A stretch of 55,772 bases of DNA, from assembly GCA_902790935.1 (NCBI GenBank), contig CADATP010000007.1:1-55772 (forward strand). The letters are read 5' to 3'. Position numbers and translations under genes: made by a program. Shown piece by piece: positions 1-55,772 of the stretch. Source of the DNA: an uncultured Lachnospiraceae bacterium (GTDB lineage Bacteria; Bacillota; Clostridia; Lachnospirales; Lachnospiraceae). Position 1 is the stretch's first letter. Each line of letters opens with the position of its first letter. A model generated the notes under the pieces. The model searched no databases. It was not told where the DNA came from and was given only the letters and a program-made list of their open reading frames with translations.

Positions 1-1
1 G

Positions 2-538
2 AGTGCTTTCACCATCACATCAAAAGTAGATATCGTTGTATCAATGTTTTACAACGCCATCAGCAGCGCTCTTACCACCTACTGCGGCCAGAACTTCGGC
101 GCTAAGCAGTATGACCGTGTTAAGGGCGGATACAAGCTGGGCATGGGACTTATTACGATTTACAATATCGTTGTGATCCCTGTAGTATTTATCTTTGCAA
201 GATTGATATCCGGTTTCTTTGTAAACGAACCGGAGGTTATAGAGCTCAGCATCAAGGCTATACATATTACGAGTATCATGTACCTTGCCCTTGGGCTCAT
301 ATACGTTCCCAGAGGAACCTTAAACGGAGTAGGCGATGCCAACTTCTCACTTATAAACGGACTTACGGAGGTTGTCTGCAGAGTCGTATTTTCCTACGTT
401 CTTACGCGCATTACAGCAATATCCGAAATGGGAATCTGGTATGCAACCGGACTTACCTGGCTTGTGACAGCCCTTATATGCAACTTGAGATATTTTTCAG
501 GAATCTGGTATAAGAAACCTTATAAAGAGAAACAATAA
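2..538 (+). CDS. MATE family multidrug/metabolite exporter, C-terminal part
   Basis: The gene enters from outside the window: the frame is open from base 2 and the first internal ATG at 44 is not its start. The 178 visible residues show the C-terminal half of a MATE (NorM/DinF-like) antiporter: a conserved stretch around YCGQNFGAKQYDRVKGGY followed by four or five hydrophobic membrane segments and a short basic tail. MATE proteins export cationic drugs or metabolites in exchange for Na+ or H+ across the cytoplasmic membrane. The AraC regulator starts 12 bases after the stop, so the two are probably co-transcribed. Substrate cannot be read from the sequence. Family call is firm. Confidence 0.88.
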   Translation, partial: SAFTITSKVDIVVSMFYNAISSALTTYCGQNFGAKQYDRVKGGYKLGMGLITIYNIVVIPVVFIFARLISGFFVNEPEVIELSIKAIHITSIMYLALGLIYVPRGTLNGVGDANFSLINGLTEVVCRVVFSYVLTRITAISEMGIWYATGLTWLVTALICNLRYFSGIWYKKPYKEKQ

Positions 539-550
539 AGAGGCATTAAA

Positions 551-1471
551 ATGGATTACGATAAAAACAATCAAAAAGCGCCCAGACATTGCAGCATCGG
601 TGAGGACGGATCCCAGATCTTCCTCTACAAAACCCCGGGCTTTTTCTCGGATATAAAGAAAAACTCATACCCCGAGATGTACCCTTTTTGTGTAACTGAC
701 CACTGGCATGACGAAGTGGAATTTCTCTACTGCAAGAGCGGAAGCCTTATATATACCGTAGAGGGAACTCCCATCAAGCTTAGCGCAGGTCAGGGCCTTT
801 TTATCAACTCCAGAAAGCTTCACGTAGGAAGCGCCGACGGTGATAATCCCTGCGTTTTCTATTGCGTGATCCTGCACCCTATGCTTCTTTGCGCTTCTAA
901 GCATGTAGACAGACAGTATATAGAGCCCATCATCAGGAACTCGTCTCTAAAATATATGTTCCTTGACGAAAAGGTTGACTGGCAAAAAGAGATTTTGGAC
1001 GACATCGAAAAGATGTATTTTGCTACGGAAGAATCCGAATCGGAGCTTAAGATACAGATGCTCTTTTTCTCCGTCTGGGTTAATATCTACAGGCAGGGAA
1101 AAGCTACTGTTATAGAGCATATTAAGTCTAATCATCACCTCAATACACTTAAGGAGATGATATCCTACATCCAGCAACACTATCAGGAAAAGATTTCCTT
1201 AGAGGATATTGCAAATGCCGGAGCCGTAGGAAAAACTATGTGTACAAAGCTTTTTTCAACCTATGTAAATCGTACCCCCTTTGAATTCTTAAGGGATTAC
1301 CGTATCGAGCAGAGTATGGATCTTTTAAAGACAAGCGACCTTTCTATTACGGATATAAGCTATGAGACAGGCTTTTCAAGTCCCAGCTACTTCGGAGAAT
1401 GCTTCAGATCCGCTACAGGTTCTACTCCTCTTGAGTACAGAAGAGAGAACGCTCTCCCCGCAGTACTGTAA
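551..1471 (+). CDS. AraC family transcriptional regulator with cupin sensor domain
   Basis: A 306-residue regulator. The N-terminal part (about residues 45-150) has the cupin/AraC_binding pattern around HWHDEVEFLYCKSG, typical of sugar-sensing AraC proteins. The C-terminal 100 residues hold two helix-turn-helix motifs, including LEDIANAGAVGKTMCTKLF and the family signature near DISYETGFSSPSYFGECF. It lies 12 bases after the MATE exporter and converges on the ABC binding-protein gene at 1614, from which a bidirectional terminator separates it. Targets are unknown; the partner exporter is the nearest candidate. Confidence 0.93.
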   Translation: MDYDKNNQKAPRHCSIGEDGSQIFLYKTPGFFSDIKKNSYPEMYPFCVTDHWHDEVEFLYCKSGSLIYTVEGTPIKLSAGQGLFINSRKLHVGSADGDNPCVFYCVILHPMLLCASKHVDRQYIEPIIRNSSLKYMFLDEKVDWQKEILDDIEKMYFATEESESELKIQMLFFSVWVNIYRQGKATVIEHIKSNHHLNTLKEMISYIQQHYQEKISLEDIANAGAVGKTMCTKLFSTYVNRTPFEFLRDYRIEQSMDLLKTSDLSITDISYETGFSSPSYFGECFRSATGSTPLEYRRENALPAVL

Positions 1472-1538
1472 GCTTTTTAATCTAACTATATGATCGCTTA
1501 AACGTCGGCATATGCAAAAGCACTTTGCCGCATACAAA

Positions 1539-1571
1539 AACCCCTGAGCCAATCAAGTTGGTTCAGGGGTT
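1539..1571. terminator. Bidirectional intrinsic terminator
   Basis: A 12-bp stem (AACCCCTGAGCC pairing with GGTTCAGGGGTT, one G-U pair) closes a 9-base loop between the converging AraC gene and the ABC binding-protein gene. A T-rich stretch follows on the plus strand, and five T's follow on the minus strand, so it should stop transcription from both sides. Confidence 0.85.
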
Positions 1572-1613
1572 AATTGTTTTAACTAATTGAAAGTTTCAAG
1601 CTCTCGCTATGAA

Positions 1614-3158
1614 TTACTTCCACTCGTTGTACTGCTTCTGGAACTCAGCAAGTACATCCTGATATCCTGCATCATCAAGAGCCTTCTGATAATCAGCAAG
1701 AGTAGCCTCTACATCAGCTTCAGCAACTCCACCGTTCTCAAGCATGAATCCGTAGGTCTCAAATACGTTCTGGCATGCAGCATACTTGTCTTCAACGGGT
1801 CCCTTGTCGAACTGGAATCCGTTTGCACAAGAGATAACAGCGCTTCCGTTGAAGTCCTTGTACATCTCAGGAGTGTAAGGGTTCTCAGCTTCGCAGGTAA
1901 CTACGGTAGCGTTTGCAGACTCCCACATTGAGTGGTTGTAGGTAGCATCAGCAACCTTTGCAACGTATCCGTTATCATCATAGTTGAAGTCAGTTCCTTC
2001 GATACCATAGGTATAAAGGTCAGCAAGCTTTGTATCGGTGTAAAGAAGTCCCATGAAATCGATAGCACCCTTAGTAGCTTCGTCAGAAGCAGATGCAGCG
2101 ATTGCATAGCATGATCCAAGAGCTGAATCGGTGTGGAGATAGTTCTTGGTAGCCTTAACCATGGTTACATCCTGGCTGTAACGTCCCTTAGCTTCGCCGT
2201 TGTTAGGGATATCAGTCCACCATGAAACTGCCCAATCCTGAGAAGAAGTAGCCTGCTCTGAAGTAGCCTTCTGAGCCTCTTCCTCTGAGATGTATCCGGC
2301 ATCAGCCCACTTAGCGATAAGAGTTACGAACTCTTTGTACTCATCGGTCTGGATGGTGTTAACAACTTCGTTGGTATCTCTGTCTACAGCAACCCAGTCA
2401 GAAGTAGAGTCACCGGTGAAGAAATCGAAGCTGTCGATGTACCAACGATAGAACATTGCAGTCTTCTGGGTAAGGAAGGGATACTTAAGTCCTGCATCCT
2501 TAGCAGCTACGAGAACGGGCTCGAGATCTGCAAGAGTCTTTACGTTTGAAACATCAATTCCTGCCTCATCGAGGAAAGCGGTACGGAACATGAAGTTGTA
2601 TCCTTCTACGTTGTCCTTGTAAACAGGGATGAAGTAGTTTCTTCCATCGTACTTGGTAGCTTCCCAAGTGTTAGCATCCATTGAATCATAGAGTGCAGTT
2701 CCGGGAAGAAGATCAGTGATATCCTTTGCAGCGTTTGCACGGAAGAGATCCTTTGTTCCTACGGTTCCCATCCAAGCAGCGGTCCAAAGAAGATCAACTT
2801 CGTTGTTAGCGATTGCAAGGTTTGCCTTATCAGCATATGAACCATTGTCGATGTCGGTAAGTTCGATTTCTACGCCAATCTTGTCTGCGATGTAAGCATT
2901 GATAGCGTCCTGAACTTCCTTTGTTCTCTCCTCAGAAGTGGTACCAAGGTTGAAGCAGTCTCTCATAACTCTAACCTTTACGAGTCCGCTTGCATCTGAA
3001 GTACCAGCATCGGTTGAAGAACTTTCAGTACTTGAAGAACTAGAAGTGCTTGAAGAATCTGTGCTGCTAGTTGAGGTGGTGTCATTAGCGCCACATCCAG
3101 CAATCATAGTTGCTGCCATTGCCACAGCGAGCAATGATGAAAAAATTCTTTTTTTCAT
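1614..3158 (-). CDS. Sugar ABC transporter substrate-binding lipoprotein (CUT1/LplA type)
   Basis: A 514-residue extracellular binding protein. The start at 3158 is chosen because AGGGAGG lies just upstream and the protein then begins with a lipoprotein signal peptide MKKRIFSSLLAVAMAATMIA ending in a lipobox with Cys22. A Ser/Thr/Asp-rich linker follows, then a large two-lobed binding fold of the LplA/LipO kind. It is the last gene of the lacI-permease-permease-binding protein operon and lies beside the divergent cellobiose phosphorylase gene, so cellobiose or short cellodextrins are the inferred ligands. The terminator at 1539 follows the gene. Confidence 0.9.
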   Translation of the reverse strand: MKKRIFSSLLAVAMAATMIAGCGANDTTSTSSTDSSSTSSSSSTESSSTDAGTSDASGLVKVRVMRDCFNLGTTSEERTKEVQDAINAYIADKIGVEIELTDIDNGSYADKANLAIANNEVDLLWTAAWMGTVGTKDLFRANAAKDITDLLPGTALYDSMDANTWEATKYDGRNYFIPVYKDNVEGYNFMFRTAFLDEAGIDVSNVKTLADLEPVLVAAKDAGLKYPFLTQKTAMFYRWYIDSFDFFTGDSTSDWVAVDRDTNEVVNTIQTDEYKEFVTLIAKWADAGYISEEEAQKATSEQATSSQDWAVSWWTDIPNNGEAKGRYSQDVTMVKATKNYLHTDSALGSCYAIAASASDEATKGAIDFMGLLYTDTKLADLYTYGIEGTDFNYDDNGYVAKVADATYNHSMWESANATVVTCEAENPYTPEMYKDFNGSAVISCANGFQFDKGPVEDKYAACQNVFETYGFMLENGGVAEADVEATLADYQKALDDAGYQDVLAEFQKQYNEWK

Positions 3159-3229
3159 TAATAAAACCTCCCTTTGGTCTTCTATATCTACAAGCCGCAC
3201 TATGCGACCAGTGATATCAAATTAATTGA

Positions 3230-4156
3230 TCATCCCTTTACGGATCCGACGGTAAGTCCCTTTACGAAATACTTCTGGAAGAAAGGATATACGATTACGA
3301 TAGGTCCTACAACGATAAGCACTGTTGCCATTGTTGAGGAGTACTGAGGAATCGTACCACCCATTGCTGCCTTAACGGATGAAGGAACGTTGGTGTTGTT
3401 AAGAAGGAACTCGATACTCTTCTGAATACTTACAAGTAAGAGCTGTAAGGGTTTCTTCTTGTCGCTTGTGATGTAGAGGAGTGCGTTCTGCCACTCGTTC
3501 CAGTACATTGTAGCCATCATAAATCCTACAGCCGCAAGTGAGGGCTTAAGGAGAGGGAATGTGATCTGGAAGAAGGTACGGTACTCTCCTGCACCGTCGA
3601 TCTTTGCAGCTTCCATAAGTTCCTCAGGAATACTGTTTGCAATGTAGGTTCTAAGGATTACGACGTTCATCGTACTTACACATATAGGAAGTACAAGGAG
3701 TGCGAAGGTGTCCTTAAGTCCATACATTGAAGTATAGATGATGTAGCAAGAAAGCTGTCCACCCGAGAAAAGCATCGGGATTATAAGGTAAATGTTAAGG
3801 AACTTTCTGAATTCGAAATCTCTGCGGCTTATAGCATAAGCGAAGAGGCTCATTACGAAAAGTCCGATAACAACACCGGCAACGGTAATACCAATGGTTA
3901 CTCCGTATGAAATAGCAAGCTGTTTTCCGTATTTAAGAACGGCGTTCATACCGACCATTGACCACTTTTCAGGGAACAGACTGAATCCGTTCTGTGAAAG
4001 GGTTTTCTCATCTGTAAATGCACTGGTTACTACCAGGAGTACAGGGAGAAAGCAAAACAGTGTGTAGATAAGGAGGATAAGTCCCAAGAAGAACTGTCCT
4101 ACCGTAAATTTTTGTTTCTTTCCCGAAGGAGCTAAGTCTAAATTTTTCTTTGCCAT
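3230..4156 (-). CDS. Sugar ABC transporter permease, LplC/MalG-like
   Basis: A 308-residue inner-membrane permease with six predicted membrane segments. The EAA loop, which docks the ATPase, is seen near EELMEAAKIDGAGEYRTFF. It pairs with the permease encoded just upstream at 4175 and the lipoprotein downstream at 1614. The start has a strong AGGAGG site. No dedicated ATPase gene is present; like other CUT1 systems it probably shares a genome-wide MsmK/UgpC-type ATPase. Ligand inferred from context: beta-glucan oligosaccharide. Confidence 0.93.
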   Translation of the reverse strand: MAKKNLDLAPSGKKQKFTVGQFFLGLILLIYTLFCFLPVLLVVTSAFTDEKTLSQNGFSLFPEKWSMVGMNAVLKYGKQLAISYGVTIGITVAGVVIGLFVMSLFAYAISRRDFEFRKFLNIYLIIPMLFSGGQLSCYIIYTSMYGLKDTFALLVLPICVSTMNVVILRTYIANSIPEELMEAAKIDGAGEYRTFFQITFPLLKPSLAAVGFMMATMYWNEWQNALLYITSDKKKPLQLLLVSIQKSIEFLLNNTNVPSSVKAAMGGTIPQYSSTMATVLIVVGPIVIVYPFFQKYFVKGLTVGSVKG

Positions 4157-4174
4157 TTTCTTTCTTCCTCCTCC

Positions 4175-5089
4175 TTAGAATAATGCTCCGTCCGGTTCTA
4201 TCTTCCGGACTACGCCATTGGCTATCAGCATCATTACAAGTCCGATAACCGACTGGAACAAGGTCGCCGCAGCAACATATCCAAAGTTGGAGTTCTTAAA
4301 GATCGCATTCAGTACGTAGGAGTCAATAACCTGTGTTGTGCTGTAAAGACCTCCGACGTTACGTGTTACCTGGTAGAAAAGACCTGTGTCAGATCTCATA
4401 ATACCGCCGACTGAAAGAAGGAGCATAACCGTGATCATAGGGATCAGTGAAGGGATGGTGATGTGGAAGATCTTCTGCCATCTGTTTGCACCGTCGATCT
4501 CGGCAGCTTCGTAGAGCTCCTGGTCAATTCCGGCAAGTACCGACATATAAAGTACCGATCCGTAACCTACGCTGTTCCATATCTTTACCACGGTCAAAAC
4601 CGCCGGCCAGTACTTAGCGTTGGAGTAGAATCTGTAGTTAACACCTGTAAGGTGAGCAATGATACCGGTGTCTCCGTTAAGGAAAGCAAATACGATGAAC
4701 TGTACTGCTGCGAAGGAGATGAACACGGGGATGATCATCAGGGTCTGCATAACCTTTGCGGCCTGCTTGACGATGAACTGGTCTATCGCAATTGCAAGGG
4801 CTACGTTAAGGAAAGTTCCCAGTAGCGTGAAGATGAGGTAATACATAAGAGTATTTCTTGTCATTTCAAGGAAAATCTTCTTTGAAGCGATAAGGAACTT
4901 GAAGTTTTCAAAACCTATGAAGGGGCTTCGCCAAATTCCCAAGGTGTAGTCAAACTTCTTGAATGCCATTACAAGTCCACCCATAGGAACGTAGGCAAAG
5001 AGAAGAAGAATAATAAATACCGGAAGAGCCATTACAACGTGTGCTCTGTGCTTCCATGTATTCTTAACGAAATACTGAAACTTATTCAT
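4175..5089 (-). CDS. Sugar ABC transporter permease, LplB/MalF-like
   Basis: A 304-residue multi-spanning permease, first structural gene after lacI (28-base gap, GGAGG site before the ATG). The EAA loop is visible as QELYEAAEIDGANRWQKIF. The N-terminal lead NKFQYFVKNTWKHRAHVVMALP is typical of the LplB group. It forms the heterodimeric channel with the next permease. Function in sugar import is firm; the ligand is inferred from the neighbouring cellobiose phosphorylase. Confidence 0.93.
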   Translation of the reverse strand: MNKFQYFVKNTWKHRAHVVMALPVFIILLLFAYVPMGGLVMAFKKFDYTLGIWRSPFIGFENFKFLIASKKIFLEMTRNTLMYYLIFTLLGTFLNVALAIAIDQFIVKQAAKVMQTLMIIPVFISFAAVQFIVFAFLNGDTGIIAHLTGVNYRFYSNAKYWPAVLTVVKIWNSVGYGSVLYMSVLAGIDQELYEAAEIDGANRWQKIFHITIPSLIPMITVMLLLSVGGIMRSDTGLFYQVTRNVGGLYSTTQVIDSYVLNAIFKNSNFGYVAAATLFQSVIGLVMMLIANGVVRKIEPDGALF

Positions 5090-5117
5090 CTTTTTCCTCC
5101 AAAATTATGTTCTTATT

Positions 5118-6134
5118 TTATTTGGTAAGGTCGGCGATGGTCCGCCCTTCCTTTAATGTGCCCGGTATAACGACCTGCTCGATGATGGTTGTCTTGGGCT
5201 TTTCGATAAGACTTATAAGCTTTTTCGCCGCTCTTTCGCCTATAAGATCGGTGGCCTGAAGAACCGTCGTAAGCTGAGGTTCTCTGTCGATGATCGCCTT
5301 GATCCCGTCATATCCCGCTACGGATATGTCCTCCGGGATCCTAAGTCCCATCTCTCTTATCGCGTTGATCCCTCCGAGAGCGGCAAAATCATCAGGATAA
5401 AGGATGCATGTGGGGCGGTCTTTCATCTTAAGGAGCTTTAATGTTTCCTTATATGTACCAACCGTGTCTCTGTATTTTGTACCGACTACATATTCATCCG
5501 GGATCACGATTCCTTTTTTATCCGTCGCCCGGTAGAAGCCGGTAAGTCTGGCGGTAGTAACCGTTGAGGGCTCTCCGTGTAGATAAGCTATTTTTTTATG
5601 CCCCTTGGAAATACAGTAATCCGTAAGGGCTGTCATCCCTGTGATGTTGTCGGACATGATCGCTATTTTATTGTTAAAAACATGGTCGATAGTCACAACC
5701 GGTATGTCGCTCTGAACCAGCTCCGCAACCTCAGGAGCACCAAAATCGATACAGGCAATAACCACGCCATCGAAACCATGATAGCGGACATGTTCAAGGA
5801 ATGTCATCCGGTTTGGCTGTTTCTTACTGCAGTTGATGAAGGTTATATCATACCCCTTGTCCTCAACAGTACTCTTGAAACTGTCCAACACCCCTGCGAA
5901 ATAGTCATGAGTCAGTCCGCTCCTCGCCTCATCAACAAAAAGAACTCCGATACCGTGCGTTTTGTTGGTCTTAAGAGCCCTGGCCGAGAAGTTTGGTGAA
6001 TAGCCAAGTTCCTTGGCGGCCTTTCTGACTCTTTCTCTGGTTCCTTCACTAATGTCTGTGTGATTATTGAGAGCTTTGCTTACCGTGGCTACCGATACTC
6101 CGCATTGACGGGAGATATCTTTTAAAGAAGCCAT
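5118..6134 (-). CDS. LacI family repressor of the cellobiose module
   Basis: A 338-residue LacI/GalR regulator. The N-terminal helix-turn-helix is LKDISRQCGVSVATVSKALN, followed by the hinge helix region (FSARALKTN) and a periplasmic-binding-like sensor domain with the usual GYDG motif (VAGYDGIKAI). It heads an operon with the sugar transporter and is divergent from cellobiose phosphorylase. Matching operators sit right after the -10 boxes of its own promoter and of the phosphorylase promoter, so it very likely represses both until the sugar is present. The RBS (TAGGAC) is weak, in keeping with low expression. Confidence 0.92.
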   Translation of the reverse strand: MASLKDISRQCGVSVATVSKALNNHTDISEGTRERVRKAAKELGYSPNFSARALKTNKTHGIGVLFVDEARSGLTHDYFAGVLDSFKSTVEDKGYDITFINCSKKQPNRMTFLEHVRYHGFDGVVIACIDFGAPEVAELVQSDIPVVTIDHVFNNKIAIMSDNITGMTALTDYCISKGHKKIAYLHGEPSTVTTARLTGFYRATDKKGIVIPDEYVVGTKYRDTVGTYKETLKLLKMKDRPTCILYPDDFAALGGINAIREMGLRIPEDISVAGYDGIKAIIDREPQLTTVLQATDLIGERAAKKLISLIEKPKTTIIEQVVIPGTLKEGRTIADLTK

Positions 6135-6153
6135 AGCTAATGTCCTATACTCA

Positions 6154-6203
6154 CTTAATCGTTTTCGTAGTTTAAATATAAACCCAATCTAAACAATTTG
6201 CAA
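6154..6203 (-). promoter_or_regulatory. lacI operon promoter with LacI-type operator
   Basis: On the minus strand a -35 box TTGCAA (6198-6203) and a -10 box TATATT (6175-6180) are separated by 17 bases. The operator CGAAAACGATTAAG (6154-6167) follows and would cover the transcription start. It differs at one base from the operator on the other side of the intergenic region, which supports autoregulation by the adjacent LacI protein. Confidence 0.75.
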
Positions 6204-6461
6204 ATGCATTTTTAAAAAAAATATACAATTTTGACAATTTTGTGCTTTTTAACAACAGAATCAAGGTCATTTTGTATACATTCACCGAGATGTCGTTAAT
6301 ATTTCATTAACATTTATAGCCCGGACTCCAGTGTTTACAAGCTCTTTACGAAATTTTCGTAAGAATTGTAAGAGATTACATTGCTCGCCTGCGCAACCGT
6401 TTGCTCTGATTTTTCACCACAAATATAGCGGTTTTTCGGGATATTGCACTATAAATTGAGA
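6204..6461. other. AT-rich intergenic stretch between divergent promoters
   Basis: No gene is visible between the lacI and cellobiose phosphorylase promoters. The stretch is AT-rich, with runs of A and T near 6210-6250. It contains one perfect inverted repeat, TTACGAAA-T-TTTCGTAA (6346-6362), which has no U-tract and may be a distal protein binding site or help DNA looping. Nothing else was recognised. Confidence 0.5.
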
Positions 6462-6510
6462 TTGATTTTTTTATTTTTATTAAGTATAATTTTTTTCGAA
6501 AACGTTTAAG
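6462..6510 (+). promoter_or_regulatory. Cellobiose phosphorylase promoter with LacI-type operator
   Basis: A -35 box TTGATT (6462-6467) and a perfect -10 box TATAAT (6485-6490) are 17 bases apart. The operator CGAAAACGTTTAAG (6497-6510), centred on CG as usual for LacI-family sites, lies over the expected start of transcription. The untranslated leader is about 90 bases and ends with AAAGGAG before the ATG at 6599. Confidence 0.8.
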
Positions 6511-6598
6511 CTATTTAGAATTGCAGATTTATAGGATTTACAAGCTTTAAATAAGGAAACGTAAACAATACACACTATATTTTAAAGGAGAAAAAAGT

Positions 6599-9031
6599 AT
6601 GAAGTTCGGTTATTTTGACGATGCGAACAAAGAGTACGTTATCACTACCCCGAAGACTCCCCTTCCCTGGATCAACTACCTCGGATGCAACGAGTTCTTC
6701 TCCCTCATCTCCAACACCTGTGGAGGCTACACTTTCTATAAGGATGCAAAGCTCCTTCGCTTAACCCGTTATCGTTACAACGATTGCCCTACGGACACAA
6801 ACGGTAAATACTTCTATATTAAAGATGGAGATACAGTCTGGAACCCCGGCTGGCAGCCTACCAAGACCGAACTCGACAGCTACGAGTGCCGTCACGGTAT
6901 CGGATACAGTAAGTTTTCCGGATCCAAGAACGGACTTAAAGCGAATGTCCTTTCTTTCGTTCCTATTAACAATAATTGCGAGCTCTCAAGGCTTACTCTT
7001 ACCAACGAGACTTCCGCTGAAAAGAAATTCTCGGTATTTTCATATGTAGAATGGTGTCTCTGGAACGCTGACGACGATATGAAAAACTTCCAGAGAAACC
7101 TCTCAACCGGCGAAGTAGAAGTTAAGGGATCGACCATCTTCCACAAGACCGAGTACCGCGAGAGACGTAACCACTATGCTATCTACTCCGTAAACGCTCC
7201 CATCGCAGGCTTCGATACAAGCCGTGACGATTTCCTCGGCGCATACAACGGACCCGATAAGCCCGATGCCGTCAAGGCCGGCAAATGCACAAACTCTATA
7301 GCCAGTGGATGGAGCCCCATCGCTTCCCACCAGCTTGATGTGACCCTCGCACCCGGAGAATCAAAGAACTATATCTTCTTATTAGGATATGTAGAAAACC
7401 CCGAAGACCAGAAGTGGGAATCCCACCAGGTTATCAATAAGAAGCCCGCTGAAGCTATGATCGCCAAGTTCGATACAGACGCTAAGTTTGATGAGGCTTT
7501 CAAAGAGCTTAACGCTTACTGGGACGGACTTCTTTCCAAGTACACTGTAGAATCGGCTAACGACAAGGTTAACCGTATGGTCAACATCTGGAACCAGTAT
7601 CAGTGTATGGTTACCTTTAATATGTCACGTTCCGCATCCTACTACGAGTCAGGTATCGGACGTGGTATGGGATTCAGAGATTCCTGTCAGGACCTTCTCG
7701 GATTTGTACATCTTATCCCCGATCGTGCCCGCCAGAGAATCATCGACATCGCATCAACTCAGTTCCAGGACGGCAGCGCTTACCACCAGTATCAGCCCCT
7801 TACCAAGAAGGGTAACTCCGATATCGGATCCGGATTCAACGATGATCCCCTTTGGCTCATCGCAGGAACAAGCGCTTACATCCGTGAGACCGGCGATATG
7901 TCCATCCTCGATGAGATGGTTCCTTTTGATAATGACATGTCTGTCGCACAGCCCCTTATGGAGCACTTAAAGAGATCCTTTGATTACATCGTTAACCACA
8001 AGGGACCTCACAAGCTTCCTCTTATCGGACGTGCCGACTGGAATGACTGCTTGAACCTTAACTGCCACTCAACTCAGCCCGGCGAATCCTTCCAGACCTT
8101 CGGTCCTTCAGAAGGCCCCGTTGCAGAGTCAGTATTTATCGGCGGTATGTTTGTTAAGTACGGCCGCGAGTATGCTGACCTTTGCAAGCTTCAGGGAAAG
8201 AACGACGAGGCAGAGCGCGTTCTTAAGGAAGTAGCCGAGATGGAAAAGGTACTCCTTTCCGACGCAGGCTGGGACGGCAAGTGGTTCGTAAGAGCTTACG
8301 ACTCCTACGGAAACAAAGTCGGCGGCGCTGAATGCGAAGAAGGTCAGATCTACATCGAGCCCCAGGGCTTCTGCGTACTTGCAGGCGTCGGCGTAGAGAG
8401 CGGCCAGGCTATTACAGCTCTTGATTCCGTAAAGGAAAGACTTGATACCGATTACGGTATTATGATCCTCCAGCCCGCTTATACCGTTTATCACGAAGAA
8501 CTCGGTGAAGTTTCCTCATATCCCCCGGGATACAAGGAGAACGCCGGTATCTTCTGCCACAATAACCCTTGGGTATCTATCGCAGAGACCGTTGTGGGAC
8601 GTGGGGACAGAGCTTTCGAGATCTACAAGAAGACCTGCCCCGCATACACCGAAGAAATCTCCGAGATTCACAAAACTGAGCCTTACATCTACTGCCAGAT
8701 GGTAGCAGGACGTGACGCTAAGTTCCACGGCCAGGGCAAGAACAGCTGGCTCACCGGTACCGCAGCTTGGACCTTCGTAAATATCTCCCAGTACATCCTG
8801 GGCGTATATCCTACCCACGAAGGACTCTCCGTTGATCCTTGCGTACCCGCTGACTTCGGCGATTTCAAGATCACAAGAAAGTTCCGCGAAGGCACCTATC
8901 ATATCACCGTTAAACAGAACGGCACTCAGAAGGGTGTTAAGTCTATGACCGTAAACGGCAAGGCTGTCCAGGGACACATCGTTCCTTACGTAAAGGGCCA
9001 GACCGATTACGAAGTAGAAGTAGTAATGTAA
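6599..9031 (+). CDS. cbp: Cellobiose phosphorylase (GH94)
   Basis: An 810-residue cytosolic enzyme that splits cellobiose with phosphate into glucose 1-phosphate and glucose, saving ATP. The N-terminal sequence ([16 protein letters not shown], then PWINYLG) is the hallmark of clostridial cellobiose phosphorylase, and full length matches the family. The catalytic general acid is Asp483 in the motif [10 protein letters not shown] beta-sandwich N-terminal domain, an alpha/alpha barrel and a C-terminal beta domain are expected from the family. N-acetylchitobiose phosphorylase is the nearest alternative but fits the N-terminus less well. It is divergent from the lacI-transporter operon and shares its operator. 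Confidence 0.95.
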
Positions 9032-9062
9032 CCGCATAATAGCTTCTTTGTAAGTAAGTAAA

Positions 9063-9099
9063 AAAGAGCCCCGGATCAAGGTATGATCCGGGGTTCTTT
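9063..9099. terminator. Bidirectional intrinsic terminator
   Basis: A 16-bp stem (9063-9078 with 9084-9099, one G-U pair) around a 5-base loop AGGTA lies between the converging cellobiose phosphorylase gene and the zinc-ribbon gene. The A-rich left arm and T-rich right arm give U-tracts in both directions. Confidence 0.88.
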
Positions 9100-9153
9100 G
9101 ATATGTTAGTCTTTTGATATATTGTCCTTAGCGTCAGAGGGCCATTAACTCCA

Positions 9154-10341
9154 TCAATCGCCGAACAAATTGTAGATGATGATAAATGCAACGATAGCGA
9201 TAAGTATTGCGATGATGACCTTAATAGCGGAGATAGGTGACTTACCGCCTACCTTACCGGTCTGTCCGTTTACAACAAACTGGAAGACCTTTCCGTTAAA
9301 GGTAAAGCTACTCATCCAAACAGGAAGGAGCAGATACTTGTAGGTCATCTTGGAGAAAGCTACATCCATCTGGTGGATACGGCTGTCGTCTGCGTTATTG
9401 TTTTGCTCGATCTCTCTTAAGATGACGCTGTGGAGATGACTCTCAATCTGCTTTGTTGCGCTGTTCCAGCCTTCCTCAAGAGGAACGGTATAGCGCTCTG
9501 CAAGGAAGCCTGAAAGATACTCGGGTGAATAAACTTTATTGTCCCCTGTATCGAAAGGCTCGATAGACTTTAAAAACTTTTCGGTATGATTCTTGGAAGC
9601 ACAAACAAGCGCATCGTCGATAAATTCGCTGTGATGTCCTCTTGTGTCGTACCAGTCGGTTACCGTCCTTGTCTGGGTATGGCCGTCGCTGTCTCTATAG
9701 TGCTCTGTTCTTTCTATTCCGTATTCACCGGTATAATCGGTCTCAGTCTGTGCATCAAAGGTCCAGTAAGGAAGGTAGATTCCCTGGAAACTCTCCGCTT
9801 TCGCGCTCTTTTTCGCTGCATTCGGCGCAAAAAGCTTTCCTCCGATCCACTTTCTAAAGAGCTCTCCCGCCTGTTCCTGGGTAATCTTGAAAGGAACAAC
9901 TCCTCCGGGTGAAAGCGTACCTTTATCATCTGTAGCTTCCGTAACATGATTCGAGCCGCAGTAAGGGCATGTAGTCGAAAGGCTGTTTACATCCATAACG
10001 ATCTCAGCACCGCAATACTTACAGTTAAAGACCTTAGTAGCGGTACCCCAGTCTCTGTTGCCGGTCTTTTCGAGATTCTTTAAGTCAAGCTCGTTCTCAT
10101 CAGCCGCGCCTTCCTTTTGAACCTGTCCTACACCAACTATTTTCTTTGGAGCGCCCTCTTCTTCGGGCTTTGATGCATCCGGAATATCAACCTCCGTCTC
10201 GCAGTAAGGGCACTTAAGCTTTCCTACTGCTGCATTAAACTCCAGCGCAGCACCGCAAGAAGGACACTTTTTCTCCGTAGCGGACATCAGCTTCGCGGAA
10301 TCTTTTAATTCACCCGTGCTGTCCAATACCTGATCTGCCAT
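9154..10341 (-). CDS. Double zinc-ribbon, single-span membrane protein of unknown function
   Basis: A 395-residue protein of unknown role. It has two zinc ribbons: CPSCGAALEF...CPYC at about residues 26-47 and CKYCGAEI...CPYCG at about 107-128, the second of TFIIB/primosome type. A long mixed alpha/beta middle (about 150-360) follows, and the last 25 residues form one hydrophobic helix (AIKVIIAILIAIVAFIIIY) near the C-terminus, so it is probably tail-anchored with the ribbons in the cytosol. AGGAGG precedes the ATG. Such proteins are common in Clostridia, often annotated as 'TFIIB-type zinc ribbon' or 'helicase PriA-like', but no enzyme motif is visible here. It may follow glycogen phosphorylase in transcription. 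Confidence 0.8.
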   Translation of the reverse strand: MADQVLDSTGELKDSAKLMSATEKKCPSCGAALEFNAAVGKLKCPYCETEVDIPDASKPEEEGAPKKIVGVGQVQKEGAADENELDLKNLEKTGNRDWGTATKVFNCKYCGAEIVMDVNSLSTTCPYCGSNHVTEATDDKGTLSPGGVVPFKITQEQAGELFRKWIGGKLFAPNAAKKSAKAESFQGIYLPYWTFDAQTETDYTGEYGIERTEHYRDSDGHTQTRTVTDWYDTRGHHSEFIDDALVCASKNHTEKFLKSIEPFDTGDNKVYSPEYLSGFLAERYTVPLEEGWNSATKQIESHLHSVILREIEQNNNADDSRIHQMDVAFSKMTYKYLLLPVWMSSFTFNGKVFQFVVNGQTGKVGGKSPISAIKVIIAILIAIVAFIIIYNLFGD

Positions 10342-10399
10342 TTAAAAATACCTCCTGAAACTCTCCTTTTTAGAACAAAAACAATAGAATGCCAAATGA

Positions 10400-10454
10400 A
10401 AACCGCGACAAATGTATATTGCCGGCTAGGTCAATTATACATTAATCGCGGTTT
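10400..10454 (-). terminator. Long hairpin after glycogen phosphorylase
   Basis: Arms 10400-10418 and 10436-10454 pair over 19 positions with two mismatches (AAACCGCGA and AATGTATA blocks), with a 17-base loop. On the minus strand it lies just after the glycogen phosphorylase stop and is followed by TTTTCATTT, so a terminator is likely, though the U-tract is modest. Confidence 0.6.
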
Positions 10455-10491
10455 GTAGACAACTTGAAATGCAGTTAACCGAAATGCATTT

Positions 10492-12762
10492 CTATTTCAA
10501 TTTCCAGATATCTCTGTTGTACTCGGCGATGGTTCTGTCGCTGGAGAAGAAGCCGGCCTTTGCGATATTTACGAGAGCTTTCTTTTTCCACTCGGTTCTC
10601 TTTTCGTAATCCTTGAAGACCTTATCTTTTACCTTGATATAATCCTCGAGATCAAGGAGCGTCATAAACCAGTCCTTGTTAAGAAGTTCATTGTAAAGTC
10701 TTGTCAGGCTCTTCTTATTGCCCCTCTTAATTACCTCATCGCTTACGATAAAGTCAACGGCCTCCTTTATCACCTTGCTCTTATTGTAGAAATCCTTTGA
10801 GACATAATCAGCCTTTGCGTAGTGCTCGATAACAGCATCTGACTTCTCACCGAAGATATAGATATTGTCCTCTCCCACAAGGTCTCCGATCTCCACGTTA
10901 GCACCGTCGCTTGTTCCCAAGGTAACCGCACCGTTAAGCATAAACTTCATATTTCCGGTTCCTGAAGCTTCCTTTGAAGCAAGAGAGATCTGCTCGGAAA
11001 TATCGCAGGCGGGAATAAGCTTCTCAGCGTATGAAACGTTGTAGTTTTCTACCATTACAACCTTCATATACTTATTGACATCTGCGTCATTATTTACTAC
11101 ATCAGAAAGTACAAGGATCAGATGGATAATATCCTGTGCAATGATATACGCGGGTGCAGCCTTAGCTCCAAAGATGAAGGTAATCGGCCTCTTTGGAAGT
11201 TTTCCGCTCTTGATTTCAAGGTATTTGTGAATAATGTACAGCGCATTCATCTGCTGACGCTTGTACTCATGCATTCTCTTGACCTGAATATCAAAAATAG
11301 ATTCAGGATCGACATCCACCTTTTCCTTCTTCTTAAGGTACTCGGCAAGTGCCTTCTTTTTCTCCATTTTGATATCGGCGATAGCGTCGAGAACCTTTTT
11401 ATCGTCCTTAAACTCAAGGAGCTTTTCAAGCTCATCGGCATTCTTCTTGTATCCGGTTCCGATAGTCTTATCAAGAAGAGCGGTAAGCTCTCTGTTGCAG
11501 CTAAGGAGCCAGCGACGGAAGGTAATACCGTTTGTCTTGTTGTTGAACTTCTTGGGATAAATCTTGTAGAAGTTGTTAAGCTCAGTATCCTTCAAGATCT
11601 CTGTATGGATCGCCGCAACGCCGTTTACACTATATCCGTAGTGGATATCGATATGTGCCATGTGCACGCGCTTTTGCTTGTCGATTATCTGCACCGTAGG
11701 ATCGGAGTATTTAGCCTTAACCCTCTTGTCCAGTTCCTTAATAATAGGTATAAGCTGGGGTACTACTTCCTTTAAATAATCAAGCGGCCATTTTTCAAGA
11801 GCCTCGGCGAGGATTGTGTGGTTTGTATAAGCGCAGGTCTTTGATACAACGCTTATCGCCTCGTCCATCGTAAATCCTTCCTTCTTGGTAAGGATGCGGA
11901 TGAGCTCGGGGATAACCATCGTAGGATGGGTATCGTTTATCTGAATTGCGACATACTTGTCAAGTTTATGAAGATCGTGTCCTTTTGCCTTCTCCTCAGC
12001 GATTATAAGCTGAGCGGCATTTGATACCATAAAGTACTCCTGATAGATTCTGAGGAGATTTCCGTCCTTGTCCGAATCATCGGGGTAAAGGAAGAGAGTA
12101 AGGTTTTTGTCCACCTGTGTCTTGTCGAAGCTGATTCCTTTAGTTACAAGGCTCTCGTCAATTGACTTGATATCAAAGAGATGAAGTTTATTTTTTCCGT
12201 TCTCGTATCCAACGACATCGATGTCATAAAGCACAGAGGTGACTGTTCCGCTTCCGAACTTTACTTTAAAGGTTGTTCCTGTCTTGCGAAGCCAGGACTC
12301 GTCCTCTATCCAGTCGTTCTTCTCAGCAGTCTGCATCTTCTTTTTAAATACCTGCTTAAAGAGACCGTAATGATAATTAAGTCCGATTCCGTCTCCCGGG
12401 AGGCCTAAAGTTGCGATTGAATCAAGGAAGCAGGCAGCAAGACGTCCGAGTCCGCCGTTTCCGAGGGAAGGTTCCGGCTCGGCATCCTCTATCTTAGAAA
12501 GATCCTTGCCATTTGCGGCAAGAAGATCCTTTAATTCATCATAAATTCCAAGATTGATAAGATTATTGGATAGGAGCTTTCCAATAAGGAATTCCATAGA
12601 GATATAATAGACCTTACGTTTTCCGTCATTTGTCTTGACGGCGTCCATACGATCCTTGGTAAGCTGTAAGACTGCATCATAAAGCTGGGTATTGTTACAG
12701 CCCTTAATAGTCTTTCCATAAAGCTTTTTGGTAAGTGAAGTAAGTTCCTGCTCGAGTGCCAT
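10492..12762 (-). CDS. glgP: Glycogen/alpha-glucan phosphorylase
   Basis: A 756-residue PLP enzyme of family GT35 that releases glucose 1-phosphate from the non-reducing ends of glycogen or maltodextrin. The start at 12762 (MALEQELTS) is preferred over an upstream in-frame ATG at 12795 because AAGGAG sits directly before it. Hallmarks include the N-terminal [25 protein letters not shown], and the PLP lysine (Lys606) in [15 protein letters not shown]. The promoter has two GAAAACGTTTTC sites. Glycogen is a common store in this group, and the product feeds the same glucose 1-phosphate pool as cellobiose phosphorylase. Confidence 0.96.
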
Positions 12763-12795
12763 ATTTCTCCTTCCTAACGGATAAGATAACCGCAT

Positions 12796-12876
12796 TAAAA
12801 ACGTTTTCCTAGGGGATCTGAATATAAGATATCACACTGAAAAACGAATTGCAAGAACTTTTAGAAAACGTTTTCC
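12796..12876 (-). promoter_or_regulatory. glgP promoter bracketed by two LacI/cre-type operators
   Basis: On the minus strand: -35 TTGCAA (12849-12854), 17-base spacer, -10 TATCTT (12826-12831). One CG-centred palindrome overlaps the upstream side (12863-12876, GGAAAACGTTTTCT) and a second lies downstream of the start (12796-12809, GGAAAACGTTTTTA). Their centres are 67 bases apart. They resemble both the local LacI operator and the CcpA cre consensus, so the regulator is not settled. Confidence 0.7.
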
Positions 12877-12911
12877 GAAAATTTCCCGATTTGGTTTATA
12901 TGCTCTCTTTT

Positions 12912-13670
12912 TTAGCAAATCACATAATACACGCCTTCAGGGTCTGAAAAGCTTTTGATCCGTACTCCAAAAACCTTTTCTATGATCCCGCTCTCAAGTA
13001 TATCAGCAGGAGTCCCCTTAAAAACTATCTTTCTATCGTTCATCACGACGATCTCGTCTGAGATATTTAGAGCGCTTAGGATATCGTGAAGTACAAGTAC
13101 GACAGTCTTCCCCTCATCCCGGAGCCTTCTGTACAATCCAAGGATTTTTCTTTGACCCTGTATATCTAGAAAAGTAGTAGGCTCGTCCGCTATCATATAT
13201 TCGCATTCCTGGGCCAGAGAAAGAGCGAAAAAGCTGCGCTGCCTGACTCCTCCGGACAAAACATCCACAGGAACTTTTTCGTACTTTTTTACGTCGGATA
13301 CTTCCATCGCTTTCTCTACCGCCTCCTTATCCCGAGCCGACATACTTCGCGCAAATCCAAGATAAGGGAATCTTCCGTGAGATACAAGAAGCCCTGTAGA
13401 TATTGATGGAATCGTATTTCTAACCTGTGGCAAAAAGGAAAGGATCCTTCCTCTCTTTTTAGGATCAAAGGATAAGTAATCCTCCCCATCCAAAAGTATC
13501 TTTCCCTTACTTACCCGTACCGACCCGTTTAAGGCGCTGACAAGGCTTGTCTTTCCGCATCCGTTGGGGCCGATTATCGTCGTAAGCTTTCCCTCTTTGA
13601 ACTCTATATTTATGTCCGAAAGAATCTTCTCGCCTCCGGCAATGATATCAACATTTTCATATTTAAGCAT
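12912..13670 (-). CDS. Iron/tetrapyrrole ABC transporter ATPase (FecE/BtuD type)
   Basis: A 252-residue ABC ATPase: Walker A GPNGCGKTS, Q-loop in FLPQVRN, signature LSGGVRQRSFFALSLA, Walker B YMIADEPTTFLD, switch His in VLVLHDI. The layout fits ATPases that pair with FecCD-type permeases for iron-siderophore, haem or corrinoid uptake. It overlaps the permease gene by 8 bases and is the last gene of the metY-sir-hcy operon. The cargo is not readable; the siroheme gene in the same operon points to iron or a tetrapyrrole. Confidence 0.92.
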   Translation of the reverse strand: MLKYENVDIIAGGEKILSDINIEFKEGKLTTIIGPNGCGKTSLVSALNGSVRVSKGKILLDGEDYLSFDPKKRGRILSFLPQVRNTIPSISTGLLVSHGRFPYLGFARSMSARDKEAVEKAMEVSDVKKYEKVPVDVLSGGVRQRSFFALSLAQECEYMIADEPTTFLDIQGQRKILGLYRRLRDEGKTVVLVLHDILSALNISDEIVVMNDRKIVFKGTPADILESGIIEKVFGVRIKSFSDPEGVYYVIC

Positions 13671-14694
13671 GCAGCCTTCGTCCCCCTTTCTTTCTAAGTA
13701 TCAGATACATAAAGAAAGGTCCGCCGACAAAGGACATTATTATTCCCGTGGGAAGCTCGTAGGGTGCAAAGAGTATTCTGCTCAAAAGATCGCAGAGCAT
13801 TACAAAGCTTCCGCCCAAAAGAGCGCTGCAGGGAATCAGGAATCTTGCATCGTTTCCAAAGAGTTTTCTGCAGATATGGGGAACAATCAGTCCTGCAAAG
13901 CTTAAAATCCCGCCGAAGCTTACGACACATCCGGCGAGGATACTTGATATGACTAAAAGCAGGAACCTTGCAAGAGATACCCGCATACCAAGGGATGCCG
14001 CAACATTATCTCCCAGTCCGAGAAGGTTAAGGGGTCTCGATAAAAGAACAGCAAAGATGAAACCGGTGGTTATTCCTATGCTCGGGAGCGCTATGGATTT
14101 AAACGTGACTCCACTCAGATTTCCCATCAAAAAGGAATTGATATTGATGATGATATCCGTATTAAGTGTTTTGATCAGATTTATCCCCGCGGATAAAAAG
14201 CTGGAAACCGTAATACCGGCGAGGATTATTGTTATACGGGAGGTATCTGAAAAGTAGGCCAGTACGAATATAGAAAGAGTTGCGATTAGGGCTCCGAAAA
14301 AAGCAAATACCGGCTGCGCCCAGACCTTACCGGGAAAGAGTAGCAAGGAAAGCATTACAAAAAATCCGGCGCCGCTTCCGACGCCGATTGTATTTGGACT
14401 GGCTAATGCATTGTTCATTACACCCTGGAGTATTACTCCGGCTACAGATAACCCGATTCCGGCGAGCAGTCCGCCGATTACTCTCGGAAGTCTGATATTT
14501 CGGATTATAATAATCGTTTTTTGCGGTATATCTCCCGCGTCATTTAGCTTGCCGTCTTTAATGAGCGCTCTGAAGATATCCGTTGGTGATATCTTGACGC
14601 TTCCCAAAGAAAGGCAAAGGATAAATAATATAAAAAGAAGAGCAAAGAGGACCGCGATCATGATGCCTTTGTTTTTAATGTTTATCTTAGCCAT
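13663..14694 (-). CDS. FecCD-family ABC permease
   Basis: A 343-residue permease with about ten hydrophobic segments. Family motifs are clear: RLPRVIGGLLAGIGLSVAGV near residue 65, GVILQGVMNNALASPNTIGV after it, and FAGLIVPHICRK towards the C-terminus. FecCD permeases form homodimers or heterodimers with a FecE-type ATPase; only one permease gene is present, so a homodimer is inferred. It overlaps the ATPase gene and lies 21 bases after the precorrin-2 dehydrogenase gene. The binding protein is encoded at 15327. Confidence 0.94.
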   Translation of the reverse strand: MAKINIKNKGIMIAVLFALLFILFILCLSLGSVKISPTDIFRALIKDGKLNDAGDIPQKTIIIIRNIRLPRVIGGLLAGIGLSVAGVILQGVMNNALASPNTIGVGSGAGFFVMLSLLLFPGKVWAQPVFAFFGALIATLSIFVLAYFSDTSRITIILAGITVSSFLSAGINLIKTLNTDIIININSFLMGNLSGVTFKSIALPSIGITTGFIFAVLLSRPLNLLGLGDNVAASLGMRVSLARFLLLVISSILAGCVVSFGGILSFAGLIVPHICRKLFGNDARFLIPCSALLGGSFVMLCDLLSRILFAPYELPTGIIMSFVGGPFFMYLILRKKGGRRLHA

Positions 14695-14715
14695 TTGCTC
14701 TCCTTTCTATCAATG

Positions 14716-15324
14716 TTAAACAGATTTCAAGATGCCCTGTAATTCCTCGTCCTTAAGGCCTCTTCCAAGTCTAAGGCACTCTGCTCCGGCGGCTTTAAAT
14801 ATTCTATGCCTAACCGTTGGATCCGAAATCTTTTCCTTTACGTAAGGTCTTATGCCTGCTAAATAGTCGAGGATCTCTTCTATATCATCAGGTATTACCT
14901 TTTCGAATTCCTTACGTAAGTGTACTGCGACAGCAGGGCTTGCGCCGGAGCTTGTAATTCCGGCTACGAGCTTCCCCCGCTTTACTACCGATGGAAAAAT
15001 AAAATCGCAAAGATCCTGATTGTCCACAACATTAACAGGGACCTTTTGGGCTCTGCATATTTTATATATTTCCTCATTTATCGTCCGGTTTCCGGTTGCC
15101 GCTATGCAGTAATCCGCGCCGCTTAAATCGGCAGGCGTAAAATCTTTTCTTATACAATTAACAAAAGTATATTCTTCAATTTCAGGAAGTATATCGGGCG
15201 CTATAAGATTTAGATCAGCTCCGAAACCGGCAAGAGCTTCGACCTTTTCAAGCGCTATCTTTCCGCCCCCGATTATTACACCTTTTTTTCCACTTAGTTC
15301 AAAGAAAAACGGAAATACCGACAC
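14716..15324 (-). CDS. Precorrin-2 dehydrogenase (siroheme synthesis)
   Basis: A 202-residue protein matching the N-terminal (Met8p/SirC) half of CysG. The Rossmann motif VIIGGGKIALEKVEAL is at residues 16-31, and the conserved NVVDNQDLCDFIFPS and GITSSGASPAVA segments follow. It oxidises precorrin-2 to sirohydrochlorin with NAD+ and may also insert iron. Siroheme is the cofactor of the sulfite reductase encoded at 18272 in the same operon. The start is GTG at 15324, two bases after the upstream stop, with GGAG in the end of the previous gene, indicating translational coupling. The methyltransferase half (CobA) is absent from the window. Confidence 0.92.
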   Translation of the reverse strand: MSVFPFFFELSGKKGVIIGGGKIALEKVEALAGFGADLNLIAPDILPEIEEYTFVNCIRKDFTPADLSGADYCIAATGNRTINEEIYKICRAQKVPVNVVDNQDLCDFIFPSVVKRGKLVAGITSSGASPAVAVHLRKEFEKVIPDDIEEILDYLAGIRPYVKEKISDPTVRHRIFKAAGAECLRLGRGLKDEELQGILKSV

Positions 15325-15326
15325 TT

Positions 15327-16382
15327 TTATTCTCCGTATAAAATATTTGCAAGTTTCTCGTAAGCCTCACCCCAGCGGGCATTGGGCTTTGAATTGTAAA
15401 GCTCTTTTTCAATCTCGAAATATCTGCCGCTTTTTACGGCAGAGAGCTCCGACCAGGCGGGATTGTTGCTGAGAAGATCGGCTACATTTGCAAGAGCTGC
15501 TTCCTTATCCTCTCCCTGAGTAGTAACAAAGATATAATCCGGATCAGCCGCAACGATTGCCTCGAGACTCAAGTCGTCAAGCAGCGCAGTATCACCATCG
15601 GCTATATTTATAGCACCCAAGTCAGCAAGGATCTCTCCTCCCACAGTTCCTTCGCTGCCCTTTGCCTTTACTGAGCTTGCGGCAGCTCTGATAAATAATA
15701 CAGTAGGAGCCTTTTCACCTCCGGCGAGCTTAGCATCAAGATCCTGTTTTGCCTTTTCCCTGATATCATCGATAGCTGCTGCAACAGAAGTGCCGTACTT
15801 TTCGTAGTTTTCTGTATTTCCGGTAATCCTTGTGCATATTCCAAGCATATTTAAATAATCATCAAAGTTAGATACTTCAAAGTAAGCAAAGGGTACTCCG
15901 CTCGTCTCGAAGGTATCAAGGAGCTCTACCTGAGCTGACGTACCTGCGCTTGCGATGATAAAATCAGGCTCTGCCTCAAAAAGCTTTTCAAGATCAGGTT
16001 CCATAAAGCTTCCGACATTAACAGTCGTCTCTGAAAGCCCTAAGTCAAATGATGTCCAGGCATCCTTTACAGTAACGGCAACCTCCCCTCCTGCAAGGGT
16101 CCAGACATCAGCAAAGCTTCCAAGAAGGACAGCAACCTTCTTTGGACTCTCCACAGTAACCTGACGGCCGAGGGCGTCGGTAAAGGATACAGGTCCTGAG
16201 ACTTCTTCAATGTTTTCCCCCTCAGGTTTTGCTTTGGTATTTTCCTCAGCTTCACCGGTTACAGCAGTCTCCTCTACTGCAGCAATCTCCCCCTCTTCAC
16301 TCACCGGCTGCTGCTTTCCGCAACCTGCTGCAGCAAAAATTACAGTCGCGCTTAATAGTAATGATACGATCAATTTTTTCAT
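15327..16382 (-). CDS. FecB/BtuF-type substrate-binding lipoprotein
   Basis: A 351-residue binding protein with a lipoprotein signal (MKKLIVSLLLSATVIFAAAG, lipobox Cys21), an acidic linker to about residue 60, then a two-lobed class III binding fold with the usual start FTDALGRQVTVESPKKVAVL. The C-terminal Arg-Trp-Gly motif (NARWGEAYEKLANILY) is also typical. It delivers a chelate to the FecCD/FecE system encoded downstream. Ligand unknown: iron chelate, haem or corrinoid. It is 14 bases after the JAMM protease gene and is followed immediately by the siroheme gene. Confidence 0.9.
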   Translation of the reverse strand: MKKLIVSLLLSATVIFAAAGCGKQQPVSEEGEIAAVEETAVTGEAEENTKAKPEGENIEEVSGPVSFTDALGRQVTVESPKKVAVLLGSFADVWTLAGGEVAVTVKDAWTSFDLGLSETTVNVGSFMEPDLEKLFEAEPDFIIASAGTSAQVELLDTFETSGVPFAYFEVSNFDDYLNMLGICTRITGNTENYEKYGTSVAAAIDDIREKAKQDLDAKLAGGEKAPTVLFIRAAASSVKAKGSEGTVGGEILADLGAINIADGDTALLDDLSLEAIVAADPDYIFVTTQGEDKEAALANVADLLSNNPAWSELSAVKSGRYFEIEKELYNSKPNARWGEAYEKLANILYGE

Positions 16383-16396
16383 AATCTTTTTCCGTT

Positions 16397-16828
16397 CTAA
16401 TAATAATACTTTTCAGAGAACATCCTCAGGTCCTCTTTTGTCACTTCCCCGTTCTCTACATGAAACGAGTTAAGGACAGGGTTTTTCGCCATAAGCGAAA
16501 GGATAAAATAGCTTGCATTCTTATCGTAAGAAAGCCTTATATCTTCCTCGGAAGGTCTTGAGGGAGATTCGGGATGAGAATGCCAGTTTCCGAGAGGCTT
16601 GTAACCATTGGCACGCATATCCTTTACCGCTTCGAGCTGCTCTTTGGGATCCATAGTGAAATGATCCTCGGCATGGTCTATATTGGTAAGATAATATACC
16701 TTCTCAACCTTTTTCCCGTTTTCGTCTTCGCTTCCCGCAATAAGGCCGCACGCCTCCTCGGGGAGATGCTCCCTTGCATACTCTACTATTTCGTCATAAA
16801 GGTGGTAGTCTATTCTGACAATTCCCAT
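16397..16828 (-). CDS. hcyD: JAMM metalloprotease, HcyD-like sulfur-carrier processing enzyme
   Basis: A 143-residue MPN/Mov34 protein of the bacterial Mec+/QbsD/HcyD group. The JAMM zinc motif is complete: Glu25 in PEEACG, then His83-Ser84-His85-x7-Ser93-x2-Asp96 (HSHPESPSRPSEED). Such enzymes trim residues after the GG of ubiquitin-like sulfur carriers and, in the HcyS pathway, also release homocysteine from the carrier. The carrier in this operon has an extra C-terminal residue that needs exactly such a protease. It lies 24 bases after the adenylyltransferase gene. The family is certain; the HcyD role is inferred from the neighbours. Confidence 0.9.
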   Translation of the reverse strand: MGIVRIDYHLYDEIVEYAREHLPEEACGLIAGSEDENGKKVEKVYYLTNIDHAEDHFTMDPKEQLEAVKDMRANGYKPLGNWHSHPESPSRPSEEDIRLSYDKNASYFILSLMAKNPVLNSFHVENGEVTKEDLRMFSEKYYY

Positions 16829-16852
16829 CTTGTTTCCTCGTCTTTCTAGGCT

Positions 16853-17671
16853 TCAATGTCCGCCCGGTTTGAATTCACAAGCTGCCTGCTCGTAATCGAT
16901 AGGCTCTAAGATTGTCGGATTATCTCCGCAAACCGGGCACTTATGTGTATCGGCAGGGAGCTTGATCTTATGAAACTCCATAGTAAGGGCATCGTAAGTA
17001 AGAAGATAACCGGTAAGAAGATTTCCGACTCCGATTATATACTTTACCGCTTCCATAGCCTGAAGGCTTCCGATAACACCGCCCATAGCGCCGATAACTC
17101 CGGCCTGCTTACAGGTAGGAACAGCATCCTTCGGCGGGGGATTCTTGAATACGCAGCGGTAGCAGGGTCCCTGACCGGGTACATAAGTCATAAGCTGTCC
17201 CTTAAAGCGGATGATTCCCGCATGTGAAAAAGGCTTTTTCTCGATTACGCAGGCATCATTTATCAAAAACTTTGCAGGAAAGTTGTCAGTCCCGTCGATA
17301 ATGAAATCATACTCGCGTATGAGCTCCCTGATATTGGTAGAATCCACGAACATATGGTAAGTTTTTACTTCCACATCCGGGTTCATAGCGTTCATAGTCT
17401 CTTTTGCGGATTGTACCTTAGGCTTACCTACGTCAGCTGTTCCGTGGATGATCTGGCGCTGAAGGTTTGAAAGATCTACCTCGTCAGCATCAACAATGCC
17501 AATGGTTCCCACACCTGCTGCCGCAAGATACATTGCTGCAGGGGCTCCGAGTCCGCCGGCTCCGACGATGAGAACCTTTGCGTTAAGGAGCTTCTTCTGG
17601 CCCTTTGCGCCCACCTCTTTTAATATGATATGCCTTGAGTAACGCTCAAGCTGTTCATCTGTAAGTGCCAT
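16853..17671 (-). CDS. hcyF: E1-like adenylyltransferase for the sulfur carrier (ThiF/MoeB/HcyF)
   Basis: A 272-residue ThiF/MoeB enzyme that adenylates the C-terminal glycine of the carrier with ATP. Visible: the N-terminal RYSRHIILKEVGAKGQKKL, nucleotide loop VGAGGLGAP (36-44), NLQRQIIHG, the Asp-containing IDGTDNFPAKF, and two CxxC pairs for zinc (CYRC and CPVC). The start at 17671 is chosen over an ATG two codons upstream because the GGAGG is then correctly spaced. The start codon shares one base with the stop of the carrier gene (TAATG), and its RBS lies inside the carrier's GGG codons, so the two are tightly coupled. Confidence 0.93.
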   Translation of the reverse strand: MALTDEQLERYSRHIILKEVGAKGQKKLLNAKVLIVGAGGLGAPAAMYLAAAGVGTIGIVDADEVDLSNLQRQIIHGTADVGKPKVQSAKETMNAMNPDVEVKTYHMFVDSTNIRELIREYDFIIDGTDNFPAKFLINDACVIEKKPFSHAGIIRFKGQLMTYVPGQGPCYRCVFKNPPPKDAVPTCKQAGVIGAMGGVIGSLQAMEAVKYIIGVGNLLTGYLLTYDALTMEFHKIKLPADTHKCPVCGDNPTILEPIDYEQAACEFKPGGH

Positions 17672-17877
17672 TAGCATCCACCTCCCATGAAGTAGAGGAA
17701 CTCAACATTGTCCCCTTCCTTTAAAACGGTAGTCGCCTTTTTATCAGCCTCAACAAACTCCTCATTTATCGATACGGTTACATACTCCGGCATCTCTACG
17801 TTTTCAAGTTCGAGAAGCTCGGGAAGTGTAAGCCCGTCTTTGTATTCCTTCTTTTCTCCTGCAACTGTAATTGTCAT
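17671..17877 (-). CDS. hcyS: ThiS/MoaD-like sulfur carrier protein with extra C-terminal Cys (HcyS-like)
   Basis: A 68-residue beta-grasp protein from MTITVAGEKKEY to a C-terminus FLYFMGGGC. ThiS-type carriers end in GG; here a Cys follows, so the carrier must be trimmed before adenylation, and a JAMM protease is encoded two genes downstream. The start at 17877 is supported by GGAGG eight bases before it; a longer frame to 17976 only translates a hairpin repeat and is rejected. With no thiG, thiH or moaE nearby, a thiamine or molybdopterin role is unlikely. Linked metY and sulfite reductase point to thiocarboxylate-dependent homocysteine synthesis. Confidence 0.9.
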   Translation of the reverse strand: MTITVAGEKKEYKDGLTLPELLELENVEMPEYVTVSINEEFVEADKKATTVLKEGDNVEFLYFMGGGC

Positions 17878-17898
17878 TTCATAATCCTCCATATTTTT

Positions 17899-17975
17899 GA
17901 CACAGGGGGACGGGGTTCCTGGTTCATTGTCAGAATATTCTGACAATGAACCCCCACCTCCGTCCCCGGGGGTCA
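17899..17975. repeat. REP-like palindromic element between tusA and hcyS
   Basis: A 77-bp imperfect palindrome. The core 17921-17952 is a perfect 32-bp inverted repeat (starts GGTTCATTGTCAG). The outer arms begin TGACACAGGGGGACGG and, on the other strand, TGACCCCCGGGGACGG. The GC-rich GGGGACGG arms are unlike the surrounding DNA and resemble dispersed REP elements moved by IS200-like REP-associated transposases. It starts directly at the tusA stop codon inside the operon. Only one copy is in this window, so its repeat status in the genome is inferred. Confidence 0.65.
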
Positions 17976-18221
17976 TTATTCTCCGACTTTCTTTACAAAT
18001 AGTGTGTATGTTCCGTCCTCGTTATCTTCAAGCTTTAGGATCTGGTGTCCTTCGTCTTTTATGGAACGGGGTACGTTTTGAACCGGTTCTCCGTCGTTCA
18101 TACGAATAGCAATGATCTGCCCTTCATCAAGCTCATCCAGCGCAACCTTCGCCTTAACAAAGGTCAGGGGGCAAACTTTATCCGTAATATCTACTTCTTC
18201 ATCAAATTTAATATCTGCCAT
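17976..18221 (-). CDS. tusA: TusA/SirA-like sulfurtransferase
   Basis: An 81-residue TusA-family protein. The family Cys-Pro motif is at residues 17-18 (DKVCPLTFVKAKVAL), where the Cys carries persulfide sulfur. Members relay sulfur between proteins; SirA/TusA-like genes occur in HcyS-type and other sulfur clusters. It lies between the sulfite reductase and the carrier gene, so it may pass sulfide-level sulfur from the reductase to the HcyF-HcyS complex or serve as an accessory relay. The exact partner is not known. Confidence 0.9.
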   Translation of the reverse strand: MADIKFDEEVDITDKVCPLTFVKAKVALDELDEGQIIAIRMNDGEPVQNVPRSIKDEGHQILKLEDNEDGTYTLFVKKVGE

Positions 18222-18271
18222 GTTTTACGTCCTTCCATTTTTATTCAAAACCCTTCTAAAATAAAAGGGCT

Positions 18272-19141
18272 TTACTTTCCTTCATAAGCTGCATATATCG
18301 CTTTTCTGAATTCTTCTTCTCCTACCCTCTGCAAGGTGAGGCGGAATCTCTCTCCGGGCTTGGCGTTTTTATCAAAGAAATCTATCGCCGCATCAGCAAC
18401 TCTAAAGAGCGTTTCCTTGTCCTTGATAATGGGTACTATCTGCTCGCCCTTGTAAATCTGATTTCCGAATAGTCCTCCGAATGAAACGATATATCCCGGT
18501 GTGTAATCCCATGCATCAACGGGGCAGCTCTTTACGCAGCGTCCGCAGTTGTTACACTTAGATGTATCAAGGACAACCTTGCCATCAACCAAAGACAGCG
18601 CTCCTTCGCGGCAGGCTTTGATACATACGCCGCAGGAAATACATGTCTCGGGCTTGTAATCAATAACATATCCTCCCTTAACTCCGAGATCGTTCTCCTC
18701 GCTCTTTAGACAGTTGTTCATACAACCTGTCACACCGAATTTGAATTTGTGCGGAAGCTCTCTTCCGAAATATCTTTCGTCAAATTCCTTTGCCAGTTCG
18801 TACGAATCAATACATCCGCTGGGGCAGATCGCGCTTCCCTGACAGGCGGTAACCGTTCTTACTCTGGGTCCGCAGACGCCGGGCTTAACGCCGCCTTCCG
18901 CAAGCTTTCCTCTTACCTCTTCGATATCATTGAAATTGATAAAAGGGATCTCTACTCCCTGTCTCGAGGTCATATGTACGTATCCGTGTCCGTACTTCTC
19001 TGCCACCTCGGCAATAGTCTTTATATTTTCAGCTGTAAGATTTCCCCCGACAACCGCAAGTCTTAATGAGAAGTAGCCCTTTTGCTTCTGTCTCATAAAG
19101 CCGCCTTTTTTCAGTGATGAATAATCGATCGCATCAGCCAT
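18272..19141 (-). CDS. Compact siroheme sulfite reductase with fused 2x[4Fe-4S] ferredoxin domain
   Basis: A 289-residue reductase, about half the size of CysI. Siroheme-[4Fe-4S] ligands are Cys100-x5-Cys106 (CQGSAIC) and Cys140-x3-Cys144 (CMNNC). An inserted bacterial ferredoxin follows with Cys167/170/173/177 and Cys196/199/202/206. The first 90 residues hold the half-domain HMTSRQGVEIPFI typical of nitrite/sulfite reductases. It resembles AsrC-like and other small assimilatory sulfite reductases of anaerobes and should turn sulfite into sulfide using ferredoxin electrons. Nitrite reduction is possible biochemically but the operon is all sulfur. GGAGG precedes the ATG. Confidence 0.9.
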   Translation of the reverse strand: MADAIDYSSLKKGGFMRQKQKGYFSLRLAVVGGNLTAENIKTIAEVAEKYGHGYVHMTSRQGVEIPFINFNDIEEVRGKLAEGGVKPGVCGPRVRTVTACQGSAICPSGCIDSYELAKEFDERYFGRELPHKFKFGVTGCMNNCLKSEENDLGVKGGYVIDYKPETCISCGVCIKACREGALSLVDGKVVLDTSKCNNCGRCVKSCPVDAWDYTPGYIVSFGGLFGNQIYKGEQIVPIIKDKETLFRVADAAIDFFDKNAKPGERFRLTLQRVGEEEFRKAIYAAYEGK

Positions 19142-19215
19142 CTTTACTTTCCTCCATACATAGCTTTCTTTTTCTTCTTCAAAACTTTTTCTAACTGTTT
19201 TCTTCTTCTAAAAAT

Positions 19216-20454
19216 CTATTCCTGATCCAGCTTTTCAAATGCCTTGTCAAAGTCTGCGATCAGATCCTCTATATCTTCAATTCCTACGCTGATCCTTATA
19301 AGGTCTTCGAATACTCCCGCATCCTCCTTTTGCTTGTCGGTAGAGTGCAGCGAGATAGTCGACGAAGGATGAAGCACCAGCGTTTTCGTATCTCCTATGT
19401 TTGAAAGCCTGTATGCGAGTTCAAGGAAATTTAAAAGCTTAAAAGCTCTTTCCCTGCTTCCTACACGGATCGTTACGATAGCTCCGTATCCGCCTTTTAA
19501 AACCTTATCTGCAATATCATGCCACTTACTTGTCTCAAGCCCCGGATAATTAACCGTAACCGACGGATATTTATCCTGCAAGTGCTTTGCAAGCAAAGCG
19601 GCGTTCGTACATTGGCGCTCCATACGAAGTCCCATTGTTTCTAAGCCGATCTGGTTTAAGTATGCCGTCTGCGGCGCCATACAGGCTCCGGCGTTTCTTT
19701 GTAGTCCTGCCCTGAGCCTTGCTATATAAGCAAAAGGGCCAAACTTAAGATAGTCCTTAAGAACCGGGTATCTTTCGGCAGTCCATTTAAACTTACCGCC
19801 ATCGGTTAGCACGCCCCCTATTGCATTGCTGCTTCCGTTTATGTACTTTGATGTGGAATTGATAACAATATCCGCACCATGCTCTATAGGCTTTATCAGA
19901 TAAGCCGTAGCAACCGTATTGTCGATAAAAAGTGGAAGGCCGTGCGTGTGTGCAATCTGCGCCAGCTTATCGATATCGGTAACGTCAAGGCAGGGATTTC
20001 CGATGGTCTCCGCAAAGATCAGCTTTGTATTTTCATTGATAGCGGACTCTATCTCATCCCAGTTGTTGTTTTCTACGTATCTTGTCTTAATTCCAAAAGC
20101 TTCAAGATCTCTGAACAGATCGATCGTTCCGCCGTACAAGGAAGCGCTGGAAACTATCTCGTCACCTGTCATCAGGATATTTGTAAGAGCGTTGAAGATA
20201 GCAGCCATTCCCGAAGCTGTAGCAACAGTTCCTATACCGCCTTCTAGCTTATTGATCCTGTTCTCAAATACTGCGATCGTAGGGTTTTGAACTCTTGTAT
20301 AACAATATCCCGGGTTCTTTCCTCCGAATATGCCCGCAAGATCCTCCGCGCTTTGCTGGAAGAAGGCGCTTGTCTGGTAAATCGGTGTCAGGGTCGATCC
20401 ATATTTTTCTTTTTTATCAACTCCGTCATGGAGAAGTGCCGTATTGAAATTCAT
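19216..20454 (-). CDS. metY: O-acetylhomoserine sulfhydrylase
   Basis: A 412-residue Cys/Met-metabolism PLP enzyme. The PLP lysine is Lys203 in NSTSKYINGSS, and IFAETIGNPCLDVTDID and TVATASGMAAIF are family motifs. The length and the YCYTRVQNPT motif fit MetY rather than cystathionine gamma-synthase. It makes homocysteine from O-acetylhomoserine and sulfide or, in the HcyS pathway, from the carrier thiocarboxylate. It is the first gene of the sir-tusA-hcyS-hcyF-hcyD operon, with its own promoter region and a terminator upstream that closes the ssu operon. Confidence 0.94.
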   Translation of the reverse strand: MNFNTALLHDGVDKKEKYGSTLTPIYQTSAFFQQSAEDLAGIFGGKNPGYCYTRVQNPTIAVFENRINKLEGGIGTVATASGMAAIFNALTNILMTGDEIVSSASLYGGTIDLFRDLEAFGIKTRYVENNNWDEIESAINENTKLIFAETIGNPCLDVTDIDKLAQIAHTHGLPLFIDNTVATAYLIKPIEHGADIVINSTSKYINGSSNAIGGVLTDGGKFKWTAERYPVLKDYLKFGPFAYIARLRAGLQRNAGACMAPQTAYLNQIGLETMGLRMERQCTNAALLAKHLQDKYPSVTVNYPGLETSKWHDIADKVLKGGYGAIVTIRVGSRERAFKLLNFLELAYRLSNIGDTKTLVLHPSSTISLHSTDKQKEDAGVFEDLIRISVGIEDIEDLIADFDKAFEKLDQE

Positions 20455-20562
20455 TTTCTCGTTCCTCTTATCTTCCGGTCATCTTTCATTTCGGCTTTTC
20501 AAATAACTGATAGATATAGTATAGTCAAAGCCTATTGCACTGGGAAATACGTAAATAAAAGA
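20455..20562 (-). promoter_or_regulatory. metY operon upstream region with LysR-like box
   Basis: On the minus strand the region holds TTGACT and a TATACT/TATATC stretch that could be promoter boxes. An inverted repeat ATAG-N7-CTAT (20521-20535) of LysR T-N11-A form overlaps them. A second one, ATAGG-N5-CCTAT (20570-20584), lies upstream inside the terminator stem. No clear -35/-10 pair at 17 bases is present, as is usual for activator-dependent promoters. Confidence 0.45.
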
Positions 20563-20591
20563 GCCGGTAATAGGTATTTCCTATCGCCGGC
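20563..20591 (-). terminator. Terminator after ssuB
   Basis: Stem GCCGG/CCGGC and ATAGG/CCTAT, separated by one 2-base mismatch, with loop AAATA; on the minus strand it is followed by TCTTTTATTT. It sits just after the ssuB stop and before the metY promoter, so it should separate the two sulfur operons. Its upper stem doubles as a LysR-like palindrome. Confidence 0.7.
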
Positions 20592-20598
20592 TTGCTCT

Positions 20599-21363
20599 TT
20601 AAATCGCATAATCCATAATACTATGATTGAACATATTTGTAATGGTATTTCTGTAAAATGCAAAATCTTCGCTGTTACGCAATCTTGGTCTGGGAATTTT
20701 GATGCTTATTATCTGGTCAACCTCAGCCGGTCTGGGTTTCATGACAACAACCTTATCTCCAAGGAAAATAGCTTCATCAATGTCATGCGTAACCATGATC
20801 ATCGTTGTTTTTTCCTCTTCCCTGATTCTGTCGATCTCCGCCTGCATATTCATACGAGTGAGTGCATCAAGTGCTCCGAGCGGCTCATCCAAAAGAAGAA
20901 TTCTTGGGCGTCTCATAAGTGCCCTGGCTATGGACACTCTCTGAGCCATTCCGCCGGAGAGCTGACTTGGATATACCTTTTCAAAGTTTTCAAGATCTAC
21001 TTTTTTTAGATACTCCCTGGCAAGATCTTGTAACTCTTTTTTTGTTCCATCCAAACCAATGGTTAAGTTTTCCTCAACAGTGAGCCACGGAAGAAGCCTG
21101 TGTTCCTGAAAGATTACGCCACGATCAAGGCCGGCTTTTTCAACCTTTTTCCCATCCAACAGGATGTCCCCGCCGTAGTTTTTCTCAAGGCCTGCAATAA
21201 GCCTTAGCAAAGTTGTTTTACCGCATCCACTTGCTCCAATAATAGAGATAAACTCTCCCTCTTTCACATTAAAGCTGACATTTCTGATAGCTTCAACATC
21301 CTTATCCTTTGTGTGGAATACTTTTGATACATTCTTAATTTCCAAAATCGTATTCTGACTCAT
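20599..21363 (-). CDS. ssuB: Sulfonate/organosulfur ABC transporter ATPase
   Basis: A 254-residue ATPase of the nitrate/sulfonate/taurine group. Walker A GASGCGKTT, signature LSGGMAQRVSIARAL, Walker B ILLLDEPLGALD and switch His in VTHDIDEA are all intact. The start ATG at 21363 is chosen over a GTG at 21372 because of AAGGG eight bases before it. It follows the permease by 21 bases and ends the operon. The substrate is taken from context: a sulfonate or sulfinate used as sulfur source. Confidence 0.92.
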   Translation of the reverse strand: MSQNTILEIKNVSKVFHTKDKDVEAIRNVSFNVKEGEFISIIGASGCGKTTLLRLIAGLEKNYGGDILLDGKKVEKAGLDRGVIFQEHRLLPWLTVEENLTIGLDGTKKELQDLAREYLKKVDLENFEKVYPSQLSGGMAQRVSIARALMRRPRILLLDEPLGALDALTRMNMQAEIDRIREEEKTTMIMVTHDIDEAIFLGDKVVVMKPRPAEVDQIISIKIPRPRLRNSEDFAFYRNTITNMFNHSIMDYAI

Positions 21364-21384
21364 AATGATCACCCTTCAGCCTAA

Positions 21385-22239
21385 TTACCTGACTGTTTTC
21401 TTTTTCCACCTTAATGTGTTCTCCTCTATCTTTCTAAGGATCACATCAATGACCACACCGATAACGCCGATAACAACCATCAAAGCGATCAACTTATCTG
21501 ACCAAAGAAACTCTCTTGACTTCATCAAAGCGTATCCAAGTCCGGTCAGACCGCCAAGCATTTCCGCAGCCACTACAGCCATCCAGGCATTTCCGGCTCC
21601 CAGTCTAAGTCCGGTGAATATGGATGAAACAGCAGAAGGCAAAACTATCTTTCTCAAAAAAACACTTCTCTTAAGTTCAAGAACTTCCGCCAGTTCGAAG
21701 TACTCAGCCTGGACACCTTTTATTCCCTGTAGGGTATTTAGATAAATAGGAATAAGTACACCTCTGGCTATTATTATCTCCTTTGATACTTCACCAATGC
21801 CAAACCAAAGAATAATAATAGGCATCCAAGCGTATAGAGGAATCTGTCTGATGACATTTATTATTGGTGAAAAAACTCTTTCAGCAATTTTGTTGAGTCC
21901 CGAAAAGACACCCAGTATAAGAGCAATCCCGGCCCCCCAAAGATAACCGATAAGAACTCTTTTACCACTGACAGCAAGGTCAACGCCCAAAGAGCCGTCT
22001 TTTATCATCTCAAAAAAAGCTTTAATAACTTTCACAGGTGACGGGAGTATTACTTCCAAAAGAAGTCCGGATCCTGCTAAAGCCTGCCATAGGATTATTA
22101 AGAGAACGGGGACAGCTATGGTATTCAGCAAAGCGAGAAATCTGGGGCCGAACTTGCTGCTTCCGATATCTCCCGATAGCTTTTTAAATATGTTCTTTTC
22201 CACGGTTCCTTTACCGGTCAGTGTTAATTCTTTCGCCAT
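21385..22239 (-). CDS. ssuC: Sulfonate/organosulfur ABC transporter permease
   Basis: A 284-residue BPD-type permease with about six membrane segments. The EAA loop near the end (ELAEVLELKRSVFLRKIVLPSA) and the preceding RGVLIPIYLNTLQGIKGV are typical of SsuC/TauC. It forms a homodimeric channel with SsuB and receives substrate from the lipoprotein encoded 26 bases upstream. The family also carries nitrate, taurine or pyrimidine precursors; the linked desulfinase-like and sulfite reductase genes favour organosulfur. Confidence 0.92.
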   Translation of the reverse strand: MAKELTLTGKGTVEKNIFKKLSGDIGSSKFGPRFLALLNTIAVPVLLIILWQALAGSGLLLEVILPSPVKVIKAFFEMIKDGSLGVDLAVSGKRVLIGYLWGAGIALILGVFSGLNKIAERVFSPIINVIRQIPLYAWMPIIILWFGIGEVSKEIIIARGVLIPIYLNTLQGIKGVQAEYFELAEVLELKRSVFLRKIVLPSAVSSIFTGLRLGAGNAWMAVVAAEMLGGLTGLGYALMKSREFLWSDKLIALMVVIGVIGVVIDVILRKIEENTLRWKKKTVR

Positions 22240-22265
22240 TTTTCTTTCCTTTGCCTTATAAAGAT

Positions 22266-23432
22266 TTAGTTAAAGAAATTAGTGTTAAAGAAAGACTGCT
22301 TGTCTACGCGTCCCTCTTCTGTAAACTCTTCGGTATTCTCGATGAGCCAGTTCTGATAATTATCGGTGTCATCGATAAGTTCTGATAAAGGAGCTGATGC
22401 GGAATAGAAGGTTTCTTTGCTTCTATCGTTGTACCATGCAGTGTTTGCAGCAGGATCCCTGGTAATACCCTCGATTATCTTGGATGTTTCTTCGGGGTTC
22501 TGGATAATATAAGCATTTACAAGCTGACGAAGCTTAAGTACTGCTTTTAAGATATTTACGTGGCTATTGGCAAATTCAGTTGAAGAAAAAGTAACAGAAG
22601 CTCCACCGTAGTTGGTGTAAACACCATTCTCTTTTGCATTGGCAATCTCACGGAAGTTTCCTGTAATAATCTCATTGTTGATATTAGCAAAAGGATGTAC
22701 TGAGATTGCATCTACTTCGCCTGCATCAAGTGCTGTTTTGATATCGTTATTTGAAACGTTAGCATATGTCCAATCTGTTCCCTCAACCCATCCAAGATCG
22801 ATGGTCTGCTCGATAAGCGCCACATACTGGCATCCAGCCTTCCAGCTTGCGATTGTCTTTCCCTTAAGATCTTCAAGAGACTGATAATCTGAATCTTTAC
22901 TTACAAGGATCGTAACAATTCCGGGAGCAGGATCCTCGGAAAGTTCAACTGCTGTCAAATCTCCGCCCTGTGACTTATAAAGGAGGTAGGGATAGAGCAT
23001 ACGATTTGTTAGATGGAGCTCATCTCTCTCCATAAGCTGTACTTCATTACCTACAGTTCCTTCTACTATAGCAACAGTAGTATTGTTATCTCCAAGCAAC
23101 TCGTTAAACCAGCCGTTCTTATCGGATATGTAAACCCATCCGCCTGAGCCGAGTTTTAGTGTATCAAGACTTTCGAACTCATATTTATCCTTAAGTTTCA
23201 CAATAGCTGCTTCGATAACAGCAGGAGTTACTACATCTGAGGGAGTTACGTTTCTGTCAAGAAGCTCAGCTGCAAGTGCTTCATCTTCCGCAGTTGCTGC
23301 CACAGTCTGCTGAACATCACTTGATGATGACTCGGTTCCGCTTCCGGCAGACCCGTTTCCGCACGCTGTTAAGGCAATCGCAGCGGTTAGTCCAAGTGAA
23401 ACGATTTTAGTTGCAATTTCAAGTTTTTTCAT
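22266..23432 (-). CDS. ssuA: SsuA/NMT1-like substrate-binding lipoprotein
   Basis: A 388-residue binding protein with a lipoprotein signal (lipobox LTAC, Cys24), a Ser-rich linker, and a periplasmic-binding-like fold with motifs TVAIVEGTVGNEVQLMERDELHLTN and DLKGKTIASWKAG. It is the extracellular receptor of SsuBC. An N-terminal segment of about 60 residues between the linker and the core fold is longer than in E. coli SsuA. AGGAG precedes the ATG. The ligand is inferred to be a sulfonate or sulfinate. Confidence 0.87.
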   Translation of the reverse strand: MKKLEIATKIVSLGLTAAIALTACGNGSAGSGTESSSSDVQQTVAATAEDEALAAELLDRNVTPSDVVTPAVIEAAIVKLKDKYEFESLDTLKLGSGGWVYISDKNGWFNELLGDNNTTVAIVEGTVGNEVQLMERDELHLTNRMLYPYLLYKSQGGDLTAVELSEDPAPGIVTILVSKDSDYQSLEDLKGKTIASWKAGCQYVALIEQTIDLGWVEGTDWTYANVSNNDIKTALDAGEVDAISVHPFANINNEIITGNFREIANAKENGVYTNYGGASVTFSSTEFANSHVNILKAVLKLRQLVNAYIIQNPEETSKIIEGITRDPAANTAWYNDRSKETFYSASAPLSELIDDTDNYQNWLIENTEEFTEEGRVDKQSFFNTNFFN

Positions 23433-23454
23433 ATTATATCTCCTCGTTAATTAA

Positions 23455-24465
23455 TTATTCTTCCTCTTCAAGTTCCTTAAGCGCTCTCTCCAGGAAACTT
23501 CTGTTGGCCCAGGATGCTACATCTACAACCGACTTTGTAAAACCGTGATCATAGAGGAACTGAGCACGTGTCTGAAGCGATTTTAATCCGGCTTCTGAAA
23601 AGTTAGGCTCAAGCTGTTTATAAAAATCAGCAGGATATGCTCTTCTATACTGCTCAACAGTACCATGAGTCTGCTCTGCCAGAAGTGCTTCCGCCTCATC
23701 CTTGTGATCCTTAGCCCATCTTGCTGCCTGGATTGCAGCCTTTAAGTACTCTACAACAACCTGTGGCTCCTCCTCGGCAAGCTTACGGCTTACAGTAAGA
23801 ACATTAGGCCACTCATTATTTACAGGATCAACGCTGTCCTGGTCAGCTACAAGATTGATCAGCTTTCTGTACTTTTTATCTTCAAGTACGATCTCTGATG
23901 CTGAAAGCTTTACAAATACCGCGTCTACCTTGCCCTCATCAAGAGCCTCGAAATCAAGTCCGGGTTTAAAGGTCCATTTTGCGGTACCATTTGGATAGTC
24001 AGGCTTCTCATCTACGATGTATACCCACTCTACATCATCCTTACTCAATCCGGCTGATTTAAGAGCGACTTCAAATCCTTCTATGGTTGCGGTCTTTTGA
24101 TGGTCAATAGTAACGTTTATTCTATCCGGAATACCGATCTTCTTTCCTTTAAGATCAGCCACAGTTTTAATATCCGAATCTGCTCTCACAACAATAGCCT
24201 GCTGGCCGGGGATAAGATTGATTCCTATCAAAACAGGTTCTGCTCCTCTGGACTTTGCCCAAATAGGAGGAGTGTTTCCACCCTCGCGAAAGAGTCTGTC
24301 ATTCTCGTATGTAAAATGCTCTTTCCAATGCTCCTGCTCGAGAGTTTGAAGTCTTACAGGCGTATAACCGATCTTCTCAAGTCTTTCATTTAGGAAGCCA
24401 TGGTTGGCTGCTATGTATGATGCATTTGCCACGGGGCAGATTGTGTAGTTAAATTCTTTTGACAT
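23455..24465 (-). CDS. DszB-like sulfinate desulfinase, cytosolic
   Basis: A 336-residue protein of the SsuA/NMT1 fold without signal peptide or lipobox; it starts MSKEFNYTICPVANASY after AGGAGG. It keeps the signature of DszB, the Rhodococcus 2-hydroxybiphenyl-2-sulfinate desulfinase: nucleophile Cys10 in a YxxCPVxNA context, His50 in HFTY, and Arg60-x-Gly62-Gly63 (FREGGNTPP). The His-to-Arg spacing of ten equals that of DszB (His60, Arg70). The C-terminus (LQTRAQFLYDHGF...WANRSFL) also follows the DszB pattern. It is the first gene of the ssu operon, and its product sulfite would feed the nearby sulfite reductase. The natural substrate is unknown. The comparison rests on remembered DszB sequence; a non-catalytic binding protein is the alternative. 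Confidence 0.75.
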   Translation of the reverse strand: MSKEFNYTICPVANASYIAANHGFLNERLEKIGYTPVRLQTLEQEHWKEHFTYENDRLFREGGNTPPIWAKSRGAEPVLIGINLIPGQQAIVVRADSDIKTVADLKGKKIGIPDRINVTIDHQKTATIEGFEVALKSAGLSKDDVEWVYIVDEKPDYPNGTAKWTFKPGLDFEALDEGKVDAVFVKLSASEIVLEDKKYRKLINLVADQDSVDPVNNEWPNVLTVSRKLAEEEPQVVVEYLKAAIQAARWAKDHKDEAEALLAEQTHGTVEQYRRAYPADFYKQLEPNFSEAGLKSLQTRAQFLYDHGFTKSVVDVASWANRSFLERALKELEEEE

Positions 24466-24541
24466 ATCAATTCCTCCTTTTGATGCTAAACCAGTTGCTT
24501 AATCTTCGACATGCGCATTTGTTTTTGATTAACTGAAATGA

Positions 24542-24615
24542 AGATTAACACAGGCCACGTTCATGCGTCCAATACCGCAAACCTATGATTTGCTATAACT
24601 ATTACTTATAGCAAA
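24542..24615 (-). promoter_or_regulatory. Promoter of the desulfinase-ssu operon with inverted-repeat operator, copy 1
   Basis: On the minus strand: inverted repeat TTTGCTATAA-N7-TTATAGCAAA (24589-24615), then ATAGGTTTGCGGTA, -35 TTGGAC (24567-24572), 19-base spacer and an extended -10 TGT-TAATCT (24542-24550). The inverted repeat is centred well upstream of the -35, as for LysR-type activators. It overlaps the stop codon of the preceding ABC ATPase gene. The long spacer suggests activator dependence. A near copy lies at 26951-27024. Confidence 0.72.
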
Positions 24616-25268
24616 ACACCATTTTCCATTTTGAAGACCTGATCCGCATATCCTTCCGCTTCTTTATCATGAGTAACCATAAGCACTGTAGTCCCGGACA
24701 TCGTCATCTTTTTTAATTCCGAAAGCACATTTTTCCGGTTATCTTCATCCAGATCTCCGGTGGGTTCATCCGCCAGAATTATGCTCGGTTTCCGAACTAT
24801 TGCCCTTACTATAGCAAGTCTTCTTTGTTCCCCACCGGATAATCCGCATGCAGGTTCATCTGACAGTTCAATAAGCCCAAACTGCCTTAATATTGCATCT
24901 ATATTCTCCCGAGGCACCCCATCTCCATACATTTCATACGGTAAAGATATATTCTCAAATACTGTAAGATGCTTTAGCGAAGAATTGCCCTGCGGAATCA
25001 CGCCAATATTCTTATTCCTATAGAAACTTCTCTCTCTATCACTCAGGCTATAGATATCTACATTACCAACGGTTACATCTCCTTTCTCCGGTCTTAGTAC
25101 ACCTGCCAGAATACTTAACAATGTGCTTTTCCCACTTCCGGAATGTCCAATAATAGCAGTAAGCTTTCCCTCCGGAACATCCAGTGATGTGCTGCATAAT
25201 TCAAAAATCGGTTTCTTCTTTTTCTTTCCGTAGTACTTGAAGGATACGTTTTTAGCAGATAAATTCAT
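24606..25268 (-). CDS. LolD/MacB-like ABC ATPase
   Basis: A 220-residue ATPase with Walker A GHSGSGKST, signature LSGGEQRRLAIVRAI, Walker B IILADEPTGDLD and switch His in VTHDKEA. It is the LolD/MacB/FtsE class, which drives mechanotransmission rather than solute import. It begins directly after the permease stop, with GGGAGGG as RBS. Its last codons and stop lie within the regulatory inverted repeat of the next operon. It works with the FtsX-like permease and the DUF4418 protein; cargo unknown. Confidence 0.93.
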   Translation of the reverse strand: MNLSAKNVSFKYYGKKKKKPIFELCSTSLDVPEGKLTAIIGHSGSGKSTLLSILAGVLRPEKGDVTVGNVDIYSLSDRERSFYRNKNIGVIPQGNSSLKHLTVFENISLPYEMYGDGVPRENIDAILRQFGLIELSDEPACGLSGGEQRRLAIVRAIVRKPSIILADEPTGDLDEDNRKNVLSELKKMTMSGTTVLMVTHDKEAEGYADQVFKMENGVLL

Positions 25269-26474
25269 CTATAATCCCTCCCGCAGTATAAGCGCTGTGT
25301 CTTTAGATGTTATCCTGTTTGCAGCTATAACCGACGTTAATACGCATACAATTGTCGACACTAAAACAGAAAATAAAAAAACTATTCCAATAATCCATCC
25401 ATTAGTCAAAAGCAGTGGAACCTTCAAAGCATCACGAAGTATGTCCGAAAAGGAAATGATCACGAGACTTGCTAACGCATTTCCTAACAACCCACCGCCG
25501 ACACTTATGATTATCGTTTCCCAAAGCAACACACCTGCAAGCATCTTCTTTGTTCCACCTATGATCCTGAGGAGTGCCAACTCACCAACTCTCTCGTTTA
25601 CTATCATATTAAATGAAACTATAAGAACAGCTATTGATAAGCCCCATATAAACACGATCAAACCGCCTACAACCTTTGATACTCCCGATAGTCCTTCAGA
25701 AATCCCGGAGACCATATCCTTAGAGGATATAGCCCTGACTCCTTCAAACTCCAGATTAATCTTCCTTGCTACGTCCCTTACTTCATAACCATCAGTTACA
25801 TCAATAAGCACCGATGAAACAGCGTTTTCCGGTTCCACAGATTCAAAATAATCAAATCCAATTTTATCTGCGCTTTCCATCATACGCTGTATTGTGTTCA
25901 TATCAGCATAAATAGCACTATCCAGTCCGGTTCCGGTCTTACCTAATTTCGCTACAGCTCTGCATTCAACATTATAAAACCTGAAACTTTTGTTCTCGGG
26001 AATTCTAATATCACTCCCGACTATGACATCTCCGTCATTTATCATTTTCCCATAATTCTCTAGTATCCAGGGTTTTACAGAAAAATCACTATCAGGATCA
26101 AACCCAATAATCTGGACCAAAGTATCACAGCATCCCGAAGATGCAGAAGCCAGATAAAACTGAGGAGAGGCGGCTTTCACCCCCTCTAAACCTCTGATAG
26201 CTTCAAGCACATCCATATCCATATAAAAATAGCCGGGAATTCCCTGTAGTAGTATCGATTCAAAAGTCCCTTCACCGGCCGCTTCCTCAGGGATTACTAT
26301 AATATCTGCTCCCAGCCTCTTTTCATAACTCCTAAGTCCATTTTGGAGACTCCTGATTATTATTGAACCTCCGAATATCGAACAGGCCAGCAATGCCGCA
26401 AGCGCAAAAAGTGCTGCGCTTCTCCCCCAATGCCCTTTTATGTTTTTTATAGCGAGCTTGATTTCAAATCTCAT
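25269..26474 (-). CDS. FtsX/MacB-like ABC permease with conserved Cys-Cys
   Basis: A 401-residue permease: one N-terminal membrane helix (about 20-41), a large extracytoplasmic domain (about 45-270), then three C-terminal helices, the FtsX/MacB topology. Start at 26474 (MRFEIKLAIKNIKG) is 10 bases after the upstream stop; the upstream in-frame ATG would overlap that gene. The outer domain has an adjacent cysteine pair (Cys115-Cys116 in ASSGCCDTLVQIIGFDP), unusual for MacB and possibly a metal or thiol site. RBS is weak, so translation may be coupled to the DUF4418 gene. Confidence 0.88.
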   Translation of the reverse strand: MRFEIKLAIKNIKGHWGRSAALFALAALLACSIFGGSIIIRSLQNGLRSYEKRLGADIIVIPEEAAGEGTFESILLQGIPGYFYMDMDVLEAIRGLEGVKAASPQFYLASASSGCCDTLVQIIGFDPDSDFSVKPWILENYGKMINDGDVIVGSDIRIPENKSFRFYNVECRAVAKLGKTGTGLDSAIYADMNTIQRMMESADKIGFDYFESVEPENAVSSVLIDVTDGYEVRDVARKINLEFEGVRAISSKDMVSGISEGLSGVSKVVGGLIVFIWGLSIAVLIVSFNMIVNERVGELALLRIIGGTKKMLAGVLLWETIIISVGGGLLGNALASLVIISFSDILRDALKVPLLLTNGWIIGIVFLFSVLVSTIVCVLTSVIAANRITSKDTALILREGL

Positions 26475-26484
26475 AACCGTACCA

Positions 26485-26910
26485 TTACTTCTTTTTAGAA
26501 TACTTCGCTTTAACCTTAAGAACGATATCAACCACAGCTGCAGCTGCTATCAGAATTGCTAATACAAAGTTTCCCTGCTTCGTGTATTCGTGACATCTCA
26601 TAGATTCCATCATGCAAAGAGGAATAATAGTCCCGGGGATAAAAATCGCAGCTACGCTCTGACTCAAGATTGCTATTGACAGGCCAAGACGTATATTGTT
26701 TTCAGCAATAACAAATCTTACTATGCTTAAGATCAATGTCAGAGCAGCCAATACCAGCACCGCCCTCCAAGACCATTGACATACCATAAAGCTTCCATCC
26801 TCTTTAGGTCCACAGGGTTTAAAGACAGTAAGCAATAATAAATAGTAGGATGCTGATAACACCAGCAAAATTGTGTCTGTGATTCCAAAGCGTTTTGTTT
26901 TTGTACTCAT
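26485..26910 (-). CDS. DUF4418 membrane protein
   Basis: A 141-residue protein with about four hydrophobic helices and two paired motifs facing the outside: KPCGPKEDGSFMVCQW (Cys33, Cys44) and PLCMMESMRCHEY (Cys99, Cys106, His107). These match the DUF4418 family, whose function is not known. The Cys/Met/His content suggests metal or thiol handling. It is the first gene of the ABC cassette, behind a promoter that copies the one of the desulfinase-ssu operon. AAGGAG precedes the ATG. Confidence 0.85.
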   Translation of the reverse strand: MSTKTKRFGITDTILLVLSASYYLLLLTVFKPCGPKEDGSFMVCQWSWRAVLVLAALTLILSIVRFVIAENNIRLGLSIAILSQSVAAIFIPGTIIPLCMMESMRCHEYTKQGNFVLAILIAAAAVVDIVLKVKAKYSKKK

Positions 26911-26950
26911 TCTTCTCTCTCCTTAAACTGCTTATTTTAAAAGTTTCTTT

Positions 26951-27024
26951 ATATTAGCACCCCGAAATATTTATCGTCCAATACCGCAAACCTATGGTTT
27001 GTTATAAGTAATGCTTATAACAAA
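26951..27024 (-). promoter_or_regulatory. Promoter of the DUF4418-ABC cassette with inverted-repeat operator, copy 2
   Basis: Inverted repeat TTTGTTATAAG-N5-CTTATAACAAA (26998-27024), -35 TTGGAC (26976-26981), 19-base spacer, extended -10 TGC-TAATAT (26951-26959), on the minus strand. Over 26975-27030 it matches copy 1 at 48 of 56 positions. Within the stem a C-G pair of copy 1 (24593/24611) is replaced by T-A (27002/27020), keeping the pairing. Confidence 0.72.
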
Positions 27025-27099
27025 AATCCACCTCTTTACGGCAGTGTTCATAAGACAGTAACTCAAAATGAGAACAGACCGTTCAAGCATATTTTGCAC

Positions 27100-27194
27100 C
27101 ACAAATCTGTAAAATATTATGTCACATATATGTAAGGTGATCTGCCTCATAAATGTAAAATAGAATTGCACATATATGTTAAATGAAGTATAAT
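27100..27194 (+). promoter_or_regulatory. Promoter with four 23-bp-spaced direct repeats
   Basis: Four copies of a 12-bp box (consensus CACATATATGTA) start at 27100, 27123, 27146 and 27169, exactly 23 bases apart. The last overlaps a strong promoter for the ATPase gene: -35 TTGCAC (27166-27171), 17-base spacer, -10 TATAAT (27189-27194). The even spacing, about two helical turns, suggests cooperative binding of a regulator. The region 26911-27215 holds only this and the divergent promoter, no gene. Confidence 0.75.
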
Positions 27195-27215
27195 CATCCT
27201 TGAGGTGAATAACAT

Positions 27216-28508
27216 ATGGATAATACAGAAAAGATATATCGCAACCGAATAACTGATTCCGCGTTAGAACTAAAGCTCGAGGCTTTTGGTGCAACATTAA
27301 TCGTGGGACCAAAGGGCTGTGGAAAAACAACAACTGCAAAGCATTATGCAAATAGCTATATAGAGTTTCAAGATGAAGATACCCGAGAAAGGCTTTTGTC
27401 CGTTGCCGAAAACATGCCTTCAAAGCTTCTGATTGGAGATAAACCAAGGCTGTTTGACGAATGGCAGGATGCTCCGAAGATTTGGGGAGCAATACGTAAA
27501 AGCGTGGACGACTCCGGATTAAAAGGTCAGTATATCCTTACCGGCTCATCTTCCCAGAAGGTTGAAACGGCTCATACCGGAACACTGAGGATTTCAACAC
27601 TTCGTATGTTTCCTATGAGTCTGTATGAGAGCGGCGAGTCTTCGGGTACCGTTTCGCTTATGGATCTTTTTGAAGGAAAGGATATCGAATGGGAAGAGTC
27701 TAAGCTGACGATTGACGACCTGATCTATGCTATCTGTCGTGGCGGATGGCCGCAAAGTATTGATGTTGAGAACAGGGAAGCTGCGCTTTCTATCGCATCT
27801 GATCTCTTTTATCAGACTTGTCATGCTGATATTTCTAATATCAGCCATGTTAAAAGGAATCCTTTATGGGCAGAACGCCTGATAAGATCCTATTCAAGAA
27901 ATATATGTACTTTGGCAGAAACAAAAACCATTTTTTCAGATACTTCGCAGGCAACGGGAATATCAAAGCCTACTTTCTATGATTATTTCCATGATCTTGA
28001 AGATTTATACATAATAGACGAACTCCCTGCATGGTGTCCCGCAATCCGTTCAAAAGAAGCAATCAGATCCGGTAACAAAAGAAATCTAGTGGATCCATCC
28101 ATAGCAGTAGCAGCACTTGGTCTTTCGCCTGACTACTTCAATACCGATTTCAAGACCTTAGGTTTCCTTTTTGAGTCATTATGTATCAGAGACCTAAAGA
28201 TTTATTCCTCCGGAATGAACGGAGAAGTCTCATATTACCATGATCGCTATGGTTTGGAAGCGGATGCAGTACTCCATCTTAAGGATGGGCGATATGCTCT
28301 AATAGAATTCAAACTCGGAAGTAAAGAAATTGATATGGGCGCCGAACATCTATGCGAGATAGAAAGGCTCATTGGAGAGTACAACAAAAAGGAAAAACAG
28401 GTCCCGCTAAGATTGCCGGATCTTAAGCTTGTCATAACCGCGACTGAATATGGTTATAAGCGTGAAGACGGCGTATATGTTATTCCTATTGGATGTCTGA
28501 AAAATTAG
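27216..28508 (+). CDS. AAA_14/DUF4143 ATPase
   Basis: A 430-residue protein of the widespread AAA_14-DUF4143 family. Walker A is GPKGCGKTTT (31-40), and Asp81-Glu82 in RLFDEWQDAP is Walker B. A winged-helix part (SQATGISKPTFYDYFHDLED) lies near 245-265, and the C-terminal DUF4143 domain has a PD-(D/E)xK-like pattern, EADAVLHLKDGRYALIEFKLG region, residues about 350-370. Roles of the family are poorly defined; mobile, toxin-like or regulatory functions have been suggested. It stands alone, opposite in strand to the sulfur operons, with a repeat array in its promoter. GAGGTG precedes the ATG. Confidence 0.87.
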   Translation: MDNTEKIYRNRITDSALELKLEAFGATLIVGPKGCGKTTTAKHYANSYIEFQDEDTRERLLSVAENMPSKLLIGDKPRLFDEWQDAPKIWGAIRKSVDDSGLKGQYILTGSSSQKVETAHTGTLRISTLRMFPMSLYESGESSGTVSLMDLFEGKDIEWEESKLTIDDLIYAICRGGWPQSIDVENREAALSIASDLFYQTCHADISNISHVKRNPLWAERLIRSYSRNICTLAETKTIFSDTSQATGISKPTFYDYFHDLEDLYIIDELPAWCPAIRSKEAIRSGNKRNLVDPSIAVAALGLSPDYFNTDFKTLGFLFESLCIRDLKIYSSGMNGEVSYYHDRYGLEADAVLHLKDGRYALIEFKLGSKEIDMGAEHLCEIERLIGEYNKKEKQVPLRLPDLKLVITATEYGYKREDGVYVIPIGCLKN

Positions 28509-28540
28509 CCACGAATTAATAATCTCATTAATTCATGGCT
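28507..28540. terminator. Hairpin after the ATPase gene
   Basis: A 14-bp stem with one mismatch (AGCCACGAATTAAT with ATTAATTCATGGCT) overlaps the last bases of the ATPase stop codon. It lacks a clear U-tract on the plus strand, so termination is uncertain. Confidence 0.4.
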
Positions 28541-28566
28541 GAGAGAGTCACCAATATATAATTAAA

Positions 28567-28644
28567 TTACTTGCTAAGTTCTGACTCGATGCTCTTTACG
28601 AGAGTCTCGGGCTTTTCAGAAGGTGCGAAGCGAGCTACAACGTT
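28567..28644 (-). pseudogene. Remnant of a second glutathione peroxidase C-terminus
   Basis: Directly after the peroxidase stop, in another frame, the minus strand encodes NVVARFAPSEKPETLVKSIE followed by SELSK and a stop at 28567-28569. This matches in position and style the real C-terminus (NVVARFEPTADMKKVEECIK). About 19 bases around GAGCTACAACGTTTC are shared with 28692-28715. There is no start or RBS. It looks like the leftover 3' end of an older or duplicated gpx gene after recombination. Confidence 0.75.
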
Positions 28645-28645
28645 T

Positions 28646-29185
28646 CTAAAGTAAAGCTTTAATGCACTCTTCGACCTTCTTCATATCGGCAGTAGGCTCG
28701 AAACGAGCTACAACGTTTCCTTCACGGTCAACAAGGAACTTAGTGAAATTCCACTTGATGTCGGGAGTAGAAGCCCAATTGAGATCTACCTTGTTGAACA
28801 TATTTTCAAGGATTCCACGAAGCTCATGCTCATCAAATCCTTCGAATCCCTTCTGAGACTTAAGATAGGTGTAAAGAGGAAGTTCGTTCTCTCCGTTTAC
28901 ATCAGACTTCTTCATCTGAGGGAAGGTGGTGTTAAAATGCATAGTGCAGAACTCGTGGATCTCTTCGTCGCTTCCGGGTGCCTGTCCGCCAAACTGGTTG
29001 CAGGGGATATCAAGGATCTCAAGTCCCTTTTCATGATAATCTCTATAAAGCTGCTCTATGGGCTCATACTGAGGAGTGAAGCCACATCCTGTTGCAGTAT
29101 TTACGACAAGAATAACTTTTCCCTTGAGGTCTGCAAGCTTAAGTGTTTCGCCGGTTCCGGTTGTTACTTCGTAATCGTAAATCAT
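28646..29185 (-). CDS. Glutathione peroxidase-like thiol peroxidase
   Basis: A 179-residue GPx/BsaA family peroxidase. The start at 29185 (MIYDYEVTTGTGE) has AAAGGAGG before it; the upstream in-frame ATG has none. The peroxidatic residue is Cys34 (not Sec) in NTATGCGFTPQY, with the usual Gln in CNQFGGQ and Trp-Asn in KWNFTKFL. It reduces hydroperoxides, probably with thioredoxin rather than glutathione in this group. In an anaerobe it protects against brief oxygen exposure. Its stop is followed at once by the remnant tail of a second copy. Confidence 0.93.
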   Translation of the reverse strand: MIYDYEVTTGTGETLKLADLKGKVILVVNTATGCGFTPQYEPIEQLYRDYHEKGLEILDIPCNQFGGQAPGSDEEIHEFCTMHFNTTFPQMKKSDVNGENELPLYTYLKSQKGFEGFDEHELRGILENMFNKVDLNWASTPDIKWNFTKFLVDREGNVVARFEPTADMKKVEECIKALL

Positions 29186-29257
29186 TTGTTGTCCTCCTTT
29201 AAAGTAATATTCAATTTGATTCAATTAGGTTTTACGCAATCGATTATGTCATAAAAA

Positions 29258-29282
29258 AGTTGCCCCGTCAATAGGGCAACTT
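29258..29282 (-). terminator. Terminator after the EAL gene
   Basis: A 9-bp stem AAGTTGCCC/GGGCAACTT with an 8-base loop is followed on the minus strand by six T's. It closes the EAL gene and separates it from the peroxidase gene. Confidence 0.8.
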
Positions 29283-29309
29283 GATTGAAATTCTAAAAAG
29301 AATATAAAC

Positions 29310-30014
29310 TTATTCCGGTCTGTGTAAATAAAAGCCCTGGAAGTAATCTGCTCCCGCGCCCACAAGGAAATCGAACTCTCCCTTAGTCTCAACGCCCTCC
29401 GCAACTACCTTGATCTTGCGGTCGTGGAATGAGCTAATAAGCGATCCTACATTCTCCTGCTTTTCTTTATTGGTATCGATACCGGACAAAAGAGATCTGT
29501 CTATCTTGACGAACGCGGGCTCGTAAAAGTCGACCACTTCCATATTATTGAGTCCGGTTCCGAAATCATCGATCGACAAGGGAGATTTCGCTTCCGCACA
29601 ATACCATTTCTTCAGCCTCGCAACTTCCTGGGAAAAAAATGGATACTCCAATATCTCGAGTATTACATCGGCTGACTGGCGTCCGTAGTATTGAAACAAG
29701 ACCTCAATCTCTTTCTGGGTAAAATACTCTGTCGGAAAAGAATTAATACATAAATTTTCAGTATATCCTCGAAGTTGATACTCCTGCAGTGCTCCGAAAC
29801 AAGTCGCTACTTCAATTATATGAAGTTTTTCCTGCTGCCTGTACTTCTCTATAAGTTCCGTAACGGTCATATCCGTCGGACGCATCAGAGCCTCCCTGGC
29901 AAAAATTGTTTTTCCGTCCGGATAGAATATAGACTGGAAAACGTAATTGATCGAGAGCTCTCCTAAAGCTTTTACTATTTCTTTGTCTAAGGGTAAATCT
30001 TCAAAATATATCAT
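29310..30014 (-). CDS. EAL-domain c-di-GMP phosphodiesterase
   Basis: A 234-residue stand-alone EAL domain. Catalytic features are present: Glu41 in AREALMRP, INSFP, EILEY, DDFGTG, VKIDRSL with the Lys, AEGVE and QGFYL. It should hydrolyse cyclic di-GMP to pGpG, lowering the signal in the cytosol. There is no GGDEF, PAS or membrane part in the protein, so control must come from elsewhere or from expression. GAGG precedes the ATG. Confidence 0.93.
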   Translation of the reverse strand: MIYFEDLPLDKEIVKALGELSINYVFQSIFYPDGKTIFAREALMRPTDMTVTELIEKYRQQEKLHIIEVATCFGALQEYQLRGYTENLCINSFPTEYFTQKEIEVLFQYYGRQSADVILEILEYPFFSQEVARLKKWYCAEAKSPLSIDDFGTGLNNMEVVDFYEPAFVKIDRSLLSGIDTNKEKQENVGSLISSFHDRKIKVVAEGVETKGEFDFLVGAGADYFQGFYLHRPE

Positions 30015-30109
30015 TATGAAACCTCAACACGAGCTTTTATAATAAAACCTTACCCGTGCTTTGTCAATCATTTAATATGATATATTTATCAGAATATTTC
30101 ACAACTATG

Positions 30110-30505
30110 CTACAGGTACTGCGCAACGCCGGTCTCGTCCACCCCGTCTCTAATGCACTTCTCAAGCAGACTTCCGTCCGAATCGCTTATAAGAAACTCG
30201 CGTCTCGTCAGTTCGATCATCCTCTCCTCCTCGGTTGTGTATTCGCCGTCAGCCGCCGCAATACCGAAAAGGGCAAAGTATACGATCTTTTTGATCCTTT
30301 CGGTACTAGATTTAAAGCTATCGATTGCTCTTCTGAAATCTACCTGAGAAGGGTGTATCTCCGTGAAGGTCTCATTCATTTCCGCATCAAACGCATCGAG
30401 CAGTTCCTGCTCTTCGTCCTGCAACACGCCATCAACCATAGTAAGATAGTTCGCGATCACCCAAAAAGACTTTTTTTCATCCTTGCTAAGTTCGTGTAAA
30501 AACAT
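30110..30505 (-). CDS. TerB-like protein
   Basis: A 131-residue soluble helical protein. Two acidic repeats, MVDGVLQDEEQEL and AADGEYTTEEERMI, are the paired metal-binding-like motifs of the TerB/DjlA-type fold. Proteins of this fold are linked to tellurite resistance and stress complexes, but single short members have no firm role. AAGGAGG precedes the ATG. It stands between the EAL and esterase genes as a likely single-gene unit. Confidence 0.75.
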   Translation of the reverse strand: MFLHELSKDEKKSFWVIANYLTMVDGVLQDEEQELLDAFDAEMNETFTEIHPSQVDFRRAIDSFKSSTERIKKIVYFALFGIAAADGEYTTEEERMIELTRREFLISDSDGSLLEKCIRDGVDETGVAQYL

Positions 30506-30608
30506 ATGGGACCTCCTTTTTAACTTTGAATTATAAAAACTTAACCTGACTACGCTCCTTAAAACAAATATTTATATAGGTATTATACCACAGATGAAAC
30601 CCGAAAAA

Positions 30609-31463
30609 TCAATCCTCGCAAACATCTTTCAAACAATTGTAAATATATTCATAAATATACTCGTAGCAGTGGGTTCCCTCTTTCCAGGACTCGAAGCGAA
30701 GCTTTTTATCTGCGCCGTCATCAAACCCTTCAGCCAGCATAGCCTTTATCTGCGCGCTGAGTGCCGGATATGCTATATCCTCATCTCCCGTGAAGGCAAA
30801 TACATTATAAGAAAGATCGGAAAAGCCTTTCTCCTCCAGATAATCTTTCATCAGCCTTGCAGTCTTTTCAGGGTAAGTAGCTCCTCCCTTTTCCTCTACG
30901 ATCCAGCAGTCTCCGCTTAGCGGCATATAGTTTTTAACAAGATCAAGAGCATTAAGGAATACTTCCCAGGTTGTCTCGCCTCCCATAGAAAATCCACCGA
31001 AGGCTCTGTGATCTCTGTCGGCTATGGTACGATATTTTGAATCGATCAGCGGAAGGAGATCGTTTCTAAATTCGTTATGATAAAACTTAGTAAGTACCCC
31101 TGCTTCCTTTATATCGTGCAAAGCGCTTTGGGAGTCGCTGTAATAAAAGCTCGGCGTAACTACTATTATCGGTTCGATATCCCCGTTTTTTATCATATGG
31201 TCAAGGATATGCTTTAATGCAAGGCTTCTGCTTTGGCAGTACATAAACTCCTCTTCATTACCCCCGCCGCCATGCATAAGATACAGGACCTTGTATCTTA
31301 TATCACTTTCGTAATAACCGTCGGGTAAATACACAAGCGCTCTCTTTGTAACCTTCTCTTTTCCCGCGCAGTAAACTACCGAACCGTAGGTTATCTCTTC
31401 CAGCTTTCCTCCCGCAATCTCCTCGTAGTATTCCTTTGGTACCCTTTTCGTATAGTCTTTCAT
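30609..31463 (-). CDS. CE1-like esterase (acetyl/feruloyl-xylan type)
   Basis: A 284-residue alpha/beta-hydrolase of the esterase D/CE1 group. The nucleophile is Ser159 in GFSMGG; the oxyanion loop MHGGGGNEEEF lies near residue 85; Asp in FTGDEDIAY and His in EGTHCYEY complete the triad. Start at 31463 is chosen because GGGAGG lies before it. No signal peptide, so it acts on imported, esterified oligosaccharides in the cytosol. Its promoter has three TTTCGCGAAA palindromes. Confidence 0.88.
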   Translation of the reverse strand: MKDYTKRVPKEYYEEIAGGKLEEITYGSVVYCAGKEKVTKRALVYLPDGYYESDIRYKVLYLMHGGGGNEEEFMYCQSRSLALKHILDHMIKNGDIEPIIVVTPSFYYSDSQSALHDIKEAGVLTKFYHNEFRNDLLPLIDSKYRTIADRDHRAFGGFSMGGETTWEVFLNALDLVKNYMPLSGDCWIVEEKGGATYPEKTARLMKDYLEEKGFSDLSYNVFAFTGDEDIAYPALSAQIKAMLAEGFDDGADKKLRFESWKEGTHCYEYIYEYIYNCLKDVCED

Positions 31464-31498
31464 AATACCTCCCATTAAACTATTAGTTATTCATCGCA

Positions 31499-31559
31499 AT
31501 GATTATTTCGCGAAATAATCATACCATATTTCGACAGATTTCGCGAAATTTCGCGAAAT
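31499..31559. promoter_or_regulatory. Three TTTCGCGAAA operator palindromes
   Basis: A perfect 24-bp palindrome (31499-31522) is centred on TTTCGCGAAA. Two overlapping ATTTCGCGAAAT boxes follow at 31538-31549 and 31548-31559. Centre distances are 33 and 10 bases, whole helical turns, so proteins bound there would face one side. A possible -10 TATGAT for the esterase lies between them on the minus strand. CG-centred sites of this kind are typical of LacI-family repressors. Confidence 0.65.
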
Positions 31560-31625
31560 GCCATCTTGTTTTCGTATATTCCGTCAATATATAATATTCA
31601 TAGCAGTCAAAAAGAGGGCATACAA

Positions 31626-32129
31626 ATGGCAAAACTAACAGTTGATGAAAAATATATGAAGCTTGCGATCGGGCAGGCAAAAAAAGCAAAAGAGCTCGGC
31701 GAAGTACCCATCGGTTGCGTAATAGTTTACGACGGTAAGATCATCGGAAGAGGCTACAACAGAAGAAATACAGACAAAAACACCCTTGCCCACGCCGAGA
31801 TTACGGCGATCAACAAAGCCAGCAAAAAAATCGGGGACTGGCGCCTTGAGGATTGCACCCTCTACGTTACACTTGAACCCTGCCAGATGTGTTCCGGAGC
31901 AATTGTCCAGGCCCGCATTCCCAAGGTTGTGATCGGTTGCGACAATCCAAAGGCAGGGTGCGCAGGATCGATTTTAAACATACTCAATCATCCAGCTTTT
32001 AATCATCAGGTAGAAACCGTTAAAGGAGTTCTCGAAGATGAGTGCAGTAAAATGCTTAAGGACTTTTTCTCTGACTTAAGAAAGCGGTTGAAAACCGAAC
32101 GTGAAGAAAAGAAGGCATCTGCCGATTAA
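31626..32129 (+). CDS. tadA: tRNA-specific adenosine deaminase
   Basis: A 167-residue CDA-fold enzyme that converts A34 to inosine in tRNA-Arg. Zinc ligands are in HAE (LAHAEITAIN) and PCQMC (LEPCQMCSGAIVQ). Start at 31626 has GAGGG before it; an earlier in-frame ATG at 31566 would lack an RBS. A basic C-terminal tail (LRKRLKTEREEKK) follows the core. Its stop codon lies in the loop of the terminator. Confidence 0.95.
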   Translation: MAKLTVDEKYMKLAIGQAKKAKELGEVPIGCVIVYDGKIIGRGYNRRNTDKNTLAHAEITAINKASKKIGDWRLEDCTLYVTLEPCQMCSGAIVQARIPKVVIGCDNPKAGCAGSILNILNHPAFNHQVETVKGVLEDECSKMLKDFFSDLRKRLKTEREEKKASAD

Positions 32130-32144
32130 GCAGACGCCTTCTTT
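32108..32144. terminator. Bidirectional terminator between tadA and transaldolase
   Basis: A 15-bp stem with one mismatch (AAAGAAGGC/GCCTTCTTT at the base) around loop CGATTAA. A-rich and T-rich flanks give U-tracts in both directions for the converging genes. Confidence 0.85.
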
Positions 32145-32182
32145 ATTATTCCATATAATATCTAATACAATATTTGAATTAC

Positions 32183-32839
32183 TTAGTTTCCAAATACCTT
32201 AAGGTAATCCTTCTGGAACTTCTCGATACCCTGATCGGTAAGAGGATGCTTTGTCATCTGCTCGATTACAGAGTAAGGGATAGTTGCGATGTCAGCTCCT
32301 GCAAGAGCGCAGTCGGTAACATGGATGGGATTACGGATGGAAGCTGCGATAATCTCGGTCTCATATCCGTAGATAGCGAAGATATCAGCAATCTGGCGGA
32401 TAAGCTCGATTCCGGGAGTAGAAATGTCATCAAGTCTTCCAAGGAAAGGAGAAACGTAGGTAGCTCCTGCGTTTGCAGCAAGGATAGCCTGGTTTGCAGA
32501 GAAGATAAGGGTTACATTGGTCTTGATTCCTTCTTTACTGAGAACCTTTACTGCCTTAAGGCCTTCAACGGTCATAGGGATCTTAACAACCATATTGGGA
32601 TGAAGAGCAGCAATCTCGCGGCCTTCCTTGATCATACCTTCCGCATCAACGGTGGTAGCCTTAACTTCACCTGAGATAGGTCCGTCTACGATAGATGCGA
32701 TTTCCTTAAGGATTTCTTCCTGAGGACGGCCACCCTCTTTAGCGATAAGAGAAGGGTTGGTGGTTACGCCACAAATGACACCCATGTCATTTGCCTTCTT
32801 GATTTCTTCGATCTTTCCGGTGTCAACGAAAATTTTCAT
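32183..32839 (-). CDS. Transaldolase / fructose-6-phosphate aldolase family (TalC type)
   Basis: A 218-residue class I aldolase of the short transaldolase subfamily. Start [12 protein letters not shown] and [10 protein letters not shown] are hallmarks; the Schiff-base lysine is Lys86 in [16 protein letters not shown] and [11 protein letters not shown] follow. It moves dihydroxyacetone units between sugar phosphates in the pentose phosphate path. As last gene of araB-araA-tal it would handle the xylulose 5-phosphate made from arabinose. Fructose-6-phosphate aldolase activity cannot be excluded. Confidence 0.93.
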
Positions 32840-32860
32840 GATACATCTCCTTTAGATTTA

Positions 32861-34357
32861 TTATTTGTAAAAAACTTCTCCGAGCATCAAATCTTTCTTG
32901 AAGTCACGGATATTTGTGTTCTTGTCGATAAATACAGCCTCGATTCCCATAGCTGCTGCCCAGTCGCCCATCTGCTCCGCGGTAATATCGTAGGAGAAAG
33001 CGGTATGGTGCGCTCCGCCGGCAAGAAGCCATGCTTCGGTACCGGTATAAAAGTCGGGCTGGGGAGTCCAGAAATTAATAGCTGTAGGAAGCTTGGGTAA
33101 AGACTTCTCAACCTTCTTGCAGTCAACATCCTGGATAATAAGACGGAATCTGTTGCCAAGGTCGATAAGGGAAGTAGCGATACCGGCTCCGGTCTTTGAC
33201 TGGAATACAAGTCTCGCAGGATCTTCTCTGTCGCCCATGGACAGCGGCTGGCACTTGATCTGGATAGGTCCGTCGGAAATAGTAGGGCAAATCTCAAGCA
33301 TATGAGCCTGGATGATTCCCTCTTTACCTTTAACAAGGTTGTAGGTATAATCCTCAAGCATCGAAGTTCCCTTGGGATCCTTCATACCGTAGCTCATGAT
33401 CTTCATAAGGCGGACCATAGCAGCAACCTTCCAGTCGCCTTCTGCTCCAAAGCCGTATCCCTTTTCCATAAGTCTCTGAATAGCGAGACCGGGAAGCTGC
33501 TTTAAAGCGCCAAGGTCGCCAAAGTGAGTAACGATGGCATGGTAATTCTTTTCCTTAAGGAATCTCTCGAAACCAAGCTCGATCTGTGCCTGAACGGCAA
33601 CATGCTTCTTAAACTCTTCGGGATCTCTTCCCTCAAGGCAGATATCGTACTTTGAATAATACTCATCTACAATTGCATTTGTATCCGATGCGGATACAGC
33701 TGCAACAGCCTCAGCGATCTCATTAACGGGGTAAGCGTCTACAGTCCATCCGAACTTAAGCTGAGCTTCTACCTTATCACCTTCGGTTACCGCAACATTT
33801 CTCATATTGTCGGCAATACGCATAACGCGGATATGTCCGGACTCCACGATACCTACAGCGGTACGCATCCATCCTGCGATCTTTTCCTGTACAGCCTTAT
33901 CTTTCCAGAAACCGACAACGATCTTTCTTTCGATACGCATTCTCGAAAGGATATGGGCATACTCTCTGTCACCGTGCGCAGCCTGATTCTCGTTCATAAA
34001 ATCCATATCCATGGTTTCGTACGGAATCTCTTCGTTATACTGTGTATGAAGGTGAAGAAGGGGCTTTCTAAGCTCCTGAAGTCCAAAAATCCAGTTCTTG
34101 GCAGGTGAGAAGGTGTGCATCCAGGTAATAACACCGGCGCAGCTTTCATCATTATTGGCCTCGTTAAAGGTCTTTCTGATCATATCCGCAGTAAGGAGCG
34201 TAGGCTTCCAAACCACCTCAAAAGGAAGCACTCCCGATGCGTTAAGGCCTTCCACCATCTCCTTTGCATGAGCGGCAACGTGCTCAAGACACTCGTCTCC
34301 GTAGAGATCCTGAGATCCGGTGCAAAACCAGAACTGATATTTCTTAACAGTTAACAT
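32861..34357 (-). CDS. araA: L-arabinose isomerase
   Basis: A 498-residue enzyme converting L-arabinose to L-ribulose in the cytosol. Typical stretches: YQFWFCTGSQDLYGDECLEHV at the N-terminus (split by family convention), GVITWMHTFSPAKNWI, and the metal-site region with EGDWKVAAM and HMLEICPTI. Length fits AraA (about 495-500). AGGAGG precedes the ATG. It lies 62 bases after araB in the same operon. Confidence 0.96.
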   Translation of the reverse strand: MLTVKKYQFWFCTGSQDLYGDECLEHVAAHAKEMVEGLNASGVLPFEVVWKPTLLTADMIRKTFNEANNDESCAGVITWMHTFSPAKNWIFGLQELRKPLLHLHTQYNEEIPYETMDMDFMNENQAAHGDREYAHILSRMRIERKIVVGFWKDKAVQEKIAGWMRTAVGIVESGHIRVMRIADNMRNVAVTEGDKVEAQLKFGWTVDAYPVNEIAEAVAAVSASDTNAIVDEYYSKYDICLEGRDPEEFKKHVAVQAQIELGFERFLKEKNYHAIVTHFGDLGALKQLPGLAIQRLMEKGYGFGAEGDWKVAAMVRLMKIMSYGMKDPKGTSMLEDYTYNLVKGKEGIIQAHMLEICPTISDGPIQIKCQPLSMGDREDPARLVFQSKTGAGIATSLIDLGNRFRLIIQDVDCKKVEKSLPKLPTAINFWTPQPDFYTGTEAWLLAGGAHHTAFSYDITAEQMGDWAAAMGIEAVFIDKNTNIRDFKKDLMLGEVFYK

Positions 34358-34419
34358 TTTATAATCCTCCTATATCCTTTTGCCTATTAATTATTGCACT
34401 AAATAAGTCATTTATTGCT

Positions 34420-36018
34420 TTACAGGTCTATAGCCTTGCAGATATCCTTCTGGGCGGGGATAGCCTTTACGTAGGTTTCGATATACTTATCAAATCCGGC
34501 TACATCCGCTGCATCGGGCTGCATAACGCTTCCCTTTTCGCCGTGGAATACCTTGTCTGAAAGATATTTATCAAGTCCTTCTCCGGCTTCTTTTCTGATC
34601 ATATAAGCGGCAAGGAGAGCCATTCCCCAGGGTCCGCCTTCTCCCGCTGTCTCCATTACGGCTACGGGAGCGTTCATAGCTGCCGCAAGGATGCTCTGTC
34701 CTACACCCTTTGTCTTAAAGAGTCCGCCATGTCCGTAGATGGTATCTACCTTAACCTTCTCCTCCTTGAAAAGGATATCGCATCCGATCTTCAATGTAGC
34801 GAGAGATGCGTAGAGGTGAGTCCTTACAAAGTTGGCAAGATTCATCTGTGCATCGGGCTTTCTTGCGAACATAGGACGTCCTTCGTCTGTTCCGATAACA
34901 GGCTCTCCCGAAAGAGTATTGAAAGCAAGAAGTCCGCCGCAGTCCTTCTCTCCCTTAAGAGCATTGTTGTAAAGCATACCGTAGATGGTATTTAAGCTTA
35001 CGTCCATTCCGAACATATCTGCGAACTCTTTGAAAAGTCCTACCCATGCGTTCAGATCGGAAGTACAGTTGTTACAATGAACCATCGCTACTGCAGGTCC
35101 CGCAGGTGTGGTAACAAGGTCAAGCTCTTCATGAACCTTCTTTAAGTCTTCTTCAAGTACAACCATAGCAAACACGCTGGTTCCGGCGGAAACATTACCT
35201 GTTCTTACGGCAACGGAGTTGGTAGCTACCATACCCGTACCCGCATCTCCCTCGGGAGGAGCGATGGGAATTCCGGCCTGAAGGGTTCCGGATACGTCAA
35301 GTTTCTTAGCTCCTTCCTCCGTAAGCTTTCCGGCATTTTCACCGGCTACAAGTACCTTGGGAAGTATCTCGCGGATGTTCCAGGGAAGCTCTTTAACCTT
35401 AGGAAGTCCGTCAAACTTATCAAGCATCTCACTGTTGTAATCGCATTTAGAAGAGTCGATGGGGAACATACCGGAAGCTTCTCCGATACCCATAACCTTC
35501 TCTCCTGTCATCTGCCAGTGGATATAACCGGCAAGAGTTGTAAAGAAGTCAATCTTATCTATATGGTCCTCGCCGTTTAAGATTGCCTGATAAAGATGGG
35601 CAATGCTCCAGCGCTGAGGAATATTGAATCCAAGGAGGTCGGTAAGTTCCTTTGCAGCCTGCCCGGTAATAGTATTTCTCCAGGTTCTGAAAGGTGTAAG
35701 GAGATTTCCTTCCTTGTCGAAGGGCATATATCCGTGCATCATGCCTGAAAAACCGATAGCTGCAAGATTCTTTATCTCAACATCGTATCTTTCCTTGACA
35801 TCCGCTCTGAGATTTGAATAGCAATCCTGAAGTCCGTTCCAGATATCATCAAGAGAATATGTCCAAACCCCGTTTTCAAGGCGGTTCTGCCATTCATGAT
35901 CGCCGGATGCGATAGGCACATGATCCTCGCCTATAAGTACTCCTTTAATTCTTGTTGAACCAAACTCGATTCCGAGAACGGCCTTTCCGCTCTCAATGCA
36001 TTCTTTTGCACTGTTCAT
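34420..36018 (-). CDS. araB: Ribulokinase (FGGY family)
   Basis: A 532-residue FGGY carbohydrate kinase. N-terminal phosphate-1 loop [37 protein letters not shown] and [15 protein letters not shown] are in order, and the C-terminal ATP region has [13 protein letters not shown] and [14 protein letters not shown]. Placed upstream of araA, it phosphorylates L-ribulose to L-ribulose 5-phosphate. It is of the longer clostridial type, not E. coli AraB. CGGAGG precedes the ATG. No araD (4-epimerase) is found in the window. Confidence 0.92.
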
Positions 36019-36093
36019 CTTATTCCTCCGTAATGTGGTTAATGAATCTATAAATATTCTACGGCCCGGTAACTTAGGTTATCACGTGCCCAC

Positions 36094-36110
36094 GATACAC
36101 AGATTGTATC
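36094..36110. promoter_or_regulatory. Inverted repeat in the araB upstream region
   Basis: A perfect repeat GATACA-N5-TGTATC lies 76-92 bases before the araB start. It overlaps a possible -10 (TACAAT) on the minus strand. It may be the site of an arabinose regulator; no regulator gene is adjacent. Confidence 0.45.
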
Positions 36111-36170
36111 ATTGCCGGCTTCGTCAGTCTGCCTAAATATTGCGGACGATTCCTCGGAAATAGCGATATC

Positions 36171-36416
36171 CTACCACTTTTTATAAGGGCAATGACTGAT
36201 CTTTGAAGCCGCGCGAAGCTCCACATAGCACCCACAGGCGTCACAGGTCCCTGCGTTTAGCTTCTCGCATTCCTTACAGATTCCGAGACGTCTTTCATAC
36301 TCCTCGGGTGAGGGTTGATCCGCCTGCTTAATGGCGCTCTTATATTTCTCGATCATCGCCTTGTCGGCTTCCGCCATCTCTCTTAATAAACACTTTTTAC
36401 AAAAATTCCCGGCCAT
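36171..36416 (-). CDS. Small cysteine-rich protein (DUF6171-like)
   Basis: An 81-residue protein with nine cysteines: FCKKC near the start, CKECEKLNAGTCDACGCYV in the middle and SHCPYKKW at the end. The pattern fits a zinc- or iron-binding protein of the DUF6171 type found in Firmicutes, function unknown. It starts two bases after the stop of the upstream membrane protein, so they are translated together. Confidence 0.75.
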   Translation of the reverse strand: MAGNFCKKCLLREMAEADKAMIEKYKSAIKQADQPSPEEYERRLGICKECEKLNAGTCDACGCYVELRAASKISHCPYKKW

Positions 36417-36418
36417 TA

Positions 36419-36847
36419 TCAGACGTCTTTCCTTTGCTCTTTCTTAAGTTCTTTCCTTTTAGTTTTCTCGTCATTAAGTCTTATGTATTTTCTTGATTTA
36501 ACAATACCATATACGACTGCTGCCAATGCGGCCCCCACTATGGACACTATAAGCATATTGTCAAACTTCATATGAATGTATGAAAGAAATACAAAGCTTA
36601 TGATAAGCTGCATTATAAGAAGCCAACCAAAGGTTACCGTTACAGTAACAAAAAACATTATTATATCCCGAACAATATCTCCTGCGGTATACGGATGATC
36701 ATGGTAATTCTCCGTCATAACATCTGCGCTTTTTTGCATAGATTTAACCGTATCCTGAATCTCATCCTTGTAAAGCTCAGACAGATCCATATCGGTACCT
36801 GCTTCATTTATCCGGTTGTCATTTAACCTCTTGTCTGTTTCAGTCAT
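36419..36847 (-). CDS. Two-span membrane protein of unknown function
   Basis: A 142-residue protein. After an acidic, soluble N-terminal 70 residues come two hydrophobic helices (about 75-100 and 105-125), then a strongly basic tail (KTKRKELKKEQRKDV). Not recognised as a known family. It lies between the GH43 lipoprotein gene and the small Cys-rich gene and is probably cotranscribed with the latter. Confidence 0.7.
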   Translation of the reverse strand: MTETDKRLNDNRINEAGTDMDLSELYKDEIQDTVKSMQKSADVMTENYHDHPYTAGDIVRDIIMFFVTVTVTFGWLLIMQLIISFVFLSYIHMKFDNMLIVSIVGAALAAVVYGIVKSRKYIRLNDEKTKRKELKKEQRKDV

Positions 36848-36892
36848 AGGTCTGCTTTCCTTTACCGTGGCGGAATAGATTTATTACTACGC

Positions 36893-38884
36893 TTATTCCA
36901 GAGACTTGCTTCCCCAGATTGTGATCTGATTTGTATCTCCAAGAGCCGTAAACGTCATCGTCTCTATAGAAGTTCCCTCAACGTTCATCGAAAGAGTAAC
37001 TCCGGAATACGTCACACCGCCGATTACGATATTTATATAAGGAGTTCCCGCCTCGAGGCTCCAGGTTCCCTCGCAGTCTCCGGTAACGGTTCCGTCTTCA
37101 TTAAGAGTAACCGATGAAGGCTTGTTTACCTCAAGATTTGCATAGTCAATATTCAGCTCGTGAATGATAAGGTCATAGTTACCCGCAACTTCCGAAGCCG
37201 AATAACCGTCGGTTTTGAGTGTCTCTCCACTTGTCTGGTAAGGAGCCGCCACAAGCCAACCCTCTTTATTTAAGAAAAGCTGATGAACCTTTACGTAGTG
37301 GCCTTCGCTTCCGTCAGTAGTACGGGTATGGAATACCATATATGCTTTTCCGTCATCATCAACAAAGGCTGAGTTGTGTCCCTGGGCAACCTGTCCCTGG
37401 GTGAAAGTCCGCCACTTGTAGCCTCCGAAGAGTCTTACTCCGATGGGAAGATTGAAGTTCTGCACCCAGCTGTCAAAGTAAGGTGTATTGTCCATCATAT
37501 CAACGAAATCACCATCGGGTCTTTCGCTTCTGAATACTCTAACGTTATATCCGCCCTTTGCTTCAAGACCGCCGTAGCACATAAAGAGCCAGTAATAATC
37601 TCCGATTTTTTGGATGTATGATGCTTCTCCGGATACGTAACAGCCTCCGGCAATCTTCTTTCCAAAATAAGGATCGCTGTGAATGTTATCGGCGTAGGTT
37701 ACGGATTTATCTCTAAAGCCTGTCTCCTCATCAAGAGCAAGCATAAAAATTCCGCCGCTCCAGGATCCGTAAGTCATCCAGAGATTTCCGTCATCATCAT
37801 AGAATACGCAGGCATCAATATTATTGGGATAATAATCTCCCCACTTCTTTCCCTTATTGTATCTCTCGGGGTACTCGGTTTCTCCCGTAACTTCCGCAAC
37901 GTCGGTCTCATCATAAAACTCATCGCTGTGGAATCCGGAATATACCACTACTCCTTCGTAGGTCCAATCGCCTTCGATAGTATCTGCGGTAAGGAGTACG
38001 ATTGATGAATACCAATTGTCACCGTCTACAGACAGATACATACACCACTTTCCCATGGCTTTATTGTAGATCATATCCGGGGCCCACATATATCCGTCAA
38101 CCTTATAATTCTTGCTTCCGTGAGCAGACCAGGCTGCGGGTTCCTCTAAGATCTTTGCATAATCGGTACTTAAATTGTTACTGAAATTAGTCCAGTTTTG
38201 GAGATCGTATGACTTCGCCCAGGCTCTGTGGGATCCAAAAATATAGTAACACTTCTTTCCTTCCTTGTCCTCTCCGACGATGATCGAAGGATCATGGCAG
38301 GAAACGGTCTTTAAAGTAACTTTATCTGCAGGATCGATCTCAACTTTTTGCTGGTACATTATTACCTCCACGATATATCTTATCATCAGTTCTTCGTCGC
38401 CGCATTTAACCTTTACGTAAGGGCGAAGCGTTACTTTATCAATATCTCCGGAAAGAGCAAGCTTCGTTCCCGCTTTAGAAGTCATTTCCTCATCGGGATA
38501 AGCGGTAAGGGTTCCCTCGTAGGAACTGCTCTCTCCGTAAAAAATCTGTCCTGAGAAAGAGGGCACTTTTGTTTCTCCGAAAGCCTCGTCATTGGAGCTT
38601 TCTACAGAAACCATACTTACCGTATACCCTGTTCTTTCATTGCTTACAGTAAGTGAATAACCAATGGTATCTCCCTTTTTAACGGATGATTTATCTGTAG
38701 CAAGAGTTACCGTTATACCGTTTTCGGTCTGGGAATCTATTTCTCCGTTATAACCGTCGGGTATATTCGTCGCATCATTTCCTCCCTCATTTTCTCCGGA
38801 GCAAGCCGCCAAAGATAGCGCTAAAACTCCGGTCAAAATCAAAGAAACAATTCTTTTATTTAAAAGGCTTACATATTTTTTCAT
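36893..38884 (-). CDS. Cell-surface GH43 arabinanase lipoprotein
   Basis: A 663-residue lipoprotein (lipobox Cys28). An Ig-like domain (about 30-185) precedes a GH43 five-bladed propeller (about 190-540), followed by a C-terminal beta domain (about 545-663) resembling lipocalin-like modules. Catalytic residues are Asp198 (CHDPSI), Asp357 (NIDACVF) and Glu420 (SGEASYI). The pattern fits endo-1,5-alpha-L-arabinanase that cuts pectic arabinan outside the cell. Start at 38884 is preferred because earlier starts would sit on the RBS or overlap the upstream gene. Confidence 0.88.
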   Translation of the reverse strand: MKKYVSLLNKRIVSLILTGVLALSLAACSGENEGGNDATNIPDGYNGEIDSQTENGITVTLATDKSSVKKGDTIGYSLTVSNERTGYTVSMVSVESSNDEAFGETKVPSFSGQIFYGESSSYEGTLTAYPDEEMTSKAGTKLALSGDIDKVTLRPYVKVKCGDEELMIRYIVEVIMYQQKVEIDPADKVTLKTVSCHDPSIIVGEDKEGKKCYYIFGSHRAWAKSYDLQNWTNFSNNLSTDYAKILEEPAAWSAHGSKNYKVDGYMWAPDMIYNKAMGKWCMYLSVDGDNWYSSIVLLTADTIEGDWTYEGVVVYSGFHSDEFYDETDVAEVTGETEYPERYNKGKKWGDYYPNNIDACVFYDDDGNLWMTYGSWSGGIFMLALDEETGFRDKSVTYADNIHSDPYFGKKIAGGCYVSGEASYIQKIGDYYWLFMCYGGLEAKGGYNVRVFRSERPDGDFVDMMDNTPYFDSWVQNFNLPIGVRLFGGYKWRTFTQGQVAQGHNSAFVDDDGKAYMVFHTRTTDGSEGHYVKVHQLFLNKEGWLVAAPYQTSGETLKTDGYSASEVAGNYDLIIHELNIDYANLEVNKPSSVTLNEDGTVTGDCEGTWSLEAGTPYINIVIGGVTYSGVTLSMNVEGTSIETMTFTALGDTNQITIWGSKSLE

Positions 38885-38906
38885 CTTCTTCATCACCTGT
38901 TTAATA

Positions 38907-39887
38907 CTAAAAAATCCTGTTTTTATAATCAAATACAGGGCTTCCGTCCTTGTCCCACTTTACTTCCATAAGCATCGTATGTCGATTGGGATCGTAGAGA
39001 GGGTCTCCTACTATTTCGAGATATGTTCTCGCATGGTAAACACAGACATCTCTTCCATCCTCCGTTACGGTAAAGGAATTGTGTCCCGGACCGTAGAAGC
39101 CTTTTTCCCTGTCGGATTTAAGAACGGGCTGTCTTTCCTTTTTCCAGGCTCTGGGGTCGAGCAGGTCCGCATCCTCCGAAATTGAGAGCATACCCATACA
39201 GTAGCATTCTCCCGTGGCGCTGGCTGAATAAGTAAGAAAGATCTTTCCGTTATGTTTTATTACAGCGGGACCTTCATTCACCCAGATATCTACTCTCTCC
39301 CAGTCGTAATCGGGAGTAGTTAAAAGCACCTGGGCCGTAGCAAGCTTTGTAGGGCTTTCCATACGCGCAATATAGAGGTTTGAGATTTGTATCCCAACGC
39401 TTACCTTCTCTGCCCAAACGTAGTAATACTCACCCTTATTTTCAAATATTGTAGCATCAAGGGAAAAGGCCTCAAAGGAGTAAATGTCATCATCGCTCCT
39501 CTTCATCATCCCCTTCTCGACCCATTCATCCTTCATAGGGTCATCCCCTGTGCATTCAAGGATGTAGGGGCGAAGTCTCCAGATATCTTCCTCTCTTGAT
39601 GCGGCAAAATAGATATACCACTTTCCAAAAAGAAAATGCAGCTCCGGCGCCCAGATATGACGGCTCATATCTCCCGAGGCGTGCTTAGTCCAGATTGTCT
39701 TTTCCTCGGCGCTCTTAAGACCTTCAAGAGTATCCGAGCAGCGAAGTACAATCCTGTCGTATGCAGGCACCGATGCTGTAAAGTAGTATTTTCCATCTTT
39801 GCTTCTTGTAATGTACGGATCGGCCCTTTGCTCTATAAAAGGTGTATTGTACTCTGTTATTTTTCCGTTTCTGGGTCTTTCTTGCAT
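38907..39887 (-). CDS. Cytosolic GH43 alpha-L-arabinofuranosidase
   Basis: A 326-residue GH43 enzyme without signal peptide. Catalytic Asp23 (QRADPYI), Asp144 (SLDATIF) and Glu205 (VNEGPAV) are in place, and HIWAPELHFLFGKWYIYFAA is typical of exo-acting arabinofuranosidases (GH43 subfamily 26-like). It would release arabinose from imported arabino-oligosaccharides for AraA and AraB. It is 22 bases before the surface arabinanase gene, giving an outside/inside enzyme pair in one operon. Confidence 0.88.
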   Translation of the reverse strand: MQERPRNGKITEYNTPFIEQRADPYITRSKDGKYYFTASVPAYDRIVLRCSDTLEGLKSAEEKTIWTKHASGDMSRHIWAPELHFLFGKWYIYFAASREEDIWRLRPYILECTGDDPMKDEWVEKGMMKRSDDDIYSFEAFSLDATIFENKGEYYYVWAEKVSVGIQISNLYIARMESPTKLATAQVLLTTPDYDWERVDIWVNEGPAVIKHNGKIFLTYSASATGECYCMGMLSISEDADLLDPRAWKKERQPVLKSDREKGFYGPGHNSFTVTEDGRDVCVYHARTYLEIVGDPLYDPNRHTMLMEVKWDKDGSPVFDYKNRIF

Positions 39888-39944
39888 CTGTTTGCTCCTA
39901 TTTTGTCAGTTCCGATTTACCGAAACCTTAATAAATTTCATACC

Positions 39945-39974
39945 TTGCGGCGTGACGGGGAAGTCACGCCGTAA
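39945..39974 (-). promoter_or_regulatory. 5' leader hairpin before the cytosolic GH43 gene
   Basis: A 12-bp stem (TTGCGGCGTGAC with GTCACGCCGTAA, one G-U pair) and loop of six bases lie about 60 bases before the GH43 start, without a U-tract on the minus strand. It may stabilise the mRNA 5' end or be part of a regulatory leader. Confidence 0.45.
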
Positions 39975-40015
39975 AGTACAAAATTTAGAAAATTGCGTTT
40001 AATACTCTTAAAAAA

Positions 40016-40046
40016 TCCCGGGATGCAAAGTATCCGCATCCCGGGA
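40016..40046 (-). terminator. Terminator after the repeat lipoprotein gene
   Basis: A perfect 11-bp stem TCCCGGGATGC/GCATCCCGGGA with a 9-base loop is followed on the minus strand by TTTTTTAAGAG. A weaker hairpin (CCTGCCGC/GCGGCAGG, 40060-40098) lies just before it. Confidence 0.82.
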
Positions 40047-40115
40047 AACTTTTAAAATGCCTGCCGCTTATGACTGACCGGATGATTCTTGCGGCAGGAT
40101 AATATGTTTTTGGTT

Positions 40116-41540
40116 TTACTGTCCGTCAATAAGGATGTAAGAGCCATCCATTACGAATGTAAAGTAAAGGTCTCCATCAACTGCGATTCCGGTGTAGCTC
40201 TGGGTGTAGGTTGCACCTGCTTCGGTAGTAACATAAGCCTTAACATCAGCTGTGTCTCCGTTGTTGGTAACTGCTACAAGAACGTGCGCACCGTTCATAT
40301 CCTCCTTGAAGGAATCCCAGTTCCAGTTGCACTCGGGTGTTACGATTCCTTCGTATCCTGCGCCCCAACCGTAGTTGTCGGAACGAACTACTGCGTACTC
40401 TGCATAACCTTCGGTGGTCTCTGCTGAGTGTCCGGTAGGAGTATTCTGGAGTACTACGTTGAAGTTGTTCCAGTTCTCAGCTCCTGAAGTGTAGTTGGTA
40501 AAGCTCTTGTAAACAGTATCTCCCTCTCTTACGGGATAGATATTTGAGAATGCTGTCCAGAAACCGCTTGAAAGATCGGTATTACCTACTCTCTCGGACT
40601 CGATGGTAACGTATGAGCCATCCATTACAAGACAGAAGTAGAGGTCGCCGTCAATAGCGATTCCGGGATAGTCCTGGGTGTAGATCTTGCTTCCGTCAGC
40701 GGTAGTAACTCTTGCGTGTACGTCAGCAGTCTCTCCGCGGTTAAATACGGTAAGGGCTACATACGCTCCATCCATATCAGCCTTGAAGCTGTCCCAGTTC
40801 CAATCGCAGGAAGGTGTGCAGATTCCGTCGTATCCTGCGCCCCAGCCGTAGTTGTCTGAACGAACTACTGCGTACTCTGCATAACCTTCGGTAGCCTCTG
40901 CTGAGTGTCCGGTAGGAGTATTCTGAAGTACTACGTTGAAGTTGTTCCAGTTCTCAGCTCCTGAAGTATAGTTCTTGAAGTAGATAGTCTTGGAGCTTCC
41001 TTCGGGAACTGCATAGATATCTGAAAATGCAGTCCAGAAAGGACTTGTTCTGTCGGTGTTACCAACGGTTACAGTATCAAAGCTTAAGTAGGAAGCTTCG
41101 CAAGAGAAGCAAGCATAAAGATCTCCGCCTGCAATATCGATTCCTGTGTAAGTCTGGTGATAAACAGCACCGGTTGTAGTCTCGGCTACAATGCCGATAT
41201 CAGCAGTCTCGCCGTTGTTGGTGATACTTGTTGTGATCTTGGCACCATCCATGTCTGCCATGAAGGTATCCCAGTTCCAATCACATTCAGCTGTAGCGAT
41301 TCCGTCGTATCCTGCGCCCCAACCGAAGTTGTCCGCTCTTACTACCGCATACTCTGCGTATCCTTCTGTATCTGCACTGTGTCCGGTAGGAGTATTCTGA
41401 AGGATTACAACGAAGTTGTGCCAGTTGTCTCCACCGTCATTGTAGTTTGTAAAGGTCTTGGTTACGGTCTCGCCATATCCGATTCCGAAGATATCGGAGA
41501 ATGCGCTCCACCAGCCTGTTGTTCTGTCGGTATTACCTAC
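40116..41540 (-). repeat. Three ~475-bp direct repeats inside the LamG lipoprotein gene
   Basis: Units begin at 41540, 41066 and 40589 on the minus strand (474, 477 and about 474 bases). The last two are almost identical over long stretches (for example 40370-40490 and 40845-40965), which points to recent internal duplication. Confidence 0.88.
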
Positions 41541-42953
41541 AACGATTCCGCCTGCCTTAGCAGTCATATCCTTTACTGAAAGGATTTCTACATAGCTGTC
41601 CTTATTGGTAAAGGTAAGATTGATAGCTTCATCATCTGCTACTCCGGTAGCGAAGGTTACATTAGCAACATTTGCTCCAACCGATCCGTAGATATCTACG
41701 TTGTCGCAGGAAAGGGTGATCTCGTCACCTGTTCTTGAAACTGTGATAACGGGAGAAGCCTCTCTCATAGTATTCTGGAGCCATGAATTCCAGTTACCCC
41801 AGGTATAGGTAAAGTCGTTTGTAATATCTGTTCCGTTTACAGTACCGGAAGCATCGGCATAGATAGTAGCGATATCCTTGCTCTCAGTAGCAAACTTAAG
41901 GATGTAGTTGTTCTTTACGTCAGCTCCGTCGGACCAGTTCTTTAAAGAGAACTTAAAGGTCTCGCCGTCCTTGATAGGATAAGCGTCTGATGTAAACTTG
42001 CCTTCCTCAGCCTTAAGAGAAAGATCTCCGAGAGCTGTAATAAATTCTGCGCTTGCTACGGGCTCGATCACTCTCTCGGGCTCCTGAAGCGCTACTGAAG
42101 AATCTCCGTCTGCCGCAAGTGCTGCGATCTCAGATGCATCAAGAGCTCTGTCGTAGATATAGAGTTCATCGAAAGCACCCTTGAATACTGCATCCCAGTA
42201 GTTGATTCCGAGAAGGAACTCGAAGGAATCGGCAGGAGCCATTGCGCTCTTAACGATACTAACGGGAACAACTTCACCGTTGGTTATCTTCTGATATTCC
42301 TGTCCGTCAACATAAACCTTGGCATAGTAGAGATTTCCGTCTGCTGAAACATTGTTCTCGTCAACAACGAGTGCAAGGTGCATCCAGTGTCCGGTCTGAG
42401 GATCTGCTCCTGCAGCCTTCCATTCTGCACGTCCTACGCCTGCTCCCTCGTTTGACCAGATTCCGGGGAATACCTGCTGGGTTGAATCATCGTCTGATGC
42501 AAGCCAGTCAAATGCAGCCCACTGCTCTGCTCCGATGTCCTTGTTACCCTTGATATCAGGTCCCCAGATGGTGTTGGGCATATAGAGTGCGCTTCTCTGA
42601 CAGTATGTCCAGTAAGAGATGGTGTATGAATTTCCTACGCCGTTAACATCCTCAAGGTCGTATCCGAATACACCGTCATTGTAAAGAGCCTCTCCCTTTA
42701 CACCGGGGATATAATTCTTTTCCTTCTCCACGGGAACCATTGTGGATCCTGCTTCACAGGTAACCTTTCTGATGGACTCCTTGTCATCTGCCTGATCAAA
42801 TGAATAGTAGTACTTATAGTCCTGAGGAATTGCACTTGCGGTCTCACCACCGGTCTGTGCTTCCGTACCCGTATTTCCTCCCTTAGAGCATCCCGCAAGC
42901 ATTGCTGCCGCCATAGCTCCGCAAAGAAGGACGCTTAAAAGCTTCTTTTTCAT
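40116..42953 (-). CDS. Surface lipoprotein with LamG domain and tandem beta-sandwich repeats
   Basis: A 945-residue lipoprotein (lipobox LAGC, Cys22). Residues about 45-290 form a LamG/concanavalin-like domain (NSYTISYWTY, WMHLALVVD, FDELYIYDRALDASEI). A divergent module (about 310-470) is followed by three close repeats at 472-629, 630-788 and 789-945, each with NTD..FW.AFSDI, NWNNFNVVLQNTPTGHSA, EGYAEYAVVR and WGAGY. No catalytic motif is visible. Aromatic-rich repeats suggest carbohydrate binding, probably arabinan or related pectin, given the neighbours. AGGAGG precedes the ATG. Confidence 0.85.
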   Translation of the reverse strand: MKKKLLSVLLCGAMAAAMLAGCSKGGNTGTEAQTGGETASAIPQDYKYYYSFDQADDKESIRKVTCEAGSTMVPVEKEKNYIPGVKGEALYNDGVFGYDLEDVNGVGNSYTISYWTYCQRSALYMPNTIWGPDIKGNKDIGAEQWAAFDWLASDDDSTQQVFPGIWSNEGAGVGRAEWKAAGADPQTGHWMHLALVVDENNVSADGNLYYAKVYVDGQEYQKITNGEVVPVSIVKSAMAPADSFEFLLGINYWDAVFKGAFDELYIYDRALDASEIAALAADGDSSVALQEPERVIEPVASAEFITALGDLSLKAEEGKFTSDAYPIKDGETFKFSLKNWSDGADVKNNYILKFATESKDIATIYADASGTVNGTDITNDFTYTWGNWNSWLQNTMREASPVITVSRTGDEITLSCDNVDIYGSVGANVANVTFATGVADDEAINLTFTNKDSYVEILSVKDMTAKAGGIVVGNTDRTTGWWSAFSDIFGIGYGETVTKTFTNYNDGGDNWHNFVVILQNTPTGHSADTEGYAEYAVVRADNFGWGAGYDGIATAECDWNWDTFMADMDGAKITTSITNNGETADIGIVAETTTGAVYHQTYTGIDIAGGDLYACFSCEASYLSFDTVTVGNTDRTSPFWTAFSDIYAVPEGSSKTIYFKNYTSGAENWNNFNVVLQNTPTGHSAEATEGYAEYAVVRSDNYGWGAGYDGICTPSCDWNWDSFKADMDGAYVALTVFNRGETADVHARVTTADGSKIYTQDYPGIAIDGDLYFCLVMDGSYVTIESERVGNTDLSSGFWTAFSNIYPVREGDTVYKSFTNYTSGAENWNNFNVVLQNTPTGHSAETTEGYAEYAVVRSDNYGWGAGYEGIVTPECNWNWDSFKEDMNGAHVLVAVTNNGDTADVKAYVTTEAGATYTQSYTGIAVDGDLYFTFVMDGSYILIDGQ

Positions 42954-42997
42954 TTAGCTTTCCTCCTGTTTTTTATAAATAATTGCTCTCCGGGCAA

Positions 42998-44515
42998 TTA
43001 CTTTCCGAATGAATCAACAACTGCCTGATACTGAGCGATCTCCTCGTCTGAAAGAACATCGTATCCGTTGGGACCGAAGTAAGAGATCATCGCCTCTGCA
43101 TGGTAGTAGTTTGCCTGCTCGGTAGCCTCAGCAGCGTAGTCCGCAGCCTTTGCGGTTCCTGCGTCTACGAGATCGTGAATACCGATCTTGTTGAAGTACT
43201 GGTCACAGAAGTTCCAGTAACCTGCGATTGAGTACCAGCCGTAAGGAACAGGTCTTGTGATTGATGCGAAATAATCATCCCAATACTGCTTATGATCGGC
43301 GTCTGTAGGGAACATTGCCTTATATCTTTCCCAAACTTCTGTATCAAGAGTCATGGGAACAGGCATGTTAGCATGCTTAAGCGCTACACCTGAAGCATTT
43401 GTGATGCTCTCATCCTCGTAGATGTCAAGTCTTGCCTTCCATCCTTCGGTTCCGATACCCATAAACTTAAGAAGAAGGTATGCTTCGTAAGGATGTTTGC
43501 AAGAGGTTGAAACGCCTCCGATGTACATGTTAGCGATGATGTTGTGGTCCTTCTCGTCTACTACGTTGGGAGTTACGTAAGGAACGATATCAAGTCCATA
43601 CTGTTCCTGATAACCATCGGTTCCCCAAAGGTTCTGATATGACCAGAAGCCCTCTGAGAATACTGCTACATGTCCGGTAGCACCGAACCAGGTTCCCCAG
43701 TCTCCGGACCAGTCTTCCATCTGCTGAGTGTTCTGCTTGGGAGCAACGTATCCACCGGTCTGAAGATCGCCGAACTCCTGCTCACCGATTGCCCAGTATC
43801 TAAGGTCGAAATCGGTTCCGTCGAATCCGAACTCACCCTTGATGGCACGCTCTGACGTAGCGCAGGCAGCAATTCCGTAAAGTGAGTCAAGTCTGTTGTA
43901 GAATCCGAGTCCGTAATACTTCATACCTGAACGATCATCAACTGTTGCGTCCTTGATAAGCTGGATCATCTCATCCCAGGTCCAGTCGGTTCTGGGCATC
44001 TGAAGATTAAGCTTTGTGATAACGTTTCTGTCGATGAATATAGCGCTGGGCTGGTACCATGTAGGAAGTCCGAACCATCTGTCAGTGTCAAACTTTCCGA
44101 TACCATAGTTCTTGATGGATACCATCATATTGTCCATATCGGGATCGTTCTCAACATAGTCGGTGATGTCCATCCAATACATGTTTGCAAGTGCAGTGTC
44201 GGAGTCTGTACCCGAGAATACATCGGGGAAGGTTCCTGCTGCAGCTGCTGCAGAAAGGTCTGTTGACATATCTGCGATCTGCTTGCACTCAACCTTGATA
44301 TTGGGGTACTTCTTCATGAAGGCCTCAGCCATAAGACCTACTGTTGTCTCATCTTCGTAGTGCCAATAGGTGAGTGTGATGTTGTCGGTAGTTACGCCGT
44401 TCTCGTCAACTCCGCCGGTAGATCCGGTCTTTCCGCCGGACGCACCGCAGCCTGCAAGAAGCGTAGCCGCCATAGCTACCGTTAAAAGGGCAGCTACAAG
44501 TTTTCTCTTTTTCAT
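42998..44515 (-). CDS. Sugar ABC transporter substrate-binding lipoprotein
   Basis: A 505-residue CUT1 binding protein with lipoprotein signal (MKKRKLVAALLTVAMAATLL, Cys23). The fold begins with DNITLTYWHYEDETTVGLMA, and AAAAAGTFPDVFSGTDSD is typical of the MalE/UgpB-like cluster. It follows two permease genes (45537, 44600). Ligand inferred: arabinan oligosaccharides or another plant glycan fragment. AGGAGG precedes the ATG. Confidence 0.9.
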   Translation of the reverse strand: MKKRKLVAALLTVAMAATLLAGCGASGGKTGSTGGVDENGVTTDNITLTYWHYEDETTVGLMAEAFMKKYPNIKVECKQIADMSTDLSAAAAAGTFPDVFSGTDSDTALANMYWMDITDYVENDPDMDNMMVSIKNYGIGKFDTDRWFGLPTWYQPSAIFIDRNVITKLNLQMPRTDWTWDEMIQLIKDATVDDRSGMKYYGLGFYNRLDSLYGIAACATSERAIKGEFGFDGTDFDLRYWAIGEQEFGDLQTGGYVAPKQNTQQMEDWSGDWGTWFGATGHVAVFSEGFWSYQNLWGTDGYQEQYGLDIVPYVTPNVVDEKDHNIIANMYIGGVSTSCKHPYEAYLLLKFMGIGTEGWKARLDIYEDESITNASGVALKHANMPVPMTLDTEVWERYKAMFPTDADHKQYWDDYFASITRPVPYGWYSIAGYWNFCDQYFNKIGIHDLVDAGTAKAADYAAEATEQANYYHAEAMISYFGPNGYDVLSDEEIAQYQAVVDSFGK

Positions 44516-44599
44516 AGTATCCTCCTTTATTATGAAAAATTAGTTTATTTGTTAATCGCCCCCTCCTACCTTCTGAAAGGAGGTTGCGGTTTTATCAGT

Positions 44600-45607
44600 T
44601 TATTCGCCTGTGATACCGGCTCTGTCGATACTCTCTACGAACTGCTTCTGGAGTATCAGGTACATTATAAGAAGCGGCAGGATACTGATAGTTGTTGCTG
44701 CCATTCGTACCGATTCGTTAAGGCTTGTCGCCGTATCACCAACGGTTGCCCTTGTATTAAAGGACTGGTCGAAGTTTTTAAGCTGTACCACAAGGTTTGT
44801 CCAAACGGTATTTGCTGAAAGTCCCTGTACGTACAGTTCCGTAAGGTAGGACTCGTTCCAGTACCAGACAAAGGAGAAAAGTACAACAGTTACTATAGCC
44901 GGTACCGCCGAAGGAACAGCTATCCTGAAGAAGGTCTTAAAATGACCCGCTCCGTCGATTGCAGCAGCCTCTGTAAGCACTTTAGGTATCTGCTTAAAGA
45001 ACTGATAAAAGATCAGTATAAAGATCGGTGCATTCAGTCCGTTTCCGAAAATTGCAGGTATTACAAAGGTAAGGATAGTTCCAAGGATATGCATATTGTT
45101 GTAAAGCACATAAGTCGGTATCATAGTTACCTGGCTGGGAAGGATGTAAGAAAAGATGAGAAGTCCCATCATTATCTTCTTTCCCTTAAAGTCATACCTT
45201 GCAAATCCGTATCCCACCATCATACATATAACAATATTGATAAGTGTCGGAATACCGGCAATAGCGATACCTTTTAGAAAGCTCATAAAAAAGTCCATGC
45301 TCTTTCCGGCATCAATATAGTTTTGGATGTAAAAGCTCGAGGGGAGCCATTTTACCGATGTATCGAGAAGGTCATCCCTGCTCATAAAGCTCGTGCTTAT
45401 CATATAGAGCATCGGGTAGAGATATACAAATCCGATACATATAAGGAGGGCGTAGATCACGATCATCTTTCCAACGCCCTGCTTTTCTCTCGTACCAAAG
45501 ACAAAACGGTGGAGCTTTTCCTTTGTAAAGATCTTTTTAATAGTCGCCGCGGCCGTCGTAGGTCTTGTAGCGGTGGCTGCGCCTTGCACGCTCGAGTTTT
45601 CTCTCAT
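44600..45607 (-). CDS. Sugar ABC transporter permease, MalG-like
   Basis: A 335-residue permease with six membrane helices and the EAA loop KVLTEAAAIDGAGHFKTFFR. The N-terminal 45 residues are a long, Ala/Thr-rich and basic cytosolic extension. Start at 45607 has AGGAGG well placed, so the gene overlaps the end of the preceding permease by 71 bases in another frame. Pairs with the permease at 45537 and the binding protein at 42998. Confidence 0.92.
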   Translation of the reverse strand: MRENSSVQGAATATRPTTAAATIKKIFTKEKLHRFVFGTREKQGVGKMIVIYALLICIGFVYLYPMLYMISTSFMSRDDLLDTSVKWLPSSFYIQNYIDAGKSMDFFMSFLKGIAIAGIPTLINIVICMMVGYGFARYDFKGKKIMMGLLIFSYILPSQVTMIPTYVLYNNMHILGTILTFVIPAIFGNGLNAPIFILIFYQFFKQIPKVLTEAAAIDGAGHFKTFFRIAVPSAVPAIVTVVLFSFVWYWNESYLTELYVQGLSANTVWTNLVVQLKNFDQSFNTRATVGDTATSLNESVRMAATTISILPLLIMYLILQKQFVESIDRAGITGE

Positions 45608-46616
45608 TTCTTAAGCTCCTCCTTTCTATCTTTTTGGAAAGTCTCTCTTCTCTCTTAAGCATCCTCTTTCTCTTAGAAACAAGTCTGTCGTACTGATCTC
45701 TCTTATTTCCAAGGATTACAAAGAAGAGAAGAACAATAAGCGTAACTACGATGGAATACATCCATGCCATTGCCGAAGCGTATCCGTAACCCTTTTCCTT
45801 TGTACCCGAGAACATAGCGTTCTTTATCATTGTGATAAGCTCGTTTTGTTCGTTGCTCGATAAAAAGATTACCGTATAAACCGCATTCAGCAGGATGAAG
45901 TTTTTAATCGTCGGAAGTGTGATCTTCCAGAAGCATTCCCATCCGGAACCACCGTCCATCTTCGCCGCTTCGTAAAGGGAAGGATCAACTTTTTGCAGCG
46001 CCGATAAAAAGATCAGTATCTGCACTCCGGAGTACCAGAGGATCATGATCATATTTCCGAAAAGCTCACCCACCGACTGTGCCACAGAATACGGCAGGAA
46101 GGAATCCAAAGCGTTTATCACGGCCTGAGTATTCATCGCAGGGATCGTGGACGCTCCTTCGCTTACCAGCATATTCATAACCGGTCCGCTGACGATGATA
46201 ACGGGAAGGAAGAAGATAAGTCTGAAAAAGCCTTTAAGCTTGATCTTTCCGTTTAACATCATCGCTATGAGAAGGGCGAATACCACGATTATGGGAACCT
46301 CAACTATTGTTTGCCAGATGTAGGTGACAAGCTGCTGAGGGAATTCCGGATTTTCCAGCCAGATCTGTGTAAAGTTTCCCGTTCCAACCCAGGTGAATTT
46401 TGTTCCAAGAGGCGTAATCCTTATGTTGTACCACATATAGTAAAAGGATTGTCCTAAAGGAATAAGTACGAATATCAGCGTACCTATGATCCAGGGAAGT
46501 ACGAAAAAGTAACCCATTCTGGCCTCGCGGGCTTCGAGTTTTCCTCTTTTTACCCGGACTCTTTTAGGTCTCTTTTCTTCTATATCTGATTTAACCTGAC
46601 CATTAATATCACTCAT
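45537..46616 (-). CDS. Sugar ABC transporter permease, MalF-like, with basic tail
   Basis: A 359-residue permease with EAA loop PSLYEAAKMDGGSGWECFWK. Its last 45 residues are highly basic (KRKRMLKREERLSKKIERRS and beyond), probably a cytosolic tail; this part overlaps the start of the next permease gene. The start codon shares a base with the upstream stop (TAATG). Membrane partner of the MalG-like protein. Confidence 0.92.
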   Translation of the reverse strand: MSDINGQVKSDIEEKRPKRVRVKRGKLEAREARMGYFFVLPWIIGTLIFVLIPLGQSFYYMWYNIRITPLGTKFTWVGTGNFTQIWLENPEFPQQLVTYIWQTIVEVPIIVVFALLIAMMLNGKIKLKGFFRLIFFLPVIIVSGPVMNMLVSEGASTIPAMNTQAVINALDSFLPYSVAQSVGELFGNMIMILWYSGVQILIFLSALQKVDPSLYEAAKMDGGSGWECFWKITLPTIKNFILLNAVYTVIFLSSNEQNELITMIKNAMFSGTKEKGYGYASAMAWMYSIVVTLIVLLFFVILGNKRDQYDRLVSKRKRMLKREERLSKKIERRSLRNERKLERARRSHRYKTYDGRGDY

Positions 46617-48820
46617 TACCTGCCTACCTCATAGGACATTGAACCAATGGTTAATCCGTCAACTTCTGTTTCTTTAGAGCCGTAGTTTATATAGACTTTG
46701 ACTCCGTTTGAATAGGTAACTCTTGTCACTCCGTCTCCCAAGATCTCGTGCTTTTCGATCGTCGCTCCGGAAAGCTTTTCGTTCAGCTCCCCAAGCTTTT
46801 CATCGTACTCGGCTATGGTTGATCTGTAGGAAGAGTACTCAGAGCTGTATATATCGCTTGAGTTGGTATATATAAGCTCGGAGGAACTTTCTTTTGTGAT
46901 GTAGAAGGAAGGGTATGAGCCACTCTCTACCATCTTTAAAAAGAACTCCTGCTTATTGGCCTCAAAGTTTACATACTCCGCATACACCGGCATACTTCCT
47001 TTAAGTACCATACTCAGGAAGGGTACACTCTCATCCTCGAAGATGTATGCCGATGTGTATAGGGGCATATCGAGGAAAGCGTTTGTATCGGCCCAAAGGT
47101 ATGCGAAGGGCTGCTCCATAATAAGGTTTGTGTTTTTCGAAACCTCCGAAAGAGTTGCCGCGTAGGAACTTTGGGTGTCGTATCTTGAGTAATTATTTCC
47201 GCTGTAGTTGTAGGAGAAAAGAGTATTGGTAACTCCCGCAAGAGCAAGATTATCAACTCCCTTTTTCGTATAGCTTTTTATAAATCTGCCAAGGAGCTCG
47301 TCGCTTCTCGAAGGGATGAGATACAAAAGATTCTTGTACACATCCATATAGGTTGTGAGTTCAAATCTTCTCTTGTTTATCTTCTTTACTACATTGAAGG
47401 TTGCGTTTTTCTCATCCGGATTGATTAAAAGCGCATCATTGTAAAGGTAAAGGTCTATTCCTTTTTCTTTTGAGTCATTTATAAGGTCTGTAAGCTTAGC
47501 TTTTCCGCCGATCTTTGACTCTACGCTGTAGGCGCTTATGGGAAGATCGTACAGTCCGCCCTTTTGCCATCCCTTATAAACCGAAAGTATATCCGTTACC
47601 GCTTCGCTCTCTAAGTCATCGTAGATTTCTCTGACGTCATCCGCTGTAGTCATAACCACCGGAGTTGTTCCGAGGACCCAGCTTTCTCTCTCTGTTCCGA
47701 GGAAATCAACTCTTGTTTTGTATGAAGTATCGGATGCGGTTAGCAAACCATTGGTTACAAGGTACTCTCTGTACGCATTTGCCATACCGGAATAGTCTGC
47801 TGACCCGCCTGACAAAAAGATGTATCTTACCTTAAGGTCTGAATGGCTTCTTTCCGATTCGAAAATGTGTAGAGATCCTGCTGTGGAGTTGTTACTTGTG
47901 GGCTGCGTATACGTCTTTCGGAGCGTAAACTTGGCGTAAGCTCTGTTGTAATCAACCGATACTCCGTTGGGAATACACTCGATGGATGCTCTTGCTTCGC
48001 CCTCTTCCACAATTCCGAGGTATGCTATTTTATCATCCGTGTGTGCGATTCCAAAGACAGGAGCAATTACTTTCTCCGAGTCGGATATGGTATTGTATCT
48101 GTCCTTTAAAAGAGTAGTTACGTCGGATTCATCAAATCCTATGTCGTTTCCGTAGATCATTCCGGAAAATCCGCTCTTAAATCTTCCCTCTTTATCATTA
48201 AGATAGATTAAAGCTCCGTTTCCGTCGGGAACGAGAATATATCCTTCCTTGCTGTCTAAGTAGGAGTTTCCCATATAAGGATAAATGGCGATGGTACCGA
48301 TGTAGTAGCTGTCACCGTCCTCATGTATACTCTCATCCGGGATCCGTGCAGTTACTCCTTCGTCCGTGATCTCCACCTCAAGGGTCATTCCGAATCTGTA
48401 TTTATTCCAGTAAAGATCGGCCGTAAATCCCTTGTCAGTATACTTTATATCCTTTTTTACATCGTCGTTTATAAGGTCTGCCTGCTGCGTGTCGTCGTTT
48501 CCGTTGATCATCGTCAAAACCACAGCTGACTTCATAGCTCCGATCCAGCTTGCATTGTTCTTTCCGTCATCGTGGCTGATGGATGATTCCATATACGCGC
48601 CGGTTTCTTTATCCTCTACCACGAGAGAAAGGTCGCTCTCGTCCATGTATAAGCGGTACCCGGTGCTTTCTGCCACGAAGGTGTGACCGTTTATTTCGGT
48701 AGCAGCTTCGCTGACAGAAAGTCCAAGACCAAAGGGGAGGGTAGAGGTTTGCATCAATCCTAAAACAAGGGCTGACGCTAAGAGGGATGTAATTATTTTA
48801 GCTATTCTTTTATGAGCCAA
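46616..48820 (-). CDS. DUF5696 secreted/membrane-anchored protein
   Basis: A 734-residue protein of the DUF5696 family. The start is taken as TTG at 48820 with GAGAGGTGG nine bases before; this overlaps the upstream gene by 11 bases, whereas the first ATG would overlap it by 74. A signal sequence (IAKIITSLLASALVLGL) leads. An N-terminal beta-sandwich (about 45-250) and a barrel-like C-terminal part (about 330-650) with LVPDGNGALIYLND resemble glycoside hydrolase architectures, but no catalytic residues can be assigned. Always seen beside sugar ABC genes in my knowledge of the family; role unknown. Confidence 0.8.
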   Translation of the reverse strand: MAHKRIAKIITSLLASALVLGLMQTSTLPFGLGLSVSEAATEINGHTFVAESTGYRLYMDESDLSLVVEDKETGAYMESSISHDDGKNNASWIGAMKSAVVLTMINGNDDTQQADLINDDVKKDIKYTDKGFTADLYWNKYRFGMTLEVEITDEGVTARIPDESIHEDGDSYYIGTIAIYPYMGNSYLDSKEGYILVPDGNGALIYLNDKEGRFKSGFSGMIYGNDIGFDESDVTTLLKDRYNTISDSEKVIAPVFGIAHTDDKIAYLGIVEEGEARASIECIPNGVSVDYNRAYAKFTLRKTYTQPTSNNSTAGSLHIFESERSHSDLKVRYIFLSGGSADYSGMANAYREYLVTNGLLTASDTSYKTRVDFLGTERESWVLGTTPVVMTTADDVREIYDDLESEAVTDILSVYKGWQKGGLYDLPISAYSVESKIGGKAKLTDLINDSKEKGIDLYLYNDALLINPDEKNATFNVVKKINKRRFELTTYMDVYKNLLYLIPSRSDELLGRFIKSYTKKGVDNLALAGVTNTLFSYNYSGNNYSRYDTQSSYAATLSEVSKNTNLIMEQPFAYLWADTNAFLDMPLYTSAYIFEDESVPFLSMVLKGSMPVYAEYVNFEANKQEFFLKMVESGSYPSFYITKESSSELIYTNSSDIYSSEYSSYRSTIAEYDEKLGELNEKLSGATIEKHEILGDGVTRVTYSNGVKVYINYGSKETEVDGLTIGSMSYEVGR

Positions 48821-50867
48821 TTCGATACACCACCTCTCCGAATATTGACTGCAGGAAATCAAATACCTGCGACCAAAGTACATAAATAATAAATATGAGC
48901 AGCGCTACGATTAAGATTGTAAATATTGTAAGGAGTATGATCTTTATCGTCTCGCCTACTGTGTAGTTGTTTATCTCCTGAATACTGATAAAGACAAGTA
49001 CCGCGATCCAAACCCACATACAAAGGCTTCCAAACTGTACGAAGAAGATCTCGTTGTTTGAAACAACATGTGAGAGGATAAACAGGATCGGTGTAAATAT
49101 CAGGTACGGCGTAAAGCAGTAGATAAGCGAACAGTAAATATCTTTAAATCTTCCTTCGCCGTCGTTGATGGTACACATCAGATAATTGCAGGATACTATA
49201 GCTATAAGCGCTATAAGTATCATTCCGATATCTGAAAGTACATCAAAGTTTCCTTCTCTTACAGTCTTGGTTAAGAATCCGCAAAAGTATTTGTTTACGA
49301 TATAGAAAAGAGTTCCTATAACTAAAATAATATTTGCGGAAAGGACCGAAACCTTGCCTTCTCTCTTGATGCCGTAGCTTCCGTCGATGGGATGTCTGAT
49401 AAAGTAAAACATATATTTAAGCTGCTTTATCAGTTTTACTTCACCGGCCTTTTGCAAAAGAGCCTTGGGCTTATCAAGGATATGCTTCTTTTTCTGAAGG
49501 TACTTTATCAGTATCGTTGCAATTACGATAATGATGATCAGTATTGCGACCCAGGTAAGATTCTTTTTAAGCCATACATTTCGGATCTCCCAAAAAGCGT
49601 CCGAATAACCATCGGTGTCTTTTGCGATCCTTGCGTATCTGAGCGCACCCTCGTAATCTCCCTCTTTATAAAGTGCTTTTCCCATAGCCATATTGGCGTA
49701 AGTAAAGAGGTTGTTCATCTCGAGTACTTTACCGAGGGGCTCTTTGCTTTCCTCATATCGGCCCTTTGAGAAAAGGTAAAGAGCGTTATGAAGATAAGCT
49801 GTAAACTCTGTAGGCTCATAAATCTGAATCTGTGCTTTCTCGGAGTCAAGGACGTAAATCTTATCATCAAGTCCTATCTGGATAGCTTCGACCTTTGTGG
49901 AAAGTCCTATTCTTTGCTTTCCGTCGTCGCTTCCACCGAACATAAAGAGCAGGTCGCCTTCATTGTTGTACTCGTAGATAAATCCGGTCTGTGTTGCTAC
50001 GAATACGTTGTCATGGTTTCCGGCTGCTACCGCTGCCGGAATATCCGGGTAGTCGGTGGTCTCAATCATATTTACACCGGCGATATTGAGACGTTTTAAG
50101 GTGTCATTTTTCTCACCTCTGGTTATTGTGTAGATAACGCCCTTATCATCTATCGCCATATTATCGGGTGTCGCAGGGATATTGGACTGCATCTTTGCTC
50201 TTTGTGCGTCGGTAAGTACCGCCCTCCAGATGATAGTCCAGATATTTGCTTTTGTGGCGTTAGTTCCGAAGTATCCGAGGAATGTACCTCCCTCGACGGG
50301 GCTGATCTGAACAATACCGTTTGTGTTTGACTCGCAGACAACGTACATTGTTCCGGATTTATTGGCTACGATCTTTAAAGGCAGAAAGTCCTGTGTCTCA
50401 CCGTACATCGCCTCCGTAGGCTTTGTGTAGGTATCTTTAAGATTTCCATCCTTATCAAATACAAAAACAGCCTTAGCGTCTCTGTCCGCCACATAAGTAG
50501 TGCGATCCTTTGTAACATATATACCCTTGGGAGCAACAAGTATTCCTTCTCCGAAGGTCATTACCGGCTCGCCCTCCATATCGGATACCACAACTCTTGC
50601 GTTTCCGCTGTCCAATATGTATATATACTCGTCGTTTACAAGTGTAAAATCCGTCGGGGTAAGAAGGGTTTCTTCTCCGATCTTGGTTATAGTCTTGTAG
50701 GGAAGATAAGCCGTTTGTGTCTCTGTAACCGAGCCGTATCCGTCTACCGTGTATGTCTTGTAGGGCGCATCGGCAAAGGCCGAAAGATAGCTTCCCGTAA
50801 GAACACTTCCCGCAAGTACAATTGGCAGTATCGCGGATTTAATTATTCTGATGAATCTGTTTTTCAC
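48810..50867 (-). CDS. NHL/beta-propeller, TPR and YIP1 membrane protein
   Basis: A 685-residue protein, start taken as GTG at 50867 with AGAGGTGG before it. Signal peptide to about 33 (SAFADAP), then six-bladed NHL-like propeller (about 50-350; motifs YIYILDSGNARVVVSD, TYVADRDAKAVFVFD, KIYVLDSEKAQIQIYEP). A TPR-like helical hairpin (about 360-415) and one membrane helix follow, then a C-terminal YIP1 domain with five helices. The propeller should be outside. Possibly a sensor or scaffold for the transporters in the operon; function not known. Confidence 0.85.
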   Translation of the reverse strand: MKNRFIRIIKSAILPIVLAGSVLTGSYLSAFADAPYKTYTVDGYGSVTETQTAYLPYKTITKIGEETLLTPTDFTLVNDEYIYILDSGNARVVVSDMEGEPVMTFGEGILVAPKGIYVTKDRTTYVADRDAKAVFVFDKDGNLKDTYTKPTEAMYGETQDFLPLKIVANKSGTMYVVCESNTNGIVQISPVEGGTFLGYFGTNATKANIWTIIWRAVLTDAQRAKMQSNIPATPDNMAIDDKGVIYTITRGEKNDTLKRLNIAGVNMIETTDYPDIPAAVAAGNHDNVFVATQTGFIYEYNNEGDLLFMFGGSDDGKQRIGLSTKVEAIQIGLDDKIYVLDSEKAQIQIYEPTEFTAYLHNALYLFSKGRYEESKEPLGKVLEMNNLFTYANMAMGKALYKEGDYEGALRYARIAKDTDGYSDAFWEIRNVWLKKNLTWVAILIIIIVIATILIKYLQKKKHILDKPKALLQKAGEVKLIKQLKYMFYFIRHPIDGSYGIKREGKVSVLSANIILVIGTLFYIVNKYFCGFLTKTVREGNFDVLSDIGMILIALIAIVSCNYLMCTINDGEGRFKDIYCSLIYCFTPYLIFTPILFILSHVVSNNEIFFVQFGSLCMWVWIAVLVFISIQEINNYTVGETIKIILLTIFTILIVALLIFIIYVLWSQVFDFLQSIFGEVVYRIGS

Positions 50868-50885
50868 GATTTCCACCTCTTAAAC

Positions 50886-51761
50886 TTACTTGATTCCGGA
50901 ATGTGCCATGGTGTTCATAACATTCTTCTGAAGAATGATGAAAAGTATAAGGTTTGGCAGGAACATGATCAGTGATGCCGCTGCCGCAATACCCTGGCCG
51001 GCTACTGTATTGGTCGTTGTAGTTGAGGTCAGTGTGTTCATATAAAAGGCAAGTGACTTTATCGAGTCATCATTTACGTAGTAGTTCGATGTCTCAAGGT
51101 TGTTCCAGACCTGCTGGAAAACAAGGATTGCAGCCGTTGCGATGGCGGGCTTAATAAGGGGAAGTATTACTTTAAGGTAAATCTGCCATTCCTTCGCACC
51201 GTCCATGTACGCCGCTTCGATAAGGGAATCGGGTACCTGGTCCACAAACTGCTTTATAAGGAAAAGTCCAACAGGCAGTGCCAGAAGGGGAAGGATCTCA
51301 GCCCAGTAGGTGTCGATCATTCCGAGCTTATTTACAACCAGATATCTGGGGATCATAACCGCTACGGATACGAACATAAGAGCTATCTGGTTTATCTGCA
51401 TCATTATCTTAGCGCCCTTAAACTTTATCTTTGAAAGAGCGTAAGCCGCCATTGTTGAAAAGAGCAAGGAACCGAATACAACGGCGACGGTTACGAATAT
51501 ACTGTTGAAAAAGTACTTCGAAAGAGGAATACTTCCCGATCTTGATGCCTTGATAAGTTTTACGAAGTTATCAAGAGTCGGATGAAGAGTGATGAACTTC
51601 GGCGGGAATGCGAAAAGCTCTTCCATAGGTTTAAATGCATGGAAGATGATAAATATGATCGGCAGTCCGCAAAGAAGTACCATAGGAAGTACAAGCAGGT
51701 ATATCTTTATCTGTCCCTTTTCGAACTTATCAGGGTTTATTCTGTGTCCTTTATATGCCAT
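50886..51761 (-). CDS. Sugar ABC transporter permease, MalG-like (second system)
   Basis: A 291-residue permease with EAA loop DSLIEAAYMDGAKEWQIYLK. AAGGAGG precedes the ATG. Together with the permease at 51779 and the large binding protein at 52754 it makes the first transporter of this operon. Ligand unknown, probably a large plant glycan fragment in view of the CBM-like domains on its binding protein. Confidence 0.92.
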   Translation of the reverse strand: MAYKGHRINPDKFEKGQIKIYLLVLPMVLLCGLPIIFIIFHAFKPMEELFAFPPKFITLHPTLDNFVKLIKASRSGSIPLSKYFFNSIFVTVAVVFGSLLFSTMAAYALSKIKFKGAKIMMQINQIALMFVSVAVMIPRYLVVNKLGMIDTYWAEILPLLALPVGLFLIKQFVDQVPDSLIEAAYMDGAKEWQIYLKVILPLIKPAIATAAILVFQQVWNNLETSNYYVNDDSIKSLAFYMNTLTSTTTTNTVAGQGIAAAASLIMFLPNLILFIILQKNVMNTMAHSGIK

Positions 51762-51778
51762 TTTGGTACCTCCTTTCC

Positions 51779-52684
51779 TTAATCCTTCTCGCCAAAGAGC
51801 TTAGTTGATACGGAGCTGAATATCTGTACGATGAGCAGCAGTATTACGGAAACCGCCGCTGCGTAGCCCATCTCATATCTTATAAATCCATAATCTTCGA
51901 TGTGGTTTACGATAAGCTGTGCGGAATATCCCGGAGTAGGGTTTCCGGCAAGCATCGTCGCTATCGTACCGTTTTGGAAAGCTCCTACTATCTGCATAAC
52001 AGCCGCGAAGAGCATCTGAGGCTTCATACTCGGGATTGTTACGTAGATCATCTCCTGGAAGCGGTTTTTTACTCCGTCGATGGCCGCCGCTTCATAGAGG
52101 GATTCGTCTACGTTTAAAAGTCCCGCGAGGATTGATAAAAAGCCGACACCCATGCTGCTCCAGAGTCCGATGATGATGACTATAGGGAGCAGGAAGTTTG
52201 CGTTGGTCAGCCAGATGACCGGTTCGTTTATGATTCCGATATCCATCAGCCAGCTGTTAAGGTATCCCGTCTGGTCTCCCGTAAAAAGGATCTTCCAGAG
52301 GACGCTCATGGCTACACCGGTTGTCATACTGGGTGAATACAGGATCAGTGCGAATATCGTCCTCGGTATCTTCGGAAGGTTTGCAAGTCCAAAGGCTAAG
52401 AGAAATGCCAGCACGTATCCTCCGACTCCGACTATAAGCGCGTACTTTACTGTATTGGGAAGTACGTATTTCATAAACACATCATCGCTGGTTATCAGAT
52501 TGATGTAGTTTAGAAATCCTACAAACTTCGGAAACTGGATCGCGTTGAAGTTTGTAAAGGAGAGTATTACCGCCATTACGACGGGCGCTAAGATGAAGAT
52601 CACAAAGAGCGCCGCGTAGGGGAATACGAATACGTAACCTGATTTGTTATTGTGAGAGCGTTTTCCTACTTTTGTTTTTGACAT
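51779..52684 (-). CDS. Sugar ABC transporter permease, MalF-like (second system)
   Basis: A 301-residue permease with EAA loop [19 protein letters not shown]. Six membrane segments. The N-terminal lead is short ([20 protein letters not shown]). It partners the MalG-like protein 17 bases downstream. Confidence 0.92.
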
Positions 52685-52753
52685 AGCTCTAATATTCCTT
52701 GATTACCTACTAAGTTTACAGCTTAAAAACTAACATCATAATCTATCCGTCGG

Positions 52754-55723
52754 TTATTTATCCAGAATCGCTCTCACGGTATCAACATTGGGAGCGACAT
52801 AGGGGGAGATAATATTTCCATCGGAGTCGATGTAGCCGAATTCTTCGAGCTTGCGTTCGGTTTCACGGCTTACGGTCTTTACTACTTCGTCGATTCTTGA
52901 GCGGATGCTGTCTCCGTTTACAACAACATCGTTATATGCGTTAGAAAGCTCTCGCTCCATCATATAGCTTCCGGGAAGTCTGGGCGCTTCTAAGATGTAC
53001 GCGGACTGTTCCATGATGATGTTCTTGTCCGAGGTCGGATATGGAAGCATTCCGAAAGCTTCGATGTTCGCTGTAGGCCAGATGTACTCATCTCCGTATA
53101 GGATCTGGAGTCTTTGTCCGAACTGTGCCTGAACCTCTGCTCTTGACCACCACTCTAAGAAATCCCAGGCTTTTTGTTCTCTTTCGGCATTTGATTTAAA
53201 CATTACCGAGCTTTCTGCGCCGCCGGCCATATATCTTTTGATCTCTCCGGTCTCTGGATCTTCTACACCCGGAACAAGCTTTATAGCCCAGGAGTTTGCA
53301 ATCTCGGGAGCCGCGTTTAAGATAAGGTTGTAGGAGTTGAAGTCCGCAATTCCTATAGGAAGGTCACCGTTTCTGAAATGCTGGTAGAAATTGGGTACAT
53401 CCACCGGCAAGTCGTAGAGTGTGAAAAGTTCGGTCAGCTGTGTAAATCCTTCAACTGTCTTCTCACTGTCAACGGTTATATCGAGGGCTGTCTCTCCGTA
53501 AAGGCTTCCGCCGTTTTGGAAGATAAGAGGCGTTGTTCCGTGGAAGTTTCTCATAGCCGCCATAGGTGCTGTCGGATAGTAAACATTAAGTCCTCTCATC
53601 TGGAGGTCCGGAAGCATCGCGATCAGCTCATCCATAGTATCCGGAGCTTCAAGTCCGAGCTTACTTAGGATATCTGTCCGGTAGAACATCACATAGAAGT
53701 TCATTGTCTCCGGCAGCGAGTAGAAGCCATCCCCCACAACGGAGGGAACAAGCATACCGTCCGAGTATCTGCCGAATACTTCTTTGTAATTGTCAAACTG
53801 GGTCATATCCACTAAAGCTCCGCGGATTGCAAGGTCGTAAGGAATTGAATAGTTGATTCCCGTTGCAATATCCGGCGTATCTCCCGAAGCGTTGGAAAGA
53901 ATAAGCTTTTGTGCATCCGTCATAAGGCAAAGGTCAACTTCGATTCCCGTTTCGGGTGTGAACTCCTCGTCGATCATCTTCTGCATGATCTCTACATAAG
54001 TTCTCGGTCTGTTAACCCAAACCTGAATATGACTTTCGTCAGTATTACTTGAAGAATACGACTGTCCAAAGAAGGAATTGAAAAATCTTGCTATGGACAT
54101 TCCGATTCCCTTAAAGAATCCCTGGCCATTCGGAAGTTTTGCGCCTTCCTGATAAATATATATGCGGTCGATCGCAAGGTCGTTATCTCCGATTAAGTCA
54201 ACGAAATTCGCGATCTGTGTGTTTACCGAGTTGGTACTGGTTGAGAGCTCTCCGACTCTGTATACCAGTTCATTGGGCTCATCCGCCAGATCCTGAAGCT
54301 GTCTCGCCGCGATAAGTAAATAGGAAAATGCAGCTACGTCTTCCGCCTTTTTAGCATCCACATAACCCTTAGCTTCGTCCGCAAGAGCGTAGAGCTCATC
54401 GGTCCAGCCCTGAAGTCTTTCCTGTATGTCAGGAATATATCTTGTAAGTCTTAAATCTCTGTATTTATCTGTATTGGTTCCGGCAACCTTTGTTACTTCC
54501 AAAGAAAGGTCGCTGATACCACTCATTATCTCGTCTACTTTTTCAAGAGCGTAGCGCAGGTTTTCGGCGCTTATTGTAAGAGAAACGGTATGCTCACCGG
54601 GCTCTAAATATACGCTTAATTTCTCGCCGTTTTCGTCCTTTAACGTTCTTGTTTTAAAATTGTTGCATGCCTCTACTGCGTATGAGTAGAAAGCTTCGTT
54701 CGGAATCTCTCCGTCGATTCTCCAGTCCACAAAGACTGGAAAGTCATTTTTCTCGGACTGTCTGTAGTTCATTCCGATGTAGTAGTAACCGGCGGTTACT
54801 ACTTCGAATTTGTATGTTACCGTCTGCCCTGCCTCATTGAAGGAATCTTCATCTATAAGGTTAAGGACTGTTGTATTTACATTTAAAGGATTGATCTTTG
54901 AGGAGTACTCTCCGGTCGCATGTATCGAAGAATCGTTTCTCTCGTAGAAATCTTCCGCTTCGATAGTGATGAGTTCGTTTCCTTCCGCTTTTTCGGAGCC
55001 GGTATAGTCATCAATCTTTTTCGGAGCCTCTAATGTCAATCCTCCGAGCAATACCTTTCCTTCCTGCATAAGGAACTCAAATTCATGCTCACCTTCGGTT
55101 AATTCTATTTTTAAGGGCTGTGAGTAACGGTAGCTGGCATCCCCGAAGTTTTTATGTTCCCATTTAATATCCTTTTCGGGAAGAGCAACTATCTGGTTTC
55201 CGTATCTGTCGGTATCGACCTTTTTGGAGATCCAGGTCGTTTCGAAGACCATGCTCCTTGCCTCGTAAAAAGGATATTCTCCGTCGATCTTTACGCCGAT
55301 TTCTACCGGAAGGATTGATGTGTCATAGGACAGATAATCCAGTCCGACCAGATACAAGGCCGTCTCGGGCACATTTATCTTGACCTTAAAGCTGTCCCCC
55401 GCGCCGGCCGTAGCCACGCCGCTACTGCCTTCGTAATCGAAGCTGTCTGTAGTAAGAATAGTTTCATCTTCAAGGCAATCCGCGAAATAAAAACAGACGG
55501 TTTCTGCTTCGTAATCTTTAGCGGTATAGGACTTGCTTACACTTGTATAGTTAGATGAAAGTCTGTCCGCAGCAGCATCGGTATTTACCAATACATTTTC
55601 CACGACATCTTCAGTCTGCTCTTCGTCTTTTGCATAAACCGGCGAGCTGCCAATGGTTAGCCCAAGTACAAGTCCAAATGATATTGCGATTGATACTGCC
55701 TTTTTAATCCTATTACGAAACAT
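52754..55723 (-). CDS. ABC binding protein fused to two carbohydrate-binding-like domains
   Basis: A 989-residue secreted protein with a signal peptide (to about residue 31, SSPVYAKDE) but no lipobox. Two beta-sandwich modules follow: about 60-235, and about 245-400, the latter with ELITIEAEDFYER and EPGEHTVSLTIS, which resembles CBM6/35. A helical linker (about 405-510) leads to a complete CUT1 binding-protein fold (about 560-960; EIMQKMIDEEFTPETGIEVD, GDTPDIATGIN, FLEWWSRAEVQAQFG). How it stays at the cell surface is unclear. GGAG precedes the ATG. Confidence 0.85.
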   Translation of the reverse strand: MFRNRIKKAVSIAISFGLVLGLTIGSSPVYAKDEEQTEDVVENVLVNTDAAADRLSSNYTSVSKSYTAKDYEAETVCFYFADCLEDETILTTDSFDYEGSSGVATAGAGDSFKVKINVPETALYLVGLDYLSYDTSILPVEIGVKIDGEYPFYEARSMVFETTWISKKVDTDRYGNQIVALPEKDIKWEHKNFGDASYRYSQPLKIELTEGEHEFEFLMQEGKVLLGGLTLEAPKKIDDYTGSEKAEGNELITIEAEDFYERNDSSIHATGEYSSKINPLNVNTTVLNLIDEDSFNEAGQTVTYKFEVVTAGYYYIGMNYRQSEKNDFPVFVDWRIDGEIPNEAFYSYAVEACNNFKTRTLKDENGEKLSVYLEPGEHTVSLTISAENLRYALEKVDEIMSGISDLSLEVTKVAGTNTDKYRDLRLTRYIPDIQERLQGWTDELYALADEAKGYVDAKKAEDVAAFSYLLIAARQLQDLADEPNELVYRVGELSTSTNSVNTQIANFVDLIGDNDLAIDRIYIYQEGAKLPNGQGFFKGIGMSIARFFNSFFGQSYSSSNTDESHIQVWVNRPRTYVEIMQKMIDEEFTPETGIEVDLCLMTDAQKLILSNASGDTPDIATGINYSIPYDLAIRGALVDMTQFDNYKEVFGRYSDGMLVPSVVGDGFYSLPETMNFYVMFYRTDILSKLGLEAPDTMDELIAMLPDLQMRGLNVYYPTAPMAAMRNFHGTTPLIFQNGGSLYGETALDITVDSEKTVEGFTQLTELFTLYDLPVDVPNFYQHFRNGDLPIGIADFNSYNLILNAAPEIANSWAIKLVPGVEDPETGEIKRYMAGGAESSVMFKSNAEREQKAWDFLEWWSRAEVQAQFGQRLQILYGDEYIWPTANIEAFGMLPYPTSDKNIIMEQSAYILEAPRLPGSYMMERELSNAYNDVVVNGDSIRSRIDEVVKTVSRETERKLEEFGYIDSDGNIISPYVAPNVDTVRAILDK

Positions 55724-55741
55724 AACCGTCTCCGTTAACTC

Positions 55742-55768
55742 ACGGGTCCGGCCCTAAACCGGACCCGT
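55742..55768. terminator. Hairpin at the window edge, upstream of the CBM-fused binding protein gene
   Basis: A perfect 10-bp stem ACGGGTCCGG/CCGGACCCGT with loop CCCTAAA. It lies about 20 bases before the binding-protein start on the minus strand. It may be a leader hairpin or the terminator of the gene outside the window; T's follow only on the plus strand. Confidence 0.5.
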
Positions 55769-55772
55769 TTGT

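Follow-up and report, generated by a model that had tools for sequence, protein, structure and literature searches.

Our analysis indicates that the locus at positions 12912–24465 on the minus strand of the window (the whole 55,772-nt stretch of DNA analyzed) is probably an oxygen-independent organosulfur assimilation locus, in which a DszB-type desulfinase would feed homocysteine synthesis carried on the protein HcyS; we assign this reading a probability of roughly 0.6. All genes named in the first-pass annotation were found on the minus strand within this interval and in the order given there; three further genes, encoding a FecB lipoprotein, a FecCD permease, and an ATPase, had been overlooked. 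The locus comprises the following genes:

23455–24465, minus strand: 336-aa DszB-type desulfinase with no recognizable signal peptide (phmmer, residues, predicted model, fold match)
22266–23432, minus strand: SsuA-like substrate-binding lipoprotein (NMT1, 38.6 bits; SsuA_fam, 80.7 bits, below the cut-off of 163.5)
21385–22239, minus strand: SsuC-like permease (PF00528; below cut-off with both the SsuC model, 165.7 bits against 347, and the SaoP model, 185.5 bits)
20599–21372, minus strand: SsuB-like ATPase (PF00005, 126 bits)
19216–20454, minus strand: MetY, O-acetylhomoserine sulfhydrylase family (PF01053, 381 bits; TIGR01326, 456.9 bits, below the cut-off of 495.1)
18272–19141, minus strand: compact siroheme-type sulfite reductase (Sir) with ferredoxin insert (NIR_SIR and NIR_SIR_ferr; sulfite_red_C, 155 bits, below cut-off)
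17976–18221, minus strand: TusA-like sulfurtransferase (PF01206, 72.6 bits)
17671–17877, minus strand: HcyS, ThiS-like carrier, 68 aa, ending FMGGG-C (PF02597; TIGR01683 (thiS), 59 bits, above the cut-off of 37.45)
16853–17677, minus strand: HcyF, E1-like adenylating enzyme (PF00899, 299.7 bits, the sole strong Pfam domain)
16397–16828, minus strand: HcyD, JAMM metalloprotease (PF14464, 86.5 bits)
15327–16382, minus strand: FecB-type substrate-binding lipoprotein, putative tetrapyrrole cargo (IsdE model, 72 bits, below cut-off)
14716–15324, minus strand: precorrin-2 dehydrogenase, CysG N-terminal type (TIGR01470, 134.5 bits, above the cut-off of 62.3)
13663–14694, minus strand: FecCD-type permease (profile match; close orthologues elsewhere)
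12912–13670, minus strand: FecE-type ATPase (ORF list; homologues adjoin FecD in relatives' loci)

The DszB-like protein matched DszB (2de2) in phmmer with an E-value of 7.9e-23, and its residues T8, C10, H50, R60, G62, and G63 correspond to S25, C27, H60, R70, and the RXGG motif of DszB. These catalytic residues were invariant in 32 sequences, with T8 replacing the Ser of DszB. The predicted model (pLDDT 92) had 2de3 and 2de2 as its best PDB matches; Foldseek gave an E-value of 4.7e-25 and a TM of 0.79 with 2de3 and a TM of 0.72 with SsuA (3uif), the DszB fold outranking plain binding proteins. DszB itself, the 2′-hydroxybiphenyl-2-sulfinate desulfinase of the 4S pathway, shares with the window protein the fold, the Cys/His/Arg residues, the RXGG motif, and the lack of a signal peptide (accessible part of PMC6100217); they differ in that the identity is 26% in the structural alignment, no DszA/DszC-type partner was found for the window type, and its setting, judging from the family, would be anaerobic. 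With the DszB catalytic residues kept and DszB as the best structural match, the earlier assignment as a DszB-like desulfinase stands as a predicted function.

The substrate is probably a sulfinate. Sulfonate, which the first-pass annotation had also proposed, is unsupported because DszB chemistry takes off sulfinate and no gene of the locus would turn sulfonate into sulfinate. The published DszB mechanism concerns an aromatic sulfinate, as far as the accessible part of PMC6100217 goes. The imported sulfinate is probably aromatic or otherwise unsaturated. We know of no common rumen sulfinate of the aromatic kind, which counts against our reading. It is rather unlikely that the substrate of the DszB-like protein is a sulfonate, or that this protein is a C–S or C–C lyase of another substrate, making the locus a sulfonate or other organosulfur route: the importer does resemble sulfonate importers, the wider fold group takes in Thi5 and a decarboxylase, and HpsG-type glycyl-radical genes adjoin the same back end in loci L158, L162, L175, and, cut off, L163, but the Ser/Thr, Cys, His, and RXGG set invariant in the 32 sequences is that of DszB, also the top fold match. 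The DszB-like enzyme is not tied to the Hcy pathway, since its genes in L035 and L039 sit within a corrinoid methyltransferase cluster and no Hcy genes were found in the stretches fetched around it in L026, L033, L034, and L036.

An Ssu-like ABC importer is encoded beside the desulfinase gene, and a binding-protein homologue adjoins the DszB-like gene in 10 of 14 loci (L026–L039). The more specific designation ssuABC was not sustained, the SsuA-like and SsuC-like proteins both falling short of their curated cut-offs.

We failed to find ATP-sulfurylase in the seven genomes searched, including the five with the joined locus, or CysD/PAPS reductase genes in these five, absences to be read with the 82.7% completeness of the window genome in mind; the earlier remark that no sulfate-activation gene is present agrees with this. 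The genome of L030 has sulfate activation in addition to the locus, which counts against our reading. The reference labels CysD, CysN, and AprA afterwards passed the curated cut-off; AprB, at 51 bits, fell short of its cut-off of 135.65. A monooxygenase of the bacterial-luciferase type (PF00296, SsuD/DszA-type) was found in none of nine genomes, in line with the proposed avoidance of SsuD-type monooxygenases. Matches of the LLM or acyl-CoA dehydrogenase-like kind occurred in 0 of the 13 loci L027–L039 vs. 53 of the 66 loci L040–L105 (LLM alone in 50). The locus type thus differs from SsuABCD sulfonate utilisation and from the 4S pathway (DszABC) in that SsuD (PF00296 search of nine genomes) and the partners DszA and DszC (the same search and the 13 loci), respectively, were not found.

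Other front ends were encoded beside the same back end elsewhere: among 45 other Hcy neighbourhoods, an HpsG-type sulfonate lyase gene occurred in 4 and sulfate activation in 12, and an arylsulfotransferase-like gene was found in other family members. Oxygen-free sulfonate assimilation is already in print for IsrBHDK (PMC11423573). Like the proposed route, IsrBHDK and the HpsG glycyl-radical lyase (PMC8397734) release sulfite from organosulfur without oxygen, but, in the accessible parts of these papers, they represent other enzyme families and another substrate class than the DszB type of the window.

The HcyS–HcyF–HcyD–MetY–Sir–TusA set recognized earlier was present with intact motifs, its function being predicted. 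The start of HcyS is most likely at 17877 and not at 17976, judging from the sequence, with ggagg upstream. The GG(G) end of the carrier is masked by an extra residue (FMGGGC); GGG followed by extra residues also ends 44 of 45 related carriers. The carrier ORF of L160 is the exception, perhaps a mis-called ORF. The extra residue is Cys in the window vs. Ala in Wolinella. In HcyD, whose gene lies beside those of the carrier and the E1, residues E25, HSH 83–85, S93, and D96 were invariant in five sequences, leaving the JAMM metal motif intact; C100x5C106 and C140x3C144 of the sulfite reductase were likewise invariant in five sequences.

Scored with curated models, the carrier clears the cut-off for ThiS and the E1 those for ThiF (276.4 vs. 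275.25 bits) and MoeB (299.2 vs. 266 bits), and the names HcyS, HcyD, and HcyF rest on gene context. We consider it quite improbable that these three proteins do not feed MetY, MetY using free sulfide from Sir while the carrier serves thiamin synthesis or protein modification. These model scores favour such a role, as does the 2006 survey's proposal that JAB and E1 sets are possible ubiquitin-like modifiers; the same survey, in the part accessible, places operons of this type in sulfur assimilation and notes that thiamin operons lack JAB genes (PMC1779556). Moreover, both MetY and the siroheme sulfite reductase are encoded in the carrier operon, and MetY, Sir, TusA, HcyS, HcyF, and HcyD stand mostly together in family loci uncut by contig ends. 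MetY may use free sulfide.

The 2006 survey, by Iyer, Burroughs and Aravind, already tabulates carrier operons of this sort from Firmicutes. Its class 4e, recorded in several Firmicutes, has in common with the window locus a ThiS-like protein, JAB, E1-like enzyme, SirA, sulfite reductase, and O-acetylhomoserine sulfhydrylase; unlike the window locus, it includes sulfate/sulfite transporters, PAPS reductase, and ATP sulfurylase (accessible part of PMC1779556). The words "sulfonate", "taurine", and "siroheme" are absent from the accessible text of that survey. The HcyS–HcyD–HcyF–MetY pathway of Wolinella succinogenes is mentioned in the accessible part of PMC5764234. HcyD was found in 49 of 397 same-family genomes, which, together with the 2006 tabulation, speaks against the supposition that this carrier pathway is rare among Firmicutes. 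The Wolinella pathway was reportedly described by Krishnamoorthy and Begley in 2011, the carrier being said to need C-terminal trimming. The carrier, JAMM protease, E1, MetY, and Sir are common to that pathway and the window locus; in the window, the importer and the DszB-type enzyme occupy the place of the sulfate genes.

DszB was encoded in 3 of the 397 family genomes, all three also with HcyD (p = 0.0018; 0.014 given the window genome); in G723 (L178) it lies only 59 nt from HcyS. Weak single-sequence DszB matches (E 6e-10 to 9e-4) in 14 of 150 family genomes besides that of the window were read as binding-protein relatives and were not counted. In a phylum sample of 398 genomes, G504 had two close DszB copies, and weak matches in G323 and G448 were set aside. 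The gene set searched for in Lachnospiraceae is kept by relatives: its order is conserved beyond chance in L027, L028, L029, and L031, as far as each fetched stretch reaches, and in L030 once the contig end is read as L203. L028 and L029 carry a second DszB copy. As to the division into two adjacent operons, ssuB and metY are 144 nt apart in the window and 11 nt apart in L027, and other genes intervene in L028 and L031, the last point counting against our reading.

The DszB and HcyS combination was not found in the literature searched, a scope outside which most subscription papers lie. The carrier pathway is known, and the organic-sulfur entry point looks new.

Promoter elements shared with an operon lying upstream were located as follows:

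24572–24586, minus strand: LysR-type box ATAG-N7-GTAT upstream of dszB (in 6/6 loci: window, L027–L031)
20570–20584, minus strand: first LysR-type box upstream of metY, ATAG-N7-CTAT (box search)
20521–20535, minus strand: second LysR-type box upstream of metY (box search)
26981–26995, minus strand: 15-base box of identical sequence ahead of the DUF4418-FtsX-ATPase operon (box search, promoter-element similarity)
24606–26910, minus strand: DUF4418 protein, FtsX-like permease, and ATPase (promoter element very similar to that of the locus)

LysR-like boxes in the whole window numbered 7 vs. 6.9 expected, no more than chance, so only their placement and conservation serve as evidence. Front and back ends are linked genomically and probably also in regulation. 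Genes of the same kind as the DUF4418 operon lie upstream of dszB in L028, L029, and L030; this operon is possibly an export arm of the same regulon. Promoter and terminator scans gave counts near those of shuffled sequences (31 vs. 23.8, sd 5.6; 14 vs. 11.3, sd 3.1) and were not used, and an Rfam scan of the window found no RNA control element at gathering score.

The FecB gene lies between those of HcyD and precorrin-2 dehydrogenase, with the permease and ATPase genes beyond. Neither HemC nor SUMT was found in six genomes with the locus, yet these keep the siroheme sulfite reductase, which suggests tetrapyrrole salvage. Close orthologues of the FecCD permease (at least 510 bits) were present in 11 of 55 genomes; HemC was not found in 10 of these 11 vs. 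12 of the 44 others (p = 1.8e-4; treating the six window-type genomes as one gives 0.014). Two earlier neighbourhood-based versions of the test gave p = 0.033 and 0.037; a 230-bit threshold for FecD, picked after seeing the scores and not relied on, gave 1.9e-7 (1.8e-5 collapsed). An ORF of G008 was rejected as a true HemC (39 bits against a 164-bit cut-off) and was counted as present in these statistics all the same. It is about as likely as not that FecBCD imports iron siderophores or corrinoids in the ordinary way and only shares the operon. The FecB profile hit 8bf6 best in the PDB (70 bits), followed by siderophore-binding proteins, the best among named solved relatives, and corrin synthesis is also missing in genomes without HemC, which taken alone favours a corrinoid importer; the gene position and the association with HemC loss argue against an ordinary importer of either kind. 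No title or opening of an abstract in the literature searched names a dedicated siroheme-precursor importer, which to our knowledge would be new.

From the genes, motifs, synteny, predicted fold, shared boxes, and the sulfate activation not found, we infer the reactions, substrate, and regulator of the desulfinase-fed route. An organic sulfinate would be imported by the Ssu-like importer, and the cytoplasmic DszB-type enzyme would protonate the sulfur-bearing carbon, releasing sulfite. The compact siroheme sulfite reductase would reduce sulfite to sulfide, and TusA would probably pass the sulfur on. HcyD would trim the residue after GGG of HcyS, HcyF would adenylate the new C-terminus for its conversion to the thiocarboxylate, and MetY would combine this with O-acetylhomoserine to yield homocysteine. 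FecBCD and precorrin-2 dehydrogenase may supply the siroheme of the reductase, and a LysR-type regulator would switch the promoters together. More tentatively, and at somewhat below even odds, several front ends that need no oxygen (a DszB-type desulfinase, a glycyl-radical sulfonate lyase, an arylsulfotransferase-like enzyme, and sulfate activation) would be interchangeable on one thiocarboxylate back end, siroheme being salvaged in the DszB type via a dedicated FecBCD importing sirohydrochlorin, precorrin-2, or siroheme, finished by the neighbouring dehydrogenase.

If true, this would show how gut anaerobes use oxidised organosulfur compounds as a sulfur source with no need of oxygenases, holding the sulfur on a protein carrier, and DszB-type enzymes would gain a role outside oil desulfurization. 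Siroheme auxotrophy, with the reductase kept and the cofactor pathway apparently lost, would be directly testable.

All genes that the first-pass annotation had named between 12912 and 24465 were present, but the genes of a FecB-type lipoprotein, a FecCD permease and a FecE-type ATPase (FecBCD) had been omitted from its list. L-numbers below denote loci fetched from other genomes, and G-numbers denote sampled genomes, G000 being that of the window.

Features of the window and of related loci
Window, 24465 downwards, minus strand: DszB-like protein, SsuA-like lipoprotein, SsuC-like permease, SsuB-like ATPase, MetY
Window, after MetY, minus strand: compact sulfite reductase, TusA, ThiS-like carrier (HcyS), E1-like enzyme (HcyF), JAMM protease (HcyD)
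Window, last genes down to 12912, minus strand: FecB-type lipoprotein, precorrin-2 dehydrogenase, FecCD permease, its ATPase
Window, 17905-17967: long palindrome between tusA and hcyS, core GTTCATTGTCAGAATATTCTGACAATGAAC
L028, 4819-5826; L029, 11014-12042; L030, 11011-12039: second DszB-like copy
L030, 18092-19609: arylsulfotransferase-like protein
L035, 6024-7091; L039, 9962-11035: DszB-like gene of Gracilibacteraceae MAGs

Two intergenic gaps were the widest of the locus, one of 144 nt ahead of metY and one of 98 nt separating tusA from the carrier gene. The locus of L027, the closest relative among the matches listed (DszB 89–90% identical to that of the window), looks like a single transcript because its ssuB and metY are 11 nt apart. 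Since the tusA–hcyS gap of L027 is only 15 nt, the palindrome, whose core occurs once within the window, looks like the insertion of a small repeat. In 10 of 12 Hcy loci examined (L138, L139, L142, L143, L144, L148, L149, L151, L152, L170), the gene of a thioredoxin-like protein (about 105 aa) separates tusA from hcyS; the window has none at this position.

Residues E25, H83-S-H85, S93 and D96 of HcyD, which we take to be the JAMM motif, and C100x5C106 and C140x3C144 of the sulfite reductase, presumably the siroheme-cluster motif, were kept in 5/5 cases. The window carrier (68 residues) ends in FMGGGC, as the reading of a ThiS-like carrier with an extra C-terminal residue had it; GGG with one to seven further residues terminated 44 of 45 carriers from related loci, the exception being L160. 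GGG is masked by the extra residues, so a trimming protease would be needed, and HcyD would fit this role. The proposed HcyS-HcyD-HcyF set is borne out by these motifs and the masked end, but curated models name the carrier ThiS (as they do that of L178) and the E1 enzyme ThiF or MoeB; the Hcy assignment of both rests on gene context. A second set, comprising MetY and an E1-like protein that differs from HcyF in length (484–513 aa), was found near the Hcy cluster in L154, L159, L163, L168, L169 and, partially, L139, several with a small JAB-like protein.

HcyD was encoded in 49 of 397 genomes of the same family, including that of the window (E 1e-12); thus, the back end, from MetY to HcyD, is ordinary for Lachnospiraceae, the family of the nearest named relatives. 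In 2006, Iyer and co-workers tabulated such operons, sulfate genes included, for Firmicutes, Wolinella and others; the words sulfonate, taurine and siroheme are absent from their text (PMC1779556). The supposition that the combination was undescribed therefore fails for the back end, but we found no literature joining DszB-type enzymes with HcyS in a search that was thin on subscription journals. The carrier pathway itself has been described before and is common in this family; new are the joining of a DszB front end to it, the probable regulation of that front end and the question of siroheme.

The DszB profile matched three of the 397 family genomes (G000, G723, G724), all among the 49 with HcyD; such an overlap has a chance probability of 0.0018 (0.014 given the window genome). 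The DszB-like gene of G723 (locus L178) is located 59 nt from HcyS-HcyF-HcyD, and that of G724, on a 3 kb contig, adjoins a lipoprotein whose match to SsuA is weak (28 bits). Seven named Lachnospiraceae loci were drawn from the best 79 DszB matches listed and are not population counts; among them, the same gene set was joined within the fetched stretch of four (L027, L028, L029, L031) and was complete in L030 once the contig end L203 was added. HcyD and HcyF of the L032 genome are encoded on a different contig (L184), and the L037 stretch stops at a contig edge. Record titles name the rumen for L028 and L030, and the RUG and RUI codes of other loci presumably do the same. Outside the family, the DszB-like gene occurred with a homologous importer in G504 (L026), Paenibacillus (L033) and Treponema (L036); a short Synergistaceae contig (L034) carried it together with only the binding protein. 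In L035 and L039 it lay inside a corrinoid methyltransferase cluster (Pfam scan for L035 only), with a B12-binding protein, two URO-D proteins and a RACo-type activator in L035, which suggests corrinoid-linked metabolism of a sulfinate or sulfone.

The DszB-like protein starts without a signal peptide and matched DszB with E 7.9e-23. T8, C10, H50, R60, G62 and G63 were invariant among 32 aligned sequences (that of the window plus 31 from loci among the best 79 matches listed), their correspondence to DszB being taken from sequence alignment of the two proteins. C27, H60 and R70 of DszB are implicated in catalysis, S25 is the partner of H60, and RXGG is a conserved motif (PMC6100217). The structure predicted from the 32 rows (mean pLDDT 92, pTM 0.90) had DszB entries as its top three PDB matches (2de3, E 4.7e-25, TM 0.79), followed by SsuA 3uif (TM 0.72) and, lower still, Thi5 and a decarboxylase. 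By analogy, the expected substrate is a sulfinate; given that the favoured DszB mechanism passes the Cys proton to the aromatic carbon and frees SO2 (PMC6100217), it would probably be aromatic or unsaturated. The sulfonate part of the earlier proposal is not supported, because no gene in the locus would convert sulfonate to sulfinate. The second copy in L028–L030, 51–53% identical to the window protein and keeping the CPV, H and RXGG motifs, is likewise listed for L033, L034, L036 and L026; it may widen the substrate range.

None of seven genomes (window, L027–L032) yielded a match to ATP-sulfurylase (PF01747). PF01507 (CysD and PAPS reductase) was present in those of L030 and L032, where CysD occurs with CysN, AprA and AprB-like ferredoxin, and absent from the other five (window, L027, L028, L029, L031), in support of the proposed lack of sulfate activation there. 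The predicted absence of SsuD-type monooxygenases also held (PF00296, 0/9 genomes searched). Among the best 79 matches listed, an LLM-family (DszA-like) match occurred in 50 of the 66 loci L040–L105, or 53 with acyl-CoA-dehydrogenase-like matches, and neither in the 13 loci L027–L039, three of them shorter than 9 kb.

We failed to find HemC (porphobilinogen deaminase, PF01379) and SUMT (TIGR01469, over the cut-off) in the six window-type genomes (window, L027–L031), among which a completeness figure is available for that of the window only (2.28 Mb draft, 82.7%). L030 gave a 162-bit TIGR01469 match, below the 185-bit cut-off; PF01379 was present in G002, G723 and the genome of L032. Despite this, the window-type genomes keep sulfite reductase and precorrin-2 dehydrogenase (the L028 and L031 stretches end before the latter). 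Of 55 Hcy genomes, 11 encoded a close FecD orthologue (510 bits or more); the search for HemC drew a blank in 10 of the 11 versus 12 of the 44 others (Fisher p = 1.8e-4, or 0.014 with the window-type genomes as one), the eleventh, G008, having a weak match only. Four of the ten, G752, G784, G718 and G122, are 96 to 100% complete. These findings make import of a tetrapyrrole likely, with FecBCD as candidate importer. Against this, the named relatives of solved structure that come closest to the binding protein bind siderophores, and 12 HemC-less Hcy genomes lack a close FecD orthologue. A genome that has lost HemC can no longer make corrins either, a need that a corrinoid importer would meet, and SUMT is kept in G718, G074 and G008, so an earlier imported precursor would be called for.

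A box, ATAG-N7-NTAT, which we consider to fit the T-N11-A rule of LysR-type regulators, was located upstream of dszB in 6/6 loci (window, L027–L031) and of metY in the 5/5 having a gap there. It occurred in 6 to 55 (dszB) and 11 to 26 (metY) of 500 shuffles per stretch, trials that are not independent, the loci being relatives; its whole-window count was that of chance (7 versus 6.9 expected). Its five places in the window include two upstream of metY, one of dszB and one of a DUF4418-FtsX-ATPase operon, the last identical over 15 bases in a promoter that, by eye, resembles the dszB promoter across some 45 bases. The DUF4418 box was present in L028 and L029 and absent from L030 on the gene's strand and before the L031 FtsX gene; L032 had no box in the 75 nt before dszB. 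The front ends of L032, L142, L162 and L175 have LysR-type genes next to them; within the window we identified no regulator.

The original observation is confirmed and extended, and its interpretation as an oxygen-free organosulfur-to-homocysteine locus is partly supported. Other front ends came from 45 Hcy neighbourhoods, several cut by contig ends; besides the window genome, 48 genomes have HcyD, and 44 of them were covered, G135 with two neighbourhoods (G548, G775, G688 and G066 left out). CysD, CysN, AprA and AprB-like genes all stood beside the Hcy cluster in 12, and a DszB-like gene in one (L178). An arylsulfotransferase-like gene was found in three (L140, L141, L142) and in L030, accompanied by an SsuC-like importer near MetY-Sir-Hcy; it was recognised by PF05935 in L030/L203 and L142 and by similarity in L140 and L141. 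HpsG/HpsH-type glycyl-radical genes lay beside MetY or HcyS in four: L158, L162 and L175, whose HpsG-type genes exceed the NCBIfam cut-off of 1000 bits, and L163, whose gene runs off the end of the stretch (368 bits). HpsG is a dehydratase by its NCBIfam name and is described as a DHPS sulfite-lyase (PMC8397734). With the HpsG/HpsH-type genes, DHPS-type sulfonate sulfur may be among the sources assimilated through the carrier pathway. In the remaining neighbourhoods we recognised no front end. Given these varied neighbours, the picture, absent from the first-pass annotation, would be that of a single back end served by interchangeable front ends.
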